From: an uncultured Pseudomonadota bacterium
GTDB taxonomy: Bacteria > Myxococcota_A > UBA796 > GCA-2862545
Assembly (NCBI GenBank): GCA_913061235.1
Contig: CAJXTB010000003.1
Location: 310,001 to 374,000, forward strand
Reading direction: 5' to 3'
DNA length: 64,000 nt
Position 1 is the stretch's first letter. Every line of letters starts with the position of its first letter. Of this stretch, positions 1-64,000 are shown piece after piece. The notes under the pieces are model-generated. The model did no database searches. It had not been told where the DNA came from and saw nothing but the letters and a program-made list of their open reading frames with translations. The position numbers were made by a program, and so were the translations under genes.

Positions 1-919
1 GCGTGCCATTGTCGCCCAAGAAGATGACGAGTGTGTCGTCGTCAACCACAGCCAAGAGCCTAGCGAGCTCGGTGTCCATGGCCTCCACGGCGGCGTCGTA
101 CCGCTGCCCGACCGAGCGTAGAATCGCCTGTTGATGCAAGCCCGCAGGCGGCTCATGAAACGGTACATGTGGGGCGTTGAAGGCAAGCCAGAGCAGTGAG
201 GGCTCATCAACAGGTCGCTGCGTCCACCACGCAATGGCGTCGTCGACCTGAACGGTCGTGGCGTACGTGGTCTGCGTTGATGCCACACCGTTCTCGACCC
301 GCTCCCAGTCCACGTAGTTGTCCACGTTGGCCAGCGAGCCGCTGTAGTGGTCCCACCCCGACAGGTTCGGCGTCATCGCCCCACCAATCTCCTCAGAGTT
401 CCCTAAGTGCCACTTGCCAATGTTGGCGCCCTCAAAGCCATCCAGCACCTGAAGAATGCGCGGGAGGGTCTGGATGGTTGGGTCGATCTGGAACGCGCCC
501 CCCACCCCATCAAGTCCGGTGCGAAAGCCGTGTGCACCGGTCAGAACGCTTCCGCGAGTGGGTGTACAGGTCGGAGTGGCCCAGGCAGCATCGAAGCGCA
601 CACCGTCGTCGCAGATGCCGTCAATCACGGGTAGAAGCGGAAACTCCCGTGCTCCGTCGGCGGGCTCGTACAGGTCCGAGTAGCTGGACAAGGTGTCGAT
701 TCCAAAGTCGTCCGCGATGATGAGCACAACGCGAGGTGCGGACGTCTCAACCGCATCCGTGCCGTCGGTGTCGACTTCTCCGGTGTCAATATCGCTGGTG
801 TCGGCCTCCGTGGATGAGACATCGGAGGTGTCATTCTCTGCCGTGTCGTCCGCTTTGCAGCCAGGTAGGGCGAGCAAGGACAGAAGAGCAACGACACTCA
901 ACCACACAGGGGTGTTCAC
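1..919 (-). CDS. Sulfatase lipoprotein, C-terminus beyond the left edge
   Basis: Reading the minus strand from a GTG at 919 gives an open frame of at least 306 codons that runs off the window. A GGAG sits about 6 nt upstream of the GTG. The N-terminus is a lipoprotein signal with lipobox LALPGC, followed by an Asp/Thr/Ser-rich linker of about 35 residues. The sulfatase fold then begins with VVLIIADDFG (metal-binding Asp pair). The key site is CTPTR, the C-x-P-x-R signature whose Cys is oxidised to formylglycine in type I sulfatases. Later come GKWHLGN and LGDNGT, both typical of the family. The protein is probably tethered in the periplasm or outer membrane and hydrolyses a sulfate ester; the substrate cannot be told. 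No maturase gene is visible in the window. Divergent from the permease at 1111. Confidence 0.9.
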   Translation of the reverse strand, partial: MNTPVWLSVVALLSLLALPGCKADDTAENDTSDVSSTEADTSDIDTGEVDTDGTDAVETSAPRVVLIIADDFGIDTLSSYSDLYEPADGAREFPLLPVIDGICDDGVRFDAAWATPTCTPTRGSVLTGAHGFRTGLDGVGGAFQIDPTIQTLPRILQVLDGFEGANIGKWHLGNSEEIGGAMTPNLSGWDHYSGSLANVDNYVDWERVENGVASTQTTYATTVQVDDAIAWWTQRPVDEPSLLWLAFNAPHVPFHEPPAGLHQQAILRSVGQRYDAAVEAMDTELARLLAVVDDDTLVIFLGDNGT

Positions 920-1110
920 TCGGACTCCAAGGCAGTCCGCAGCCTACACGACCATCTGTTGCGAAAGTGTGCAGGGCCCCAGGAATCCGCAGGGTGTGAG
1001 GCGTCGGTCGTCCGTTTGAGCAAACAGACCGAGACCTACGGAGGGCATTCGCTGACGCTATCGAACGCCCGAGACCCCATTCGGCTACTCCCTCCTGCTA
1101 CCCTGTCGAA

Positions 1111-2160
1111 ATGACCCAACAACCTTCCGGTCCTTCGACAGGCCCTGCGGCACCCAGTATTTGGTGGTTCGCCTTCGGCTATTTCGCTTGCTACGCACCC
1201 TACAGCGCCCTCGCCAAGGCGGTTTCCAAAGGAATCCTACCTGGCGGACAAGACGCCATCAGCGGATTTCAGCTTCTGCCAGCTACGCTCATGGCGTCGC
1301 TCGTGGGCATGGCGTTGTTCTTGCTAGGCACCGGCTGGTGGAAGCACGCCACGCGCCATTCCCTGTTCGGACTGCAGATTCCTGGCCCAACACGCTTTAC
1401 CTTCGTGTCCGGCATCACCACCGCTGCCATCATTGGTACCACCACGCTGGCCTACACCTTTGAGGGCGTCTCCATTGTCTTCATGATGTTGCTGATGCGC
1501 GGCGGTGTCCTAATCATTGCCCCACTGGTGGATGCGGCCTCTGGCCGAGCGGTCCGATGGTTCAGCGTTGCAGCACTGCTTCTGTCCCTCGGTGCCCTGG
1601 TTGTGACGTTCAGCGAGAGCGGTGCGTACGCCATGAAAGCCGTGGCCATTGCCGACATCACCGCCTACCTGCTGTCTTACCTGGTCCGGCTGCGTCTGAT
1701 GAGCATGAAGGCAAAGTCCGACGACCCCAACGCAAACCTGAAGTTCTTTGCCGAAGAGCAGATGGTTGCGGCACCCGCGATGCTCGGGTTGTTGGCCCTG
1801 CTCGCCCTCATTGGTCAATGGCCTGTGCTGCTAGACATCCGCGCTGGCTTCACCACCTTCTGGACCGAGAGCGGCGTTGTGCCCTACGCACTGGCAATCG
1901 GGTTCTTGTCGCAAGGCACCGGCATTTTCGGCGGGCTCATCTTGCTCGACAAGCGCGAGAACACGTTCTGCGTGCCGGTGAACCGAAGCAGCAGCATCTT
2001 GGCGGGCATCGTCGCCCAGTTCATCCTGTTCTTCTGGCTCGGCAACGCGCTGCCCAGCATGTACCAGTTCGCCGGTGCCGGACTCATCATTGCAGCCTTG
2101 ATGTTTCTGTCGATTCCGCCGCTCATCGAGCGCAGCCGGAAGAAGGCAGCAGCGGCATAG
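1111..2160 (+). CDS. DMT/EamA-like multi-spanning permease
   Basis: 349 residues, almost entirely hydrophobic, with about ten predicted membrane segments and short loops, ending in a basic tail (ERSRKKAAAA). The size and the two-times-five helix layout fit the drug/metabolite transporter superfamily, but I see no substrate-specific motif, so the cargo is unknown. One loop (about residues 190-205) is charged and carries MSMKAKSDDPNAN. There is no Shine-Dalgarno before the ATG. Instead the hexamer TACCCT ends 6 nt before it (1099-1104), which would put transcription start on the ATG itself. The gene stands alone: a divergent sulfatase lies upstream and a decayed minus-strand gene follows. Confidence 0.65.
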   Translation: MTQQPSGPSTGPAAPSIWWFAFGYFACYAPYSALAKAVSKGILPGGQDAISGFQLLPATLMASLVGMALFLLGTGWWKHATRHSLFGLQIPGPTRFTFVSGITTAAIIGTTTLAYTFEGVSIVFMMLLMRGGVLIIAPLVDAASGRAVRWFSVAALLLSLGALVVTFSESGAYAMKAVAIADITAYLLSYLVRLRLMSMKAKSDDPNANLKFFAEEQMVAAPAMLGLLALLALIGQWPVLLDIRAGFTTFWTESGVVPYALAIGFLSQGTGIFGGLILLDKRENTFCVPVNRSSSILAGIVAQFILFFWLGNALPSMYQFAGAGLIIAALMFLSIPPLIERSRKKAAAA

Positions 2161-2186
2161 GTGGTCAGCAAGGCCTCTTCCTGTCG

Positions 2187-2415
2187 CTACATCGACAGAC
2201 TGCCCTTTCGGAAGTCAGTCTTGCCAATGACTGCGTTGACCAGAACGGGTTGACCTTCCGCAGCGTGTTTGGACGCGCCTGCCACTTCACATGCGGCCGG
2301 ACAACAGACGATTGGTCGATGTCCTGTAGCGAGCCACGCCCCCGCAGCACAGCGTGAACACGAAGGGCACGCCGTGTGCCTTGAGAACCTGTGCGACCCG
2401 TTCACCACCGTTCAT
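2187..2415 (-). pseudogene. Remnant of a thiamine-pyrophosphate (acetolactate synthase-like) enzyme gene
   Basis: Both ends of a TPP-dependent decarboxylase/synthase are present but almost nothing between them. The N-terminal piece starts at an ATG at 2415 behind a GGGAGA site and reads MNGGERVAQVLKAHGVPFVF then TLC, the usual opening of these enzymes. The C-terminal piece lies in another frame and ends at 2187 with EGQPVLVNAVIGKTDFRKGS then LSM, the usual ending. A normal family member is about 540-600 residues; here only about 75 codons remain, so most of the gene has been deleted and the joint is out of frame. The ribosome site and both termini are still easy to read, so the loss looks fairly recent. 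The identification rests on my memory of family termini. Confidence 0.7.
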
Positions 2416-2584
2416 GCTGTCTCCCGCGTCGCGCGCATAGCGCCCAGACACGACCTTTGTATCGCATGGTTCGCACTGGGTAGTGCAGAGAACTGACGTG
2501 GCATTCTCACGTTCTGACAACGGGAGTCCATCGTGCCAACTCGTACGGTCAGGAACCCTTCGTACAGTGGCGACGAGTGCCGCT

Positions 2585-2710
2585 CTACTCGGTCCCTTCA
2601 ATCGGCTCTGCAACGACCTCAACGGTGTCAGGCGATTCACCAAGCAACGACAGGAGAGCCAGCACCACAATGAGCAAGAATACGAGAGCGCCGATTTGGT
2701 GTGGTCGCAT
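2585..2710 (-). CDS. 41-residue single-pass membrane peptide
   Basis: A short frame starts at the ATG at 2710, preceded by a strong AGGAGG Shine-Dalgarno about 6 nt upstream. The product begins MRPHQIGALVFLLIVVLALL, giving one hydrophobic helix (about residues 8-27), followed by an acidic tail containing ESPDTVEVVAEPIEGTE. An N-in, C-out topology is likely. I do not recognise a family. The good ribosome site and clean helix-plus-acidic-tail layout argue that it is real, although a longer overlapping frame begins upstream at 2839. It lies between the decayed TPP-enzyme gene and a divergent secreted repeat protein. Confidence 0.5.
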   Translation of the reverse strand: MRPHQIGALVFLLIVVLALLSLLGESPDTVEVVAEPIEGTE

Positions 2711-2907
2711 GCGCCCCTCCTGAAGTCGCCGCGCCCTAACCCAACACAACACGTTCGGATTCACTGCATGACGAGCGACTAGCCTCGCCTTCGACGGTGT
2801 CCTTACAGGTGATACCCAGCGACCACGAATCGGCCGCACACTTTTGAAGGGGCCAAAACCAGCATTCGCATGCTACATCTGTCGACCAATTCCTGGGGAG
2901 GACACTC

Positions 2908-3954
2908 ATGATCTCGCTACTCATCATGCTCGCATCAGCCACGCCGGTCACCTTGAACTGGCAGGGGCGCTTGTTGAATACGGACGGCGTGCCTCTAGAC
3001 GGACCGCTGGATGTTGAGCTGGTGCTGTACCCAGATGCCGTGACCTCCACATCGTTCCACACCGAGACCGTTGACCCAGCAGACGTCAATGATGGGTTCA
3101 TCGCGGTGCGTCTCGGCGCCGACTCCAACAACCTGCTCCACAGCGAAGACCTCATGGGTGGCGCGTGGGTGCAGCTCAAAATCAACGACAATGACCTAGG
3201 GGGGCGGACGGAGCTACTCTCCGTTCCGTACGCGGCCGTCGCATCACAGTTGGATGGTCCGGCTCGCTTAACCGACACAAGCGCAACGTGCACGGGCACC
3301 ACAATCGGAACCTTGCGTTTCCGCAACGACACCTTTGAGGGGTGTACGAGCGCCGGCTGGCAGTCACTCGTCACCGCCAACAGCGCTGGCGACGTCACTG
3401 TCGGCGGTGCGCTCGGCGTCACCGGAAACGCCACAGTCGGCGGTACCCACGAGGTCACTGGCAACGCCACAGTCGGCGGAACGCACGAAGTCACCGGCAA
3501 CGCCACAGTCGGCGGAACGCACGAAGTCACCGGCAACGCCACGGTCGGCGGAACGCACGAAGTCACCGGCAACGCAACGGTCGGTGGAACGCATGGGGTC
3601 ACTGGCAACGCGAACGTCGCTGGCTCGCTCACTGTCGTTGGGGACCAAGTCGATGGTCGGTCGTACTACCAGAACTACAACATCAGCACAGCGGACTCAG
3701 CTGTGCTGCTGGCGTCCATGCCGTCAGCGTGGTCCGCTGTCGTGACCTGTTCGGTGACCGGCACCGGCGCCGGTGCAAGTTCGGTGTGGCTGCTCAAGCG
3801 TAGCTCGAGCATCTTCCTGGAGAAGATTGCCTCATTGAACAGCACCACGAGCAACACGCCACAGATCTACGCCGATGGTCTGGACTACCGAATCCGCTTG
3901 TACGACCACCCCAACAACTACAACGTTCGCTGTCATTTCCAAGAGATCATCTGA
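2908..3954 (+). CDS. Secreted protein with tandem 12-residue repeats
   Basis: 348 residues, starting at an ATG behind GGGGAGG. A short signal peptide (MISLLIMLASATP) is followed by a domain of about 110 residues with QGRLLNTDGVPLDGPLDVEL and LLSVPYAAVASQ. The same domain opens the protein at 15871. Residues about 171-238 are five full and one partial copies of a 12-residue unit, VTGNATVGGTHE, which would suit a beta-solenoid or trimeric fibre stalk. The C-terminal region of about 110 residues contains YYQNYNISTADSAVLL and has paired Cys. Probably an exported surface or appendage protein. Function unknown; this arrangement resembles tail-fibre or adhesin stalks, but no phage genes are nearby. 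Confidence 0.75.
   Translation: MISLLIMLASATPVTLNWQGRLLNTDGVPLDGPLDVELVLYPDAVTSTSFHTETVDPADVNDGFIAVRLGADSNNLLHSEDLMGGAWVQLKINDNDLGGRTELLSVPYAAVASQLDGPARLTDTSATCTGTTIGTLRFRNDTFEGCTSAGWQSLVTANSAGDVTVGGALGVTGNATVGGTHEVTGNATVGGTHEVTGNATVGGTHEVTGNATVGGTHEVTGNATVGGTHGVTGNANVAGSLTVVGDQVDGRSYYQNYNISTADSAVLLASMPSAWSAVVTCSVTGTGAGASSVWLLKRSSSIFLEKIASLNSTTSNTPQIYADGLDYRIRLYDHPNNYNVRCHFQEII
3418..3621 (+). repeat. 36-nt in-frame tandem repeat, five full copies plus one partial
   Basis: Units start at 3418, 3454, 3490, 3526 and 3562, with a partial sixth at 3598. Units 2, 3 and 4 differ from each other at only one or two positions, all synonymous, while the outer units have diverged more. The period of 36 nt equals 12 codons, so copy-number changes keep the reading frame. 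Confidence 0.95.
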
Positions 3955-4294
3955 CAGCAAAGCGCGCCGAGAAGTGAGGGACAAACTGGACTCCCCGCCC
4001 ATCGACGTGCTTCGGCTCTTCGCTTTCGCTACGGAATGACGACGCCGAGGGCCGCGTAGTCGGTTGCTTCGGCAGAAGCGTCTTCAAACTAAGCGAACGA
4101 AGACGTGAGCAATGGCGTACCTACGACGCCGTCGCCATCGATGTCCACGTACCACTGGGGCGTGTTGGTGGGTGACGCGTTGAGCAACAACGGCACGTCC
4201 ATGCGGGTCAGCGAGACCTGTTCGCTGAGTGGCACCGTGTACGGCCCAGCGCCCTGCACTCACTCGGCACGACCGCATCGACTATGCTCGGGGC
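3955..4294. other. Intergenic region with a possible minus-strand gene fragment
   Basis: No complete gene is visible. On the minus strand a short frame from a GTG at about 4261 to a TAG at 4089 encodes about 56 residues, including YTVPLSEQVSLTRMDVPLLL and the Ca-binding-like WYVDIDGDGVVGTP. An in-frame stop lies directly upstream, so this may be the tail of a lost secreted protein or chance. The hexamer TATGCT at 4283-4288 is a candidate -10 for the operon that starts at 4295. Confidence 0.35.
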
Positions 4295-4906
4295 GTGTCA
4301 TCTACCCCCTCCATTCTGTCCCACGTCACAGCCGCCAACAGCATCACGTCGACCGGCGCGCTGCTAGGTCTCGCTGCCGTCGCACTGACGCTGAACGGTC
4401 TGCACTCTGCCGCACTGACCTGCCTCATCGGTGCTGTCCTGTGCGACCGGCTGGATGGCATCGTGGCTCGTCGTCTTGGCCAGTCGTCCGACTTTGGCAT
4501 GCAGCTCGATAGCCTGGCAGATGCCGTCAGCTTCCTGGTCGCTCCCGCCGCTGTCGTCGTCATCTTGTCTTCTGCAAACCCGGTCGTAGCAGTGGCCTGT
4601 GCCGCCTTTGTGCTCGCTGGACTGTGGCGACTCGCACACTTCAACGTGCACGGAATGGACACGGGCGGGACCGAGTCCGTCTTCCGCGGCCTGCCCACAA
4701 CTATCGCCGGCTCAGGCTTTCTATTGGTGTGGGCTGGGCTTCGCCTGTCCCCAATTGCACCCCACGCAGACTGGTTGTTGGCTGGCTTTCTGCTCGCCAT
4801 GGCCCCGCTGATGCTGTCGACGATGCCCATCCGCAAAAACGGTTGGCTCATCAAGGCGCTGCAGATTCTCGCCCTGCCCACACTCATCGCCGCCTGGTGG
4901 GTCTGA
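4295..4906 (+). CDS. CDP-alcohol phosphatidyltransferase, PssA-like
   Basis: About 203 residues and six to seven hydrophobic segments. The complete family motif D-x2-D-G-x2-A-R-x8-G-x3-D-x3-D is present, beginning CDRLDGIVARRLGQ. These enzymes displace CMP from a CDP-activated lipid with an alcohol head group in the cytoplasmic membrane. The layout, with LAHFNVHG after the motif, is closest to phosphatidylserine synthase type II or archaetidylserine synthase, but the alcohol used cannot be read from the sequence. I chose the GTG at 4295 because the ATG at 4229 would add an unconserved Arg-rich leader. TATGCT ends 6 nt before this GTG, which suggests a leaderless transcript. First gene of an eight-protein lipid operon; the next gene starts 5 nt after its stop. 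Confidence 0.85.
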   Translation: MSSTPSILSHVTAANSITSTGALLGLAAVALTLNGLHSAALTCLIGAVLCDRLDGIVARRLGQSSDFGMQLDSLADAVSFLVAPAAVVVILSSANPVVAVACAAFVLAGLWRLAHFNVHGMDTGGTESVFRGLPTTIAGSGFLLVWAGLRLSPIAPHADWLLAGFLLAMAPLMLSTMPIRKNGWLIKALQILALPTLIAAWWV

Positions 4907-4911
4907 CGAGT

Positions 4912-5475
4912 ATGGCTCTGGACCCCTTCCGCATTGCGGTCTTTCTAAGTCTGTCCATGACATCTGCGGGTGTGGCTCAGGTGCTGTGGCTGCGCACGTC
5001 CCTGTCGAAGCGACTGGTGCAGCCGGTCGACTTTGGGCTCACACTACGCGGACGACGGCTGTTCGGCGCCAACAAGACCTTTCGGGGTTTTGCGGTCATG
5101 GTGCCTGCATCGGGACTCGCTTTCCTTGTCTGGTCGCGCCTGTTTGCGACGGGCTTGTGGGACCTGTCTGTGCTCGGGTGGCTTGGACTGGGACTCATTG
5201 CCGGACTCGGCTTCATGCTCGGTGAGCTGCCCAACTCCTTCCTCAAGCGACAGGCCGACGTCGCTCCAGGCGATGCACCGAAGGGCACAGCCCTAGCGTG
5301 GCTCTCGCTGGTTCTCGACCGGACGGACTCGCTGCTGGGCTCGCTCTTCCTCATCTGGCTTGTAGTGCCGCTGCCGCTTGTGGCCTGGGTCGCATGCCTG
5401 GTTGTGGGCGTTGGCGTACACGCATTCTTCAGCTGGCTCTTGTACAAGACCGGCGTCAAGCGGAGAGCCGGATGA
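4912..5475 (+). CDS. CDP-archaeol synthase (CarS/DUF46)-like membrane enzyme
   Basis: 187 residues, about five membrane helices. It has the family's landmarks: LFGANKTFRGF near residue 50, and a later cytoplasmic segment with GELPNSFLKRQ, GDAP and LDRTDSLLGSL. In archaeal CarS and its bacterial relatives this segment carries the CTP/Mg site, and the enzyme makes a CDP-activated lipid from a phosphatidic-acid-like phospholipid. It therefore likely provides the CDP-lipid used by the phosphatidyltransferase just upstream. The ATG at 4912 lies 5 nt after the previous stop, and its own stop overlaps the next ATG. A CdsA-type synthase is the alternative, but the LFGANKTFRG pattern favours the CarS/DUF46 group. 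Confidence 0.75.
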   Translation: MALDPFRIAVFLSLSMTSAGVAQVLWLRTSLSKRLVQPVDFGLTLRGRRLFGANKTFRGFAVMVPASGLAFLVWSRLFATGLWDLSVLGWLGLGLIAGLGFMLGELPNSFLKRQADVAPGDAPKGTALAWLSLVLDRTDSLLGSLFLIWLVVPLPLVAWVACLVVGVGVHAFFSWLLYKTGVKRRAG

Positions 5476-8096
5476 GCCTCGTTTCCTTGATCAACGCCCA
5501 TAATGCAGCAGAAATGGGCGGAAAAGCAGCGTCGCTGTCGCGTATGGCTGCGGCGGGCATTCGGGTACCTTCCGGTTTTGTGCTTCCGGCCTCGCTGTTC
5601 GACGGGTTTGTCCAGAGTAGCGGACGCTCACAGGACATCCAGACCCTCCGCAGAGACGTAGACGCCTCGGACCCCGTCGCCGTGGCCGATGCCTCTGCAC
5701 AGATTCACTCCTGGCTCGTACAGACACCGCTCTCGGAAGCCGTCAGAACGTCACTGACTGCACACTACAGCGCCCTAGACGCCGCCCAGGTCGTGGTTCG
5801 CAGCTCGGCCATTGGCGAAGACTCGGTCAGCGCCTCCTTCGCCGGACAGCTCGACAGCTTTCTCGACACCACCAACGCACAGGCGCTGGCGGAGAACGTT
5901 CGCCGGTGCTGGGCCTCGCTGTTCTCGGCCCGCTGCCTCGCCTACCAGCAGGCCACGGGCACCACACTGCAACGCATGGGTGTGCTGGTCCAACCTCAGA
6001 TTCCCGGCGCCATCTCCGGAGTAGCCTTCACGGTATCACCGCTTGATCAAAGCCAATTACTCATTGAGTACGTAGAGGGAGGCTGCGAACAGCTCGTCTC
6101 AGGCGAGGTGACCCCGCACAGCCTAGCGGTCCCCCGCGATGGAAAACTCCCCAGGAAGAAGCGCCCCCTTCTGTCTGCCGCACAAGCCCGGGAGCTGGTG
6201 ACCACGCTGCACCGCCTCGAAGACCTGTTCGGCGGACCGCAAGATGTGGAGTGGACCTTCGACCCCAACGGCGTGCTGTACATCCTGCAGTCTCGGCCCA
6301 TCACCACAGCTTCTGCGGCGCTCCCCACAGCTTCCAAGCCAAGCGCGCCGTCCGGCGACACCCTGTCCGAGACCGCCGTCTTCTCGAACGCGAACATCAA
6401 CGAGAACTACCCCGACCCCGTCACCCCGCTTCTCCAGTCCATCGCCCGCACCAGCTACCGGCACTACTTTCGCAACATCGCCGTTGCCTACGGGTTCTCC
6501 GACCGCCGTGTGCAAGCCATGGACAGCTCGCTCGAACACATCGTCGGCGTACACGCTCAGCGCCTGTACTACGACGTGAGCAACATCCACGCGGTGATGC
6601 GCATGGCCCCAATGGGCGACATGTTCGCCCGCTGGTTCAACGGCTTCGTTGGCGTACAAGCCACGACCGACGCACGCGAGCGCGACCTGACCTGGAGACG
6701 AGGAACGGTGGGACGACGAGCGCAAGCCCGGGAGATGGTCACGATTGCCCGCTCTGTCGTTCACCAGTACCGCACGCTCACCGACCAGGTGAAGCAGTTC
6801 GAGGCCACCGTTGCCGACTTTGCAGCGCGCACTCACCCGAGAAATCTGGTGGACTTCACCACCAACGACCTGCTGAACGCCTTCGCCGAGTTCATGGACA
6901 TCCGCACCAACCGCTGGGTCGGCGCGGGTCTGGCGGACGGAGCGTGCATGGTCTGCTGCGGTGCCCTGGAAGCCTTCCTTGACCGGCACTTCGACGAGCC
7001 TGGCCCGGTGCTGCTGCACGGCCTTCTGCGTGGCCTGCCGGACATTGTCAGCAGCGAGCCACCACGTCATCTATGGCGTCTGTCCAGGCTCATTCGCGCC
7101 GACCCTCACCTGACTGAGCTGTTCGCCACAGACACCTCCGACGTGCTCACCGAGCTGGGCTGGGACGGCCGCCAGCTGACCGGCTCGGATCCGTTCGCCG
7201 CCACACTTCAGACCTGGCTGGAGGACTGGGGCTTCCGCTGCACCGGCGAGCTGATGTTCCGCGTTGACAGCTTTCAAGAGGAACCGGGTGCGGTCATCGA
7301 CATGCTGCGCTCGTACGCCGGTATGGGCGGAGAAGGTCCCGACGAGGTCATCGCTCGCCAAGGACAAGCACGCCTCGACCAGACCGAGCAGCTGGCAGCC
7401 CGGTTGTCGGCGCCACGCCGTGTTGTCTTCCGTCAGCTGGTGCGCGCTACCGGCGGCTCCCTGTCTCTTCGCGAGCGGGCCCGACTCAAGCAAGCCCTTC
7501 TGTACCGTCGCAGTCGACGCGTGGTGCTGACCTTGGGTGAGCGACTTCATGACGCGGGACACGTCGAACACCCAGACGACGCGCTGTACATGCACTGGCA
7601 AGAGCTTCTGACGCTACGAGACGGCTACAACCCGCCCAGACACGCCATCGCCGCACGTCGCCGTGCCTTTGAGGCCGAGAGCCAGTGGCCGCCTCCTCCG
7701 CCACGCATCATCCTGCCGCGCAACCAAGGCTGGAGACCGCCAACAGACGCCGTCGTACAGCCGCTACCCGAAGGCGACGAGCTTACTGGACTCGCAGCCG
7801 CCGGAGGTGTCGTGACCGCCAGAGCAACCGTCGCTCGGGGCCAAGCCGACTTTCATCTCGTCAATGCCGGAGACGTTCTCGTCGCACCTCAGACCGACCC
7901 CGGCTGGGCGACGGTGCTGTTCTTGGTCAAAGGCCTGGTCATGGAGCGCGGCGGCATGCTCTCGCACGGCGCCATCATTGCGCGCGAGTTCGGCATTCCA
8001 TCGGTTGTGGCGGTAGACCGTGCCACCGAGCGCATCCCACAGCACGGACAAGTGACGGTGGACGGAGACACAGGCCATGTCCGAATCGGCCGCTAG
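5472..8096 (+). CDS. Dikinase-type (PEP synthase/rifampin phosphotransferase-like) enzyme without the pyruvate barrel
   Basis: 874 residues from an ATG that overlaps the previous stop, with GGAGA upstream. Residues 1-300 form the ATP-grasp domain of PEP synthases: MGGKAASLSRM near the start, VVVRSSAIGEDSVSASFAGQ near residue 105 and YILQSRPIT near 280. The last 90 residues form the swivelling phospho-His domain, RGGMLSHGAIIAREFGIP, with the acceptor at His832. The protein ends soon after, so the C-terminal TIM barrel that binds pyruvate in true PEP synthase is missing. In between lie about 480 residues of mostly helical sequence, as in rifampin phosphotransferases (about 865 residues), which pass the beta-phosphate of ATP to an alcohol. 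In this operon a lipid alcohol is a reasonable guess for the acceptor. Confidence 0.8.
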   Translation: MSLVSLINAHNAAEMGGKAASLSRMAAAGIRVPSGFVLPASLFDGFVQSSGRSQDIQTLRRDVDASDPVAVADASAQIHSWLVQTPLSEAVRTSLTAHYSALDAAQVVVRSSAIGEDSVSASFAGQLDSFLDTTNAQALAENVRRCWASLFSARCLAYQQATGTTLQRMGVLVQPQIPGAISGVAFTVSPLDQSQLLIEYVEGGCEQLVSGEVTPHSLAVPRDGKLPRKKRPLLSAAQARELVTTLHRLEDLFGGPQDVEWTFDPNGVLYILQSRPITTASAALPTASKPSAPSGDTLSETAVFSNANINENYPDPVTPLLQSIARTSYRHYFRNIAVAYGFSDRRVQAMDSSLEHIVGVHAQRLYYDVSNIHAVMRMAPMGDMFARWFNGFVGVQATTDARERDLTWRRGTVGRRAQAREMVTIARSVVHQYRTLTDQVKQFEATVADFAARTHPRNLVDFTTNDLLNAFAEFMDIRTNRWVGAGLADGACMVCCGALEAFLDRHFDEPGPVLLHGLLRGLPDIVSSEPPRHLWRLSRLIRADPHLTELFATDTSDVLTELGWDGRQLTGSDPFAATLQTWLEDWGFRCTGELMFRVDSFQEEPGAVIDMLRSYAGMGGEGPDEVIARQGQARLDQTEQLAARLSAPRRVVFRQLVRATGGSLSLRERARLKQALLYRRSRRVVLTLGERLHDAGHVEHPDDALYMHWQELLTLRDGYNPPRHAIAARRRAFEAESQWPPPPPRIILPRNQGWRPPTDAVVQPLPEGDELTGLAAAGGVVTARATVARGQADFHLVNAGDVLVAPQTDPGWATVLFLVKGLVMERGGMLSHGAIIAREFGIPSVVAVDRATERIPQHGQVTVDGDTGHVRIGR

Positions 8097-8853
8097 TACG
8101 CTCACAACACTGCGGGTGTGGCGTCGTCAGCGGTTTCAGCACGCCCTGTTTGTGCCAGGCGCCGCTGTCTTGACGTTGGCCAGCGCAGTCGGAACGAGCC
8201 CGCCCACCGTCGTTGAAGCGGTCGTCGCTGGAGTGACGGCATGGCTGCTCTTGGGTGGATTCCGTCTAGAAGACGACCTCGTCGACCGTGTGGCCGACGC
8301 CGTCGACCACCCTGAGCGAGTCCTCACACGCCTGTCCGACGCGCGCGCCTTGGGGTCCGTTGTCGCCGTCGTCGTGCTCACCGGAGCACTGTTGGTAGCC
8401 TGGCTGTCCGGCCCTCTCGCTGGCGCAATCGTCGTACTGCTGGCCGGCTTTTTGTGGCTCGTCGCCAAGGCTCGGTCCGTGCTGGGCGGCTCGGCAGAGG
8501 CTCTCGTTTTACTGAAGTACCCGGTGCTCATCGCGGTTCTCGCAAACCGCCTGGACATCATCGTGCTCACCGTCATGCTCTTGATGTACGGCGTGATGTG
8601 CGTCGACGAGGCCGCAGACAGGCCCTCCTTCCGACCGCTCGCCGCTACAACCTGCCTAGCGAGCGCATCAGCCCTGCTGTACCTGCTCTGGCCCAGCGCC
8701 CTGCCCTTCACCGCAGTTCAGCTCGCTCTCGTCGCTGCAGTCTGCATCGGTCTCTGGCGGACATTTTCCGGCCCGAACACGCCGTGGGTGCGCATCGGGT
8801 GGATGGTCTGGGTTGTGATACAGCTGCTCAACTTCGACCTAGGACACTCATGA
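8077..8853 (+). CDS. UbiA-like membrane prenyltransferase
   Basis: 258 residues with about eight hydrophobic segments. A cytoplasmic loop holds the Asp-rich cluster LEDDLVDRVADAVDHPERVL, the variant first motif found in some UbiA-family proteins. A weaker second acidic motif, CVDEAADRP, follows helix five. UbiA enzymes transfer an isoprenyl chain to an aromatic ring or to a glycerol-phosphate ether lipid; the acceptor here cannot be deduced. The ATG lies inside the end of the upstream gene (20-nt overlap), and its stop overlaps the next ATG, so translation is probably coupled. It could instead be an inactive or re-purposed family member, since motif two is not canonical. Confidence 0.65.
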   Translation: MSESAASTLTTLRVWRRQRFQHALFVPGAAVLTLASAVGTSPPTVVEAVVAGVTAWLLLGGFRLEDDLVDRVADAVDHPERVLTRLSDARALGSVVAVVVLTGALLVAWLSGPLAGAIVVLLAGFLWLVAKARSVLGGSAEALVLLKYPVLIAVLANRLDIIVLTVMLLMYGVMCVDEAADRPSFRPLAATTCLASASALLYLLWPSALPFTAVQLALVAAVCIGLWRTFSGPNTPWVRIGWMVWVVIQLLNFDLGHS

Positions 8854-9848
8854 GTGCTGCGCCCCCATTGCCCGTTCATGACCCGAGCACGGCCCCGCCC
8901 TTTGAGTTGTTCGAGGACGTCGCCTGCATTCTGTGCGGAAGCGAGTCCCGCGAGCCGGTGGTCACAGCCCAAGAAGACCTCACGGGCAAGCCCGGCGACT
9001 TCACCTTCGTCCGATGCCTGGATTGTTCCCTGGTCTACCAGCACCCGCGCCTCCCCATTCATCACATTGGCGCCTACTACGACGACGAGTACATCGCGCA
9101 CCGCAAGAGCCAGTCTTGGGGCAAGCTCACCGGTTTCTTCGAGTGGCTGATGGGCAAGCTCGACCGGGACAAGACCGAGATCTGCCAGCGCTACGTGGAC
9201 ATTGGCCCGGAGACGAAGGTGTTGGACGTCGGCTGCGGCGCTGGCGGCTTCCTCGCCCACCTGCACGAGACACGAAAGGCTGTAGGCACTGGCGTAGACT
9301 TCAAAGATTTGTCCCAGCAAATTGGCGAGTTCGGCGGCGGTGCCATCGACTTTCTACACGGCACGCTCACACCAGAGCTTCTCGGCGACAAGCGCTTCGA
9401 TCTGGTCAGCATGTGGCACTTCCTCGAGCACGACTACGACCCGCTCGGCTCCCTCGCTGTTGCCCGCGATGCCCTGAACGACGGCGGTCGACTCGTCATT
9501 GAAGTGCCACGCTTGGACAGCCTCACAGCCAAGCTGTACGGGCGCCGCTGGCCAGGCTGGCAGGCCCCACAGCACACGGTCGCCCTGGACAAGGCGTGCC
9601 TGTTGCGCATGGTGGAACAAGCGGGTCTTGAGGTCGTCGACTACCTGCCGTATGGCGCCTACCCCGGCTATTTCTACGTGTATGCGGGCGCAGCCTTCGT
9701 GCTCAAGCGCGGCCGCGGTCTGGACTTACGACGCGCCATTGTGTCGTACCTCGCAGGCCAGATTGCGCTGACACCGGTGATGCTCTTCGAGCGCAAGCTG
9801 AACCTGTCCATGCAGGTGGTGGTGTGCAAGCGTCCAGGGTCGGCCTGA
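8850..9848 (+). CDS. SAM-dependent class I methyltransferase with an N-terminal zinc-ribbon-like segment
   Basis: 332 residues from an ATGA overlap; in-frame codons upstream belong to the shadow of the previous gene. Residues about 25-50 carry CILCGSE and CLDCS, a likely Zn-binding pair of knuckles. The Rossmann methyltransferase core follows: motif I VLDVGCGAGGFLAHL at about residue 125, then HFLEHDYDP after motif II, and LVIEVPRLDS. The order knuckles, then YYDDEYIAH, then core matches Methyltransf_11/23-type enzymes of polysaccharide and lipid clusters. The last 60 residues are hydrophobic and Arg-rich, so membrane association is likely. Substrate unknown; a lipid head group or chain intermediate fits the operon. 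Confidence 0.85.
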   Translation: MSAAPPLPVHDPSTAPPFELFEDVACILCGSESREPVVTAQEDLTGKPGDFTFVRCLDCSLVYQHPRLPIHHIGAYYDDEYIAHRKSQSWGKLTGFFEWLMGKLDRDKTEICQRYVDIGPETKVLDVGCGAGGFLAHLHETRKAVGTGVDFKDLSQQIGEFGGGAIDFLHGTLTPELLGDKRFDLVSMWHFLEHDYDPLGSLAVARDALNDGGRLVIEVPRLDSLTAKLYGRRWPGWQAPQHTVALDKACLLRMVEQAGLEVVDYLPYGAYPGYFYVYAGAAFVLKRGRGLDLRRAIVSYLAGQIALTPVMLFERKLNLSMQVVVCKRPGSA

Positions 9849-10579
9849 TGCGAGACGCGCTGCGTAGCGCCAAGGTGTTTGTCGGTGGGCAAGCGATTCT
9901 CACGGTGAGTGCGGCAGCCATGACGGCCGTTCGTGCCGTGCGGCCGAACAGTGGACGACGCATCAGTCAGCAGACCATCGGTGCCTGGGCAGGACGCGCG
10001 CTGCTGCGTCTCAACCGGGTGGAACTGCGCGGGGAGCACGACGCCCCCTGGCCGACAGGACCGTGCTTCTTTATGGCGAACCACTCGTCTTCACTCGACC
10101 TGCCAGTGCTGATGGCCTTGGGGCTGCCCAACTCACGCACCTTCATCAAAGAGCGCTTTCGCTGGTATGGCTCACTCGGTGCGGTGCTCTGGCTGACCGG
10201 AACCTTCTTCACGGCACCGCAAGAAGAGCACGAGCGCCGCGTTCAGCGGTTCGCAGAGGCCACCGAGACCCTTCGCAGGACCGGAGAGTCCGTCTTCGGC
10301 AGTCCAGAGGGCATGCGCGTTGTGGGCCATGAAATCGGCCCGTTCAACAAGGGTGTCTTCCACATCGTCACCGCGCTGAAGCTGCCGATAGTGCCCCTAC
10401 TGATTGAGATTCCCCCAGACGTGGACCCCGGCACCGGCATTGCCGCAGGCCCAGGGACTGTGACGGTTCATGTGGGCACGACCATCGACACCTCTACGTG
10501 GACATTGCACGACCTAGACGCCAACACTCAGGCCGTGCGCGAGCGCTTTGTTGCCTGGAATGCAGAGATTCGCGCATGA
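9848..10579 (+). CDS. PlsC-family 1-acyl-glycerol-phosphate-type acyltransferase
   Basis: 243 residues from an ATG that overlaps the methyltransferase stop; an ATG at 9824 would add eight residues but breaks the overlap pattern of the operon. The catalytic H-x4-D is in ANHSSSLDLPVL. The second block is TFIKERFRW, the third FGSPEGMR and the fourth LPIVPLLIE, so all acyltransferase blocks are present. The N-terminus has one amphipathic/hydrophobic segment. The enzyme should move an acyl chain from acyl-ACP or acyl-CoA to a hydroxyl of a glycerophosphate-like acceptor at the inner membrane. It comes just before the gene encoding an acyl-AMP ligase and ACP, a possible source of acyl groups. Confidence 0.88.
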   Translation: MRDALRSAKVFVGGQAILTVSAAAMTAVRAVRPNSGRRISQQTIGAWAGRALLRLNRVELRGEHDAPWPTGPCFFMANHSSSLDLPVLMALGLPNSRTFIKERFRWYGSLGAVLWLTGTFFTAPQEEHERRVQRFAEATETLRRTGESVFGSPEGMRVVGHEIGPFNKGVFHIVTALKLPIVPLLIEIPPDVDPGTGIAAGPGTVTVHVGTTIDTSTWTLHDLDANTQAVRERFVAWNAEIRA

Positions 10580-13311
10580 AGAACGACTGGCCCTTCGCCC
10601 CATGCCCCACCGTGGCCGCTGCCACGCGCATTGTCGATGTCTTGGCCATGCGCGCGAACACGTCACCGGACCAGGTTGGCTACACCTACCTGACTCGGGG
10701 TGAGCCAGAGCAACTCACCTACGGTGCCCTATTTGACGACGTCTTGCGTGCTGCCGCTCGCATTCGCGAACACGTGCCACCGGGTGGCCGAGCGCTGCTC
10801 TTGTACGGCTCCGGCCTCGACTTCATCCGGGCCTTTCTCGGCTGTCATGCTGCCGGTGTGGTTCCGATTCCCGTCATGCCACCCCGCGATGCAACCCCGT
10901 CAGAGCTCAGCCGAGTGGCCGGAATCTTTGAAGACGCCGACACACCGCTGGTCATCACCAGGTCGCAGATAGCACAGCTCGGTCAAGGATTCTTTACCGG
11001 TGGCCAAGCCAAGGTCTGGCTCACTCTAGACACCCTGCACACAACCGAGCCCGCCTCACTCATGGCCGCATCACAGGCCAGCGACCTCGCACTTATCCAG
11101 TACACATCCGGCTCCACGTCCACACCGCGCGGCGTCGTTGTGGGCCACGACAACCTGATTCGCAACCTCGCCTACATCTACTGGGCCGAGCGCAATGGTC
11201 CAGAGACGGTCTCGGTCTCTTGGCTGCCCATGTCGCACGACATGGGGCTTATCGAGGGCGTTCTCCAGCCGCTCTACTCAGGCCATCCCACCTTCTTGAT
11301 GTCTCCGCTGGCCTTCCTCAAGCAGCCGCTACGCTGGCTACAGACCATCTCGGATGTCGGTGCTACGGTCTCCGGCGGACCGAACTTCGCCTACGATTTG
11401 GTGTTGCGACGCCTAGGAACGGGTTCCCTGCCCGAGCTGGACCTCAGCCGCTGGCAGTTTGCGTACAATGCGTCGGAACCGGTTCGTCCCGAGACCATCG
11501 AAGCCTTCCATGCGCGCTTGGCCCCGGTGGGTTTCGCGCGGACAGCCATGCAGCCGCTGTACGGGTTGGCCGAGGCGACAGTCGGCGTGACGGCCGGTCG
11601 CGTTGGACAATCCGCACGCACACAGACTCGCGTGACCGCTACTGGCGAACGCACACTGGTGTCCTGCGGCGTCAAACCCGATGACATGGACCTCATTGTT
11701 GTAGACCCGGACACACATCGACCACTCGCACCCGGCGAAGAAGGCGAGATCTGGCTCAACGGCCCTTGTGTCACCCGCGGCTATTGGAGGCGCCCAGAGG
11801 CCACAGAGGCAGTGTTCGGCGCAACTGTACCCGGCGACGACACACGCTACCTGCGCACCGGCGACCTCGGCTTTGTGCTGGACGACGAGCTCTTCATCAG
11901 CGGCCGCATCAAAGAGCTCATTGTGTCGCGCGGCCAGAACATCTACCCGACCGACATTGAGCACACCGTAGAAGGGTCGCACCCCTTCCTGCGCCCCGGT
12001 GGCTCAGCGGCGTTCTGTGTGGACGGAGCCGAAGAGAGTGCCGGCATTGTGGCCGAGCTCAACCGCGCTGTAGCGGCTGACCTCCCCTCCATCACGGACC
12101 TGCAAGCAGCGGCCCGAGCTGTCCGTCAAGCGGTTGTGCGGGCGCATGGTGTCAACGTGAGCTCCGTCGCTCTGGTCGCACCCGGCACGATTCCACGAAC
12201 CACCAGCGGCAAGCGCCAGCGAACGAAGGTTGGCAAGCAGTGGCAGCGAGGTCAGATCACGGCGCTTGCGACAAGCGGTCAAGCGGAGATCACGTCGGGC
12301 GACTCCCTCGCTCAGTGGCTTCCCGAGCGCATCGCAGCCCTGTTGGGGATCGACAGATCGGAACTCGACACCGCGCGTACGCTGCCCGAGCTGGGACTAG
12401 ATTCTGCGCGGTCCCTGGAGCTTCTGGCCGAGGCTGAAGCCCGATTTGGACACCTGTCCATCGCCGCACTTCTAGGATTGTCCATCGACGCCCTGCTGGA
12501 CAGCGTTGAGACCACGGCCACGGGCACACCTTGGCTCGATGACGCGGTCCTGCCATCGGACATCCTCGTGGGCTCACCTCCCAGAAACGCTGGCACAACG
12601 CTGCTCATTACCGGTGCAACGGGGTTCTTGGGACGGCACATCGTTGCTGAGCACCTGACCAACTCACTGGCCACCGTGCGCTGCTTGGTCCGCGGCGAAC
12701 ACGGTCAGTCCCGCGTAGTAGACGCCCTGAAGAGCCTGCCGAGCTGGCGTCCTGACTGGGCCGAACGCCTAGAGGTTGTTCAGGCAGACTTGAGCGCTGA
12801 CGACCTGGGTCTCCATGCCCCGAACTCTCTGCTAGACGACGTCTCAGCCATCATTCACTGCGCTGCCATGGTGAACTGGGTCTACCCGTACCGTGCCTTG
12901 GCTCCCACCAACGTCGGCGGCACACTCGCCTTGATTCGCCTGGCAAGTGTGGCTGCAACCCCGTTCATCTACCTGTCGTCGATGGCCTGTTGCTGGTCGC
13001 TGACAGCGGGCGAGACGGTCGACGAAGACACCGACCCAGTGGACCACATTTCCGGCATCCACCTGGACTACGTGCGAACAAAAGCGGTCGCGGAGTCTCT
13101 AGTGCGGCAGGCCCAGCAACGCGGCCTTCCCGCGTCCATTGTGCCCCCGGCCTTATCTTCTCGAACGCCGAGACCGCCCAACATGTCCCCGGCGACTTCT
13201 TGGCTACGCTCTTCCGAGGCTGCATCGAGATGGGGGCCGCCCCCGACTTGGACTGGTCGCTGGACGTTTGTACTGTCGACGAAGTGGCTCGGGCCACGCT
13301 CGATTGCCTAG
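10576..13311 (+). CDS. Fatty acyl-AMP ligase, carrier protein and thioester reductase (5' part of a frameshifted gene)
   Basis: It starts at an ATG overlapping the PlsC stop. Residues about 1-560 are an adenylating domain of the FAAL type: YTSGSTSTPRGVVVGH near residue 175, WLPMSHDMGLI, and YLRTGDLGF near 430. FAALs activate fatty acids as acyl-AMP and load them on a carrier. The carrier domain follows with ELGLDSARSLEL; Ser610 would hold the phosphopantetheine. A thioester reductase begins with LLITGATGFLGRHI at residue 676 and has the catalytic Y832-x3-K836 (DYVRTK). The reductase would release the acyl chain as an aldehyde or alcohol using NAD(P)H. At 13144-13148 (five C) the frame breaks: from about residue 857 the protein is nonsense to the stop at 13311, while the sensible sequence continues in the -1 frame. 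Confidence 0.88.
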   Translation: MKNDWPFAPCPTVAAATRIVDVLAMRANTSPDQVGYTYLTRGEPEQLTYGALFDDVLRAAARIREHVPPGGRALLLYGSGLDFIRAFLGCHAAGVVPIPVMPPRDATPSELSRVAGIFEDADTPLVITRSQIAQLGQGFFTGGQAKVWLTLDTLHTTEPASLMAASQASDLALIQYTSGSTSTPRGVVVGHDNLIRNLAYIYWAERNGPETVSVSWLPMSHDMGLIEGVLQPLYSGHPTFLMSPLAFLKQPLRWLQTISDVGATVSGGPNFAYDLVLRRLGTGSLPELDLSRWQFAYNASEPVRPETIEAFHARLAPVGFARTAMQPLYGLAEATVGVTAGRVGQSARTQTRVTATGERTLVSCGVKPDDMDLIVVDPDTHRPLAPGEEGEIWLNGPCVTRGYWRRPEATEAVFGATVPGDDTRYLRTGDLGFVLDDELFISGRIKELIVSRGQNIYPTDIEHTVEGSHPFLRPGGSAAFCVDGAEESAGIVAELNRAVAADLPSITDLQAAARAVRQAVVRAHGVNVSSVALVAPGTIPRTTSGKRQRTKVGKQWQRGQITALATSGQAEITSGDSLAQWLPERIAALLGIDRSELDTARTLPELGLDSARSLELLAEAEARFGHLSIAALLGLSIDALLDSVETTATGTPWLDDAVLPSDILVGSPPRNAGTTLLITGATGFLGRHIVAEHLTNSLATVRCLVRGEHGQSRVVDALKSLPSWRPDWAERLEVVQADLSADDLGLHAPNSLLDDVSAIIHCAAMVNWVYPYRALAPTNVGGTLALIRLASVAATPFIYLSSMACCWSLTAGETVDEDTDPVDHISGIHLDYVRTKAVAESLVRQAQQRGLPASIVPPALSSRTPRPPNMSPATSWLRSSEAASRWGPPPTWTGRWTFVLSTKWLGPRSIA

Positions 13312-14807
13312 ATAAACCCCAGCCAACGCTGCACCTCGAAGCGGTCGACCGTAGACCGTGGCGTGCAGCGGTCCTGTGGATGACCCTTCGCGGCCACGCC
13401 ATGGACCTGCTGCCCTACAACGGGTGGCTGACCCGCCTTCGTGCCCACGCCGAGCAACCCGGCGCCGCGCTGAGGCCGCTGCGGACCTTCTTTGCACGCC
13501 CCGTAGACGGACTCGCTGGCCTCCACCTGCCCGAGCTGTACGAAGAGCCGCGCCGCAACACCATCGACAGCACGCGCTCCAACGCCATCCGACGCACGCC
13601 CGTGCCGCTGAACGCCGACCTGCTCGAGCGAACCTTCCGCCACCTCACAGCCACCGGCTACCTGCCGGCTGCTGACCAACCCGTGCCGTCCACGACACAC
13701 CTACCCGCTGACGCCGTCCGCACCGCACTCGGCTCAGTCCGCAGCGTCACCCCTGTGGGCTGGGGCACTTCCAAAACGGAGGTCCGACACAGCATCATTG
13801 GTGAGCTTGCCGCCTGGCGTTTCGGCACTGCGGCGGGACTCAGCCGGCACCGTGTGGAGATGGACAGCGGTCAGACCCGTACGGTCGTCGCCAAGGCTCA
13901 AGTTCCTGACACCGCCTCACTCGACATTGCCCAGACCGTCGCCGGACTGTGCAGCGACGCTCTCGGTCGCGCGTGGACAGAGCACCGGCATCGCTCCGAA
14001 GTTGTCGGCAGCGCACAGCGCGAGCGGGGCTTGTATGTCGTGGAACAAAGCGCCCTTCGCGACCACTCTCCCGCTCTGCTCGGCACCGCGCCAGGCGTGC
14101 TTGTGCTCGAAGACATCTCGGACCTCCCCCTGCTCAACCGCGCCAATGACCCGACCGCCTGGACCCCGTCGGACATCCAGTCCGCCATAGACGGCATTGC
14201 CCAGATTCACGCAATGGGCCTGCGCGAACCCCTCGCTGTCGACGGCCTCACTGCACGTCGGACCACCGAAGACCTCGTTGATCAGGAGTCCTTGTGGCAC
14301 GCTCTGTCTGAGTTCGCCCTGGGACGCGCCTTTGGACGCTGGGCCGGCCCCTCGGGTCGCGCACGAATCGAGACGCTCGTGTCCGACGTCGCCGCCTGGC
14401 ATGCCCCGGCTGACGCCCTACCCCGCACTCTCATCCACAATGACTTCAGCCCGCGAAACGCCGCTCTGCGCGCCGACGGACGCCTGTGTGCCTACGACTG
14501 GGAGCTCGCCCGAATGGGCCTGCCGCAGCGCGACTTGGCCGAGTTTCTGTGCTTCACCCTCGCACCCGACGACACCACGTCACTCGCCGGCATGCTCGCA
14601 CACCATCGCCACGCCCTACAGCGCGCCAGCGGCCAACCCATAGACATCGACGACTGGCATCAAGGCTTCGCAACCGCCTTGGCCGAGCTCATGGTCACCC
14701 GACTTGCCATGTACGCAATGATCGACGCCTTCCGTCCACAACCCTTCCTCGAACGGGTTGTACGCACATGGTGCGCGCTCGACCGGCAGGTGCATGGACA
14801 CGCCTAA
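13146..14807 (+). CDS. End of the thioester reductase fused to an APH-type kinase domain (3' part of the frameshifted gene)
   Basis: This frame picks up exactly where the upstream one fails. PGLIFSNAETAQHVPGDF completes the reductase substrate-binding region, which continues through DVCTVDEVARATLDCLD. After a linker, residues of the aminoglycoside-phosphotransferase fold appear: LVLEDISDLP, then the Brenner loop LIHNDFSPRNAAL and the metal-binding AYDWELARMG. Kinases of this group phosphorylate small hydroxylated molecules such as choline, homoserine or antibiotics. Joined to the upstream part the product would be about 1,410 residues, FAAL-ACP-TR-kinase. No start codon with a ribosome site is visible near 13146, so separate translation is doubtful. 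The frame overlaps the desaturase start by 14 nt. Confidence 0.8.
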   Translation, partial: PGLIFSNAETAQHVPGDFLATLFRGCIEMGAAPDLDWSLDVCTVDEVARATLDCLDKPQPTLHLEAVDRRPWRAAVLWMTLRGHAMDLLPYNGWLTRLRAHAEQPGAALRPLRTFFARPVDGLAGLHLPELYEEPRRNTIDSTRSNAIRRTPVPLNADLLERTFRHLTATGYLPAADQPVPSTTHLPADAVRTALGSVRSVTPVGWGTSKTEVRHSIIGELAAWRFGTAAGLSRHRVEMDSGQTRTVVAKAQVPDTASLDIAQTVAGLCSDALGRAWTEHRHRSEVVGSAQRERGLYVVEQSALRDHSPALLGTAPGVLVLEDISDLPLLNRANDPTAWTPSDIQSAIDGIAQIHAMGLREPLAVDGLTARRTTEDLVDQESLWHALSEFALGRAFGRWAGPSGRARIETLVSDVAAWHAPADALPRTLIHNDFSPRNAALRADGRLCAYDWELARMGLPQRDLAEFLCFTLAPDDTTSLAGMLAHHRHALQRASGQPIDIDDWHQGFATALAELMVTRLAMYAMIDAFRPQPFLERVVRTWCALDRQVHGHA

Positions 14808-15777
14808 GAATTCCCCGCCTTCCGCCGCAGACGTTGCCCATCTCAAGGCCACGGACACCACTGGGGCGCTGTTCACCGCACTGTGTCTGGGATTGACCGG
14901 CAGCGCGATTGCCCTCACTCAAGCGCGGCTCTTCGTACCCGGGGTACTTGGTTGGACGCTGTGGACAGTCGGCCAGCTCGCGCTCGCCATCGCCTTGCTT
15001 CAGTGGTTCGTGCTGCTGCACGAGTGCGGCCATGGCGTGCTCTTCCGCCGCCGCTCACTCAACCGAGTCGTAGGCCATATCGCTGGGTTCTTCAGCACCA
15101 TTCCCTTCTCGGCCTGGGCTCCCGTTCACTTCCTGCACCACAAGTGGACCGGCTGGCAGGACGTCGACCCAACGACGCAGTCCCTCGTGCCGCGTGAACT
15201 CAAGGGCGGCGAGCGCTGGCTGATGAACCTGTGCTGGAAGCGTTGGATCCCGGCCTTCTCCGTCATCTACCGTGTGTCCAACTTCTGGAACCTGCCTCGG
15301 CTACGCACCTTGCTATCGCCCGCAAAGGCACGCCACATCGGCGTCAACGCCCTGGTTCTCGCAGCGCTGTACCTGGTCATTGGGGTCGTGGTGGGCCCAG
15401 TGAATCTGGCGCTGGCCATTGCACCGGGCGTCATGCTGTCGCTGATGATGCTCGAGCCCATCATGATGAGCCAGCACACACACGTGCCGCTTCAGCTGTC
15501 TAACGGCGAGCCTGTCAACGCTATCGGTGCCCGCGACCAAGCCGTCTTCACCCGCTCCCTGCGCTTCCCTCGCTGGTTCTCGGCCGCCATTCTGCTGCAC
15601 TTCGACGCCCATGAGCTGCACCACATGTACCCGTACGTGCCCGGCTACCGACTCGGCGCCATTGACTACGACCCGGGCAACAGTTTTCACTGGTGGACGT
15701 GGATTGCCCGCGTGCGTCGCATGCCCGCAAACGTCTTCCTGTTCAGCAACCGCAACGACACAGGGGTCGACGTCTAG
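14794..15777 (+). CDS. Membrane fatty acid desaturase
   Basis: 327 residues; the ATG at 14794 has an AGG upstream and lies inside the kinase-domain gene, fitting the operon's coupled layout. The three His boxes of the di-iron desaturase/hydroxylase family are complete: HECGH at about residue 80, HFLHH at about 115 and HELHH at about 275. Two pairs of membrane helices separate them. Such enzymes insert a double bond or hydroxyl into an acyl chain in the membrane, using O2. Last gene of the lipid operon; it probably modifies chains used by the acyltransferase or the FAAL enzyme. An alkane hydroxylase or carotenoid-type oxygenase is possible because the box pattern is shared. Confidence 0.85.
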   Translation: MDTPKNSPPSAADVAHLKATDTTGALFTALCLGLTGSAIALTQARLFVPGVLGWTLWTVGQLALAIALLQWFVLLHECGHGVLFRRRSLNRVVGHIAGFFSTIPFSAWAPVHFLHHKWTGWQDVDPTTQSLVPRELKGGERWLMNLCWKRWIPAFSVIYRVSNFWNLPRLRTLLSPAKARHIGVNALVLAALYLVIGVVVGPVNLALAIAPGVMLSLMMLEPIMMSQHTHVPLQLSNGEPVNAIGARDQAVFTRSLRFPRWFSAAILLHFDAHELHHMYPYVPGYRLGAIDYDPGNSFHWWTWIARVRRMPANVFLFSNRNDTGVDV

Positions 15778-15870
15778 GTTGGGGAAACGCATAGAATGCC
15801 GGACTCAGTGGTAGACTGCCCCCGAGCGTACGGCCGTCGACATTCAGACCGGTTCACCCTCGGAGACCCC

Positions 15871-16962
15871 ATGCGATCTGTCGCACTCATCGCACTCGCT
15901 CTCATTCCAGCGTTGGCGTCCGCCACCCCAACCACAGTGGCCCAACAAGGACGTTTACTCGATGCCAATGGGACCCCGCTGCAGGGGCAGCATGACATTC
16001 AATTCCGTTTGTGGGACCTCTCCGAGTCCGCGCAGATCTGGACCGAGACCCACACGCTGCTGCTAAGCGACGGCTATTACAGCACCGTTCTCGGCAACTC
16101 CAGCGCCATCGACTCCACGGTTCTGGATGATGACGACATTGAGCTCGGCTTTGAGATCGACAGCACCGGCGAGCTCGCCACACGTCAACGCTTGAACAGC
16201 GTGCCCTTCGCAGTCGTCGCACACAGCGTTGCAGGAGGCCCGGTTGTCGCCAGCGAAGTGAGCGTGGGAGGGGTAGTCGCTATCGCATCCGACGGAACGG
16301 TTCGCGACACCTTGCAGACCCTCACCTGCGCAGACGACCAAGTCGCCGCATGGGACGCAGCGGGGTCCGCATGGACGTGCACGACCACGGCAGACGCAGA
16401 CACCCTAGCCGCACTCTCCTGCGCAGACGATCAGGTCGCCGCATGGGACGCCACCGGGTCCACCTGGACCTGCACAACCACCACAGACGCAGACACCCTA
16501 GACGAACTGTCATGCACCAACGGCCAAGTCGCCTCGTGGAACAGTAGCGCCGGAGCCTGGAGCTGTACGGGCGTCGTGCCGACTGTGGGCTCTGGCATGC
16601 ACGAGCTGGCCATCGGCGGAAGCACCACGCTCAACACCACTTTTTCGCATGACATCTACACGTGCGGCGGAAGTCATGTGGTGCATGTAGAGGCGGCCAT
16701 GACGCACTGGACAACGGCCTACCGAACCGCCGTGGACAAGATTTTCTACATGGACTCCTACCTGACCCTGAGCGCCGACACCATCCTGGAGAACAGCACA
16801 GCAAACGCCGGTAGCTGGTCCTTCGAGCGTGTGGTGACCGGCAACACTGTCAATGGGGACACCAGTAATCGGCTGCGCATCACCCACAACGCAGGCTCGT
16901 ACCATGGCGGAGCTCAATACTATATTTTCGTGCGGTCTACCTGTCCCACCTACGAGATGTAA
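15871..16962 (+). CDS. Secreted protein with 31-residue CADDQ repeats, paralogue of the protein at 2908
   Basis: I chose the ATG at 15871, since GGAGA lies 4 nt upstream and it gives a clean signal peptide (MRSVALIALALIPALASA); an ATG at 15796 would add 25 basic residues. About 363 residues. The first 110 mature residues (QQGRLLDANGTPLQGQHDI to LNSVPFAVVAHS) match the N-terminal domain of the protein at 2908. Then come three copies of a 31-residue unit built on LSCADDQVAAWDATGSTWTC, each with two Cys. The C-terminal domain of about 125 residues has further Cys. Probably an exported surface or fibre protein of the same family. The two paralogues flank the lipid operon. Confidence 0.72.
   Translation: MRSVALIALALIPALASATPTTVAQQGRLLDANGTPLQGQHDIQFRLWDLSESAQIWTETHTLLLSDGYYSTVLGNSSAIDSTVLDDDDIELGFEIDSTGELATRQRLNSVPFAVVAHSVAGGPVVASEVSVGGVVAIASDGTVRDTLQTLTCADDQVAAWDAAGSAWTCTTTADADTLAALSCADDQVAAWDATGSTWTCTTTTDADTLDELSCTNGQVASWNSSAGAWSCTGVVPTVGSGMHELAIGGSTTLNTTFSHDIYTCGGSHVVHVEAAMTHWTTAYRTAVDKIFYMDSYLTLSADTILENSTANAGSWSFERVVTGNTVNGDTSNRLRITHNAGSYHGGAQYYIFVRSTCPTYEM
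16321..16570 (+). repeat. 93-nt in-frame tandem repeat, three copies
   Basis: Units begin at 16321, 16414 and 16507. Units 1 and 2 are nearly identical; unit 3 has diverged and is incomplete. Each encodes 31 residues with paired Cys and ends in an Asp-Ala-Asp-Thr-Leu stretch. Confidence 0.9.
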
Positions 16963-17234
16963 AGCAACCACTCCCGCCTGAATGCGCCGAAGGACCTGTG
17001 CGGCCCATGAGGCGACGGCCTCCGCTCGACCGCCACTTCTCCATTCACAGCGTGGCCACAGGTGCGCGAATGGGCAAATGCGCCGCCGGCCTGCTCGCGA
17101 AAGCCAACCCACACCTGCCTCGTTCGACAATGAGCAGAGTGCTTTCGTCGCATCAACCCTGCGCCAGCATGGACGTCTTGAGGCGTTCGCGGCCGAAGCC
17201 GACACCCGTTTCGCCAGACTTTCTCAACTTTCGC
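16963..17234. other. Intergenic stretch without recognisable genes
   Basis: I see no frame with protein-like sequence or ribosome site on either strand, no hairpin terminator after the 16962 stop, and no repeat. The end of the stretch leads into the promoter of the first initiator tRNA. Confidence 0.5.
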
Positions 17235-17264
17235 TTGGGCATAGGGGTGTGGTTGGCTTATAGG
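17235..17264 (+). promoter_or_regulatory. Candidate promoter of initiator tRNA copy 1
   Basis: TTGGGC (17235-17240) and TATAGG (17259-17264) are spaced by 18 nt and end 5 nt before the tRNA. The sequence around the -35 (TTCGCTTGG) recurs upstream of copy 2 at about 17487-17495, so part of the promoter was copied too; copy 2 has a weaker TTACAT as possible -10. Confidence 0.45.
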
Positions 17265-17269
17265 GCGTT

Positions 17270-17346
17270 CGTGGGATGGAGCAGCCAGGTAGCTCGCCGG
17301 TCTCATAAGCCGGAGGTCGGGGGTTCAAATCCCTCTCCCGCAACCA
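17270..17346 (+). tRNA. Initiator tRNA-fMet (CAT), copy 1
   Basis: 77 nt with encoded CCA. The acceptor stem is CGTGGGA/TCCCGCA, in which position 1 is C and 72 is A: the unpaired C1xA72 is the classic mark of bacterial initiator tRNA. The D arm GGAGCAGCCAGGTAGCTC and the loop CTCATAA are also typical. In the anticodon stem the pairs are G29-C41, G30-C40 and U31-G39, so the usual third G-C pair of initiators is a wobble here. The T stem is GGGGG/CCCTC with a G50-U64 wobble. Confidence 0.96.
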
Positions 17347-17349
17347 CAA

Positions 17350-17392
17350 AAACAACAAGCCCGCGTTCTTCGGAACGCGGGTTTTGTTGTTT
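17350..17392 (+). terminator. Intrinsic terminator with C(UUCG)G tetraloop, tRNA copy 1
   Basis: Nine perfect pairs, CCCGCGTTC/GAACGCGGG, close on an extra-stable TTCG loop, followed by TTTTGTTGTTT. The upstream AAACAACAA can pair with this tail, so the structure may also stop transcripts from the other strand. Confidence 0.93.
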
Positions 17393-17524
17393 CTGGGCCC
17401 TACTACAGCGATGCCGCTCCAGTTTGAGCCGCGCGAGCAACGCTGGTTCGAGAAGCCCGCACACCAATGCGCGATTGCGCCAACATTCGCTTGGCGTGGC
17501 GCTCCAGTACAGTTACATGCGTGA

Positions 17525-17601
17525 CGTGGGATGGAGCAGCCAGGTAGCTCGCCGGTCTCATAAGCCGGAGGTCGGCGGTTCAAATCCGTCTCCCGCAACC
17601 A
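17525..17601 (+). tRNA. Initiator tRNA-fMet (CAT), copy 2
   Basis: Same 77-nt gene with encoded CCA and the C1xA72 mismatch. It differs from copy 1 only at T-stem positions 51 and 63, where G-C has become C-G, so pairing is kept by a compensatory double change. It is followed by its own copy of the UUCG terminator. Confidence 0.96.
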
Positions 17602-17602
17602 C

Positions 17603-17645
17603 AAACAACAAGCCCGCGTTCTTCGGAACGCGGGTTTTGTTGTTT
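17603..17645 (+). terminator. Intrinsic terminator with C(UUCG)G tetraloop, tRNA copy 2
   Basis: Same stem and loop as after copy 1, with a slightly shorter A tract before it. It lies 68 nt from the stop of the convergent minus-strand gene at 17714, and its A/T symmetry would let it serve both directions. Confidence 0.92.
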
Positions 17646-17713
17646 CGGGTTCAGCATCGCTACACCGCAAGCTCAGCCGTCGCTTGCCACAGCACGTCCC
17701 CTACTCGTGCCGG

Positions 17714-18532
17714 CTAGCGCTTCTGCCCAGCCCGCTGCACTTCGCGCATCGCCCGCGCTCGACCAAGCGCGTCTTCCGCTCGGCCCACAACGTCTTCGGT
17801 CAGTACTGGTGAGCTGGGCAACACAGCGGCATGCAGGTCGCGCAGGGTGGCCATGAGCTGGTCGTGAACCGAGCGGACGCCGCGGTCGACCTCCTGCAGT
17901 TCCGCCTCGGAGGCCCCCAATGCACGATGCGCCTGTATTACAGGGCCGTCGGGTGCCATGCCTCCAACCCGCATCGCCTCGAGCGCTTCGAAGACATTTC
18001 GGGCAGTGGCCCCTGCAACCGGGTCGCGCGACTGAATGTCGGACACCAAGGTTCGCGCTGCGACGAGCACCTCATCGGCAGGTGGCTTGACCACCGCGAC
18101 GCCCGGCCGCGAATCGAACACATGTACGTCGTCCGCGAAGGCGGAGCAGTACGTCGTCATGCCATTGTCGCTGCCGATAAAGACCCGAATCTGCTGTCCA
18201 GCGGGAAGCTCAAACGCATGGGTCGCTGACGTGAGCGTCCCTGTGCGTTGCGTGACCATGCGAACGCCATCCACGTACACCAACTCGCTCAACATGCGGT
18301 TCTTGACCACAATGTTGTGACCGGCAATCTTGCACGAGTACTCTTGTAAGGTGAACAGAGACAAGAGCCCGATGGTGCCGACAAGAAATGTCATTATTGC
18401 AGCTATAATGCCCATTACGACCAGAAACATTGGGTCCAAATCGTACTCCCCAAAACGGACGGATAGGTAACACCGAACGTGTCCACGTTTTCGACGTTGG
18501 AGCCTAACCGTCACCGGCTTTGAGCGAGCCAA
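17714..18532 (-). CDS. Single-pass membrane protein of unknown function
   Basis: Up to 272 residues from a TTG at 18532; the ATG at 18430 gives 238 residues and starts right at the membrane helix (MFLVVMGIIAAIMTFLVGTI), so it may be the true start. After the helix comes a beta-rich domain of about 100 residues with two Cys (YSCKIAGH and TTYCSAF), then a helical C-terminal region of about 120 residues rich in Ala, Glu and Arg (ELQEVDRGVRSVHDQLMATL) that could form a coiled coil. I do not recognise the family. It converges on the second tRNA terminator and has no obvious operon partner. Confidence 0.6.
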   Translation of the reverse strand: MARSKPVTVRLQRRKRGHVRCYLSVRFGEYDLDPMFLVVMGIIAAIMTFLVGTIGLLSLFTLQEYSCKIAGHNIVVKNRMLSELVYVDGVRMVTQRTGTLTSATHAFELPAGQQIRVFIGSDNGMTTYCSAFADDVHVFDSRPGVAVVKPPADEVLVAARTLVSDIQSRDPVAGATARNVFEALEAMRVGGMAPDGPVIQAHRALGASEAELQEVDRGVRSVHDQLMATLRDLHAAVLPSSPVLTEDVVGRAEDALGRARAMREVQRAGQKR

Positions 18533-18623
18533 AATCCCGGCAGCGCCTTCGCACTACCCGCTCGTCAACAACGATGCCCCACCCCACCTAGCGGCGTCGC
18601 CTGGCTCAACTCGGCGCTAGGCC

Positions 18624-19328
18624 TCACACCACGAGCACTCCCTCGGCCACCACGCCGTCCGCCACCGTTCCACTCGCGACCAGCAAAGTGTCTGGCGCGT
18701 AAAATCCGTCGTCACCATTGAGAGTTTGTTCCGCCCCTTCGCTGTACCGGAGGTCTCCGAGAATCTCGCTGACCAAGGCATCGGGTAGATAGACCTGGGT
18801 GGTCAGCTCAGCGACTCCCTCGGCGCGAACCTTCACGTGCAAGTGCACGGCTCGACCCGGATACGAACCCGGCACAATTGCGGTAAATCGCGCAATGCCA
18901 TCGGCATCGGTGAGCTGTTGACCGCGCATGAAGTCTTCGCCTTCGGTGCCAAACCGCGCATACCCGCTGTAGTCTCCGTCCGCGTCCGCTCCCCACAGAT
19001 CGACCTCAGCCCCTTGTATCGGCGCACACGTCCCCTGCTCAACGACCTGAAGGTCCAGCTCGATGACAACGCCATCCACACCTCCGCGAACGTCCATTCG
19101 AACTTGCGGTTCGCCGGGGTAGAACGGACCTGCCGTCTGCGCTCCCGTTCGGTCGACGCACACATCCTCAACGCCCCCGGTGTCCAGGTCGGTTCCGGCG
19201 TCCGTTCCACCCTCTGTGCCATCGCCGGTATCCGGCTCCATTCCAGTGTCATCGTCCGGCACACAGGCTGCCAATCCAGCCGCTGCAAGCGTCACCAAGG
19301 TACGTCGTCGGGTCCAGTCAGCAGGCAT
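18624..19328 (-). CDS. Lipoprotein of the intradiol ring-cleavage dioxygenase family
   Basis: 234 residues. The N-terminus combines a twin-Arg-like WTRRRTLV with a lipobox LAAC, then an Asp/Gly/Thr-rich linker of about 35 residues. The rest is the intradiol dioxygenase fold: AQTAGPFYPG, then GAEVDLWGADADGDYSGY, LTDADGIARFTAIVPGSYPG and RAVHLHVKV. In cytoplasmic catechol dioxygenases two Tyr and two His bind Fe(III); YSGY, YPG and HLH supply candidates. Exported lipoprotein versions are known in many bacteria but their substrates are mostly not. Tat export would allow the metal to be loaded before export. Alone on the minus strand, divergent from tamB. Confidence 0.8.
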   Translation of the reverse strand: MPADWTRRRTLVTLAAAGLAACVPDDDTGMEPDTGDGTEGGTDAGTDLDTGGVEDVCVDRTGAQTAGPFYPGEPQVRMDVRGGVDGVVIELDLQVVEQGTCAPIQGAEVDLWGADADGDYSGYARFGTEGEDFMRGQQLTDADGIARFTAIVPGSYPGRAVHLHVKVRAEGVAELTTQVYLPDALVSEILGDLRYSEGAEQTLNGDDGFYAPDTLLVASGTVADGVVAEGVLVV

Positions 19329-19414
19329 CGTCTTCCTCCAGGGGTGCCACCCTACACTCCACCTGGGTCTTTCGTGGCTGAAGCGCAGTACTTGACGGGT
19401 TCAACGGGGTAGAA

Positions 19415-22400
19415 ATGCCCATGTCCACCCCGGTGCCGTCTCCCAAGCCGCGAACCCGTCGTATTCGTCGAGGTTTAGGCGTGGTCGCTCTGGGGTTGGT
19501 TGGGCTAACAATTGCCGGTACAATCAGCGGTCTGGTCTACCTGCAGACAGACGATTTTCAACGCCGAGTCGTGCCCATCGTGACCTCATTGGTCGCTGAA
19601 CAGACCGGCGAGCAGTTCGACGTAGACCGCATGGTGGTCTCAGTCTGGCCGCCAGCCATTCGCCTGGAAGACGCTGCACTCGTGCACCCAGAGACTGGCG
19701 AAGTCATTGTCAGCGCTCGGGAGATTCGGGCCCCCCTCGTGCTGACGTCTGGCGGTCCGGGGCTTGGAACGCTGCGCCTTGATGGGGTTCACGCCACACT
19801 GCACATCGACAAAGGCACCGGACTCCGTGAGTTTCGCGGCATGAAGAGCGGTGGCAAGCCGATGAGTCGGCTTCCGTGGCAGAACCTCGACATCACCGAC
19901 ACATCGCTCACCCTCATCGTTCCCAATGGTCAGGTCCAGCTGACCGGCCTCACCGTCACTCCAGCCGGCACCCTCGCCCACGTAGATGCTGAGCTAGACG
20001 TCCAGTTCCGGGACTTTCACGACAGCACCGCTATTCACTGGCAAGGCGTGCAGCTCGGCCCCACAGACATCGTGATTCCGGATGTCGGCCTGGCCCTCAA
20101 CAGCCTCCAGACCAGCGGTCGCGCATCTATGAACCTGGACGGCACCTTAGATGTTGCCCTGTCCGCCCATAGTGAGCTGCCCGCCTTCGACGACTTGCTC
20201 GGACATCCACGCTCACTCAGCGGCTCAGCCGACATCGACGTCTGGACGACCGGTCATCCATCGGACCCCGTCGCTGAGGTCACAGCGCTTGTACAAGGCG
20301 CTGGATTGGCGGTTCCTGGGGCCCAAGTCCCCGTCGTCCGCTACCGGTTCGGAGACGTCAGCGCCTCCGCCTTAGTGACCAAGGAAGGCATTGACGTAGT
20401 CGAAGCGCTAGTCTGTTTCCGTGGCATTGAGCGCTGCAATGACCCGGAGAACCCCGACCGCATTGCAGCCACCGCCTTCATCCGCAAAGACCTGTCCCTC
20501 ACAGACGGTCACGTCACCGCAGAAGGCCTGTCGCTCGCACACATCCTGCGGTCAATGGATGCCGCACCCAACCCATGGACCGACTTCAGCGGAGATGCCG
20601 AGGTCACTCTCGAAGGGACTCTCAACCCGTTGTTTCTCGAAGGCCCCTTTGACATCGCTGTCGCCAACTGGCGAACCACTGGCGGTCCCGTCGACCAGCC
20701 CGGGGTGAGCGAGAGTCTGGTGCTGCCTCGCGCATCCGCACGTGGAAACCTAGCGATCCACAAAGACCACATGACCCTAGACGCCCCGTTCGTGCGCGGT
20801 CCAAGCAGTGTCGGTCGCGCCAACATGTACCTCGGCTTCGGACCAAAGGGACCGCTAGACCTCAACGCTGAGCTCACCCAAGCCGACCTGTCCGACTTCC
20901 GGCCCCTCGGCGACTCCAAGCTTGGCGGCACGGGCACGCTGACCGGGCGCCTCTGGGGACCGTTCAACAAGATTCAGTTCGACGGAAGCGGAGATATCAC
21001 CGACTTCACCGTCATTGGCATTGACTGGGCTGATCAGCTGCAAGCCCGCCTGCGCTCACCCGACATGAAGCGCATTGAAGTGCTCGATGCCACCGCTCGC
21101 GTGGGCCAGACGCCGTACACCGGCTCGTACATCCTGGGCTTCGACAACCCCATGTGGATGGACATGGACATCGAGATTCCGGGCGGGCGGGTCGAAGACC
21201 TCGTGCATCTCTTCTTAGACCTGGACGGCATCACCGGAGACGTCTCGGGCACACTCGACATTGAGGGGCCCCTGTTTGATTTGGACGGCGAGGCCCACTT
21301 GGTGGTGGCCGACGCCGAACTGTACGGCGAGCACTTCGATGTTGGCGAAGGCCACGGCTACATGGACACCGGCCTGTTCACCCTCGACGACTTGCGCCTA
21401 TCCCGCCGCAATGGCGCCGAAGGTATCCTGCTCAGAGGCGGAGTAGACCGCGAATGGGCGCTGGACATGGAGGTCGTCGCAGACGGTTTCGCGCTGGAGC
21501 ATCTCGGCAATCTGGCGGACGTCGACATGCCTCTGACCGGCACCGCAAGCATTGCCGCGCGCATCGACAACACGTTGTTCGACCCGGCTCCACGAGGGCA
21601 GCTGTTCATCCGCTCTGCACGCTACAACGGCGAACGCATTGACGACTCGAGCGTGAGCTTTGAGACCGACTACGGTGTGTTGCGCTACACCGGACGCCTG
21701 TTCGGCGGCACCGTTCGCGCCGTCGGAACCTTGGGATTGTGGGGTGAACAGCCTTACTTTATGTCTGCGGGCCTCCAGCGTTTCCAGGCGGGCTGGCTGT
21801 ACCCTCGGGGAGCGGACGGCTCTGACGTAAGCGCCGAGTTCACCGGCGTCATCAACTTGGACGGCAACTTCGGCGCGGACCCAAGCCCAGTCGGCCTGTC
21901 CGCAGACGTCTCCCAGGCGCGCATTGCCTGGAGCACCCACGTGCTCAACCAGACTGGCCCGTGGCACTACCAGCAGCTCGGAGACACCTTCGAGCTGACC
22001 GGCATTGGCCTGGTTGGCGGCGACACGCGCTTCACCCTGACCGAAGGTCGAAAGAACGCCAGCGGTCTGGAGCTTCGCGGAGAGGGAGACGTAGACCTCG
22101 ACCTACTTCGCCTGTTTACTCCTGGACTTCAGCGCGCAGATGGCACGGCACGCGTCAACATGAGTGCGACGGGTCGCGGCAGCAATGTCGACACCATCGT
22201 AGACGTCGACATTGCCGCCGAGCTGTTCCGCCACGAGAGCTTTCCCGGCTCCTTCGAGGACATCCATGGAACAGTACAGGCGACACGAGACGGCTTCACC
22301 CTGACCGACATTGAAGCGAACCTGGGCGGGGGCAGCATTACCGCCGCAGGTCGCATCCTGGCCAAGGAGTGGACACCGTACCGCTGGGACCTGACCACGG

Positions 22401-23401
22401 ACGCACGAGACGTGCAAATCCAGTGGATTGACGAGCTTCCACCCGCCATTGGTGACGCCCAGCTCTCCTTCGATGGCCCGGTAGACGCGCTTCTTTTGGC
22501 CGGGGACGTGCAGATTAACGAGATGGGCTTCACCGACCGCATCGACTGGGAGGACTCGGTCGTTGAGTTCGGGGAGTGGGTCGCGGTGGACTACGTGAGT
22601 CTAGCGGACGACGGATGGTTCGATATCGACGTTAGTGTGGTCGCCGACAACACCATCACCTTGCGCAACAACGTAGCGGAAGGGCGTGCTTCTGCAGACC
22701 TGCAGTTCATCGGCAGCACCGCCAGGCCCGGCATGCAGGGACGCGTTCAGCTCAACGACGCGGTGTTCTTCCTGCAAGACCGCGAGTTCACTGTGGAGCG
22801 CGGGCTGCTGACGTTTGGGGACCCCTGGACCTGGGACCCCATGCTGGACTTCGATCTGGCCACCGACATTCGCAGCCGCGACACGCGCTACCGCGTCAAC
22901 TACTTGGTCCGAGGCCCCTTTTCAAACTGGCGAACCGAGACCCGAAGCGACCCGCCACTGGCCCAAGCGGACATCAACGCACTGCTGTGGTTTGGTGCCA
23001 CGGCGGATGAGCTCGAAGAGCTCGGAGAGCTGCCTCAAGCCCTCGCCCAGGGTGTCGCCGACTTCATCCTCACGGACCTGTTCATCACCCAAGGCCGCGG
23101 CGTGACCGAAGAGATTCGCGTCTTCGACCGAGTGGAGCTGGTCACCGGCGTAGACAGCCGCGGCGAGTACAGCCCGGACCCCAGACTGCTGGTCGAGAAG
23201 CGCTACACAGACGACTTCGACATCACCGTGACAGCCGAACTCAACCCCGTCCAGATCGACAACCAGCTCGTTCGCGCTGCCCTTCGATTGTCGGACCAGT
23301 GGTCGTTGTCGACGTGGTATGCGTCGCAACAGCGCGACCGGGTCTTGTCCATTGGTGGTGCGTACGGAGTGGACTTGCGCGCACGATGGGAGGTCGACTG
23401 A
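19415..23401 (+). CDS. tamB: TamB-family translocation/assembly protein
   Basis: 1,328 residues, in the usual size range of TamB. A basic N-terminus (PRTRRIRRGL) precedes one membrane anchor (about residues 23-45). A very long series of beta-strand repeats follows, as in AsmA/TamB bridges that carry lipids or barrels across the periplasm. The C-terminal 350 residues fit the TamB (DUF490) domain: VNYLVRGPFSNWRTETRSDP, QADINALLWFG and the end YGVDLRARWEVD. Its TGA overlaps the ATG of the Omp85 gene, the usual partner. ATGs at 19415 and 19421 are both possible starts; GGGG lies 6-10 nt upstream. Confidence 0.92.
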   Translation: MPMSTPVPSPKPRTRRIRRGLGVVALGLVGLTIAGTISGLVYLQTDDFQRRVVPIVTSLVAEQTGEQFDVDRMVVSVWPPAIRLEDAALVHPETGEVIVSAREIRAPLVLTSGGPGLGTLRLDGVHATLHIDKGTGLREFRGMKSGGKPMSRLPWQNLDITDTSLTLIVPNGQVQLTGLTVTPAGTLAHVDAELDVQFRDFHDSTAIHWQGVQLGPTDIVIPDVGLALNSLQTSGRASMNLDGTLDVALSAHSELPAFDDLLGHPRSLSGSADIDVWTTGHPSDPVAEVTALVQGAGLAVPGAQVPVVRYRFGDVSASALVTKEGIDVVEALVCFRGIERCNDPENPDRIAATAFIRKDLSLTDGHVTAEGLSLAHILRSMDAAPNPWTDFSGDAEVTLEGTLNPLFLEGPFDIAVANWRTTGGPVDQPGVSESLVLPRASARGNLAIHKDHMTLDAPFVRGPSSVGRANMYLGFGPKGPLDLNAELTQADLSDFRPLGDSKLGGTGTLTGRLWGPFNKIQFDGSGDITDFTVIGIDWADQLQARLRSPDMKRIEVLDATARVGQTPYTGSYILGFDNPMWMDMDIEIPGGRVEDLVHLFLDLDGITGDVSGTLDIEGPLFDLDGEAHLVVADAELYGEHFDVGEGHGYMDTGLFTLDDLRLSRRNGAEGILLRGGVDREWALDMEVVADGFALEHLGNLADVDMPLTGTASIAARIDNTLFDPAPRGQLFIRSARYNGERIDDSSVSFETDYGVLRYTGRLFGGTVRAVGTLGLWGEQPYFMSAGLQRFQAGWLYPRGADGSDVSAEFTGVINLDGNFGADPSPVGLSADVSQARIAWSTHVLNQTGPWHYQQLGDTFELTGIGLVGGDTRFTLTEGRKNASGLELRGEGDVDLDLLRLFTPGLQRADGTARVNMSATGRGSNVDTIVDVDIAAELFRHESFPGSFEDIHGTVQATRDGFTLTDIEANLGGGSITAAGRILAKEWTPYRWDLTTDARDVQIQWIDELPPAIGDAQLSFDGPVDALLLAGDVQINEMGFTDRIDWEDSVVEFGEWVAVDYVSLADDGWFDIDVSVVADNTITLRNNVAEGRASADLQFIGSTARPGMQGRVQLNDAVFFLQDREFTVERGLLTFGDPWTWDPMLDFDLATDIRSRDTRYRVNYLVRGPFSNWRTETRSDPPLAQADINALLWFGATADELEELGELPQALAQGVADFILTDLFITQGRGVTEEIRVFDRVELVTGVDSRGEYSPDPRLLVEKRYTDDFDITVTAELNPVQIDNQLVRAALRLSDQWSLSTWYASQQRDRVLSIGGAYGVDLRARWEVD

Positions 23402-26400
23402 TGTTCGGTTGGCTCGCCCTCGTGCTGGGTTTCGCACACGCTGTAGAACCCCCCGATTGGTCCACCCGACCCATCGCGCAGGTCTCGCTCGTCTGGCCAG
23501 AAGGCTCCGAGACGGACGACAACCTTCAGCCCTTGCTGTTGTCCCGCCAGGACACGTTCGCAGACCCCGGCACAGTCCGGCGCGACGTCTCCACCCTGTT
23601 CCGTGTTGGCGAGTTTCGCGCCGTGGAAGTCGACGCCGTCCCCTACCCGTATGAGACTGATGCTGGCGACATCATTGAGGGCGTGGTGCTTACCTTCAGC
23701 GTCTTCCCAGCCCCGCGAGTGCACAGTGTTGTTCTGGGTGAGAGCGGCGGCGTGTCCCGCAGCAAGGTGCTCGACGCCGCACGTATCTCCGTGGGCCAGC
23801 CGTACTACGCCGAGCTGGACGCCACTCCAGGTGCCGCACGCATTGAGTCATTGTACTCTCGGCAGGGCTACCCAGATGCCAGAGCGACCCTCGTGGAAGT
23901 CGACCAGGACGGTAAGCTCACGGTGTTCATCGATGTAGATCCCGGCCAACCGCGCACCGCGACCGACGTTGTGTTCGCCGGAGACCTACCCGTCTCACGG
24001 GCACGCCTGCGACGCTGGGCACGGCAGCGCGGGGTGCGTGTCAACAAGCCCGTCTCCGCTGAAGCCGTCACAGATGCCCAGTTCCACATTCGTCGCCAGC
24101 TCGCCCGCCTGCGCACCTTCCCCGTACAGAGCGGTGGCTGGGTCGAAGCCCGCGTCACGCCGGCCCTGGTTCTACAAGACGACGGAACCGCCCAAGTCGC
24201 CTTCACCGTTGAGCCAGGAAAACAGCTACGCGTAGCGACCAACGGCCTGCGGCTGCGCGCCAACGCCAAGGTCATTGACGCACTCGGCATCGATGAGCGT
24301 ACACGCCTCACTCGTGGATTCGTCGCTGCAGCACCCGAGCGCATTGAGACCCGTCTTCAAGACTCCGGCTACCTGGCTACGGCAGTCACAGTCGCCCTCG
24401 ACGAGAGCCGCGACACCGTTCAGACCCTCGTCGTCGACATCGAGCGTGGACCGCGACACCGCCTGCGCGACCTGAACTTTGTCGGCAATGACGCGGTGGA
24501 AGACTCCACTCTTCGTGCGGTCATGGACCAAAAAAGCCCTGACATCCTTCGTCTTCAGAAGGTCACCCCAGAGGCGGTAGACGACGCACTACCGACCTTG
24601 CTCGAGCTGTACCGTTCGCGCGGCTACCAAGACGCTTCCGTCACACGCGACCCGCTTTCCTTCGAGACCGGTAGAGGGTTGTTCTCCTTCCTCAAGCGCG
24701 AGCCCAACCAACAAGTCACAGTGACCGTTGAGATTGATGAAGGCCCGCTCAGCACCCTTGCCGGAATCGTCATTGACGGTGGCGCAGACCAAGTCAACCT
24801 GGACGACGAACGTGCCTTCGCTGGCGACCTGGCGGGGGGGCCTTACAGCCCGCAAGCACTCGCTGGCATCGCACAGGCAGTTGTAGAGCGACACCGCGAG
24901 AAGGGCTACCTCGAAGCCGACGCGCGCATCACCTCGGACGAAGACGTCGCTGGCCGAACAGCGACCATCACCATTCGGCCAGGTCCGCGCGTATTGCTGC
25001 GCTCCATCGTTCTGCGCGGTGCCGCACGCACGCGTCCAAACACCATTCGCCGCGAAGTCGACCTGCCTCTCGGAGAGCCGGTAACAACCGGAGATCTGGA
25101 GCGGGTACGGCGCGATCTGTACGACCTCGGCGTGTTCCGCACCGCCACCACCGAGCTACTGGGAGACGGCCCCCTGCGTGACTTGGTCGTGTCCGTCGAA
25201 GAACAGAAGCGCTGGGCTTTTGAGCTTGGTGGCGGTGTCTCGACCGACCAAGGATTCCGAAGTTTCGGCCGCGCTACCCGTCGCAACCTCTGGGGACGTG
25301 CTCACCGCGTCAGCCTGTACGGCCTTCTCGGGATTGACTGGCGCTCTGACTCGCTCAGCGACTGGACCCCAGACATCCGCGACCCCGAGTGGCGAGCCGC
25401 AGTCACGTACGACGCTCCTCACTTCCCGTTCCTCAATCAGCATGTCCTGGTTGACCTCCTTCTGCGCGAGCGCGTTCAAGAGCGAACCTGGCAGATGGCT
25501 CGAAGCGGCTTCGGTGTGGCCATCGACACCACTCTGGACAGCAAGACCACGCTGCGCACTGGCATTCGCCTGGAGACGCGTACGCTTCAGGAGCTCGATG
25601 TTGGCGCACTCCTTGACGGAGAGCCGTGGGCCGATCTGCTAAACCTAGACAATCCGCAGTTCCCCTCTACCTTTCGGTTCCAGGACTCCCTCAGCGCGCT
25701 GCTCTTCCACGACCGAAGAGACAGCCAGTTCGCGCCATCGCGCGGGTTCTCCGTCTCCATACGCGGTGAGCTTGCCCCTGGACTTCCCGTCGGAAGAAGT
25801 GCCAAACGACCGGTGCGATTCGCCAAGTCCGAGATTCGTGCGACTGGCTACATTCCGCTCGGTGGATTCGTTCTGCGCACGAGCGGAGACATCGGCGGAA
25901 TCGCCATGTTGGACGACGGAATTGTTGGCTTAGAAGACCGATACCGACTGGGAGGTACCGGCAACCTGCGTGGATTCCGTCGGGACACTTTGGGCCCACG
26001 CAATCGCATCGCCAACCCGAACCTTGGCTGGTCGGACCGATTGGGCCCCATCATCGAGCAAGCGGGACGAGTGGATCCAGACCGCTGGACCCCAACCGGT
26101 GGAGATGCACGGGTATTGGCAAGCGTGGAGCTCATCGCTCCGCTTCCGGCACTCGGGCTGCGCGCGTGGGATGGCTATGCAGCCGCCTTGTTCGCAGACG
26201 TCGGCAACGTCTGGTTGCTCACCCCCGACACGGATGCAACCAGTGAAGCCGCCGCCATTCGCGACATCTTCGACCCCATTCTTCGCTACTCCATCGGCGC
26301 GGGGATTCGAGTGTCCACTCCGGTCGGCCCACTTCAGGTAGATCTCGCCACCAACCCAGAGGCCATCACCGCCACTGGCGAGCGTCGGATTCTGCTGCGC

Positions 26401-26457
26401 GACCAGTGGCGTGAACCGCTTCTTCGCGCCCACATTTCATTGGGTACGCTGTTCTGA
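23401..26457 (+). CDS. Omp85-family outer-membrane assembly protein (TamA/BamA type)
   Basis: 1,018 residues, starting at an ATG that overlaps the tamB stop, with a short signal peptide (MFGWLALVLGFAHA). Several POTRA domains occupy roughly residues 20-580, for example LFRVGEFRAVEVDA, SLYSRQGYPDARATL and LYRSRGYQDASVT, each with the GY at the second helix. The 16-strand barrel follows with GRATRRNLWGRAHRVSLYG and LGGTGNLRGFRR, the conserved loop-6 motif. The protein ends in SLGTLF, a good C-terminal beta-signal. The pairing with TamB suggests TamA, but the many POTRAs and length are longer than typical TamA (about 580), so it may combine roles. Confidence 0.88.
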   Translation: MFGWLALVLGFAHAVEPPDWSTRPIAQVSLVWPEGSETDDNLQPLLLSRQDTFADPGTVRRDVSTLFRVGEFRAVEVDAVPYPYETDAGDIIEGVVLTFSVFPAPRVHSVVLGESGGVSRSKVLDAARISVGQPYYAELDATPGAARIESLYSRQGYPDARATLVEVDQDGKLTVFIDVDPGQPRTATDVVFAGDLPVSRARLRRWARQRGVRVNKPVSAEAVTDAQFHIRRQLARLRTFPVQSGGWVEARVTPALVLQDDGTAQVAFTVEPGKQLRVATNGLRLRANAKVIDALGIDERTRLTRGFVAAAPERIETRLQDSGYLATAVTVALDESRDTVQTLVVDIERGPRHRLRDLNFVGNDAVEDSTLRAVMDQKSPDILRLQKVTPEAVDDALPTLLELYRSRGYQDASVTRDPLSFETGRGLFSFLKREPNQQVTVTVEIDEGPLSTLAGIVIDGGADQVNLDDERAFAGDLAGGPYSPQALAGIAQAVVERHREKGYLEADARITSDEDVAGRTATITIRPGPRVLLRSIVLRGAARTRPNTIRREVDLPLGEPVTTGDLERVRRDLYDLGVFRTATTELLGDGPLRDLVVSVEEQKRWAFELGGGVSTDQGFRSFGRATRRNLWGRAHRVSLYGLLGIDWRSDSLSDWTPDIRDPEWRAAVTYDAPHFPFLNQHVLVDLLLRERVQERTWQMARSGFGVAIDTTLDSKTTLRTGIRLETRTLQELDVGALLDGEPWADLLNLDNPQFPSTFRFQDSLSALLFHDRRDSQFAPSRGFSVSIRGELAPGLPVGRSAKRPVRFAKSEIRATGYIPLGGFVLRTSGDIGGIAMLDDGIVGLEDRYRLGGTGNLRGFRRDTLGPRNRIANPNLGWSDRLGPIIEQAGRVDPDRWTPTGGDARVLASVELIAPLPALGLRAWDGYAAALFADVGNVWLLTPDTDATSEAAAIRDIFDPILRYSIGAGIRVSTPVGPLQVDLATNPEAITATGERRILLRDQWREPLLRAHISLGTLF

Positions 26458-26470
26458 AACGGCCGCTGCG

Positions 26471-26499
26471 GTGACTCTGGCGGTCCCTCAGCGTAAACT
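26471..26499 (+). promoter_or_regulatory. Candidate promoter of a leaderless mRNA for the TPM-domain gene
   Basis: GTGACT (26471-26476) and TAAACT (26494-26499) are 17 nt apart. The expected transcription start falls 6-7 nt later, on or beside the ATG at 26507. No Shine-Dalgarno is present before that ATG. Confidence 0.4.
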
Positions 26500-26506
26500 A
26501 CAAACC

Positions 26507-29014
26507 ATGCGCTGTGCACTCTTACTGTTGGCCCTCCTTCCCCTCACAGCGCAGGCGTACACGCCCCCGCCGTACGTACAAGGACAGCGCGTCTATCGCG
26601 TGCCAAACGGCGTCGATGTCGTCACCACACAGACTTTGTCCGCAGCAACCGAGGCAGAACACCCCGTTGTGGTGGTGTTCGCCAACAACGTCGTCGACAA
26701 CGAGCGAGGCGTCGCCTGGTCCAGCGATACAGAAGATGCCATCGAAGACACCTGGGCATTGTGGTCGCGTAATCCAGACTTCCAGCCCGACATTACCAGC
26801 GTTGTGCTCATTGGCATGGACGAGCGTGAAATCCGCATCCTCACAGGTTCAAACTGGGATGTAGACTTGGGGCTGACTGGAACGGCCCTCAGCGAACTGA
26901 CCGAACGACACTTCGTTCCACAAGCGCGCGCCGGAAACCTCGATGTTGCCGCCAAGCGAACGGTGACCGCTCTGGATGAAGAGATCAGCCGCCGCATCGC
27001 CTGGGAAGCAGGGGCAGAGGACCGCCTTCGCGCCGCTGAAGGCGAGCGTCGTGCTCGTGAAGCCCGAATGGCGCAGCTCGAGCAAGAGCGCCGGGAAGCC
27101 GAGACCCGTCTGGCCATCGAACGCGAAGAGCAGCGCGCCGCTCTCCGTCGGGGCGTAACCGTCGCAGGAGCGGGATTTATGGGCTTTGCGGCACTGGGCG
27201 GGGCGGGCTTGTTCGCAGGGACCCGTCGCAGGCGTCGCCAACAGTCACAGATGGCACTGAACGGCGCCATCACCTCTATGACCGAGCGCCTGTCCAAGGC
27301 CAACGACCTCGTCGCTGACCTTCGCTTGCAGAGCGATTCACGCGATGGTGTGCTCGCCCTACGCCTGAAGGGACCCGGCACGAACACATTGCTCGACGCG
27401 GTCACCGGAGCACTCGACCACATCCAAGTGCGACTCAACGCCATGCGCCACCACCTCAACCGAATCGTCGCCAAGGCCAAAGACGTGGGCGCGTTCGACG
27501 CCGACGCACTCGACCAGCTCAAGAAGGAACTCGAGACCGGCTTCACCTACGCACCTGAAGCGAGGCGCGACAAGCTCTTCACCGATTCTGCCCCTATTGA
27601 AGTGGACTTCCCAACGTTCGAGGCCGAGCTTCAGGTCCGCTACGACGAAGCAAAAGCCGGGTGGAATCGTCTCTTAGACGCAGTAGACGCCTCAATGCGC
27701 CGGGCCAGCGACGACCTCCCTCTCGACGGTCTTCAGCAGGCCATGGGATTGGTGCAGGCACTCGACCTCCCCCTAGGCTGGGTCCAGCCACACCCGCTGT
27801 ACGCCGACCTCGACACCGCCATGGAAGAGCTCGACGCGTTGCGGACCACCGACCCCATTCACTACCTCGACGTCATGGACAACATCCACGAAGCCGAAGA
27901 CAACGTCATTGACGCGTTGCACGCTATCCAAGAAGACCGAAAGCTAGTTCTTCTGGCCCGTGACCACGCCGAGTCGCTGACCACGCCGCTCAACATTGTG
28001 CTCGAAGATGACCAAAACCCAGACGAGGCCATCGCTCTTGCAGAAGACTCAACCGAGACGTTCGAAGGGCACCTCAGCGCCGTCTCAGATCTTGAGATTG
28101 TCGCAGAAGCGGGTGACGCGGCCATTGCTGCTTGGGATGAGGTCACCGCCCGCCACGAACGCATTGCCCTGGCCGTCCAGACGCTGCCTACACGGCTGAA
28201 GACGGCGACCACAGACATTGCCGCACTCGTGGCAAGACGTGAACACGAGCGCAAAGAGCTCGGTCGCTTGTCGGAACACCACAAAAACCTCGCAGACGCG
28301 ACCAAAGAGATTGAAGAGGCCACAGTAGACGTCGACCAAGCCACCGACGCCCTGCGCGAAGCTCACGCAGCGCTCAACCGAAACGCACTCGTCACAGCGC
28401 TCGGCGCCGTTGAGCTGGCCGTCGCTGAGCAGGAAGAGGCCCTTGAAGACCTCCGAGAAATGCGTGTTCTAACACAACAACTCGTGCGCAGCCGCGAGCA
28501 AGCCGTCACTCTATGGGACAGCTTAGATGCCCTGCGCCTCAAGATGTTGGCGGACCTAGCCGCCATGTCCTCTCCCAAGCTCGGACAGCACAACCTGCTC
28601 AGTCTAGGCGACGCAGCGCGAGATGCCCTGCGTGGCGAGTGGGACCATGCCGGCGAATGGACTCTGCGAGCCGACCGGGTCAAGCGCATCTCCAGCCTAT
28701 GGCGAGCCGCTGTCGCGACAGAGCGGGACCGCATCAACAAAGCAGCAGCAGCCAAGCTGGCCCGAAGTCGCGCTCGGACACGCACCTCCAGCGGATTCTG
28801 GGGCTCATCCGGGTCGAGTTCCTCCTCTCGCCGCTCCTCGCGGAGTAGCTCTTGGGGCAGCTCGTCAAGCAGCAGGTCCTCGCGAAGCAGCAGCAGCAGC
28901 TACAGCAGCTCTCGAAGCCGAAGTAGCGGCAGCTCCTACTCATCGTCCAGCAGCCGCAGCGGCGGAAGCTCATTCAAGTCGAGCGGCGGACGAAGCGGCG
29001 GAAGCAAATGGTAG
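26507..29014 (+). CDS. TPM-domain membrane protein with long coiled coil and Ser/Arg/Gly-rich tail
   Basis: 835 residues from the ATG that gives a signal peptide (MRCALLLLALLPLTAQA). Residues about 25-160 match a TPM (TLP18.3/Psb32/MOLO-1) domain: VVTTQTLSAATEAEHPVVVV, AIEDTWALWSRNPDF and IRILTGSNWDVDLGL. A charged helix (residues about 190-240) leads into a membrane segment (VAGAGFMGFAALGGAGLFAG) and a basic stop-transfer RRRRR. About 500 residues of mostly helical, coiled-coil-like sequence follow, probably cytoplasmic. The last 75 residues are almost only Ser, Arg, Gly and Tyr, ending SGGRSGGSKW. TPM proteins with Ser/Gly tails are common (YgcG group), but the long coiled-coil insert is unusual. 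It follows the Tam genes by 49 nt. Confidence 0.8.
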   Translation: MRCALLLLALLPLTAQAYTPPPYVQGQRVYRVPNGVDVVTTQTLSAATEAEHPVVVVFANNVVDNERGVAWSSDTEDAIEDTWALWSRNPDFQPDITSVVLIGMDEREIRILTGSNWDVDLGLTGTALSELTERHFVPQARAGNLDVAAKRTVTALDEEISRRIAWEAGAEDRLRAAEGERRAREARMAQLEQERREAETRLAIEREEQRAALRRGVTVAGAGFMGFAALGGAGLFAGTRRRRRQQSQMALNGAITSMTERLSKANDLVADLRLQSDSRDGVLALRLKGPGTNTLLDAVTGALDHIQVRLNAMRHHLNRIVAKAKDVGAFDADALDQLKKELETGFTYAPEARRDKLFTDSAPIEVDFPTFEAELQVRYDEAKAGWNRLLDAVDASMRRASDDLPLDGLQQAMGLVQALDLPLGWVQPHPLYADLDTAMEELDALRTTDPIHYLDVMDNIHEAEDNVIDALHAIQEDRKLVLLARDHAESLTTPLNIVLEDDQNPDEAIALAEDSTETFEGHLSAVSDLEIVAEAGDAAIAAWDEVTARHERIALAVQTLPTRLKTATTDIAALVARREHERKELGRLSEHHKNLADATKEIEEATVDVDQATDALREAHAALNRNALVTALGAVELAVAEQEEALEDLREMRVLTQQLVRSREQAVTLWDSLDALRLKMLADLAAMSSPKLGQHNLLSLGDAARDALRGEWDHAGEWTLRADRVKRISSLWRAAVATERDRINKAAAAKLARSRARTRTSSGFWGSSGSSSSSRRSSRSSSWGSSSSSRSSRSSSSSYSSSRSRSSGSSYSSSSSRSGGSSFKSSGGRSGGSKW

Positions 29015-29071
29015 GCGGCCACTAAGTGGGCTGATGGGGCGGGGACTGTTGAGGGCCGCCTGCTATCAGCT

Positions 29072-29209
29072 GTCAGTCGTCAGCTTTCAGAGCCGTCTTC
29101 GACAGCTGGTGATTCGACGAATCCCGCTCCAACAAGACCCCTCGTACTGCCGAGCCTCATCCTGCATGCTGACGCCGAAGGCGTCTGCTCTGATAGCTGA
29201 TAGCTGACC
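29072..29209. repeat. Inverted-repeat element with heptamer arms between convergent genes
   Basis: Arms at 29072-29093 and 29188-29209 are 22 nt each and match at 18 positions as reverse complements. Both are built from 7-nt steps (TCAGNNN on the left, TAGCTGA on the right). The 94-nt spacer has no reading frame of interest. The element fills the junction between the TPM gene and accC, which face each other; the rest of 29015-29245 holds nothing I recognise. Confidence 0.65.
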
Positions 29210-29245
29210 TCCCGAATCGCGAAGGACCAGTTCACAGCCTAATGG

Positions 29246-30598
29246 CTACTTCTTGCCGGAGCGCTCAGCGAGGAAGCTGTCTACGTACCGCGTGTACATG
29301 CGCGATTCGCGGAACACCGCACCGTCGACAAGCTCACGCTGTAGTGGAATCGAGGTCTGGATGCCTTCGACCACGAACTCGTCCAAGGCGCACAGTAGGC
29401 GCTCGATACAGTGATTGCGGTCCCTGCCCTTCACGATGAGCTTGGCGGTCAGCGAGTCGTAGTACGGCTGCACAAAGGCGTGCTCGTGAATGGCACTGTC
29501 TACGCGGACACCAGGGCCACCAGGCTCATGGTAGCCAGTGACCGGGCCCGGGGATGGCAGCTGCCGCCACGGGTCTTCGGCGTTGACGCGAACCTCAATG
29601 GCATGACCCGAGATCTGCACCTCGTCCTGTGTCAGCGACAGGCCTTCACCGGCCGCCAGCCGAAGCTGTTCTTCCACCAAGTCCACACCCGTGACTTCTT
29701 CAGTGACAGGATGTTCGACTTGGATGCGAGGATTGACCTCAAGGAAGAAGAAGTCGTCTCCCTCGAGCAGAAACTCGACAGTCGCAAGTGTCTGGTACTG
29801 GACGTCGGATGCCAAGGCGACCGCGGCGTCACAGATGCGCTTGCGCGTAGCATCGCTCATGTTGGGCGCTGGGGCCTCTTCAACAAGCTTTTGATGCCGA
29901 CGCTGAAGCGAGCAATCGCGGGTGCCCAAGTGAATGGCCCCACCCTTGCCGTCTGCAGCAATCTGGACTTCGATGTGGCGAGGCGACGGTAGGTAGCGCT
30001 CTACGAAGACATCGCCATTGCCGAACGACACGCGAGCTTCTTCTTGGGCCAAGTTGAAGCCACGCGGAAGCTCTTCTTCCGACTCGACAACACGCATGCC
30101 TTTACCGCCACCACCTGCAGCGGCCTTGAGGATGACAGGGAAGCCGGTGCGTTTGGCCGACTCCATGGCATCTTCCATGGAAGTAGCCGCACCAGGACTG
30201 CCTTCCAGCAGTGGAAGCCCGGCACCACGAGCTGCAGCCTTGGCCGACAGCTTGTCACCGAACATGCGCAGGTGCTCTACGGAAGGTCCAATGAACTCCA
30301 CGCCCATGGCGCGAACCGCACTGGCAAACTGGGCGTTTTCCGCCAAGAATCCGTAGCCCGGATGGACAGCATCCGCGCCGGTAATCTCTACCGCTGCGAG
30401 CACAGCAGGCTGGTTCAAGTAGGACTTCAGCGCTGGCGCTGGCCCAATGCAGACGGACTCGTCTGCAAAGGCAACATGAAGCGCGTTGGCATCTGCTTGC
30501 GAGTAGATGGCGACGGTACGAATACCCAGCACCTTGCACGCGCGAACAATGCGCAGTGCAATCTCACCACGGTTGGCGATCAAGACCTTCTTGAACAT
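29246..30598 (-). CDS. accC: Acetyl-CoA carboxylase, biotin carboxylase subunit
   Basis: 450 residues, the normal length. It carboxylates biotin on AccB using ATP and bicarbonate, the first half-reaction of malonyl-CoA formation. Seen in order: [14 protein letters not shown] at the start, the biotin carboxylase pattern [11 protein letters not shown], the ATP-grasp Gly loop [47 protein letters not shown] and [20 protein letters not shown] with the catalytic Arg and metal ligands. No obvious residue is missing. Only 2 nt separate its ATG from the accB stop, so the two are surely co-transcribed. Last gene of a seven-gene minus-strand operon. Confidence 0.98.
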
Positions 30599-30600
30599 GC

Positions 30601-31065
30601 TTAGCTCGCGCGAATCTTGAAGAGGTCCTGACCAAACTGTACGGGGGTGCCCTCTTCTGCGAGAATCGCAACGATGGTTCCCGAGACTTCAGCCTCAATC
30701 TCGTTCATCAGCTTCATCGCTTCAACGATGCAGAGCGGCTGGCCGACGGTCACTTTCGAGCCCACTTCAACAAACGGCGGAGAGTCCGGGTTCGGCGAGC
30801 GGTAGAAGGTGCCCACCATGGGCGATTCGACGAGTGTCAGCCCTTCGTTGCTCTCCTCTGCCGAAGGAGCAGCAGCGGCAGCAGCAACCGGAGCTGCAGC
30901 GAGGGACGGGCCGGGCGCCGGAGCGTAGGCATGTCCAGTCACCACAGGGGCCGGAATCGCGCCGACTCGGAGCGTCATGCTCTGGTCTGCGTCCTTGTAT
31001 TTAAACTCACTCACGTCGTACTTGCTCAGTAGCTCAAAAAGCTCCTGCATCCGTTCCAAGTCCAT
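30601..31065 (-). CDS. accB: Biotin carboxyl carrier protein of acetyl-CoA carboxylase
   Basis: 154 residues. The N-terminus ([20 protein letters not shown]) fits AccB, an Ala/Pro-rich flexible linker of about 40 residues follows, and the C-terminal biotinyl domain has the target Lys in [10 protein letters not shown], with the thumb region [25 protein letters not shown] lies before the ATG. It carries carboxybiotin from AccC to the transferase subunits, which are not in this window. Placement of aroQ upstream and accC downstream is a common order in bacteria. Confidence 0.97.
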
Positions 31066-31122
31066 GTCGGCCTCCAGAGTCGCGCGTCATAATCAACGCG
31101 AGCCCGCCGTGCCCGTCTGGAG

Positions 31123-31566
31123 TCAGCGACGCTCGCGAAGCTGATGAGCGAGTCCACGTAAGGCCAGTTGATACCCCACGACTCCGAGCCCAGTGATTAC
31201 GCCGCTAGCCACGTCCGCAAGGAGCGAACGGTGACGGAAGGACTCTCTGGCGTGAACGTTGGAGATGTGGACCTCAATAAACGGAAGCTGCGTGGCCAGC
31301 AGAACATCACGCAAGACCACCGATGTATGGGTGAAGCCAGCGGCGTTGATGATGGCGCCATCAAAGTCATCACGGCTCGCTTGCCGAATCGCCGCCAGCA
31401 TCCCGCCTTCGTCGTTGCATTGAACGTGACGTAGGGACAGGTCCAGCTGGGCAGCTAAAGCGTCTAGCCCCTGTCCCACTTCAGCCAAGGTCGTGCTGCC
31501 GTAGGTCTCGGGCTCACGCGTGCCCAACAGATCGAGATTGGGTCCGTTCAGGACAAGGAATCGCAT
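31123..31566 (-). CDS. aroQ: Type II 3-dehydroquinate dehydratase
   Basis: 147 residues, normal for the dodecameric type II enzyme, which removes water from 3-dehydroquinate in the shikimate pathway. Landmarks are LNGPNLDLLGTREPETYG with the catalytic Tyr, CNDEGGML for the usual SN-x-EG block, INAAGFTHTSVVLRD, and the catalytic His region FIEVHISNVHARESFRHRS. It shares its operon with aroB and aroK, so three shikimate steps are together. 57 nt lie between it and accB. Confidence 0.97.
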   Translation of the reverse strand: MRFLVLNGPNLDLLGTREPETYGSTTLAEVGQGLDALAAQLDLSLRHVQCNDEGGMLAAIRQASRDDFDGAIINAAGFTHTSVVLRDVLLATQLPFIEVHISNVHARESFRHRSLLADVASGVITGLGVVGYQLALRGLAHQLRERR

Positions 31567-31568
31567 CC

Positions 31569-32555
31569 CTACTTCCGGATCAACGAACGACGATTGGCAC
31601 GACGCTCTCGGGCTTTTCGAATCTTCTCGCGCAGCTCGTCGACATCGATCTCTTCCGCAGCCCGCACCACATCCGCAGACGGTGTCATGCTTGGCCCGTC
31701 GTCATCGGGGATAGCCGAGCGCGTTGTTTGGGTGCCCGTCATTCGACGCTGCACCTCGATGGCCCGGGCAATGTCTCGCCGCGAAACTTCGTCGTACGCA
31801 TCGGGTTCCATCAACGGTACGGCCGTCGGCACATGCGGCGACGCTTGTCGGCGTGCACCAAACCCTGGCGTAGGCGTTGCCACTCCAGGAACCGGCATGG
31901 CCAGCCGGGGCGGACGTTTCGCCTCCATGTCCGCCGTGAGCTCTTCGCTCAAGTCGTCAGGAGTGTCCGAGTCAATGCCTTGAAGTTCGCGCAGACGACG
32001 ATCGAACTGGACGTTGGCGGGGTCGTGAAACAACAGACGTCGGTACACGCGAACCGCGCGGTCGACCCGTCCCATATTGGCGTAGCTCTCTGCCCGTTCT
32101 GCGGTCAGGAGTGGGTCCATCCCCTGACGCCGCTGGAGCATCTCCCGAGTACGGTCGCGCATTCGTTCCATGAGCGCAACAGCCGCTAAGTCGGTCGGAA
32201 AGCGGGTCAGGTGCTCGGTACAGAACTCGCGCGCACGGTCAATACGTCCCGCACAGAACAACGCCTCAATACGGATGCGCGACAGCAAATCGCTGTGCTC
32301 GACGTCCGGGCCGAAGCGGTCGATAGCCGCCAACGCACGCAGGTACTGGGTCGCATTGAACGCAGCCTGCGCGAGAATACTCCAGCTTTCAGGTTCATTT
32401 CCACCCGCATCCGTCGCAGCTGTGATGACTCGAAGCGCCGACGTCCAGTCCTGTCGGCGTACATACTCACGAGCCACTTGGAGATGCGCCTCATCCGACG
32501 GGTCGTCGAAGAGAATCTCTTTTAGAAGTTCGAGTTCGGGGTCCGCAAGTGCCAC
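31569..32555 (-). CDS. TPR-like protein of unknown role within the aro/acc operon
   Basis: 328 residues from a GTG. About residues 15-195 are helical repeats of tetratricopeptide type, for example DPSDEAHLQVAREYVRRQDW and SYANMGRVDRAVRVYRRLLF followed by HDPANVQFDRRL. The C-terminal third is low-complexity, with Pro-rich (MPVPGVATPTPGFG) and then basic helical sequence (LREKIRKARERRANRRS). There is no signal peptide, so it is probably cytoplasmic. It shows no Shine-Dalgarno, but TAGACT ends 6 nt before the GTG, hinting at a leaderless internal transcript that would drive aroQ-accB-accC. Function unknown. Confidence 0.8.
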   Translation of the reverse strand: MALADPELELLKEILFDDPSDEAHLQVAREYVRRQDWTSALRVITAATDAGGNEPESWSILAQAAFNATQYLRALAAIDRFGPDVEHSDLLSRIRIEALFCAGRIDRAREFCTEHLTRFPTDLAAVALMERMRDRTREMLQRRQGMDPLLTAERAESYANMGRVDRAVRVYRRLLFHDPANVQFDRRLRELQGIDSDTPDDLSEELTADMEAKRPPRLAMPVPGVATPTPGFGARRQASPHVPTAVPLMEPDAYDEVSRRDIARAIEVQRRMTGTQTTRSAIPDDDGPSMTPSADVVRAAEEIDVDELREKIRKARERRANRRSLIRK

Positions 32556-32638
32556 AGCTGCAGTCTACCAAAGCTTGAGAATATTTGCCTAGGCAGAGCA
32601 GTGCCGGCGTTCAGGCCTGCACTGTACAGCGTAGCGTC

Positions 32639-33157
32639 CTACCGGGCGTGCAAAGCCAATGACTGCTCACTGTCACGGGTAGTGACAGTGACCGTTGTAG
32701 GCAGAGCACGGCCACTGCGGTCCATTGCGAATCGGTCTACCAAGACGTAGACACGAGCAAGGCCAGTAGCGTCTGTCCGTACCGTTAGGCGGTCCGTCAC
32801 ATCGACCTCGGACAGGTCGACATAGCGGTCACGCCACACATCCCAAGTCAGCGCTTCGTCTGCCGCCGAGATGCCGTCGTACATGTAGCCAGGCTGAACA
32901 TCGAAGGCCGACAGGAGCAGCGTGTCTGGTGCCGTTCCGCCCAGCGCCACTTCAACACCGTCGAGTGGCTCACCCGATTGTGAGTCGTAGACCATCACAT
33001 CAACCGGAACCAGTGCCACGAGACCGTCATCAACGTCGTTGAGCGACTGGTCCCAATCTACAGCAACATCGTCTGGAATCAGCAACTGCGGACCGCTAGC
33101 AGACTCCTCCACAGCACACCCTACTAGGACGACTGTGAGGATTGCGAGACGGTTCAT
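32639..33157 (-). CDS. Small lipoprotein of unknown function
   Basis: 172 residues, overlapping the aroB stop by an ATGA. The signal MNRLAILTVVLVGCAVEES carries a lipobox LVGC. The mature part is acidic and beta-rich: DVAVDWDQSLNDVDDGL, then MVYDSQSGEPLDGVEVALGG, which looks like the start of an Ig-like or carboxypeptidase-regulatory-like fold with a surface loop, and GLARVYVLVDRF. I do not recognise a family. It is odd in a shikimate/fatty-acid operon and probably just rides on its expression. Confidence 0.72.
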   Translation of the reverse strand: MNRLAILTVVLVGCAVEESASGPQLLIPDDVAVDWDQSLNDVDDGLVALVPVDVMVYDSQSGEPLDGVEVALGGTAPDTLLLSAFDVQPGYMYDGISAADEALTWDVWRDRYVDLSEVDVTDRLTVRTDATGLARVYVLVDRFAMDRSGRALPTTVTVTTRDSEQSLALHAR

Positions 33158-34242
33158 GGAAGCTCTCCGAGTAGGTCACCGAGGCCGGCGATGCCGATAT
33201 CTACCAGCTTGACCCCACCAACGCGAACCGGCAAGGGCACTCGAACCATATCCCCCACGGCCTTCTTGTCCATGACAACGGCCTTCATCAAGGCATCTTG
33301 TTGCACTTCGGGAGTCCGGCTCGGCAGCCCAAGCGCCTCAATCAGTTCGAGCAATCGATCTGGCAGAGCGGCATCGAGACACACACCCGTCTTCACTGCA
33401 TGCCGCGCTTCTGCGACCAATCCAAGCGCCACCGCAGCACCGTGTCGAAGGGCGCCGTAGCCAAGGGCTTGCTCAACGGCGTGCCCCGCGGTGTGCCCCG
33501 CGTTGAGAATGGCGCGAATGCCTCCTTCACGCTCGTCTTGTGCGACCACATCCGCTTTTGCGCGCACGCACAGTCCAACCGCGTGGCGGGTCGCCTCAAC
33601 ATCACCGGCGGCCAGAAGCGGTGCATGGGTCTGCAACAAGGTCCAAAGCTCTCCCCCAGTGAGCAGGCCCGTCTTCAGCACTTCACCGAGCCCGGCAATC
33701 CGTTCGACCTTCTCCAGCGTCGACAAGGTGTTCAACGCGGCCCAGACCAACCGAGGCTGATGGAAGGCCCCGACCAGATTCTTCCCGTTCGGATGATTCA
33801 CACCCGTTTTTCCTCCAACGGAACTATCGACCATAGCGAGAAGAGTGGTGGGTACCTGCACGAAGGGCAGGCCACGAAGCGCCGTTGCCGCTGCAAATCC
33901 AGCGATGTCACCGACCACGCCGCCACCGAGCGCGACGACAGGGGTGCGCCGGTCAACACCTGCGTTGAGGATGGCGTCGACACACTGTGACCACGTCTGC
34001 ACGGTCTTGTTCGACTCACCGGCGGGAAGCACCACACGCATTCCCGGCAGCTGCAACGCCGCCTCCAGTGCATCGCACCACAATGGTTCAACCGTGTCAT
34101 CCGTCACAACAACAACACGCTTGGTGCCTGGCAGAGCGAGGCGGAGCGCTTCACCAATGCCAACGAAATCAGCCGCCAAACACACATCATAGGCTCGGTC
34201 ACCAAGGGCAACCCGCTCTCGACTCACTGCGCTCGCCACCAT
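33154..34242 (-). CDS. aroB: 3-dehydroquinate synthase
   Basis: 362 residues, the normal length. It converts DAHP to 3-dehydroquinate with NAD and a divalent metal. Visible landmarks are the NAD-binding VVALGGGVVGDIAGFAAATA, then PTTLLAMVDSSVGGKTGVNH, the Lys-rich HPNGKNLVGAFHQP, the metal-binding Glu in GLGEVLKTGLL and the His in LNAGHTAGHAVEQALGY. All catalytic blocks look intact. The start overlaps the end of aroK by 19 nt, so translation is coupled; the lipoprotein gene overlaps its own stop. Confidence 0.97.
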   Translation of the reverse strand: MVASAVSRERVALGDRAYDVCLAADFVGIGEALRLALPGTKRVVVVTDDTVEPLWCDALEAALQLPGMRVVLPAGESNKTVQTWSQCVDAILNAGVDRRTPVVALGGGVVGDIAGFAAATALRGLPFVQVPTTLLAMVDSSVGGKTGVNHPNGKNLVGAFHQPRLVWAALNTLSTLEKVERIAGLGEVLKTGLLTGGELWTLLQTHAPLLAAGDVEATRHAVGLCVRAKADVVAQDEREGGIRAILNAGHTAGHAVEQALGYGALRHGAAVALGLVAEARHAVKTGVCLDAALPDRLLELIEALGLPSRTPEVQQDALMKAVVMDKKAVGDMVRVPLPVRVGGVKLVDIGIAGLGDLLGELP

Positions 34243-34709
34243 GCCTCCACTCGGTCTGCAACGACCGCAATCGGCACGTCATCGGTTGCGAACGCCCCAT
34301 CGGACTGGGCGTACGCTTCTTGACGGCCACGCCAAAGCGTCGACGCCGACGCCCACAACGGACGACCTGGCCCGCTCCCTAACCTAGACTGCAGTGTGTC
34401 CAGTCCTGCGTGCAGAACAGCGGTCGTGTAGGACGATCTCAATGCACCTCGGCACAGCGGAGAGGCCCAGACCCCACCTCCCGTCGAGACTACGCGCGGC
34501 TCGCCGTCGCACAATTCGTAGACCAACTCGAGCTCCCGCCGACGGAACTCCAGCTCCCCATCGAGACGGAACTGTTCGGCCACCGACCCATGACGCGCCA
34601 CTAAGACCCCATCCATGTCCACAAAGGGCAGTCCCACGCGCGCCGCGACGATCGCCCCGACAGTGGTCTTGCCAACCCCCATAAATCCACCGAGCGCCAA
34701 GCCCTGCAC
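34224..34709 (-). CDS. aroK: Shikimate kinase
   Basis: 161 residues from a GTG with GGAGG 5-6 nt upstream. The P-loop is GGFMGVGKTTVG, the shikimate-binding Asp lies in FVDMDG, then come ELEFRRRELELV (the conserved FR-x2-E) and STGGGVW. The lid has GSGPGRPLW and the C-terminal RGRQEAYAQSD with the expected R-x4-Y spacing. It phosphorylates shikimate with ATP. First gene of the aro/acc operon; the divergent YbjN-like gene begins 16 or 85 nt away depending on its start. Confidence 0.95.
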   Translation of the reverse strand: MQGLALGGFMGVGKTTVGAIVAARVGLPFVDMDGVLVARHGSVAEQFRLDGELEFRRRELELVYELCDGEPRVVSTGGGVWASPLCRGALRSSYTTAVLHAGLDTLQSRLGSGPGRPLWASASTLWRGRQEAYAQSDGAFATDDVPIAVVADRVEAWWRAQ

Positions 34710-34794
34710 CCTCGCCTCCGTATCGATGCACGTCCTAGCAGTGGAGTGGTCGCCTGCCCATGGAGTACCCTGCGGCCCTTACCCGGAGACCGAC

Positions 34795-35223
34795 TTGGAA
34801 CGCCTGACAGTCCTGGACGAACGCGTCAAAGCCTACATGAATGAAATGGGCCTTGACCCTCAATCCTCGGAAGATGGCCTGTTCCTCTTCAAGTATGGGT
34901 CGACCGTAGTGATGCTGTCGCTGTTTGAATCCAACGAAGACACCTTCTGTAGGTTCGTGTCGATTGTGCTGAAGGACGTCGAGCCCACGCTTGAGCTGCT
35001 TCATCGCATCCTCAAATTGAACACAGAAGTGCTCTTCGGCTCCTTCATCTTGTTCGACGACAACACCTTGTCTTTCTCAGCCACCGTGCTGGGGAACAAC
35101 CTCGACTTTGACGAATTCGCCACCACCTTGCGCTACGTCGCGTCCATCTCGGACGACTACGACGACGTCCTACAGGACCTAGCTGGCGGCGAACGCGCCG
35201 AAGACTTTCTAGACGACGAGTGA
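34795..35223 (+). CDS. YbjN-like (type III secretion chaperone-like fold) protein
   Basis: About 142 residues. The fold is seen in LFLFKYGSTVVMLSLFES (paired strands), FCRFVSIVLKDVEPTLELL (strand plus helix), KLNTEVLFGSFILFDDNTLS and LDFDEFATTLRYVASISDDY, the layout of YbjN proteins, which modulate partners but have no known enzyme activity. I prefer the TTG at 34795 because GGAGA sits 6 nt upstream and it leaves room for a divergent promoter; an ATG at 34726 would add 23 unstructured residues and lie 16 nt from the aroK start. The C-terminal end is acidic (ERAEDFLDDE). Confidence 0.75.
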   Translation: MERLTVLDERVKAYMNEMGLDPQSSEDGLFLFKYGSTVVMLSLFESNEDTFCRFVSIVLKDVEPTLELLHRILKLNTEVLFGSFILFDDNTLSFSATVLGNNLDFDEFATTLRYVASISDDYDDVLQDLAGGERAEDFLDDE

Positions 35224-35310
35224 CCCAACACCACTCGACCCACAAGCGGTCGGTTGCACACACTGCACCCCACCGCTAGCATTCGTGCTCACTACTTTGG
35301 AGGGCCTCCG

Positions 35311-36261
35311 ATGGCCGACGCATTTGTTCTTCCCGCTGACCTGGGCTTGACCCTGACAAAGAAAGGCTTCTCCCTGGAGCATGACGGCGACGTCACCCTG
35401 AGCCAAACACTCGGAAGGACCCTTGAACGCGTAAAGGCAGGCGGGGACCTCAATCTCAACCTTCCGATGACGACCGGCATCGTATACGCGGACGGTATTG
35501 TTCACATCACCGGCGATGTCGACGCTGACACCATCTACGGCCGCGAAGTCCACCTCGAAGGCGGCAGCGTCAAGGCCCGGGCAATCTCCGCATCCGAGCG
35601 GATTGTCATTGGCTCGGCCAAGCTAAAAGTAGACGTCATCAGCGCACCAGAAATCGAGCTGGATGGCACGGCAAGTGGCCGTGTGACCATCATCGAGTGC
35701 CTCGGCGACCTTCCCCCTTCCAGCATTCGCGGTGGCTACTCACTCGAAGAGTACGAAGAAGACTTCGGCAACAGCGAAGCCTTCTTGGCCGAGCGCGGTG
35801 TCAGCCCACTCGGTGAGGCCGCAGACGCACCCGATGCGGCACCACAGGAAGAGACAGAGGACGAAGAAGAAGAAGACGAGGAAGAAGAAGAACCCGAGCA
35901 CGACTCGCCCGTCACCATGAACAGTGAAGACCAAGACGCAAATGAGGGCTTCGTCGACTTTCCACAGACCGATGCCGCTGACGCTGACGCTGACGACGGA
36001 GAAGAGGAAGACGACGACACTCTGTACCCGAAGCTCACCGAAGCGCTCGAGCGTATTGTCGGATGCTACGACGACGAACTTCCACCGTCCGTACAGCAGC
36101 TTCAGACCGCAATCGAATCCCGCGACTACGAAACCCTGCGCGGCAACATCACCGAAGTCTGGACCGGATTGCTCGGATACCATCAGCAGCGCGGAATTCG
36201 CCCACACCATCAGGTGACCCACGCGTTCAACGTGATTCACGGTCTGGTGACCGAGGCGTAG
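35311..36261 (+). CDS. Bactofilin-like beta-helix protein with acidic linker
   Basis: 316 residues from an ATG behind GGAGG. Residues about 40-130 are short strands that repeat every 6 residues or so (GIVHITGDVDADTIYGREVH, then LEGGSVKARAISASERIVIG, then VDVISAPEIELDG), the pattern of a right-handed beta-helix such as bactofilin. Residues about 170-240 are extremely acidic (runs of Glu and Asp, with ETEDEEEEDEEEEEPEHD). A C-terminal helical bundle of about 75 residues follows, beginning YPKLTEALERIVGC. A cytoskeletal or scaffold role is an inference. It does not look enzymatic. Confidence 0.65.
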   Translation: MADAFVLPADLGLTLTKKGFSLEHDGDVTLSQTLGRTLERVKAGGDLNLNLPMTTGIVYADGIVHITGDVDADTIYGREVHLEGGSVKARAISASERIVIGSAKLKVDVISAPEIELDGTASGRVTIIECLGDLPPSSIRGGYSLEEYEEDFGNSEAFLAERGVSPLGEAADAPDAAPQEETEDEEEEDEEEEEPEHDSPVTMNSEDQDANEGFVDFPQTDAADADADDGEEEDDDTLYPKLTEALERIVGCYDDELPPSVQQLQTAIESRDYETLRGNITEVWTGLLGYHQQRGIRPHHQVTHAFNVIHGLVTEA

Positions 36262-36317
36262 AGCGCCGCACTCCGCAGCCCGCCTCTTCACGGGGTAGGC
36301 TGCCCTGTGGAGGAGCC

Positions 36318-37580
36318 ATGACGCGTTGGCACCGAGCTGTCGCCGTTGCAACCATTGCACTATCGAGCTGTTCTCAAGCGGACTTGTTCCGCGTGACCGG
36401 CTTTCAGCAAGAGACGTTTAGCAACGACGCCGACATTCTGTTCATCCTCGATAACAGCACCTCGATGGCTGAAGAATCCGGTGAACTCGCCGTGAACTTC
36501 GGCACATTTATCGAAGCGCTGGCCGGCGAAGAAGGCGGCAACGCCTCTTCCGATGGTCTTGGCGACGCCGTCGACAACTACATTGAGTTTGCGTCCCGCC
36601 GAACCGGTTTCATCGACTACCGTATCGGCATCGCATCCACCGACCCGAGCGACGTCGGCTTGCTCAACTCCGAGCTGGTCGAGTTTGGTGAGACGGACGT
36701 CACCGGTCGCTTCCGAAAAGCCATCATGTGCGACTCCACATGCTGGACCGCGGGCTCTTTCGGAAACGACCCCGCCTATACCTGCGGCGAGCCCTTCGAC
36801 CGCATCACCGAACAGCTTCTCGACTGTGAATGCGGAGCTGGAAACTGGGGCGGTGGCATCAACTGCGGCGGCGGAGACGAAGAGGGCCTAGAGCAGGTAC
36901 TCTTGGCCATGTGCGGCGCCGTAGAAGACCCTCCCGAAGCCTGCTTCGACCCTGACCGGTCCCCTGGCTTCACCGACGACCGCATTGGCCAGAACGACGG
37001 ACTCATTCGCGAAGGCGGCACCTTCATTCCGGTCATCATCAGCGACGAAGGAGACAGCTCCCGCCGCGACCCGAACCAGGCGTCCATCCCCGAGGAATAC
37101 GACCGCATCTTCCGCAGCTTCAATACCCGCATGGCGTGGGCATTTATTGGACCACAACCGGGCGGAATTGGTGAAAACTGCAACACCATTCAGGTTCCAG
37201 CCTGGTCGGTTGCCCGCTACGACTACTTTGTTGAGCAGACCGGCGGCCTGCGCTCGGACATCAACGTCGACAACGGTGACGGCTGCGGGGTGCAAGACTT
37301 TGGCGAGACCCTTCAGCAGCTAGGCGACCTGATCAACAGTCTCCAGCGCGACTTCCGCCTCGCTGCCATCCCAGACATCGACACCCTGCAGGTCTTCGTG
37401 GGTGGAAAAGAAATCGACCCCGCTGACCGCAACGACGACGGCCAGTTCGGTGACGGCTGGAGCTACGACCCCGAAAAGAACGCCATCGAGTTCCACGGCG
37501 AGGCCGTGCCCGACTACGACGAGAAGGTGCGTATCTACTACCTGCCCATCTCCGGAATGCCCCGAGAACTCCCCTTCTAG
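36318..37580 (+). CDS. Von Willebrand factor A-domain lipoprotein
   Basis: 420 residues from an ATG behind GGAGGAG. The signal ends at ALSSCSQ, a lipobox-like Cys. The VWA domain starts with ILFILDNSTSMAEES, a MIDAS of the D-x-S-x-S type, and includes YRIGIASTDPSD and FIPVIISDEGDSS. A Cys-rich insert (DCECGAGNWGGGINCGGG) sits mid-domain. The C-terminal part, DTLQVFVGGKEIDPADRNDD, carries an Asp-rich Ca-like loop and a strand-rich end. These proteins usually bind ligands or assemble on the outer membrane. Next genes encode an outer-membrane barrel and a TPR protein, a grouping I associate with Myxococcota. Confidence 0.85.
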   Translation: MTRWHRAVAVATIALSSCSQADLFRVTGFQQETFSNDADILFILDNSTSMAEESGELAVNFGTFIEALAGEEGGNASSDGLGDAVDNYIEFASRRTGFIDYRIGIASTDPSDVGLLNSELVEFGETDVTGRFRKAIMCDSTCWTAGSFGNDPAYTCGEPFDRITEQLLDCECGAGNWGGGINCGGGDEEGLEQVLLAMCGAVEDPPEACFDPDRSPGFTDDRIGQNDGLIREGGTFIPVIISDEGDSSRRDPNQASIPEEYDRIFRSFNTRMAWAFIGPQPGGIGENCNTIQVPAWSVARYDYFVEQTGGLRSDINVDNGDGCGVQDFGETLQQLGDLINSLQRDFRLAAIPDIDTLQVFVGGKEIDPADRNDDGQFGDGWSYDPEKNAIEFHGEAVPDYDEKVRIYYLPISGMPRELPF

Positions 37581-37644
37581 TCTGCCAAGAAAATTGATGT
37601 CCGCCCGTTGGCGACCTCAACTCCGCCCATCTCTGGACTTCGAC

Positions 37645-38319
37645 ATGCTCCGTTTCCTCACCACCTTGTCCCTGCTGTGCTGTGCGACCCTCGCGCACGC
37701 AGAGGACCCGGTCGACCCCGTAGACTTGGGCGTCATCCAAGACGATGAGGTCGTTGTCGTTCAGCGCTTGCTCTACCCCAAGACCAACCGCGTGGAGCTC
37801 GGCCTGTCCGGCGCTTGGGCCGCTTGGGACCGCTATATGACGACGCCATCAGCGCAGCTGACGGTAGACGTTCACCGCTCCGAGTCTCTGGCCTTCTCTG
37901 GTGCTTTAGGCCTCGGCTATGGCCTGAAGAACGGAACCTATCGCGAGCTCGAGCGCGACTATGGCGTTGCCCCCTACTCCTTCCGCTACGTCGGTTCGCT
38001 GCTGTTCGGCGTGGCCTGGTCGCCGATCTACGCCAAGGCCAGCTTGTCCCGTCGCCACGTGGTTCACCACGATGTCTACGGCGTGCTTCGCGCTGGCGCC
38101 ACGCTCTCCGCCTCGGTCATTCCAGACGGTGGTTCCCCGATTTCACCGACAATCTCGGCCGGAATTGGCGCACGGGTCTTCACGTTCAACAACCTTGCCC
38201 TACGCCTCGAAGCGCGCAACGACATGTTCGTTGAACGCCACAAGCTCACGGATGAGTCAGCCTTCGGCCAGCGCTTCTTCGTATCCATCGGCATCTCCTA
38301 CCTATCGGCGGCGCCGTGA
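37645..38319 (+). CDS. Outer-membrane beta-barrel protein
   Basis: 224 residues from the ATG that begins a signal peptide (MLRFLTTLSLLCCATLAHAE); an ATG at 37597 would add 16 residues before it. The mature protein is alternating hydrophobic strands, for example SLAFSGALGLGYGLKNGTY, SFRYVGSLLFGVAWSP and FFVSIGISYLSAAP, as expected of a small 8-strand barrel. The first stretch (DEVVVVQRLLYPKTNRVELG) resembles the entry of a barrel family common in Myxococcota. Its stop overlaps the GTG of the TPR gene (GTGA), so the two are coupled. Ligand or partner unknown. Confidence 0.78.
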   Translation: MLRFLTTLSLLCCATLAHAEDPVDPVDLGVIQDDEVVVVQRLLYPKTNRVELGLSGAWAAWDRYMTTPSAQLTVDVHRSESLAFSGALGLGYGLKNGTYRELERDYGVAPYSFRYVGSLLFGVAWSPIYAKASLSRRHVVHHDVYGVLRAGATLSASVIPDGGSPISPTISAGIGARVFTFNNLALRLEARNDMFVERHKLTDESAFGQRFFVSIGISYLSAAP

Positions 38320-39785
38320 GAATCGGAGTCATGCTGATTGGCCTGGCGCTGGGGCTTGCCAGTTCTGCTGTCGCGCAAGAGCTTCCGGGGGCCGTGCGTC
38401 CCGCATCAGAAGCGCTCGCGTCAGGGGATACCGCCGGCGCAGCGGTGGCTCTGTTGGACGTGCTCGACTCGACTCGTCAGCAGTCCGCACACGGAGCGGC
38501 ATGGGCCATGCTCGGCGATGTGCTCGCCGGCCAGTCGCACCCACAAGCGGCCACCGTCGCCTTCGCAAACGCGCTGAGTAGCGACACCTCCCAGATGCAA
38601 GCCCGGTTGCCCATCGCGATTGCCCTGGCCCAACAGGCAGGCGACCTCGATGCACTGGGCCGCGGCGCACTCGCCGGTGACCTGACCGTCTTGAGTGAGT
38701 CCCCCGCACGAAGCACCCTCGCTGTCTCTACCGCCAAAGCCGCAATCCAACAGGGGGACATGGCCGCTGCCGTTGCCGCTGCAGACCTTGTACCCAACAG
38801 CCATGACGCGTTTGTTGATGCGCGCGTCCTGCGCGGCATCGCCCTGTCTAACCAACAGTCCTACGGAGATGCCCTGGCCTCCCTGCTCGTCGCAGACGCC
38901 ACCGTTGCGGAAGACGACCAGGCACGCAAGGACTGGGTCAAGGTCAACTTGGCGCGCACCTACTACGCCTCAGAGAACCCACTCCGGGCCATCGAACACT
39001 ACGTTCAAGTCTCGCGCGGCGGTGACCACTGGATTCACGCCCACTGGGAGCGGGCCTGGGCTCACTTTGTTGTGGACGACATGCCCGGCACACTCTCCCT
39101 GCTTCGCGCGTACCAGACCCCATTCTTGGAAGATGTGTACCTGGCTGAAGGCGACATGCTGCGCATCTACGCCATGTTCCTGATGTGCAAGTTCCCGTCG
39201 GCAAAGGTTGAGCTCGACACGTTCCAGGCCCGCTACCAACCGCTTCTACAGGAGCTGGACCAGTCCATGACCTCCGCGACCGCACAGTCCGCTTGGTCGG
39301 ATGTGACGAGCGGAACCGAGTCACGGAGTCTACCCAACCCGCTCGTTGAGCCCTTCACCAACGAAGGCCGCATGACGGCAGCCGTGGACCTGACCGAGCG
39401 CATTGACGCCGAACTCGCCAGCCTACTGTCCTCGGGCGCCTGGGGAACTCGGGTGGCCGATATGCTCGTCGCCTACAAGGCCGACACCATCTCGCGAGAG
39501 GGAGAACGGGTGCTGGCACAAGGTCGCGGTATGCAGACCGAGCTTCGAGAGTGGCTTGGAAATGCAGACCTCACCCGCCTAGACATTCTTGAGTACGAAA
39601 CCAAGTTGCTTGAGCGCGCTGCCATTACTGGCGAAGTCGACCTTGGCGACCGTCTTGGCGAACTTCGGGGCCTTCGAAAGCGTCGCGGAACACGCGTCTG
39701 GCCGGCTAGCGAAGAAGTCTGGGCAGACGAAGTCGGATACGAGTCCGTCCGCACTCGCTCCGACTGCCGGGAGGACATGCTCTGA
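38316..39785 (+). CDS. Secreted TPR-like helical repeat protein
   Basis: 489 residues starting at a GTG inside the barrel gene's stop. Signal peptide MRIGVMLIGLALGLASSAVA. Residues about 25-300 are helix pairs of tetratricopeptide type: AWAMLGDVLAGQSHPQAATV, ALSNQQSYGDALASLLVADA and WVKVNLARTYYASENPLRAI. The remainder is helical and more acidic, ending YESVRTRSDCREDML. Likely periplasmic, bound to the neighbouring barrel and VWA lipoprotein; the three would form an envelope complex, which is inference. No catalytic motif is visible. Confidence 0.8.
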   Translation: MRIGVMLIGLALGLASSAVAQELPGAVRPASEALASGDTAGAAVALLDVLDSTRQQSAHGAAWAMLGDVLAGQSHPQAATVAFANALSSDTSQMQARLPIAIALAQQAGDLDALGRGALAGDLTVLSESPARSTLAVSTAKAAIQQGDMAAAVAAADLVPNSHDAFVDARVLRGIALSNQQSYGDALASLLVADATVAEDDQARKDWVKVNLARTYYASENPLRAIEHYVQVSRGGDHWIHAHWERAWAHFVVDDMPGTLSLLRAYQTPFLEDVYLAEGDMLRIYAMFLMCKFPSAKVELDTFQARYQPLLQELDQSMTSATAQSAWSDVTSGTESRSLPNPLVEPFTNEGRMTAAVDLTERIDAELASLLSSGAWGTRVADMLVAYKADTISREGERVLAQGRGMQTELREWLGNADLTRLDILEYETKLLERAAITGEVDLGDRLGELRGLRKRRGTRVWPASEEVWADEVGYESVRTRSDCREDML

Positions 39786-39799
39786 AATCTCTGACAACC

Positions 39800-42262
39800 G
39801 TGCTCGACAACGGCCTGACTGTTGTTGTCCAGCGCGCGAACGCCGCTCCCCTAGTGTCGATTCAAGTCCGTATTGAAGCTGGGTCCGCAGACGAACTGCC
39901 CGGCGAGCACGGCGTCGCCCACTTCCTAGAGCACATGGTGTTCAAGGGCTCGCCCAGCCGTGGCGTTGGCGAGATGAGTGCAGAGATCGAAGGCCTCGGC
40001 GGCGACCTGAACGCCTACACGACGGTTGACCACACGGTCCTGCATGCGACAGTCGAAGCCTCCTCCATGGTGCAGGCCCTGGACGTGCTCGCAGACATGC
40101 TCACGGCCCCATTGCTCGACCCGCAAGAGACCCTAAACGAGCGTGCAGTCGTTCTCGACGAAATCCGCGGCTACGACGACGACCCAAGCTCGGTGACCAG
40201 CGACGTTGCCCAGAGACATGTCTTTCCGGGCCACCCGTTCGGACGCCCCGTCATTGGCACTGCTGAGACGGTCAATGGCCTGGACCACGAGACCCTGCGC
40301 ACCTTCTGGCGACGCGAATGGGGAGCGGAACGCGCGCTACTGGTCATTGCCGGAGACGTCGTGCCCTTGGCCGCTGTTGCTGCAGTCCGCGACCGGTTGA
40401 GCGGCTGGCACCGGTCACAGAGCACGCCGGTGAAGCCTAAACCCGTGAGTAGCGAACCCGCTTGGTACCACGTGCCTGGGCGATTCGACGCACCTGCTGT
40501 CGAGATGGCCTGGCCCATTCCGGGCCCCAAACACAGTGACATGCCCGCCTTAGAAGTCGCCTGCGCCATGCTCGGTCAATCGAGCGCAAGTCTGCTCCAG
40601 CTGCGGCTGGTCATGCGCGACCGCTCCGTCTTGGACATCGGCAGCTACACCCAGACCTGGCGCGAGGCTGGCACGTTCACCATCTCTGCTTCACCACACA
40701 ACGGCCGCAGTACAGATGCCGTCACCGCCATTCGCCACGAGCTGGCCCGCCTGGGACGCTCGGCTCGGCCGTCGGATGTGCGCCGTGCTCGCGAGTCGCT
40801 TCTGGCAGACGCTGTGTACGATGCAGAGACCGTGGACGGTATCGCCGGAGACCTGCTCGACAGCGTGGCCTGTCTAGGAAACGTTGCTGCGAAAGAGGCT
40901 TACCGAGGGGCCCTAGCTGGTGTAAGCGCAGATGACGTAAGTCGTGTCGTGACCGACTGGCTGCAGCCCGACAGCGCCATCGTCGCATGCACAGACGCAC
41001 AAGTCGGCGAACTGGCTCCTGTCATCGTCACCCGCGCCGCACGCACTCCCGAGCGCATTGTCCGCGAAGATGGGGCGACCATCCTTCTGTTGCCGGACAA
41101 CAGCCCCGTCACCGCCATCCGCTGCGCCGGCCTCGGAGGTGCACTCAACACCCCGACCAGGAGCGCTGGAATCGGCTCGGCATGGGCAAGCCTGGTCACT
41201 GCAGGAGCGGCTAACTACGACGCCGCAGCGTTCGCCCGGGCTGTAGAAGGCCTGTCTGGCGGCATCTCTGCTATCTCCGGACGCAACAGCATTGGCCTGT
41301 CCGCGAGCTTCCCAGCCGACTGCTTCGCCCGCGGACTCGACCTCTTTGGCGCTGCCCTCACCGCACCTCGATTCGACGCAGATGAGTGGGAACGGGTCAA
41401 AGAGACCATGGAAGAGGATGAGCGCACGATTCTCGACCGTCCCGGCCAGGTCCTGCGGCGTCTGACGTGGAAACACCTGTATCGGGAGCATCCGTGGCGT
41501 CTGCCCGCCAACGGCACCTTGCAGTCTATCGCGAGCTTGACCCCAGGGCGCATCCGCCGCTGGCACATGAGCCAGCTCACTCCTGACAATCTCGTCTTCG
41601 TGGTCACCGGCGGCTTGGACCGCGACGAAGTCTTGGAGACCCTTGAGCCCTGGCTGGCCGCCCTGCCAACCGGCCCCCACTTGCTGATGGACCGCCCGAC
41701 TCCAGCGCCCCTGCGCATTCGCTCCGCCAGCGCCCAAGCAGGCAACGAACAAGCGTGGATAAACCTGGCCATGCGCGGTCCAGACATGCACGCTCCAAAC
41801 CGAGCCGCAATCGACTTGGCCACCACCGTTCTCGGAGGCTCAGGCGGCCGGCTATTCCTGTCTTTAAGAGAAGAACGAGGCCTCGCATACAGCGTCTGGG
41901 CCAGCTCGGCTCCGGGATGGGATGGCGGGCTGGTGAGCTGTGGCTTGGCCACTAACCCTGCACGCCAGGCAGAAGCCACAACGGTTCTTCGCGCGGAAAT
42001 GGAGCGGCTCGCAGCAGACGGACCTACCGAAGAGGAAATCAAGCGCTGCACACGTCTGCTCATTGGCGGTACCGCAATGGGTCTTCAGCGCGCATCCGGA
42101 AGGGCTGCAAACGCCGCTCTAGGCGAGCGTTACGGCACTCACTACGAGCTGGAAGATGCGCGCACCGAGCTCGAAGCCCTCACTGTTGCTGACGTGCAGA
42201 AAGCCTGGGCTGAGCTGATGGCTAGCCCGACCCTTGAGGTCACGGTGACCCCACGACCATGA
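39800..42262 (+). CDS. M16 family zinc peptidase, two-domain
   Basis: 820 residues from the GTG. The active site is the inverted zinc motif HFLEH (residues 41-45), followed by the distal Glu region ERAVVLDEIRGYDDDPSSV. A second M16-like domain of about 400 residues starts near 415 and lacks a zinc motif, as is usual. The protein should be a clamshell peptidase that digests short peptides. The normal family start (LTTVLDNGLTVVVQ) suggests that the protein really begins at a CTG at 39782, 6 codons upstream, where a GGAGG lies 7 nt before it. No signal peptide is present at either start, so it is likely cytoplasmic. Confidence 0.9.
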   Translation: MLDNGLTVVVQRANAAPLVSIQVRIEAGSADELPGEHGVAHFLEHMVFKGSPSRGVGEMSAEIEGLGGDLNAYTTVDHTVLHATVEASSMVQALDVLADMLTAPLLDPQETLNERAVVLDEIRGYDDDPSSVTSDVAQRHVFPGHPFGRPVIGTAETVNGLDHETLRTFWRREWGAERALLVIAGDVVPLAAVAAVRDRLSGWHRSQSTPVKPKPVSSEPAWYHVPGRFDAPAVEMAWPIPGPKHSDMPALEVACAMLGQSSASLLQLRLVMRDRSVLDIGSYTQTWREAGTFTISASPHNGRSTDAVTAIRHELARLGRSARPSDVRRARESLLADAVYDAETVDGIAGDLLDSVACLGNVAAKEAYRGALAGVSADDVSRVVTDWLQPDSAIVACTDAQVGELAPVIVTRAARTPERIVREDGATILLLPDNSPVTAIRCAGLGGALNTPTRSAGIGSAWASLVTAGAANYDAAAFARAVEGLSGGISAISGRNSIGLSASFPADCFARGLDLFGAALTAPRFDADEWERVKETMEEDERTILDRPGQVLRRLTWKHLYREHPWRLPANGTLQSIASLTPGRIRRWHMSQLTPDNLVFVVTGGLDRDEVLETLEPWLAALPTGPHLLMDRPTPAPLRIRSASAQAGNEQAWINLAMRGPDMHAPNRAAIDLATTVLGGSGGRLFLSLREERGLAYSVWASSAPGWDGGLVSCGLATNPARQAEATTVLRAEMERLAADGPTEEEIKRCTRLLIGGTAMGLQRASGRAANAALGERYGTHYELEDARTELEALTVADVQKAWAELMASPTLEVTVTPRP

Positions 42263-43407
42263 CATGGGGACTCTACCTTCACGTGCCGTGGTGCCGCCGC
42301 CGGTGCCCGTACTGCGCGTTTTACGTGGAAGCGGCCCATGATGTGCCGTGGGATGACTTCGCAGATGCGCTACTCGCCGAGTACGCACTGCGCACCGACA
42401 GCGTCGCTGGACTGCCGCACACCGTGTTCTTCGGAGGCGGTACCCCCTCTCGCATGCCAGCACCTGTCCTGGCCCGCATACTGGCAGGCATTGAGCGTGC
42501 ACCGGGCACTGAGGTCACCGCCGAGTGTAATCCCGAGGACTGCACGCAGGAATGGGTCGACGGTGCAATTGCCGCAGGAATCACCCGAGTTTCCTTGGGC
42601 ATGCAGACCTTTCAGCCGGCGTTCGCACGACTGCTAAACCGGGCCTGTTCCGTTCCCGATGCCCGACAGACCGCTGAGCGAGTCGCGACGAGTGGGTTCA
42701 CCTCGTGGTCGGTAGACCTCATGTTCGCCTTGCCCAACCAGACCCTCGAACAACTCGACGCTGACTTGGATGCTATCGAAGCGATTGGTGTGCCCCACGT
42801 ATCGCTGTACGGCCTGACCTATGAGCCGGGCACGCCCTTCACCCGCGCGCGAGACAACGGTACCTTCACCGAGGCCACCGATGACCTGTGGCGCGACATG
42901 TACGACCACATTGTGAAGCGCCTTCGGAACATGGGTCTTCAGCGCTACGAAGTCAGCAACTTCGCCAAGCCGGGACACCGCTCTGCTCACAATCAGCTGT
43001 ATTGGAGCGACAAGCCCTACTTGGGCATTGGCCCCAGTGCGCACGGCTACTTGCCGACCGGAGAGCGCTACCACAACGCTCCCAACGTCACCGTCTACCT
43101 ACAAGGTGGCGACCCGACCGAGCTGCGGGAATCTCCGAACGCAGAACAAGCTGCGACCGACGCCTTGGTCAGTGGCCTGCGAGGCGTCGAAGGTATTGAC
43201 TTGGCTGCACTGGCCCACCGGCACGGCATTGAGCCACAAAGTGCGGCGGTTGACAGACTACAGAGGGAGGGGCTGATTCACAGAGACAACAGCCGAATCG
43301 CCCTAACAGACGCCGGCTTTCCTGTATGTGACGCCATCTGTGGCCACCTGAGCGACCGCCTCGTACCTGTCGGCGGACCGTCAAAGGGACCGCGCACCAC
43401 CACTTAG
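42259..43407 (+). CDS. hemW: HemW-like radical SAM haem chaperone
   Basis: 382 residues, starting in an ATGA overlap. The 4Fe-4S motif is C12-x3-C16-x2-C19 (WCRRRCPYC), preceded by LYLHVPW as in HemW. Further family blocks are FFGGGTPSRM, EVTAECNPED, VSLGMQTFQ and SVDLMFALPNQTLEQLD, then YEVSNFAKPGHRSAHN, which favours HemW over the oxygen-independent coproporphyrinogen dehydrogenase HemN. HemW inserts haem in respiratory proteins. The role here is drawn from the family; c-type haem genes lie 8 kb away. Confidence 0.93.
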   Translation: MTWGLYLHVPWCRRRCPYCAFYVEAAHDVPWDDFADALLAEYALRTDSVAGLPHTVFFGGGTPSRMPAPVLARILAGIERAPGTEVTAECNPEDCTQEWVDGAIAAGITRVSLGMQTFQPAFARLLNRACSVPDARQTAERVATSGFTSWSVDLMFALPNQTLEQLDADLDAIEAIGVPHVSLYGLTYEPGTPFTRARDNGTFTEATDDLWRDMYDHIVKRLRNMGLQRYEVSNFAKPGHRSAHNQLYWSDKPYLGIGPSAHGYLPTGERYHNAPNVTVYLQGGDPTELRESPNAEQAATDALVSGLRGVEGIDLAALAHRHGIEPQSAAVDRLQREGLIHRDNSRIALTDAGFPVCDAICGHLSDRLVPVGGPSKGPRTTT

Positions 43408-43443
43408 GGGTTATCACGACGCTCCCCTGATATTGGCTGCTGC

Positions 43444-44511
43444 GTGGCGACTCCCGACTACTACAACATGCTTGGTATCTCCCGAAAGGCGACGCCAGAC
43501 GACATCAAGAAGGCGTACCGCCGCCTCGCTCTGCGTTGGCATCCGGACCGCAATCCGGGAGACGACACTGCTGAGCAGCACTTCAAGGACATTACGGCCG
43601 CCTACGCCTGTTTGTCTGACGGTGAGGAGCGCACTCGCTACGACCGTTTAGGTCCGTTGTACCAACCCGATGGCCGCCCACCGCGGCCAGAAGAACTCAA
43701 CGAAGTTCTGGGTACGGTCTGGGGCAACCTGTGGGGACGGCGCAAGAAAGCGCGCGGCGAAGACCTTCGCTACACCGTCTCTCTGCCTCTTGAAGATGTC
43801 GCGACCGGCTGTGAACGCAGCATCCGCATACCGCGCCAGGTGCGCTGCAAGACATGCGGCGGAGACGGCGCTCAGCCCGGTAATGGGCGGGTCACCTGCG
43901 ACGTGTGCGAGGGCAGTGGTCGCGCCAAGGGCGTGCGCTTGTTCCGGTCGGACTGCTACCACTGCGAAGGCCGTGGCTACCGTATCGTTCACCGCTGTGA
44001 GCCCTGCAACGGAGCGGGCATTCGTTCCATTGACGACGCCGTGGTGGTCAAGGTCCCAGCCGGCGTTGCCACGGGCCAGAAGCTCAAGCTGACCGGTAAG
44101 GGCAATGAGCCCGGCGACCCCGGGCCAGCAGGCGATTTGTTCGTCGTAATTAACGTCGAAGAACACACGTTGTTCCGCCGGCGCGGCGAAGACGTACTCG
44201 TTGAGATGCCTCTGACGTTCTCGGAGATGGCTCTCGGCGCCGACATCAGCGTGCCCACTCTTGAAGGGGTGACCACCATTCGGGTTCCTGCCGGAACCGC
44301 TCCGGGCCGCGTCTTTCGCTTGTCCAATCGCGGCCTTCCAGCCGTTGGTAGGACCGCACGCGGTGACCTACATCTCGAGGCCGTTCTGACGGTTCCGAGC
44401 GACCTGACTCCCGCCCAGCGCGAGGCCCTCGCAGCCTGGGCAGACACCCTCTCCGACGCATCCCACCCGCAACGGCAGTCGTTCGACCGCCACGTCCAGG
44501 AGCGCCGATGA
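43444..44511 (+). CDS. dnaJ: DnaJ-type Hsp40 co-chaperone
   Basis: 355 residues from a GTG. The J-domain has YYNMLGISRKATPDDIKKAY and the HPD in LRWHPDRNPG. A Gly/Phe region is nearly absent, replaced by PLYQPDGRPPRPEELN. Four C-x2-C-x-G-x-G zinc repeats follow (CKTCGGDG, CDVCEGSG, CYHCEGRG, CEPCNGAG), then the client-binding C-terminal domain. It is shorter than typical DnaJ (about 375). No ribosome site precedes the GTG, but a TATTGG hexamer lies 7 nt upstream. It may pair with the Hsp70 at 62148, although that gene is 18 kb away. Confidence 0.92.
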   Translation: MATPDYYNMLGISRKATPDDIKKAYRRLALRWHPDRNPGDDTAEQHFKDITAAYACLSDGEERTRYDRLGPLYQPDGRPPRPEELNEVLGTVWGNLWGRRKKARGEDLRYTVSLPLEDVATGCERSIRIPRQVRCKTCGGDGAQPGNGRVTCDVCEGSGRAKGVRLFRSDCYHCEGRGYRIVHRCEPCNGAGIRSIDDAVVVKVPAGVATGQKLKLTGKGNEPGDPGPAGDLFVVINVEEHTLFRRRGEDVLVEMPLTFSEMALGADISVPTLEGVTTIRVPAGTAPGRVFRLSNRGLPAVGRTARGDLHLEAVLTVPSDLTPAQREALAAWADTLSDASHPQRQSFDRHVQERR

Positions 44512-46301
44512 TTCGCGCGGCCCACGTCCTCCTCACCCTCGCATTGTGCGCCCCCTCCCTAGCCTGTGCTGGCCGTGTGCCAGACGCCGTCGAAGACGCC
44601 GCAGCGTACGCCGAAACGGACCGCGGCCGCGCCGCCGAGCTGCTCGAACAGGCCGTTCCTGAGGCAAGTGCGCGTCATCGCGCCACCGTTCAGCTGCACG
44701 CTGGCGAATACCGGCGCCTGCTCGGAGACTTCGACACCGCACGGACCTGGTTCGACGCGGTGCAAGCCGAAGACGGACGTCACAGCAATCCCCTCGCAGC
44801 ACGGGCAGGACTGTTGCTCATCGAGGCCGCAACCGAGGTCAACCCAGACGTCCTGGCCAAGCTGCGCCGCATGTCAGACAACGACCTTCTCGATTCGCAG
44901 AACGCGGACCGCTACATGGTTCTCGCGATTGTTGCTGCCGCAGAGGGCGACCAAACTGCCTTCTCGCGCGCCCAGACGAAGGCCCTGTCCTACGCGCGCT
45001 CTTCACAACAACAGACCGAACGCATCACGCTGCGCCTAGACGGCATTGACGTCGAAGCTGAACCTGTCGCTGGAGAAGCCGTGTTCTCCATGGAGCCAGA
45101 GACCGGCTCCGATATCGAGCGCATTGAACAAGCCATCGCTAGCGGCAATGCTGGCAGAGCTCAGACCCTCATCGCGCGGCTTCGCACGACAGCCAGCGCC
45201 GAAGAAGCCCGAGAGCTCGACTACCTAGAGCGCCGCATGGGGGCCGCAGACGTCAACCCAGGCGTCATCGGAGTGTTGCTGCCACTCGCTGGCCGCTACG
45301 CCACTGTCGGTCGCCAGGTCAAGCAAGCGCTGGAGTTCGGCTACGCCGCAGGCGGTGGAAGCGGACGCCTGCTCATCGTGGACTCGGGAACCACCGAAGA
45401 AAGTGCTGTGGCTGCCGCCGAACAGTTGGTGTTCGCCGAAGGGGTCATCGCCATTGCCGGTCCCCTACTGTCCAACCAAGCAGACGCTGTCGCTGCAGCA
45501 TCCGACGCCATGCGGGTCCCACTCGTCGGTCTCGCCCAGTCCATGTCGCCGGGTACCGACCAGGAGTGGGTGTTCCGAGCGACCGTCGCTGTGGAAGACC
45601 AGGTAAGCGCACTCGTTGACTACACCTCCAGCACAGGTGGCATGTCGAGCTACGGCATCTTCGCCCCGGACAATGACTATGGTCGCGGAGCGGCTGCGGC
45701 CTTCACCGCCAAGGTCGAGTCGACGGGCGGTCGCATCGTGGACCAAGAATTCTACAACCCCGACTCCAACGACATGACGGGCGCTGCACGCAGGATGTCA
45801 CGGAGCCCAATGGACGGCCTGTTCATCCCAGACAACGCAAGTCGCGTACCCCTGGCCTGTGCAGGGCTTGCCTACGAAGAGTTCCCAGTGGGCTCCTTCC
45901 AGCCGGTGCCTGGCGGACCGACCATCCAACTGCTCGGCCTGAACAGCTGGAACAACGTAGACATCTTGACCCAGGGCGGCGCGTATGTGCGTCACGCGCT
46001 GTTCACCGAGCTGTTCATTGACGACACGACCGCGTCAGCCAGCTTCTCTGAGGCCTACCGTGGACAAGTCGACCGGACTCCAAGCCCACTCGAAGCCGTG
46101 GTCAGCGATGTCGGCCGGCTCCTTGCAACCATCGACCAAGCCGGCGTGACCGATCGCACTGGATATCGTGATGCACTCCATGCTTCTGCCCCAGAAGGTA
46201 CGGTCACCGGGCTAAATGGCTTCAACGCAGAGACTCGAACAGCTACCCACAACCTCCGCATCCTCACAATCACACGTGACAGCATCGAGGTCGTTAAGTA
46301 A
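44508..46301 (+). CDS. LppC/LivK-like periplasmic-binding lipoprotein
   Basis: 597 residues from an ATG overlapping the dnaJ stop. The signal has lipobox SLACAG. Residues about 25-240 are helical, TPR-like (AAELLEQAVPEASARHRATV). The rest is the Leu/Ile/Val-binding-protein fold: IGVLLPLAGRYATVGRQVKQ, then AGPLLSNQADAVAAASDAMR, VPLVGLAQSMSP and APDNDYGRGAAAAFTAKVES. The combination of helical repeats and this fold matches LpoA/LppC, activators of peptidoglycan synthases, or a solute-binding protein. The lack of ABC transporter genes nearby favours the former. Confidence 0.82.
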   Translation: MIRAAHVLLTLALCAPSLACAGRVPDAVEDAAAYAETDRGRAAELLEQAVPEASARHRATVQLHAGEYRRLLGDFDTARTWFDAVQAEDGRHSNPLAARAGLLLIEAATEVNPDVLAKLRRMSDNDLLDSQNADRYMVLAIVAAAEGDQTAFSRAQTKALSYARSSQQQTERITLRLDGIDVEAEPVAGEAVFSMEPETGSDIERIEQAIASGNAGRAQTLIARLRTTASAEEARELDYLERRMGAADVNPGVIGVLLPLAGRYATVGRQVKQALEFGYAAGGGSGRLLIVDSGTTEESAVAAAEQLVFAEGVIAIAGPLLSNQADAVAAASDAMRVPLVGLAQSMSPGTDQEWVFRATVAVEDQVSALVDYTSSTGGMSSYGIFAPDNDYGRGAAAAFTAKVESTGGRIVDQEFYNPDSNDMTGAARRMSRSPMDGLFIPDNASRVPLACAGLAYEEFPVGSFQPVPGGPTIQLLGLNSWNNVDILTQGGAYVRHALFTELFIDDTTASASFSEAYRGQVDRTPSPLEAVVSDVGRLLATIDQAGVTDRTGYRDALHASAPEGTVTGLNGFNAETRTATHNLRILTITRDSIEVVK

Positions 46302-46341
46302 AGCTGCCTTTCGTACTGCGAAACAGCACCCGGAGACCCCA

Positions 46342-47274
46342 CTGGAACCCCCTCCAGAACCTGCCTCGTCTGAGGCCTTATGGATTGAGGCACTGACCAA
46401 ACAGTGCCCTATTGTCCATCCTGTTGTCACTGGCCCTGGAGACGACGCCGCTGTGTTGCCGGACAACACAGTTGTAACGGTAGATACGCTCGTTGAGGGT
46501 GTTCACTTCGACGAGCGTCTCTCCATGGAGGACGTTGGCTACAAGGCAGTCGCCGTAAATGTCAGCGACATCGCGGCCATGGGTGGCTCTCCTACGTGGA
46601 TGGTGCTGTCTGTCAGCATGCCCAGCGGTTTTGCCCACCGAGATGCCCTGATTTACGGCATCTCAGATGCGGCCCAGCGCTTTGGTGTCTCGCTCATTGG
46701 CGGGGACACAACCCGCAGTCCAGGTCCGCTGATGCTGTCCGTGACCATGGCTGGACATGCACCCAAGCCCGTCACCCGGTCAGGCGCAGCCCCCGGTGAA
46801 GACGTCTGGGTCAGCGGGTTTCCGGGCTTAGCTGGCGCCGGCTACCTGTACGCAACCCCACCGGATGCGGCACTTGCAGCCCTGAGGCGTCCGGTACCGC
46901 CAGTTGCCCTCGCCCAGACTCTGGCTGGGCGCGGCATCGCCACAGCAATGATGGATCTGTCGGACGGACTCGCGGCAGACCTTCGCCGCCTAGCAACAAG
47001 CAGCGGTGTGGGCATCTCCCTTCGCTCCGCAGCCTTTCCCCGACACACCTGTCTGGCCGACTACGACGCTGTGCAGCTCGCTCTCACTGGCGGAGACGAC
47101 TACCAGCTGGTGTTCACCGCCTCCCCCGACCACGCAGACCACGTGGTCTCCTTGGCGCATGAGTTCGGCGTTGTCCTGACGCGTGTTGGCTTGACGACAG
47201 ACGCCCTGGAGTGTGTGGTGGATGACCGAGAGTGGCCATCCGCTGCGTTTGAGCACTTTCCGGAGGTCTCATGA
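46342..47274 (+). CDS. thiL: Thiamine-monophosphate kinase
   Basis: About 310 residues. It phosphorylates thiamine monophosphate to thiamine pyrophosphate. The family blocks are VTGPGDDAAVLP, VDTLVEGVHFD, KAVAVNVSDIAAMGG, SLIGGDTTRS, MMDLSDGLAADLRRLA and GGDDYQLVF. I put the start at the CTG at 46342: GGAGA lies 5 nt upstream and it places GDD at residue 31, as expected. An ATG at 46216 would give an 86-nt overlap with the upstream gene and a 42-residue unstructured leader. Its stop overlaps the next ATG. Note the lost TPP enzyme at 2187. Confidence 0.9.
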   Translation: MEPPPEPASSEALWIEALTKQCPIVHPVVTGPGDDAAVLPDNTVVTVDTLVEGVHFDERLSMEDVGYKAVAVNVSDIAAMGGSPTWMVLSVSMPSGFAHRDALIYGISDAAQRFGVSLIGGDTTRSPGPLMLSVTMAGHAPKPVTRSGAAPGEDVWVSGFPGLAGAGYLYATPPDAALAALRRPVPPVALAQTLAGRGIATAMMDLSDGLAADLRRLATSSGVGISLRSAAFPRHTCLADYDAVQLALTGGDDYQLVFTASPDHADHVVSLAHEFGVVLTRVGLTTDALECVVDDREWPSAAFEHFPEVS

Positions 47275-48554
47275 TCTTCGCGAGCGGCGGCGCCCTCACC
47301 TTCACCGGTACCATGGGCCAAGCAGCAGTCATCTTCGCGTTGCTGTTCGCCTTGTCCTTCTTCTTCTCCGGCACCGAGATTGCACTGTTTTCCCTTCAGA
47401 AGGTCGAACGGCAACGCCTGGGCTCGGCAGGACGAACCGGTGCGCGCATCTCGGAGCTACTCGAGCGCCGTGGTCGCCTCATCACCACTCTACTCATGGG
47501 CAACGAGACCGCCAATGTGCTCATTGCCGCTGTGGGTGCCTCGGTCATCGCCCAGCTTGCACCCGGAAACTCGTGGCTCAACATCGTTCTGTTGACCCCG
47601 GCCATCTTGCTGTTCAGCGAGATTACGCCCAAGGTTCTCGCCGTTCGCTACAACCGTCAATGGGCCCTCGCTGCGGCATGGCCATTCTACGCCTTCTACA
47701 TGATGGTCACACCGCTACGCTGGGTAATCGGCGGCATTGTCAACGCACTGGCCTCGCTGTTTCGCGTCACACGCCAGCAAGGCGACGAGATGCTGAACGA
47801 AGCGGAGATTCGTACTCTCATCCATCAGGGCGCCGAAGCTGGCGATGTTCATGCACGCGAGCGTGAAATCATTGAAGCGGTGTTCGAGTTCGATGATTTG
47901 ACTGTTGGCCGACTGATGACCCCGCGCCCAGACGTCTTCTCCATCCCGCTGACCATCACCTGGACTGAGCTGCTGAGCCAAGCCCGCGAACAAGGCTACT
48001 CGCGCGTGCCCGTCTACGACGGAGACGTCGATAACATAATCGGCACCTTGCTCATCAAGGACTTGCTACGCTACCGAAAGCGCCCGCTGAGCACGCCACG
48101 CCAGCTGCGAAGCATCTTGCTTCCACCCAGCTTCGTCCCCGCCAGCAAGCCCGCGGACGACCTGCTGCGCGAGTTCATGCAGCGCAAGATGCACCAAGCC
48201 ATTGTAGTCGACGAGCACGGCACCGTAGTCGGCCTTGTGTCTCTGGACGACCTACTCTCAGAGCTTGTTGGGGACCTTCTCGACATAGACGATGAGGTCG
48301 TCGATACCATCAGCCGGACCACTCCTGGCGTGCTGGCGGTCCAAGGAGACCTCGACATTGACGACTTCGTAGAAGAGACCGGCATTACGCTTCCCGAAGG
48401 CGAGTACCATACCGTCGGAGGCTTCGTCTTCCATGAGCTCGGCCGTCTGCCCCGCTCCGGTGACACCATTGTGCATGAGGAACACCTGTTCGAAGTGGCG
48501 GGCATGGATGGCCGACGCATCACCCGCGTGCGCGTATCGGCGGCCACACAATGA
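47271..48554 (+). CDS. CNNM/CorC-family membrane protein, first copy
   Basis: 427 residues from an ATGA overlap with thiL. An N-terminal DUF21 (CNNM) membrane domain has about four helices (FFFSGTEIALFSLQKVERQ, LLMGNETANVLIAAVG). Two CBS domains follow (residues about 210-330), with VGRLMTPRPDVFSIP and HQAIVVDEHGTVVGLVSLDD, and a CorC/HlyC domain ends the protein (LPEGEYHTVGGFVFHELGRL, ITRVRV). Members take part in Mg2+ or Co2+ efflux and stress resistance. It is the first of two adjacent paralogues that share an ATGA overlap, suggesting a heterodimer. Confidence 0.93.
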   Translation: MIFASGGALTFTGTMGQAAVIFALLFALSFFFSGTEIALFSLQKVERQRLGSAGRTGARISELLERRGRLITTLLMGNETANVLIAAVGASVIAQLAPGNSWLNIVLLTPAILLFSEITPKVLAVRYNRQWALAAAWPFYAFYMMVTPLRWVIGGIVNALASLFRVTRQQGDEMLNEAEIRTLIHQGAEAGDVHAREREIIEAVFEFDDLTVGRLMTPRPDVFSIPLTITWTELLSQAREQGYSRVPVYDGDVDNIIGTLLIKDLLRYRKRPLSTPRQLRSILLPPSFVPASKPADDLLREFMQRKMHQAIVVDEHGTVVGLVSLDDLLSELVGDLLDIDDEVVDTISRTTPGVLAVQGDLDIDDFVEETGITLPEGEYHTVGGFVFHELGRLPRSGDTIVHEEHLFEVAGMDGRRITRVRVSAATQ

Positions 48555-49753
48555 CCGCTCTAGCCCTCGCCATGGTCGCCTGCCTCGTCATCGAAGGCTT
48601 CTTCTCGGGTAGCGAGATTGCCATGTTCAGCGCCAACCGTCTGGCACTTCAGTCGCGTGCTGGAGACGGCGGACGCCTCGCCCAGATGGCGCTGGACCTC
48701 ATTGAGCGAGAAGACCGGCTCATCAGCACATGTCTGATTGGCACCAACCTCGCCGTCATCACCGGAACCACGCTGGCCACTCTGTTCGTGGTGAGCGCAG
48801 GTCTGAACGAGACCTGGGTTCTGGCGTACATTCCGCTGACCGTCATCTTCGGCGAAGCCTTGCCCAAGACCGTGTTCCAGTTCCATGCCACAAACATGGC
48901 ACCGCGCCTGGCACCGGTGCTGCGCATTGCACAGCTCATCTTCACGCCACTACTGGCCATCGCTGGCCTGTGGTCATCATTGCTGCGCCGACTGTCGAGC
49001 ACCGAGACCTCGTCGATGTCTCGCCAAGACATTGTGGACCTTCTCGAAGAAGAGGACGCGGCCATTCTCCCCGGAGAACAGGCCATGATTCGCCGGGTGT
49101 TCCGCCTCGGAGAGATCGACGTCAGCGATGCCATGACTCCCCTCGTCGACGTGGATGCGGTACCGGAGACCGCAACACTAGACGACGCCATTGCCGTTGC
49201 CCTTGCCGGTGGTCACTCACGAATCGTGGTGTACCGAGACCGAATCGACAACGTGGCCGGCGTGGTTGACATGTTCGACCTGCTGTACGACCCAGACATC
49301 GAAGGCATCGTCGGCGACCGCATGGCACCCGTTCGCTTTGTTCCCGAGACCCAGCGCGCAGATGCCTTGCTCCAAGACATGCGCCAGAGCCGAGACCACT
49401 TTGCCGTAGCCGTCGACGAATACGGCGGCAGTGTGGGCATTGTGACCATCGAGGACCTGCTCGAAGAAATCATCGGTGAGATTCAAGACGAGCGCGACGA
49501 AGATGAGCCACAGGTACGACGTCTCGGAGACCGCCAGTGGCGAGTACCCGCGCGCACCGAGATTGATGAGCTCGAAGAAGCCCTGTCCATGGACGTTCCA
49601 GAGGGCGACTACGAGACCGTCGGCGGCTTGGTCCTAGCCCACATGGGACGCATTCCGCGCAAGGGCGAGAGCGTAGATGTGGACGGCATGCGGTACAAGG
49701 CCGAAGAAGTGTCCGACCGGGCGATTCTTACGGTGCTGGCAACGCGTCTGTGA
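48551..49753 (+). CDS. CNNM/CorC-family membrane protein, second copy
   Basis: 400 residues, same layout as the upstream gene: DUF21 helices (FFSGSEIAMFSANRLALQSR), CBS pair (VSDAMTPLVDVDAVPE; FAVAVDEYGGSVGIVTIED) and CorC domain (MDVPEGDYETVGGLVLAHMG). The two are clearly paralogues but have diverged, and the acidic stretch after the CBS pair (EIQDERDEDEP) is absent from the first. Last gene of the long plus-strand block; convergent with the cytochrome genes at 50061. Confidence 0.93.
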   Translation: MTALALAMVACLVIEGFFSGSEIAMFSANRLALQSRAGDGGRLAQMALDLIEREDRLISTCLIGTNLAVITGTTLATLFVVSAGLNETWVLAYIPLTVIFGEALPKTVFQFHATNMAPRLAPVLRIAQLIFTPLLAIAGLWSSLLRRLSSTETSSMSRQDIVDLLEEEDAAILPGEQAMIRRVFRLGEIDVSDAMTPLVDVDAVPETATLDDAIAVALAGGHSRIVVYRDRIDNVAGVVDMFDLLYDPDIEGIVGDRMAPVRFVPETQRADALLQDMRQSRDHFAVAVDEYGGSVGIVTIEDLLEEIIGEIQDERDEDEPQVRRLGDRQWRVPARTEIDELEEALSMDVPEGDYETVGGLVLAHMGRIPRKGESVDVDGMRYKAEEVSDRAILTVLATRL

Positions 49754-49792
49754 GCCTGTAAGCTGTGGATGTGAGGAGAGCGTGGCGGTTCG

Positions 49793-50003
49793 GGAGGTCA
49801 GAGGTCAGAGGTCAGAGGTCAGAGCGACCGGCTTGCACCGGGCGCGTTCGGTCACGGACGTTTGAACCGTCACGGAATCCAGCTGCCAATCCGAAGTCTT
49901 CCGCCTCCCAACTTCGGCCAAAAGTCCTATCCATCATCTCGAGCCCCACGCAGGCCAGCTTGTCTGGCTTGCTCTGACTCCTGACTTCTGACTTCTGACT
50001 TCC
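49793..50003. repeat. Inverted-repeat element with AGGTCAG heptamer arms between convergent genes
   Basis: The left arm, 49793-49825, has four copies of AGGTCAG. The right arm, 49971-50003, is CTGACTC/CTGACTT repeated four times. As reverse complements the 33-nt arms match at 28 positions, and all five differences are transitions. The 145-nt spacer has no protein-like frame. The element fills most of the 307-nt gap 49754-50060, otherwise empty. Confidence 0.8.
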
Positions 50004-50060
50004 AAACTACGGAAATCTCCGCCAGGCGACACGCGCTGCAGAAATCTCCGCTGCGCGAGT

Positions 50061-51521
50061 CTAGAACCAGATGTGCGTCGTGACAAACAAGTCCGGACGC
50101 GCCCCAGTTCCGGGCCGCTGCAGAGCACGTCCCCACGCCGTAAAGGTCAGCCCCGGAATAGGAGCCACCTCCAGCCCAAGTGCGAATCGCTGCTGCCACT
50201 CGCCCTGAATCGACAGGTCCGTGAGCGCGAAGTCGTGCTTAATACGAAGGTTCAAGCCATTCTTGAGCAGCCACCACGCCTCGGTTGTGCTCGCGGCGAA
50301 CCGCAGAGTCGCGTCCGTTGTGCGCTGGCCGTAGGACACCTCGCCAACAACGGTGACCGGAATCTTGTTGTTGTAGTAGATGGGGTTGAAGCCCCACTGA
50401 ACGCCTGCCGCAAGCAGGTCTCCGCGACCGTTGCCTCCACGGTCTTTCATCATGGCATGACCGCCTAGACTCCAGCCGAGGTCGCGCCAGCCGCCGGCAA
50501 TCGTACCGCCCCACCCTTCATCACGGCCGTTGCCGATGTTGTTGGTGAACACCGACGCGGTTCCCCATGGGTAGTTGGGGGCTGTGCCAATCTCGACGCC
50601 GTGGACCAAGTCAATATCGTCGCTCATGTCCATCTCAAACAGCGAGCGGGTGAACGAGGTGTGGTCGTCGATGTGCTGGCCATAAGCGGGCAAAAAGCGT
50701 CCGACTTTCGCCCAGCTCATGCCCGGTAGTTCATGAACCATGAGGATGGCCGTACGCGCGTACACCGGCGCTCGCTTGTCCTCCCCAATCGCTAGAACAC
50801 CGCTACTACGGCCTCTCAGCGCGCCTGTGGTCATGAATGTGACGTGCTCAACAGGATGCACGCTGACGTGGCCGTCGACCTGCATGGGGAAGCCACTGTC
50901 CGTGCCGCTCCACCAAGCACCACGGGCATCGAGGCCCAGCTGGAGCAGTGGGTCGGCGTTGAGGTCGTCATAGCGGCCATCCCAGAACGACATCTTGGAG
51001 GTCTTGCCGAGAGGATTGCCGATGGCGGTCCAGTTGCCGGTCTGGCCGGCTCCCATGCCCGCTTCTACGGCCGCCCAGTCGGACGGAATCGTCCGTTCAT
51101 CCGTGGGGTCGCCGTCGTCCGCGTCGACCTCGTTGCCGTGGCGCTGCTCGAACCGCCACAGGGCATCGTTAGAGACAATCTCCCGATCGGTGTCCGAGTA
51201 GCTGCGCTGCTGGGTGTGGAACATCGCTAGAGTCGACTGCCCATAGTAGCGACCACTCGCGTTGCGCAGCCCACCACCGGTTGGGTTGGTGTGGCACGAG
51301 ATGCACGACATGGTGCACTTACGCTCCAACAAGCTTGGATTGTCCCAGCCTTCGGAGTCTTCAAGGGTGGGACTGACATGGCAGTTGCCACAGGTTCGGC
51401 CCGAGCGCTGGGCATACAGTGGAGTTCCCACCGCCGGTGAGCTGGACAGCGCAATCGTGGCCACAACGGTCGCGGCCATCACGCCACCGACCGCCAACGG
51501 AACTCGGAGAAGACGACTCAT
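50061..51521 (-). CDS. Di-haem c-type cytochrome fused to an outer-membrane beta-barrel
   Basis: 486 residues from the ATG at 51521, which has GGGAG 8 nt upstream. Signal segment about residues 8-30. Two haem c sites follow, CGNCH and CISCH, within residues about 40-80, joined by a stretch with W and Pro. From about residue 170 the protein is strands with aromatic edges (GNPLGKTSKMSFWDGRYDD, MQVDGHVSVHPVEHVTFMTT, GFNPIYYNNKIPVTVVGEVS) and ends in VTTHIWF, a good barrel beta-signal. This would place haem inside or beside an outer-membrane pore. It shares ATGA overlap with the lipoprotein gene upstream. The barrel is inferred from pattern. Confidence 0.82.
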   Translation of the reverse strand: MSRLLRVPLAVGGVMAATVVATIALSSSPAVGTPLYAQRSGRTCGNCHVSPTLEDSEGWDNPSLLERKCTMSCISCHTNPTGGGLRNASGRYYGQSTLAMFHTQQRSYSDTDREIVSNDALWRFEQRHGNEVDADDGDPTDERTIPSDWAAVEAGMGAGQTGNWTAIGNPLGKTSKMSFWDGRYDDLNADPLLQLGLDARGAWWSGTDSGFPMQVDGHVSVHPVEHVTFMTTGALRGRSSGVLAIGEDKRAPVYARTAILMVHELPGMSWAKVGRFLPAYGQHIDDHTSFTRSLFEMDMSDDIDLVHGVEIGTAPNYPWGTASVFTNNIGNGRDEGWGGTIAGGWRDLGWSLGGHAMMKDRGGNGRGDLLAAGVQWGFNPIYYNNKIPVTVVGEVSYGQRTTDATLRFAASTTEAWWLLKNGLNLRIKHDFALTDLSIQGEWQQRFALGLEVAPIPGLTFTAWGRALQRPGTGARPDLFVTTHIWF

Positions 51522-51922
51522 GGCTGAGCTCCCGTTGCGACCCACTGGGCAAGCATGACTTGCTCCACAATGCTGAGCTTGACCTCGGCGCCGGGCGGCA
51601 TGGAGAGCGTCTTCCATGGTTCACACGGGACGTCCGAACCATTGCCCGCTTCGGGAAGCAGGTCTGCTGAGTACACGTCCACAACGTCGTCTCCGACAGA
51701 GGTACAGGTAGACGACACGCGAGCCCCACGAGCCCCCAGGTAGGTGTCCAGTTCGACACCGCCATCTAGGGTTCCATCGCGCTCATGGCAGCGCACGCAG
51801 TGCTGCTCAAGAATGGGCGCTACGTCCGCCGAAAAGCTGGGTGTCGCAGGAACGCTGTCGGCCATTACCGCAGCGATGTCTGGTGCGCAGGCCGCCAAGA
51901 ACAGTAGTGGAAACACCCTCAT
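51518..51922 (-). CDS. c-type cytochrome lipoprotein, single haem site
   Basis: 134 residues from the ATG at 51922, inside the previous gene's stop. Signal with lipobox FLAACAPD. The haem site is HCVRCHERDG (CxxCH), in the arrangement FSADVAPILEQHCVRCHERD typical of planctomycete-type cytochromes. Met in SMPPGAEVKLS is a candidate distal ligand, and two further Cys (TCTS, PCEP) may form a disulphide. It should be tethered to a membrane in the periplasm and could pass electrons to or from the barrel protein. Confidence 0.85.
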   Translation of the reverse strand: MRVFPLLFLAACAPDIAAVMADSVPATPSFSADVAPILEQHCVRCHERDGTLDGGVELDTYLGARGARVSSTCTSVGDDVVDVYSADLLPEAGNGSDVPCEPWKTLSMPPGAEVKLSIVEQVMLAQWVATGAQP

Positions 51923-52260
51923 TCGGTTCTCCCGGACCACTCTTGGTCATGGCAGGTCCAGCAGCTCGGCCCGTCTGACCCGTGCAGGCTTCGGTCAACA
52001 TCTTGCGCCTGGCTGTAGTCATTGTCACCGTGACAGCCAGCAGCGTCGCACGACAAGTCCGCACGGTCCGGACGTCCAATTGGACACGGAACGTCATCGC
52101 CCGTTGCAGGGTCCGAGCACAGAAACGGCCGCTCGTATCCACGCGCGTGGAGAAAACCGTCCTCTCGTTGGTCGTGGGCCGGCTCAGATGGTGGACTAAA
52201 ATCCCGCGATTGGCAGGCGACCAAGGCCATGATGCCAAACCAGACTGCCAAAATCCGCAT
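51919..52260 (-). CDS. Small multi-Cys lipoprotein with c-type haem sites
   Basis: 113 residues from the ATG at 52260. Lipobox LVACQS. Two candidate haem sites, CDAAGCH (a C-x4-C-H variant) and the canonical CWTCH, plus a Cys pair (LCSDPATGDDVPC) earlier. The segment DYSQAQDVDRSLHGSDGPSC between the sites resembles multihaem proteins with extra His. First gene of the three-gene haem operon; its stop overlaps the next ATG. Export through Sec and maturation by the Ccm or Ccs system would be needed; no such genes are in the window. Confidence 0.78.
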   Translation of the reverse strand: MRILAVWFGIMALVACQSRDFSPPSEPAHDQREDGFLHARGYERPFLCSDPATGDDVPCPIGRPDRADLSCDAAGCHGDNDYSQAQDVDRSLHGSDGPSCWTCHDQEWSGRTE

Positions 52261-52299
52261 ACGTCCCCCGCCCAAACCGTGGCGCCGGGCCCACAGACT

Positions 52300-53439
52300 C
52301 TACACGACGGGTCGGCTGCCAGCTTGCTCCCCCAGCCAGCGCGCCAGTGCCACAGCGTTGCCCAGACGGTCGGCGGCACGGCCACGAACCGCTAAAACCG
52401 GCGTCTGTAGTCCTTCACGAGCGACCATCTCATCGGCTCGTCCACGGGAGTCACGACGCACATTTCCATACACGGACTTCAGCCGAATTACCCGCTGTGC
52501 ATCCCCCAAACGTGCCAGCGCCGCCTCTACGGTCGCAAAGCTCCAGGCGACCAACAGATCGGTCGGACGAACGAACTCCGCCCACGCCTGCGCCATAGAC
52601 GTTGCATCCGAGGCCGTGCGAACTGCCTCCTCTGAGATGCCCAGCCGCTGCATCTGACACTCGTCGGGCATCACCCGGACCTGCCCCAGAACATCGAAGG
52701 TCTCGCCCGTTGCAATGCGAACCGCCGTGAGCTGAAGCACATCCCGGTCGTCCGCGCGAACATGACCTTTTGGCGGGGTTGTCTCGGCGTACAACACCAC
52801 CACGTCGCCGGGACGATTGTGAAGCTGCTCCGCAAGAGCCAGACGATTGCGCTTGACCCGTCTTGGGCTCGCATCCGCAGACTTGTCGCGGTTGACCTGG
52901 CTCGACACCAGCGCATGAAAGCCAGCCAACATGTTCGGAATGCTCGCGTTGTCCGGCTCGACCAGAGCGAGTGCTGCCGCGATGGATTCCACAGACGACA
53001 AGCAGTGTTCGGCCGGCTCTCGCCGAATCGCGTAGGCGCTCGGCTCGGTCGGTGACAGCGAGACCGTCGGCAACGCACGAAGCCACGCATGCCGTTTGTA
53101 CATGCCCTTTGCGTGGGGCCACGTACCATCGAGAACCACCAGCCGGGTGGGGCGCTCATCCGGCGCCAGAGTGCCGAGGTCCACAGCATCCGGCCCTGGG
53201 TAGAGCAATGCCGTACCGGGTGGGAACTGCGGGTCCGCCATTTCTCCGTCCCAGGCAATCACCAGCTCACAGCGGTCGAGAGCCAGCTCGGCAATTCGCG
53301 CCGTATTGAACGGATGATGCCGCTCGCGCATGTGCTGAACGATGGTCACCGGGGTGCGGTTGGGCACAGCAACAATGGCCGCGCACAAGCACACGGACTC
53401 AGGTCGACGACACCGTGTACACATCTGTCTAGCCACCAT
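52300..53439 (-). CDS. DTW-domain tRNA modification enzyme with an extra exonuclease-like domain
   Basis: 379 residues from the ATG at 53439 (GTG at 53436 is also possible; a GGAGGG lies right before). Residues about 1-200 are a DTW domain: Zn-type CTRCRRPESVCLC, then VQHMRERHHPFNTARI, and VVLDGTWPHAKGM holding the signature D-x-T-W. These enzymes add 3-amino-3-carboxypropyl to uridine in tRNA using SAM. The C-terminal 170 residues look like a decayed DEDD exonuclease (VVVLYAETTPP, VLQLTAVRIATGETFDVLGQ, DLLVAWSFATVEAALARLG), but the first acidic pair is AET instead of DxE, so nuclease activity is doubtful. Divergent from the UvrA-like gene. Confidence 0.75.
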   Translation of the reverse strand: MVARQMCTRCRRPESVCLCAAIVAVPNRTPVTIVQHMRERHHPFNTARIAELALDRCELVIAWDGEMADPQFPPGTALLYPGPDAVDLGTLAPDERPTRLVVLDGTWPHAKGMYKRHAWLRALPTVSLSPTEPSAYAIRREPAEHCLSSVESIAAALALVEPDNASIPNMLAGFHALVSSQVNRDKSADASPRRVKRNRLALAEQLHNRPGDVVVLYAETTPPKGHVRADDRDVLQLTAVRIATGETFDVLGQVRVMPDECQMQRLGISEEAVRTASDATSMAQAWAEFVRPTDLLVAWSFATVEAALARLGDAQRVIRLKSVYGNVRRDSRGRADEMVAREGLQTPVLAVRGRAADRLGNAVALARWLGEQAGSRPVV

Positions 53440-53509
53440 CCCTCCGTGGCGCGTCCGTATCGCGTTCACACCGTTAGGCCGTCCCTCAGAGCCCCCAAGT
53501 GAGAACTCG

Positions 53510-56500
53510 ATGCGACACATCAAAGTACGCGGTGCCCGAGACAACAATCTGAAGGGCATCGACCTCGACATTCCCTTGGGCCACTGGACGGCGGTGACCG
53601 GACCCTCGGGGTCGGGCAAGAGCACGCTGGTCTTCGACACCATCGTCCGTGAAGGTCAGCGGCGTTTCTTGGGCAACTTGTCGAGTAAAGCCCGTCAGTA
53701 CCTGGGCAAGCTCGGCCGCGCGGATGTCGACCATCTCGACCCTGTACCCGCCGCTATCGCCATTGGAGCGGGAACCTTCCGGGCCCACGCCCGGTCCACC
53801 GTAGGAACCCTCACTGGCGCTTTGGACCTGTTGCGGCTTCTCTATGCCCGACAAGCCGTGAGCCCAGACGGCACCGCCCTCACCCGCAGTCACTTCTCCT
53901 TCAACCACACGACCGGCCAGTGCCCAGCGTGCGCTGGACTCGGTATCGAAGACCACGTTGACCCCGAGCTGATTGTCGCAGACGCAACCAAGAGCATTCG
54001 CGAGGGCGCTCTCGTTCCTACACTAGCCAACGGCTACACGGTGTACAGCCAGGTCACGCTCGACGTGATGAACGACATCTGTGCGGCCCACGACTTCGAC
54101 GTAGACACACCGTGGCAGGCACTCAGCGACGCGCAACACCACGTCATCTTCTACGGCACCCAAGCCCTGACCGTCCCCTTCGGCAAGCACAGCATTGAGT
54201 CGCGCATGAAGTGGGCTGGCATCACCGCACGCCCGCGGGAAGAGGGCTTCTACAAGGGTCTCGTTCCGGTCATTGCCGAGACGCTCAAGCGCAATCGCAA
54301 CCCCAATATCCTTCGATTTGTGCGCTCCATTCCTTGCTCTGTTTGTGATGGTAGCCGCCTCGGCCCCACAGGACGCAACGCACACATCAACGGCCTGACC
54401 CTCCCTGACCTTCTCGCGTTGCCCATCGACGAGTTCCCCACCCTGCTCCACAGCAGCGAGGTGTTTAAAGCCTTGTGGCCGAGCTTAGAGCCCCGCATTG
54501 GAACCCTCGCAGAGCTCGACCTGGGACACCTAAGCCTCGACCGCACCTCCGCGAGCCTGTCCGACGGCGAAGCCCAGAGAGTACGCCTCGTCGCACAGGT
54601 CTCGGCCAACTTGTCCGGTGTTCTGTACGCCTTCGACGAACCCACTCTCGGTGTACATCCAACAGACCAAGCCGGACTCGCGATTCTATTGGGGAGGCTA
54701 CGCGACCGGGGCAACACCGTCCTGACCGTCGAGCACGACCCAGACATGGTCCGACGCGCCGACCACTGGATTGACATTGGTCCTGCTGGCGGAACGGGTG
54801 GCGGCGAAGTGCAGTACGCCGGCGACGTGACAGAAAACCCGCTCGGCGTGGTGCCCGAGCCACGAACACCTCGCCCGTGGACCCAAGAAATCACGCTCAG
54901 TGGAGCGACGCTTCACAACCTCAAAGACGCGTCGCTGAAAGTACCTCTCGGGGTCTTGACCGTTCTGCGTGGGCGTTCTGGAGCCGGAAAGACCTCGCTG
55001 GTTCGCGGTACCTTCTTGCCGGCCCTTCTCGGCGAGCGCGGCGGCCCATTCACGTCACTACGCGGCGTCCCAGAAGGACTGGTGGTTCATGCGGTGGACG
55101 CCACTCCCATCGGACGAACCCCACGCAGCACGCCAGCAACATGGAGCGGGCTGTTCGACCGCATCCGCAAGCGCTTTGCCAAGGCCTCGGGTCTAGGTGC
55201 CAGCACATTCTCGCACAACACAGCGAAGGGACGCTGCACCCACTGTGAAGGCCTAGGCGTGGAGCGCATCACGCTGCATCTGCTGGAGGACGCCACCACA
55301 ACCTGCCCGGTCTGTAACGGGGGTCGATACCGCAGTGATGTGCTCAATACGCGGATCTGGGACCTGAACATCGCACAGGTACTCCAGCTCACTGCAGACG
55401 ACGCCTGCACCGTGTTTTCCGCAGACGACGACCTGCTGCCCACCGTCGCCGCCATGGTTCAGCTTGGCCTCGGCTACCTGACCCTAGGCCAGTCTTCCAC
55501 GACGCTGTCCCGCGGTGAAGCCCAGCGCCTCAAGCTCGCAACCCTCTTGGCAAAGCCGAGCCGCGGTACCCGAGTCGTCATCTTGGACGAGCCAGACCGC
55601 GGCCTGCACCCCACCGATGTGGGCCGTCTTCTGTCCGCCATCGACGACCTCACCCAAGCCGGAACCACCGTCCTGGCCATCTCTCACCACCGTCATGTGT
55701 GGGCCGCGGCGGACAACTTGGTGACCATCAACGCAGGCCTCTGCCCAACCCAGCCGCGCGGCGCCCGTCTGCAGACGTCCGAGACCTATGCGCCAGATGC
55801 CCCGTGCAAGAGCAAAGACACCACACTGCTCGGCGTTCGTACAAACGGACTCGACCTGCCGTCCGTCTCCTTCCGCCGCGACCGCGTCACCGTTGTCACC
55901 GGCCCGTCTGGCTGCGGAAAGTCGTCGCTGGTCTTTGGTACCTTGGCCGCAGAAGCACAGCGACGCTTCGCCGAGAGCCTGCCCTTCGCTGCACGCCGAA
56001 TGATGCGACGGGTCCAGCGCGCCGACCTCGACCACGCGATTGGTTTGACCCCAACCCTCGCCCTACAGCAGCGAATCGACGACCGCCCAGGACGCCGGTC
56101 TACTGTGGCAACCCTCACCGAGGTGGGGCCATTGCTTCGCCTCTTGTGGTCACGGACCGGGACCGTGGATGGACAACCTACGGCGTTGACCCTGGCCCAC
56201 TTCTCCCCCAACCAGACCATTGGTGCCTGCCCCGACTGCTCCGGGCTCGGCACACAGCCCAAAGCCGCTGTAGAGCGATTGGTCACTGACCCAGCGCTGT
56301 CCTTGTTCGGTGGCGCCATGGGTAAGACGCGCCCCGGACGCTTCTTCGGCGAGCCAGGCGGTCAGTACGCCGCAACCCTTCGCGCCGCGGCACCGCAGGT
56401 TGACTGGGACGTGCCATTCAACGCACTCAGCGACGCCGCCAAGGACATTGCTCTGAACGGAAGTGGCGAGCAAGAGCTGTCCGTTGTGTGGACCTACACC

Positions 56501-58039
56501 CGCGGCAAGCGTATTGGAGAGCATCGCTTTACCGGACCCTGGGTCGGTCTATTTGCTCTGGTCGAGACCGAAGCGGTCAACCGCACCAACGCAAGAGCCG
56601 CCGCCGAGTGGCAAGCACCGCTTGTCGACACCCCGTGTACACGCTGCGACGGACAGCGCTTGAGCGCCCAGGCACGCGCCGTCACCGTAGACGGCCTGAC
56701 CCTACCCGACCTCTTGGCACTGCCGCTGAGCGCATTTCCACCCAATCTCGCCTCCGCCGTTCCCGCCATTGGCGAGCAGCTGCGTTCGCGCATTGACGAC
56801 CTGTGCAGCCTCGGACTCGACCATACATCGCTCGACCGCCGAAGCGATTCGTTGTCCACCGGAGAGCTACAGCGCGTCCGCCTCGCCGGCATCCTTCGCT
56901 CGGGCCTCACCGGCACAACGCTGGTGCTGGACGAGCCCGATTCCAGGCTACACGCCACCGACGTTGAACAGCTCGCGCAGCGAACAAAGACCCTCGCTGA
57001 GGCCGGGAATACCGTGGTCGTCGTCAGCCACAGGCAGACCACGCGAGCCCACGCCGACCATGAGCTGCAGCTGGCACCCGCACCAACGGTCACACCCGCG
57101 GCTCCCGTCGCGGTTCATGCCTTCCCCATCGTGCTGAAGGGGTGCCACGCGCACACCCTCAAAGACATCGACATTGCCCTGCCAGAGTCTGGCATCGTCG
57201 CCGTCACAGGAGTGTCCGGAAGCGGCAAGAGCAGCCTTGTCTTTGAGGTTCTCGCCGCCTCAGCCACAGCACAGCGGCCCGTGCGCTGTCGACAGACCAC
57301 TGGCCTCGACCGCTTCAGTCGGGTCGTCTCGAGTCGCAGCACGCGCACCGACCCCCTCACCGCTCTACGACTCCTTCCAGCGCTACAGTCGGTGTTCGCG
57401 GCGGCCACGTCACTCTCCAAAGCCTCATTCTCGTTCCGAAGCAGCAAAGGCGCCTGTCCAGTGTGCAAGGGCGCAGGCATCGAGCGAGTTGCCATGGACG
57501 GACTGGGCGACCTGGCCTTGCCCTGTGCGGGTTGCGACGGCGCTCGCTACCGTGCCCAAGTGCTCACCGAGCGCTGGCAGGGCCTGACCATCGCAGAGGC
57601 GCTTGCAAAGCGTATCGACGTCTTCCCTCACAGCAACAACAAGACCCTCGACCGCGCCATTGCCGTGCTGACCAAGGTGGGGCTTGGTCACCTGTCCCTC
57701 GGCCGACGCCCGGGAACCCTCTCGGGCGGAGAAGTGCAGCGTCTGCGGCTCGCTGAGGTGTTGCTCACAAAGCGAACCGGGCCGCACCTCATCGTTGTGG
57801 ACGAACCTGGTCGTGGCCTTCACGACAGCGACATTGCAGCACTCACCCACGTCTACCGAGAGCTGGCGGACGCGGGCGACCTAGTGGTGTTCACCGCACA
57901 CCGCTTGAGCGTGATTCGCAGCGCCGACCATGTCATCGATCTCGGGCCCGGCTCTGGGCCGAACGGCGGATGTGTCGTCGAGACAGGCCCCGCCGCAGCA
58001 CTCCACATCGGTGCCACGGCGAGAGCGCTGAGTCGCTAG
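53510..58039 (+). CDS. Double-length UvrA-like ATPase with four nucleotide-binding domains
   Basis: 1,509 residues from the ATG at 53510. Two complete UvrA-like halves lie in one chain. Walker A motifs are GPSGSGKST (about 31), GRSGAGKTS (489), GPSGCGKSS (799) and GVSGSGKSS (1235); ABC signatures are LSDGEAQRVRL (350), LSRGEAQRLKL (666), LSTGELQRVRL (1115) and LSGGEVQRLRL (1405). Eight zinc-ribbon halves (CPACAGLG, CSVCDGSRLG, CTHCEGLG, CPVCNGGRY, CPDCSGLG, CTRCDGQRL, CPVCKGAG, CAGCDGARY) are spaced as in UvrA. Each half is about 750 residues against 940 for E. coli UvrA, so the UvrB-binding insertion is probably short or missing. It is likely a UvrA2-type DNA-damage or resistance protein acting without UvrB, though this is inference. 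Confidence 0.92.
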   Translation: MRHIKVRGARDNNLKGIDLDIPLGHWTAVTGPSGSGKSTLVFDTIVREGQRRFLGNLSSKARQYLGKLGRADVDHLDPVPAAIAIGAGTFRAHARSTVGTLTGALDLLRLLYARQAVSPDGTALTRSHFSFNHTTGQCPACAGLGIEDHVDPELIVADATKSIREGALVPTLANGYTVYSQVTLDVMNDICAAHDFDVDTPWQALSDAQHHVIFYGTQALTVPFGKHSIESRMKWAGITARPREEGFYKGLVPVIAETLKRNRNPNILRFVRSIPCSVCDGSRLGPTGRNAHINGLTLPDLLALPIDEFPTLLHSSEVFKALWPSLEPRIGTLAELDLGHLSLDRTSASLSDGEAQRVRLVAQVSANLSGVLYAFDEPTLGVHPTDQAGLAILLGRLRDRGNTVLTVEHDPDMVRRADHWIDIGPAGGTGGGEVQYAGDVTENPLGVVPEPRTPRPWTQEITLSGATLHNLKDASLKVPLGVLTVLRGRSGAGKTSLVRGTFLPALLGERGGPFTSLRGVPEGLVVHAVDATPIGRTPRSTPATWSGLFDRIRKRFAKASGLGASTFSHNTAKGRCTHCEGLGVERITLHLLEDATTTCPVCNGGRYRSDVLNTRIWDLNIAQVLQLTADDACTVFSADDDLLPTVAAMVQLGLGYLTLGQSSTTLSRGEAQRLKLATLLAKPSRGTRVVILDEPDRGLHPTDVGRLLSAIDDLTQAGTTVLAISHHRHVWAAADNLVTINAGLCPTQPRGARLQTSETYAPDAPCKSKDTTLLGVRTNGLDLPSVSFRRDRVTVVTGPSGCGKSSLVFGTLAAEAQRRFAESLPFAARRMMRRVQRADLDHAIGLTPTLALQQRIDDRPGRRSTVATLTEVGPLLRLLWSRTGTVDGQPTALTLAHFSPNQTIGACPDCSGLGTQPKAAVERLVTDPALSLFGGAMGKTRPGRFFGEPGGQYAATLRAAAPQVDWDVPFNALSDAAKDIALNGSGEQELSVVWTYTRGKRIGEHRFTGPWVGLFALVETEAVNRTNARAAAEWQAPLVDTPCTRCDGQRLSAQARAVTVDGLTLPDLLALPLSAFPPNLASAVPAIGEQLRSRIDDLCSLGLDHTSLDRRSDSLSTGELQRVRLAGILRSGLTGTTLVLDEPDSRLHATDVEQLAQRTKTLAEAGNTVVVVSHRQTTRAHADHELQLAPAPTVTPAAPVAVHAFPIVLKGCHAHTLKDIDIALPESGIVAVTGVSGSGKSSLVFEVLAASATAQRPVRCRQTTGLDRFSRVVSSRSTRTDPLTALRLLPALQSVFAAATSLSKASFSFRSSKGACPVCKGAGIERVAMDGLGDLALPCAGCDGARYRAQVLTERWQGLTIAEALAKRIDVFPHSNNKTLDRAIAVLTKVGLGHLSLGRRPGTLSGGEVQRLRLAEVLLTKRTGPHLIVVDEPGRGLHDSDIAALTHVYRELADAGDLVVFTAHRLSVIRSADHVIDLGPGSGPNGGCVVETGPAAALHIGATARALSR

Positions 58040-61000
58040 CTACGCAGTCCGACGACGGCGGCGCAGTGCCAACGGAAGCAGTCCAAGGACAAGCCAGCCC
58101 GCGTTCTGCCCGCCGGAGTCGCAGCCACAGCCGCCTTGAACGATACCGTCATCTTCGCTGTCCGCGTCGGTATCGGCGTCGGTATCGGCGTCGGTATCAG
58201 GCTCGTCGGACAGTGCGATGACGCCGTCACAGTCTTCGTCTACGGCATTGTCTTCGATCTCGTCGGCGGCGGGATTGATGTCAGCATTGCTGTCGTCACA
58301 GTCGGTACCGTCAGACGAAGCGCCATCCGTCTCTTCACAGGCGCCGGCATCGGTCAGGATGGGGGCAGCATCCGGGTCACCGAAGCCGTCTCCATCAAGG
58401 TCGACGAAGCACGAGATGAGGCCGTCACAGTCGGCATCGATACCCGAGCCCACAACGTCTGTCCCGTCGGGAGAGATGCTGTCGTCGGTGTCGTCGCAGT
58501 CGCCTTGGGTGGCGGTCTCACCGGGGTCTTCACAGTCTGCGTCGTCCGAAGCGACAACCGCACCGTCATCGGCAGCGAAGCCGTCACCGTCGTCATCCGC
58601 AAAGCACTCCCACTCGCCATTGCAGTCTTCATCGACGTCGTTGCCAGGCACCTCAACAGCGCCTGGGTAGACGGTGTCGTCGGCGTCGTTGCAGTCCCCT
58701 GCGACTGACGACGTGGTCTCGGTGTCACACGAGTCACCAGTCAGGCTGATCTCGATCTGGGCAATGTCGCCAAAACCATCACCGTCCGCATCTGCAAAGC
58801 AGGTGATGCTGCCGTCACAGTCGGCGTCTACCGGAATGCCGACCGTGTCCATTCCATCGGGGTTGATGCTCGCGTTGGTGTCGTCGCAGTCGAGCTCGTT
58901 GGGCGATTCGCCATCATCCGAACAGCTGTTGTTGCTGCTCGGGAGGGTGTCGCTCACGCCGTAGTCGTCGCCGTCTGCATCTACAAAGCAGTCCCACGAC
59001 GCATCGCAGTTCTCGTCGACGCTGTTGCCGGCAATCTCTGAGGCATCGGGGTTGATGGCAACGCTGTCGTCGTCACAGTCCAACGCGTTGGTAGACTCGC
59101 CGTCATCCGTACACACATCGTCATCACTGGCGACGGTAGCGGTCGTTCCGTAGTCATCGCCGTCTGTGTCTACGAAGCAGTCCCATGAAGCGTCGCAGTT
59201 CTCGTCCACGCTGTTGCCGGCAAGCTCCGCGGCATCCGGGTTGATGTTGTCGTTGGTGTCGTCACAGTCGAGCTCGTTGGGGGACTCGCCGTCATCTGAG
59301 CAGCTGTTGTTGAGACTGGCCACTGTGTCGCTCACACCAAAGTCATCGGCGTCAGCGTCTACGAAACAGTCCCAGGAGTCATCGCAGTCTTCGTCCACGC
59401 TGTTGCCGGCAATCTCTGCGGCATCGGGGCTGATGGCCGGATTGGTGTCGTCACAGTCCAGGGCGGAGGTGGACTCGCCGTCATCCGTACACACACCGTC
59501 GTCACTGGCGACAGTGTCGGTCGTGCCGTAGTCGTCGCCGTCCGCATCTACATAGCAGTCCCATGAGGCGTCGCAGTTCTCGTCTACGCTGTTGCCTGCC
59601 AGCTCGGCGGCATCGGGGTTGATGGCCGGATTGGTGTCGTCACAGTCTAGGTCGTTCGGTGCCTCCAGTGAGTCACCGCACGAGTCGTTGGCACTGGGCC
59701 GAATGACGGACGTACCAAAGTTGTCGCCATCCGAGTCAGTGTAGCAATCCCAGGAATCATCGCAGTCTTCGTCAACGGTGTTGCCCGCAATCTCTATAAC
59801 ATCGGGATTGATGGAGGCATCGCCGTCATTGCAGTCGTCGGTGTTGGTGGCCTCTCCGTCATCGAGACAAGAGCCATTCGGGCTGGTGACGACCACGCTA
59901 ATGCCGTAGTTGTCGCCGTCTACGTCTGTCCAGCAGTCCCACGAGGCGTCGCAGTCTTCGTCAACCGTGTTGCCGGCAATCTCACTGGCATCGGGGTTGA
60001 TGTCTGCATTGGTGTCGTCACAGTCTGAGCTGTCGTCCACATGCCCCTCTAGGGAGTCCGCGCAGGTCTCGTCAGGCACTGCTGGGTCGCCAAAACCGTC
60101 ACCGTCCGTGTCCGCGTAGAAGGTGTTCAGCGGCAAGTCTTCATCGACGTCGTCGTCACAGTCGTTGTCGACGCCATCGCAGGCCTCCACCGCCTCGGGG
60201 CTGTTCGACGCGCTTGAGTCGTCACAGTCCGGAGTTCCGCCGGCTGGGACCGACCCGCTCGGTACCGAACAGGAGGTGAACGCGGTGCTCGGGTTGCCGT
60301 AGCCATCTCCGTCCGAGTCCCGCCAATACAGTTGCGAACTGGTAATCGCGGCATCCTCATCGTCACAATCTAGGCCGCCGAGCAATCGGCTCATGAATCC
60401 ATCATCATCACGGTCGACAACGCGGCAGCCGGCGCCGGGCCCTCGAAAGATGGCGTAGTGGTCAGCGAGTGTGGTCCCGGACCAAGAAATAGCGCCCCAG
60501 TCGCGACGATTGTTCAAGCCGGCCCCTGCAAGCACGGACATTGAGACAAGTCCACTTGCCCCTGGACCGATGGAGATGGGTGCCGAGCGCCACACCAACT
60601 CTAGGTCTCCGCTCGCCCCATCCGGGTCCAAGAGAAGTGCTTCCGGGTCTTCACCCGGCGCTAAGAACCCAACGGAGTCCCCTTCCTCACAGGCGTAGTA
60701 GCCCATGGTGATATTGCTTGCTTCACCCATGGCAATCGCCCAGTTCGGAAAGCCCCAATCATTCGAGTCATAGACATCATTGACCGTGTTCTCATCCCCA
60801 GTGAGAGCTTCATCGATCTCGGGGTCCGACGCATGGAACACCCGCAGGTCCGAGATGGGGGTGTCTCCCACGTTCTCGAACTCAAAACCAATGCCGTAGC
60901 TTCGCAGGTACCACAGCTGCGACCCGTCAATGCCACGCGCCGCAGTCTCGCCCTTGCGCATCACCAAGCCGCTGTTGGACCCGCGGAATGCGCCCGACGT

Positions 61001-61309
61001 AAAGGACTCAACGCTCCAGTCGCAGCTACCCGTCACAGAGTCAGCCACCGCCTCCATGGGAACGCCACCTTCGTTCCAGCGCACGACAATGCGGTTGGAC
61101 CCAGACCCGCCATACGAGATGTCCTGGTCGGGTGTGGGAGGATCCTGCGGGTATTCCGGAGACAGGACCACTCCTGCCCCGGCATCCGGATCATTCCAGA
61201 CTCCGCAGTCATTGAAGTAGATGGTCCCACGATTGCTGAAGCTCGTAGGTGGTCCTGCGACCGCCATTGATGGCAGCAGCGCTAATAAAAGCACGGTCCG
61301 CGATGTCAT
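58040..61309 (-). CDS. Giant MopE-like Cys/Asp-rich repeat protein with MYXO-CTERM-like tail
   Basis: 1,089 residues; start at the ATG at 61309 behind GGGGGA, giving a signal peptide MTSRTVLLLALLPSMAVAG. Residues about 20-320 are a globular N-domain with several Cys. About 12 repeats of 50-60 residues follow, each DCDDTN, then INPDAAEIAGNSVDEDCD, and then FVDADGDDYG: Asp-rich Ca-binding-like loops with paired Cys. The acidic stretch DTDADTDADTDADSEDDG precedes GGCGCDSGGQNAGW, a hydrophobic helix (LVLGLLPLAL) and RRRRR, the order seen in the MYXO-CTERM sorting signal. Its stop abuts the UvrA stop, so the two genes converge with no gap. Presumably surface-anchored, metal-binding and disulphide-rich. 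Confidence 0.92.
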   Translation of the reverse strand: MTSRTVLLLALLPSMAVAGPPTSFSNRGTIYFNDCGVWNDPDAGAGVVLSPEYPQDPPTPDQDISYGGSGSNRIVVRWNEGGVPMEAVADSVTGSCDWSVESFTSGAFRGSNSGLVMRKGETAARGIDGSQLWYLRSYGIGFEFENVGDTPISDLRVFHASDPEIDEALTGDENTVNDVYDSNDWGFPNWAIAMGEASNITMGYYACEEGDSVGFLAPGEDPEALLLDPDGASGDLELVWRSAPISIGPGASGLVSMSVLAGAGLNNRRDWGAISWSGTTLADHYAIFRGPGAGCRVVDRDDDGFMSRLLGGLDCDDEDAAITSSQLYWRDSDGDGYGNPSTAFTSCSVPSGSVPAGGTPDCDDSSASNSPEAVEACDGVDNDCDDDVDEDLPLNTFYADTDGDGFGDPAVPDETCADSLEGHVDDSSDCDDTNADINPDASEIAGNTVDEDCDASWDCWTDVDGDNYGISVVVTSPNGSCLDDGEATNTDDCNDGDASINPDVIEIAGNTVDEDCDDSWDCYTDSDGDNFGTSVIRPSANDSCGDSLEAPNDLDCDDTNPAINPDAAELAGNSVDENCDASWDCYVDADGDDYGTTDTVASDDGVCTDDGESTSALDCDDTNPAISPDAAEIAGNSVDEDCDDSWDCFVDADADDFGVSDTVASLNNSCSDDGESPNELDCDDTNDNINPDAAELAGNSVDENCDASWDCFVDTDGDDYGTTATVASDDDVCTDDGESTNALDCDDDSVAINPDASEIAGNSVDENCDASWDCFVDADGDDYGVSDTLPSSNNSCSDDGESPNELDCDDTNASINPDGMDTVGIPVDADCDGSITCFADADGDGFGDIAQIEISLTGDSCDTETTSSVAGDCNDADDTVYPGAVEVPGNDVDEDCNGEWECFADDDGDGFAADDGAVVASDDADCEDPGETATQGDCDDTDDSISPDGTDVVGSGIDADCDGLISCFVDLDGDGFGDPDAAPILTDAGACEETDGASSDGTDCDDSNADINPAADEIEDNAVDEDCDGVIALSDEPDTDADTDADTDADSEDDGIVQGGCGCDSGGQNAGWLVLGLLPLALRRRRRTA
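58220..60390 (-). repeat. About 12 in-frame repeats of roughly 150-190 nt in the MopE-like gene
   Basis: Units repeat the DCDD-to-DGD cassette. The middle six are the most alike, with alternating types (one carries TTDTVASDDGVCTDDGEST, the other VSDTVASLNNSCSDDGESP), suggesting amplification of a two-unit block. Confidence 0.85.
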
Positions 61310-61420
61310 ACTGTCCCCCGTTTCCGCTTCCACTCGCACGAGTGGAACCAATACATACACGGGCACAGAAGCAGGCGGCTACAACATCTCTCTCACAACC
61401 AATCGCTTGATCGGGCAACC

Positions 61421-61933
61421 CTAGAGGGTTCTCTCGGTTGGAATCACATCTTCGAGCGTTGCTGTGTCTGGTGGAACATCATCGACGCCCACAGCGGGTC
61501 GCGGCAGAGCCAAGCCACGCACCAAGAGCTCTTCAAGGCCCTGGTCGAACAGCGGCAGACGGTCTTCTCGCCCTGCCATGCTCGCTACCCACACCCAGCG
61601 GTTGTTGAGCTCAGGTTCCCGGTACAGACGATGTTCTTGAGCATCTGAACCACCAAAACGGACTTCGACGCGGTCCCCTTCACCCTTCGGCACAAAGTGA
61701 ACGAACCGGTCTAGGTAGCGAATGGTGAGCCCATCGTCGTGGGACTTCGCTTGCACTTGGAGGTGACCGACAGCTTCCGCGAACGCGCCGAGATTGTCCA
61801 TTAGCTGAGCCCGCGCGCCCTGCGCCTCTAGCAGCCGCTTGGCCCGCGCCTCCTCTTCTTTCTTACGTTGCTCTTCCAGTCGATTCATCATGCGATTGAA
61901 TCGAGAAGCCAATGCTTGTCCAGGCCGCGACAT
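61421..61933 (-). CDS. Small coiled-coil protein of unknown function
   Basis: 170 residues from the ATG at 61933, with GGAGGG 5 nt upstream. Residues about 10-50 are a charged helix (SRFNRMMNRLEEQRKKEEEA), followed by a mixed alpha/beta domain with IRYLDRFVHFVPKGEGDRVE and RWVWVASMAGREDRLPLFDQ. The C-terminal end is Pro-rich (PRPAVGVDDVPPDTATLE). No signal peptide, so probably cytoplasmic. No family recognised. It is divergent from the Hsp70 gene, with about 215 nt between the starts. Confidence 0.65.
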   Translation of the reverse strand: MSRPGQALASRFNRMMNRLEEQRKKEEEARAKRLLEAQGARAQLMDNLGAFAEAVGHLQVQAKSHDDGLTIRYLDRFVHFVPKGEGDRVEVRFGGSDAQEHRLYREPELNNRWVWVASMAGREDRLPLFDQGLEELLVRGLALPRPAVGVDDVPPDTATLEDVIPTERTL

Positions 61934-62147
61934 GGTTGCCCTCCATATTGGTACCAACAGGTCAGTAACCGACGGATGGACCGTCCGTGCATGACGACAG
62001 GTCAGCCCCCGGTACAGGCCAACCTAGGGCCTTCATCCGCAGCAAGCACTGTCCGGCTCGTTGACCTGTCGTACCGGCGCGTGCTATTGCCGCCACCTAG
62101 CAACGGCCGTAACGGCCCTTGCGCACTTTCGGAGCACGAGACACCGT

Positions 62148-63917
62148 ATGGGCACAGCCATCGGGATTGACCTCGGGACCACAAACTCCTGCGCGGCAAT
62201 CATCGAAAACGGGGTTCCACGCCTCATTGAATACCGCGGCGGCCAAAAGACGATTCCGTCTGTGTTCGCTATTGATAAGCACGGCAAGCGACTTGTTGGT
62301 GAAGAAGCCAAAGAGCAGGCCGTCATCAACGCCGGCTCGACCGTCCAGGCCAGCAAGCGCCTGATCGGACGAAACTTCGGTTCCAACGCCATCGAAAAGA
62401 TGAAGCAAGTCTTCACCTATGAGTTGGTCGAAGGCGAGAGCTCCGAAGTTCTCATCAAGGTCAAGGACCAAGTCTTCACGCTGGAGCAGATCAGCGCTGC
62501 CATCCTCCGTCGAATCAAAGACGCTGCCGAAGACGCCCTAGAGCGCGACATCGATCAAGCCGTCATCACGGTCCCAGCGTACTTCAACGACCGCCAGCGC
62601 CAAGCTGTTCGCTCGGCTGGAAAGCTCGCAGGCCTCAAGGTTCTGCGCGTTCTGAACGAGCCCACCGCTGCTGCCCTCGCCTACGGCCTAGGACGCACGC
62701 TCAACCAACGCGTCGCCATCTACGACCTTGGTGGCGGTACCTTCGACATCTCCATCATCGACATCAAAGACAAGATCTTTGAGGTCATCGCCACAGGTGG
62801 TGACACCTTCCTCGGCGGTGTGGACTTCGATGACCGTCTGATGCAGCACATCCTCGCCGCCTCGCTAGACGAACACGGTGTCGACCTCTCCTACGAACGT
62901 GCCGCTGTCGCCGCTATCCGCGACCACGCCGAACGCGCCAAGATCCGGCTGTCTTCCGAGTCCGAGACCCGTCTGCACATTCCAGACGTCGGCAAAGATG
63001 ACGACGGTGAGATGGTCACCATCGACATGACCATCACCCGCGACCAGCTCGAGAGCTTGACCCGCGACTTGGTCGAACGCAGCATCATTACCTGCGAGCG
63101 CATCCTCGAAGAAGCCGGCTCCACGAAGGAGCAGATCGACGAGATGCTGCTCGTTGGTGGCCAGTCCCGCATGCCACTCGTCCGCGACAAGGTCGGCGGA
63201 TTCATTGGCAAGCCCCCTTCCCAGAAGGTGCACCCGGACGAAGCCGTTGCCATTGGTGCTGCCATCATGGCGCACAGCTTGTCGTCACGAGCAGGCCCGC
63301 AAGACGTCACACTGTTGGACGTCCTGCCGATGGCCATCGGCATCAACAAGTCTGACGGCACCATGCACGTGCTGTTCGCCAAGAACCAGCCGCTTCCCGA
63401 CTACAAGACGCGCACGCTGACCACGTCGAAAGACAACCAGCGCTCCATCATGCTGAAGATCTACCAGGGCGAGTCCAAGTACGTCAAAGAGAACGAACTG
63501 CTCGGCACTTTCGTATTCTCCGGTGTGCGTCCGGCTCCCAAGGGCCAAGTCAAGGTTGAAGTCACCTTCCACATTGACTCGGAAGGCATTCTAAACCTCA
63601 CCGCGCGCGACCGGGACACCGGCCAGCTCGTTGAGTCCAGCCTGAAGCTCGGCAAAGACGAAGGTGGCGGCGCGCCGAAGAAGCTCAAGAAGAAGAAGAA
63701 GAAGAAGGAGCCTGTTGCACCGCCAACGCCGCTCACCATGCCTTCTGCCAACTTGGGCCCAAGCCTAGGCTCACCGTCTCCTGCTCCGGAGTCCACCCCG
63801 ACCCCAGCAGAGACGGCGGGTACCAGCTCACCGCCTGCCCCAATGCAGCCGGTGGCGCGCCTAGAAGAACAGGGCTTCTTCGCTCGAATCTTCAGCTGGC
63901 TGATGTTCTGGAGATAG
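62148..63917 (+). CDS. Hsp70 (DnaK-like) with an aberrant C-terminus
   Basis: 589 residues. The ATPase domain is complete: [66 protein letters not shown] and [12 protein letters not shown]. The beta-sandwich substrate domain follows, residues about 385-500 ([23 protein letters not shown]-type loops). The alpha-helical lid of normal DnaK (about 100 residues) is missing. Instead there is a poly-Lys tract ([12 protein letters not shown]), a Pro/Ser/Thr-rich linker of about 55 residues and a final amphipathic stretch, [13 protein letters not shown]. This end could bind membrane. A typical DnaK is about 640 residues. Start at 62148 chosen because upstream codons are unconserved. Confidence 0.88.
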
Positions 63918-63922
63918 CCAAG

Positions 63923-64000
63923 ATGGCCTCACCTCTCGATAGAGTTGTCGTCATTCTGGTTCAACCGCTGTACGCCGGCAATGTCGGCGCGACGGCTCGC
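63923..64000 (+). CDS. TrmH/TrmJ-like RNA 2'-O-methyltransferase, start only
   Basis: Only the first 26 residues are in the window: MASPLDRVVVILVQPLYAGN and then VGATAR. The stretch VVVILVQPLYAGNVGATAR is the first conserved block of SpoU/TrmH and TrmJ methyltransferases (V-x-P-x3-GNxGA-x-AR). The ATG lies 5 nt after the Hsp70 stop; an AGATAG before it is a weak ribosome site. The rest lies beyond the right edge. Confidence 0.8.
   Translation, partial: MASPLDRVVVILVQPLYAGNVGATAR

Follow-up and report, generated by a model that had tools for sequence, protein, structure and literature searches.

What does a tightly packed set of eight lipid-type genes, all on the same strand, make in an uncultured bacterium? 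The question is raised by the locus at positions 4295-15777 of the window, i.e., the whole stretch of 64,000 nucleotides that was analysed. The original prediction, made from the letters alone, was a pathway not described before, for a polar lipid or for the modification of lipids, in which a chain is reduced, and this is the best-supported reading, given the co-occurrence and co-evolution of the genes and the existence of separate housekeeping copies. In the form that we prefer, to which we give a probability of roughly 0.4, the cluster would encode a bacterial pathway, either shared since ancient times or mobile, whose product is a phospholipid with a chain that comes from a fatty alcohol and is probably joined by an ether bond; the route would resemble archaeal lipid synthesis but start from unrelated precursors.

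Organization of the locus

The eight plus-strand genes mostly overlap, and their order is Pss-like, CarS-like, dikinase (PPDK, PEP-synthase/rifampin-phosphotransferase-like), UbiA-like, methyltransferase (MT), PlsC, FAAL-ACP-TR-APH (TR, thioester reductase; APH, kinase) and desaturase (DES). HMG-CoA reductase is abbreviated HMGR below.

4295..4906, plus strand: CDP-alcohol phosphatidyltransferase, PssA/archaetidylserine-synthase-like (GTG start; PF01066, CDP-OH_P_transf, 64 bits)
4912..5475, plus strand: CarS-like CTP:lipid-phosphate cytidylyltransferase (PF01864, 43 bits, cut-off 22)
5472..8096, plus strand: three-domain PEP-synthase/rifampin-phosphotransferase-like dikinase (PPDK_N 205 bits, PEP-utilizers 80 bits)
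8077..8853, plus strand: UbiA-superfamily membrane transferase, DGGGP-synthase-like (motif, profile match to 6m31, predicted fold)
8850..9848, plus strand: class I SAM methyltransferase with N-terminal, zinc-ribbon-like Cys pairs (Methyltransf_23)
9848..10579, plus strand: PlsC-type acyltransferase (PF01553, Acyltransferase, 58 bits; AGP_acyltrn 55 bits)
10576..13147, plus strand: FAAL-ACP and N-terminal part of TR (the ORF continues out of frame to 13311)
13138..13148, plus strand: frameshift within TR (tblastn with the intact 1404-aa L033 homologue; relatives intact)
13146..14807, plus strand: C-terminal part of TR and predicted APH-fold alcohol kinase (Thioester-redct and APH matches)
14794..15777, plus strand: membrane fatty-acid desaturase/hydroxylase (FA_desaturase, PF00487, 86 bits)

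All the domains named in the original prediction were recovered in their places with Pfam and NCBIfam profiles, and the UbiA-like protein through a profile match and its predicted fold. The strand and the domains were as described; nevertheless, the joins, said to be 5-nt gaps or ATGA-type overlaps, are more varied. A 5-nt gap separates Pss from CarS, and ATGA overlaps occur at CarS/PPDK, UbiA/MT and PlsC/FAAL, but MT and PlsC overlap by 1 nt, and there are longer overlaps of 20 nt (PPDK/UbiA) and 14 nt (APH/DES). The FAAL-ACP-reductase-kinase, which had been taken for one open frame, is split here by a one-base frameshift: ORF 10576-13311 (frame 1) terminates within the reductase, and the remaining reductase and the kinase lie in frame 0, to 14807. 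The L033 homologue is a single intact ORF whose tblastn alignment changes frame at the positions listed, where one base appears to be missing, either by mutation or by assembly error.

Distribution and co-inheritance of the cluster

At least eight bacterial phyla carry the cluster in largely complete form: gene order is mostly shared by Myxococcota, Planctomycetota, Acidobacteriota, Gemmatimonadota, Pseudomonadota and Verrucomicrobiota, and a variant form is found in Bacteroidota and Bdellovibrionota. One complete cluster is that of a member of the Chromatiales (L062). The prediction depended on the co-occurrence of the genes in related genomes, and this holds, since order and content recur across phyla. 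The expectation of co-occurrence within Myxococcota was borne out; however, the cluster is not confined to myxobacteria, and in Myxococcota it is rare, its distribution being patchy. At 42 loci with complete neighbourhoods, MT was present at 42, PPDK at 41, CarS at 40, DES at 38, PlsC at 37 and APH at 33; UbiA was detected by BLAST at 33, and UbiA-like ORFs with an RxxDD motif were found at 7 more, while Pss is linked at about a quarter of the loci (11/42). The best conserved gene is MT (43-75% identity between phyla). Its profile scores over 379 genomes of the phylum are bimodal, seven falling at 607-633 bits and the remainder at 178 bits or less, and all seven high-scoring genomes carry the CarS cluster; distant MTs without the cluster (L114-L121, 25-31% identity) were set aside. 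Mirror-tree correlations among CarS, PPDK, DES and UbiA range from 0.74 to 0.89, and none of 500 permutations was as high. The cluster genes therefore co-occur and co-evolve between phyla. Polyangium is placed differently in the MT and PPDK trees, so no direction of transfer is claimed.

These results bear on the alternative that ordinary lipid genes, or duplicates of housekeeping ones, lie together by chance. Each gene does come from a common family; nevertheless, the order conserved across phyla, the co-evolution and the MT score distribution refute this explanation, and a housekeeping CdsA and four further CDP-alcohol phosphatidyltransferases are encoded separately in the source genome, as expected if the members are not housekeeping copies. 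We consider it scarcely credible.

Clustering of all ORFs of the related loci added hardly anything to the known set except shadow ORFs, either antisense or out of frame, and the recurrent genes include no prenyl synthase, PKS/NRPS modules or dedicated exporter. Sporadic neighbours, i.e., a P450 (L102/L103) and an additional desaturase (L088/L084), were left out of the gene set. A radical SAM protein with an HMPTM zinc ribbon is encoded beside the Rhodopirellula/Rubripirellula clusters; this Tes-like protein was considered as a pathway member and left out, being limited to three close relatives.

Phospholipid-type enzymes and the UbiA-like protein

The Pss-like protein matches the NCBIfam models for pssA (87 bits) and archaetidylserine synthase (78 bits), both under cut-off, and its orthologue adjoins CarS in G028. 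The CarS-like protein matches CDP-2,3-bis-(O-geranylgeranyl)-sn-glycerol synthase with E=4.6e-15, under the equivalog cut-off, and its motifs FGxNK, ELPNSxxKR and DxxDS are retained in at least 85% of 47 relatives. Archaeal CarS takes unsaturated archaetidic acid, and CdsA takes phosphatidic acid (PMC4244643).

The UbiA-like protein has no Pfam match and a weak NCBIfam prenyltransferase match (E=0.001). It carries the motif FRLxDDLxDxxxDRxxHPxR, and R19, R63, D67, D74, K147 and P149 are invariant among 44 sequences. In the profile search its sole PDB sequence match was 6m31 (E=0.0012), which, like 7bpu, is an archaeal DGGGP synthase. These two structures were also the top Foldseek matches (Z 14; E=1.1e-4 for 6m31) of its AF2 model (pLDDT 87.7). 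The VIA Z scores of this model are 12-14.8 with UbiA enzymes versus 11.6 or less with prenyl synthases. Likeness in fold and motif is not proof of function, and other UbiA enzymes reach an equal Z within error (4od4 14.8, 7bpu 14.1). The first Asp-rich motif, (N/D)DxxDxxxD, is present in register with 6m31; the second (DxxxD) is mainly E/DxxxD in the alignment and degenerate in several rows. The predicted fold confirms that the protein belongs to the UbiA superfamily. DGGGP synthase forms ether bonds, and the likeness to this enzyme thus points to such a bond, which fold and motif suggest would be made to glycerophosphate. Known UbiA enzymes move allylic prenyl groups, and a saturated alkyl diphosphate would be a chemically poor substrate.

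The same enzyme families could also serve an alkyl-phosphate route without an ether, in which CarS would form CDP-alkyl, or the UbiA-like protein would act as in decaprenylphosphoryl-ribose synthesis, yielding a phosphodiester lipid or an alkylphosphoryl sugar decorated by PlsC, the desaturase and MT. The UbiA-like model does match the membrane phosphoribosyltransferase 8j8j (Z 12.5), and in G020 CarS, PPDK and Pss are found together without UbiA, suggesting a sub-module of kinase, CDP-activation and transfer. Against this, DGGGP synthase is the nearer match, and PlsC and CarS jointly indicate a phosphatidic-acid-like intermediate; we regard this route as rather unlikely.

The reductase-kinase module

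The FAAL-ACP-TR part shows AMP-binding (194 bits), DIP2-like, PP-binding and NAD_binding_4 (138 bits) matches. The AMP-binding domain scored best with FAAL models and with one large PKS/NRPS model beginning with such a domain, all below cut-off, and by these matches it belongs to the FAAL subfamily. The nearest NCBIfam context of TR includes MxcG, whose reductase releases an alcohol. In the APH kinase, K87, HxDxxxxN and DWE are invariant or almost so among 38 sequences, and the fold of its AF2 model (pLDDT 92.8) matches alcohol kinases, e.g., choline, homoserine and steroid kinases.

In the Bacteroidota and Bdellovibrionota clusters, the reductase fused to APH is HMGR-like. TR-APH occurs at 20 loci and HMGR-APH at 13, never both together, and the APH domain is one family across the two fusions; judging from their sequences, two unrelated thioester reductases supply one kinase family, i.e., a non-homologous exchange. 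The catalytic Glu, Lys (DKK), Asp (GQD) and His are kept in all 13 HMGR-like domains, and the position of human S684 is D/E in all 13, while K735 is lost in 11 and kept in 2. Since S684 and K735 are the residues of the human enzyme that bind the HMG carboxylate, these changes make HMG an unlikely substrate. A role as mevalonate supplier is disfavoured by the same pocket changes and by the replacement of this domain by TR. Neither TR-APH nor HMGR-APH was found genome-wide with Rhodopirellula-type clusters, so either the pathway can do without the alcohol module or unrelated enzymes take its place.

An isoprenoid hybrid would account for some of these features: the UbiA-like protein would use a housekeeping prenyl diphosphate to form a prenyl-ether/acyl glycerophospholipid, and the reductase-APH would serve elsewhere, e.g., in prenol recycling or on mevalonate-type intermediates. 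The known allylic substrates of UbiA enzymes, the HMGR-like domain and the Rhodopirellula types are in line with this proposal, and there is a precedent in engineered cells, where choline kinase and a second kinase can produce prenyl diphosphates (PMC9571491). Nevertheless, many lineages have FAAL-type fatty-acid activation, the HMG-carboxylate-binding positions are altered, the recurrent genes include no prenyl synthase, and a profile search that was positive in control genomes found no GGGP synthase (PcrB-like, PF01884) in the source genome; such a hybrid seems unlikely.

Dikinase and desaturase

The dikinase, whose PDB relatives include 5fbs/5hv1, retains the phospho-His motif G828-M-L-S-H832-G-A-I-I-A-R. 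It matches RedH/PigC models, but PEP synthase models score better, and it is far under the curated cut-offs of all named family members. The desaturase retains its His boxes (H76-E-x-x-H80, H112-x-x-H115-H116, H228-x-H230 and H273-E-x-H276-H277). The RedH/PigC matches raise the idea of a secreted or surface lipid-like natural product instead of a membrane phospholipid. The dikinase would then be a ligase of the PigC/RedH type that condenses an aldehyde. FAAL and TR domains are common in natural-product clusters, and the patchy distribution would fit. The nearer PEP synthase models, the phospholipid enzymes CarS, Pss and PlsC, and a recurrent gene set without PKS/NRPS modules or a dedicated exporter argue against this idea, which we hold to be quite improbable.

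Proposed pathway and significance

The preferred reading, a phospholipid with a fatty-alcohol-derived chain, builds on the families, conserved catalytic residues, order, co-inheritance and reductase exchange observed here. FAAL would put a fatty acid onto the fused carrier domain, acyl-CoA or acyl-ACP being the input in lineages without FAAL; TR, or the HMGR-like domain in Bacteroidota and Bdellovibrionota, would reduce the acyl thioester to an alcohol, from which the fused APH kinase would yield an alkyl phosphate. This sequence, from acyl thioester to alcohol to phospho-alcohol, is very probable. The dikinase might then add a second phosphate, or phosphorylate another intermediate, and the UbiA-like enzyme might move the alkyl group, perhaps a 2-alkenyl group rendered allylic by the desaturase, onto glycerophosphate to give an ether; no gene for the glycerophosphate acceptor was found in the cluster. 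PlsC would acylate the free position, CarS would make the CDP-lipid, and a Pss-like or housekeeping enzyme would supply the head group; the product is probably a phospholipid. Its head group may or may not be uncommon, since most clusters have no linked Pss. The methyltransferase would modify head group or chain; its role and those of the dikinase and the desaturase are guesses. The boldest version is doubtful as a whole: an undescribed bacterial ether route in at least eight phyla, independent of PlsA/Ger, ElbD and AGPS, in which fatty alcohols would receive two phosphates and the resulting alkyl or 2-alkenyl diphosphates would be coupled to glycerophosphate by UbiA, while Bacteroidota and Bdellovibrionota would have recruited an HMGR fold to reduce fatty acyl thioesters.

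The enzymes for bacterial alkyl-ether lipids are only partly known, i.e., PlsA/Ger, ElbD and AGPS. A recent survey remarks that alternative strategies may operate in some planctomycetes (PMC11868695). With its size, its order kept between phyla and its pairing of archaeal-type lipid enzymes with fatty-acid enzymes, the cluster offers a concrete candidate that can be tested genetically. If it does make an ether lipid, the 'lipid divide' would become narrower on its bacterial side, and environmental lipids would gain new marker genes; if the lipid is another one, a conserved pathway that has not been characterised and whose carriers can be cultured would still be new and checkable. Cultured carriers include Polyangium fumosum DSM 14668, Polaribacter filamentus ATCC 700397, Massilia glaciei B448-2 and Aestuariivivens spp. 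Either way, an HMGR-like domain with an apparent change of substrate is new and checkable.

Comparison with known lipid systems

In the open-access literature searched, no description of the cluster, pathway or gene set was found. DUF2229 (PF09989), which we take to mark PlsA/Ger, was not found in the source genome by a profile search that was positive in four controls. The product class, a bacterial non-isoprenoid ether lipid, is possibly shared with PlsA/Ger; however, these convert a preformed ester (PMC11868695), an enzyme logic unlike that of the cluster. Aerobic plasmalogen synthesis by CarF/PEDS1 relies on a PF10520 desaturase (Lipid_desat), whereas that of the cluster is PF00487; PF10520 had no matches in the source genome and likewise none in the control genomes.

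With the ElbD locus of Myxococcota the cluster shares acyl activation, a carrier domain, a reductase and a PlsC/AGPAT-type acyltransferase. ElbD is a single FAR-ACS-ACP-AGPAT protein of the elb operon, with FAR N-terminal (PMC9131029), whereas the cluster has FAAL-ACP-TR-APH with a separate PlsC, plus CarS, UbiA, the dikinase, MT and the desaturase; this domain order and the taxonomic spread rule out a myxobacteria-specific ElbD-like locus. The dikinase has the ATP-grasp, central substrate and mobile phospho-His domains of rifampin phosphotransferase, PigC/RedH and PEP synthase, and differs in its linkage to lipid genes and its scores far below cut-off. The HMGR-like domain has the fold and the four catalytic residues of class I HMGR, but is fused to APH, differs at the S684 and K735 positions and falls well under the NCBIfam equivalog cut-off.

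The archaeal ether phospholipid pathway proceeds through GGGP synthase, DGGGP synthase (UbiA), CarS and archaetidylserine synthase (PMC4244643). The cluster shares with it a UbiA-superfamily protein with a matching Asp motif, a CarS-like and a Pss/ArsS-like enzyme; in contrast to the archaeal pathway, it comes without GGGP synthase in the source genome or a prenyl synthase among its recurrent genes, and it adds fatty-acid activation and reduction, two kinase-type enzymes, PlsC, a desaturase and a methyltransferase.

Organisation of the gene cluster

The genome that carries the window (G000, 7.2 Mb in 72 contigs; window at G000:C3:310001-374000) contains a tight run of genes, delimited by ORFs together with domain and profile matches:

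4295-15777, plus strand, tight gene run

In order, these genes encode a Pss/archaetidylserine-synthase-like CDP-alcohol phosphatidyltransferase (Pss), a CarS-like cytidylyltransferase, a PEP-synthase/rifampin-phosphotransferase-like dikinase (PPDK), a UbiA-like membrane protein, a methyltransferase (MT), a PlsC acyltransferase, a fatty acyl-AMP ligase (FAAL)-carrier-thioester reductase (TR)-APH kinase, and a fatty-acid desaturase (DES); adjacent genes either share 1-20 nt or are separated by 5 nt. The original prediction, which read an undescribed polar-lipid or lipid-modification pathway from these eight genes, named all the families correctly and missed a frame change in FAAL-ACP-TR-APH. Comparison with an intact homologue of 1404 residues (locus L033) places the shift between 13138 and 13148, so this gene is either broken or affected by an assembly error at this point.

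Two secreted-looking proteins lie one on each side of the operon (2908-3954 and 15796-16962) and have in common an N-terminal 'QGRLLxxxGxPLxG' stretch; in the first of them there are, in addition, about five near-identical VTGNATVGGTHE repeats. Two tRNA-Met(CAT) genes (17270-17346 and 17525-17601) are found near each other downstream.

Conservation and distribution

A survey of the same phylum, in which a CarS profile was run against 379 genomes and the neighbourhoods were retrieved, detected the cluster in G094 as well as in four Polyangium-like genomes, and parts of it, limited by the contig, in G028 and G170. The MT profile gave bimodal scores across the 379 genomes, i.e., 607-633 bits in seven, all of which (7/7) have the CarS cluster, and at most 178 bits in the rest; only G170, whose contig stops within the cluster, has the CarS-PPDK-UbiA part without MT. 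A scan with the MT alignment across 84,980 species genomes yielded at least 80 loci, a lower bound since the scan ran on two short peptide patterns. The carriers belong to Planctomycetota, Acidobacteriota, Gemmatimonadota, Pseudomonadota, Verrucomicrobiota, Myxococcota, Bacteroidota and Bdellovibrionota, with a further unclassified Deltaproteobacteria MAG; the majority are MAGs, and the isolates are Polyangium fumosum, Massilia glaciei, Polaribacter filamentus, Aestuariivivens and Botryobacter ruber.

Co-occurrence in relatives, the check proposed with the original prediction, was borne out by a recurrent unit. Of the loci from the scan, 42 have a complete neighbourhood: PPDK is present in 41, CarS in 40, DES in 38, PlsC in 37 and APH in 33, while the UbiA-like gene was detected by BLAST in 33, with an RxxDD-motif ORF in seven more. 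Pairwise distances of CarS, PPDK, DES and UbiA are correlated (0.74-0.89; 0.50-0.62 with PlsC), and 0/500 permutations reached the observed values, which indicates that the cluster genes are inherited together. The cluster is real and conserved; text searches of an open-access library returned no description of the gene set, which is apparently undescribed so far.

The reductase-kinase fusion

TR is fused to APH in most carrier phyla, with FAAL-ACP upstream or fused in Myxococcota, Acidobacteriota, Gemmatimonadota, Verrucomicrobiota, part of Planctomycetota and Propionivibrio, and without FAAL in the other Pseudomonadota. In most Bacteroidota, several Bdellovibrionota and one planctomycete MAG, an HMG-CoA-reductase-like (HMGR-like) domain (PF00368, 312-327 bits) takes the place of TR. 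The 42 loci with a complete neighbourhood comprise 20 with TR-APH, 13 with HMGR-APH, none with both and nine with neither, and the reductase type tracks the MT tree (5 changes among three states versus 26.0 when shuffled). The APH domains form a single family with invariant kinase residues. The presence of two unrelated thioester reductases ahead of one and the same kinase strongly indicates that, jointly, they convert an acyl thioester to a primary alcohol and then to its phosphate. In the HMGR-like domain, all four catalytic residues are conserved in 13/13 cases; the position of human S684, a serine that binds the HMG carboxylate, is Asp/Glu in all 13, and K735 is kept in only two. These changes speak against HMG as the substrate and favour an acyl chain lacking a distal carboxylate.

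The UbiA-like protein and CarS

The UbiA-like protein has no match in Pfam. A profile of 44 relatives found a single sequence in the whole PDB (E=0.0012), that of the archaeal DGGGP synthase 6m31; in the alignment, FRLwDDLaDrerDrkehPeR lies opposite the NVINDIFDIEIDRINKPSR stretch. The best Foldseek matches of the AF2 model (pLDDT 87.7) are DGGGP synthases (6m31, 1.1e-4; 7bpu, 2.8e-4), and in VIA-align UbiA-type enzymes generally gave Z 12-14.8, versus at most 11.6 for prenyl synthases. DGGGP synthase makes the second ether bond in archaeal lipids, and unsaturated archaetidic acid is the substrate of archaeal CarS, as phosphatidic acid is of CdsA (PMC4244643). G000 has an ordinary CdsA and four CDP-OH transferases beyond the cluster Pss; therefore, the cluster CarS is an addition to the housekeeping set, as expected if its lipid phosphate differs from ordinary phosphatidic acid. 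This genome lacks GGGP synthase. IspH/LytB (PF02401) was not found there, ten controls being positive, so its isoprenoids probably come from the mevalonate pathway.

Proposed pathway

In the simplest scheme that uses all the cluster parts, FAAL would load a fatty acid onto the carrier, TR or the HMGR-like domain would release it as an alcohol, and APH and the dikinase would successively form the alkyl phosphate and diphosphate. From the latter the UbiA-like enzyme would produce an alkyl- or alkenyl-glycerophosphate, to be acylated by PlsC and converted by CarS to a CDP-lipid, whose head group would be added by the Pss-like or a housekeeping enzyme; the desaturase and MT would act as modifiers. 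Because UbiA chemistry normally requires an allylic diphosphate, our guess is that C2-C3 may be where the desaturase acts. In the engineered isopentenol utilisation pathway, a choline kinase and a second kinase phosphorylate an alcohol in two steps (PMC9571491); choline kinase and APH have the same broad fold.

The cluster is very likely a lipid pathway and its chain likely derives from a fatty alcohol. The predicted steps as far as the alkyl phosphate are well supported, and a phospholipid product moderately so; the ether bond is suggested only by the fold and motif of the UbiA-like enzyme. An ether phospholipid formed via UbiA is our best single guess, with a probability of about 0.4.

Reduced and variant loci

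Against the complete scheme, Rhodopirellula-type loci are limited to DES, CarS, PPDK, UbiA and MT, and neither TR-APH nor HMGR-APH occurs anywhere in the genomes concerned; in some of these, a reductase-like ORF of roughly 500 aa lies elsewhere, without the kinase match. Hence the core consists of CarS-PPDK-UbiA-MT-DES-PlsC, and a source outside the cluster may supply the alcohol. MT is the best conserved member and its role in the pathway is not firm; its matches to phosphoethanolamine methyltransferases are weak and confined to the common SAM domain.

Planctomycete loci L050, L048, L071, L074 and L054 have desaturase ORFs of 600-750 aa (outside L050, ORF length only); L050:4060-5970 is a confirmed PlsC-desaturase fusion. 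A radical SAM protein with an HMPTM zinc ribbon of the kind seen in Tes-like proteins adjoins the Rhodopirellula/Rubripirellula form, with PlsC and an unknown protein of roughly 250 aa in between:

L050:105-1691, L048:242-1867, L054:1-303, strand -, radical SAM/HMPTM protein

In two Bdellovibrionota variants a cytochrome P450 is immediately upstream of PPDK (L102:2847-4220, L103:2891-4198).

A divergent relative in G020 (L014, G020:C18:58001-78000) combines CarS, Pss, PPDK and FAAL, close to an RND transporter, and lacks both UbiA and MT; therefore, related pathways exist. Locus L015 (G005:C44) has divergent CarS-like and Pss-like genes. Both loci lie beside RND/MMPL exporters, in hosts of the window's own family, and their gene sets may represent a second pathway, for a lipid or for export, that is likewise undescribed.

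Comparison with known ether-lipid routes

DUF2229, presumably the domain tied to PlsA/Ger, is absent from G000, whereas control genomes were positive. The named bacterial ether routes are ElbD, Ger/PlsA and AGPS (PMC11868695), and the cluster is none of them: PlsA/Ger by the missing DUF2229, and ElbD by its domain order, FAR-ACS-ACP-AGPAT (PMC9131029), which is unlike that of the cluster.
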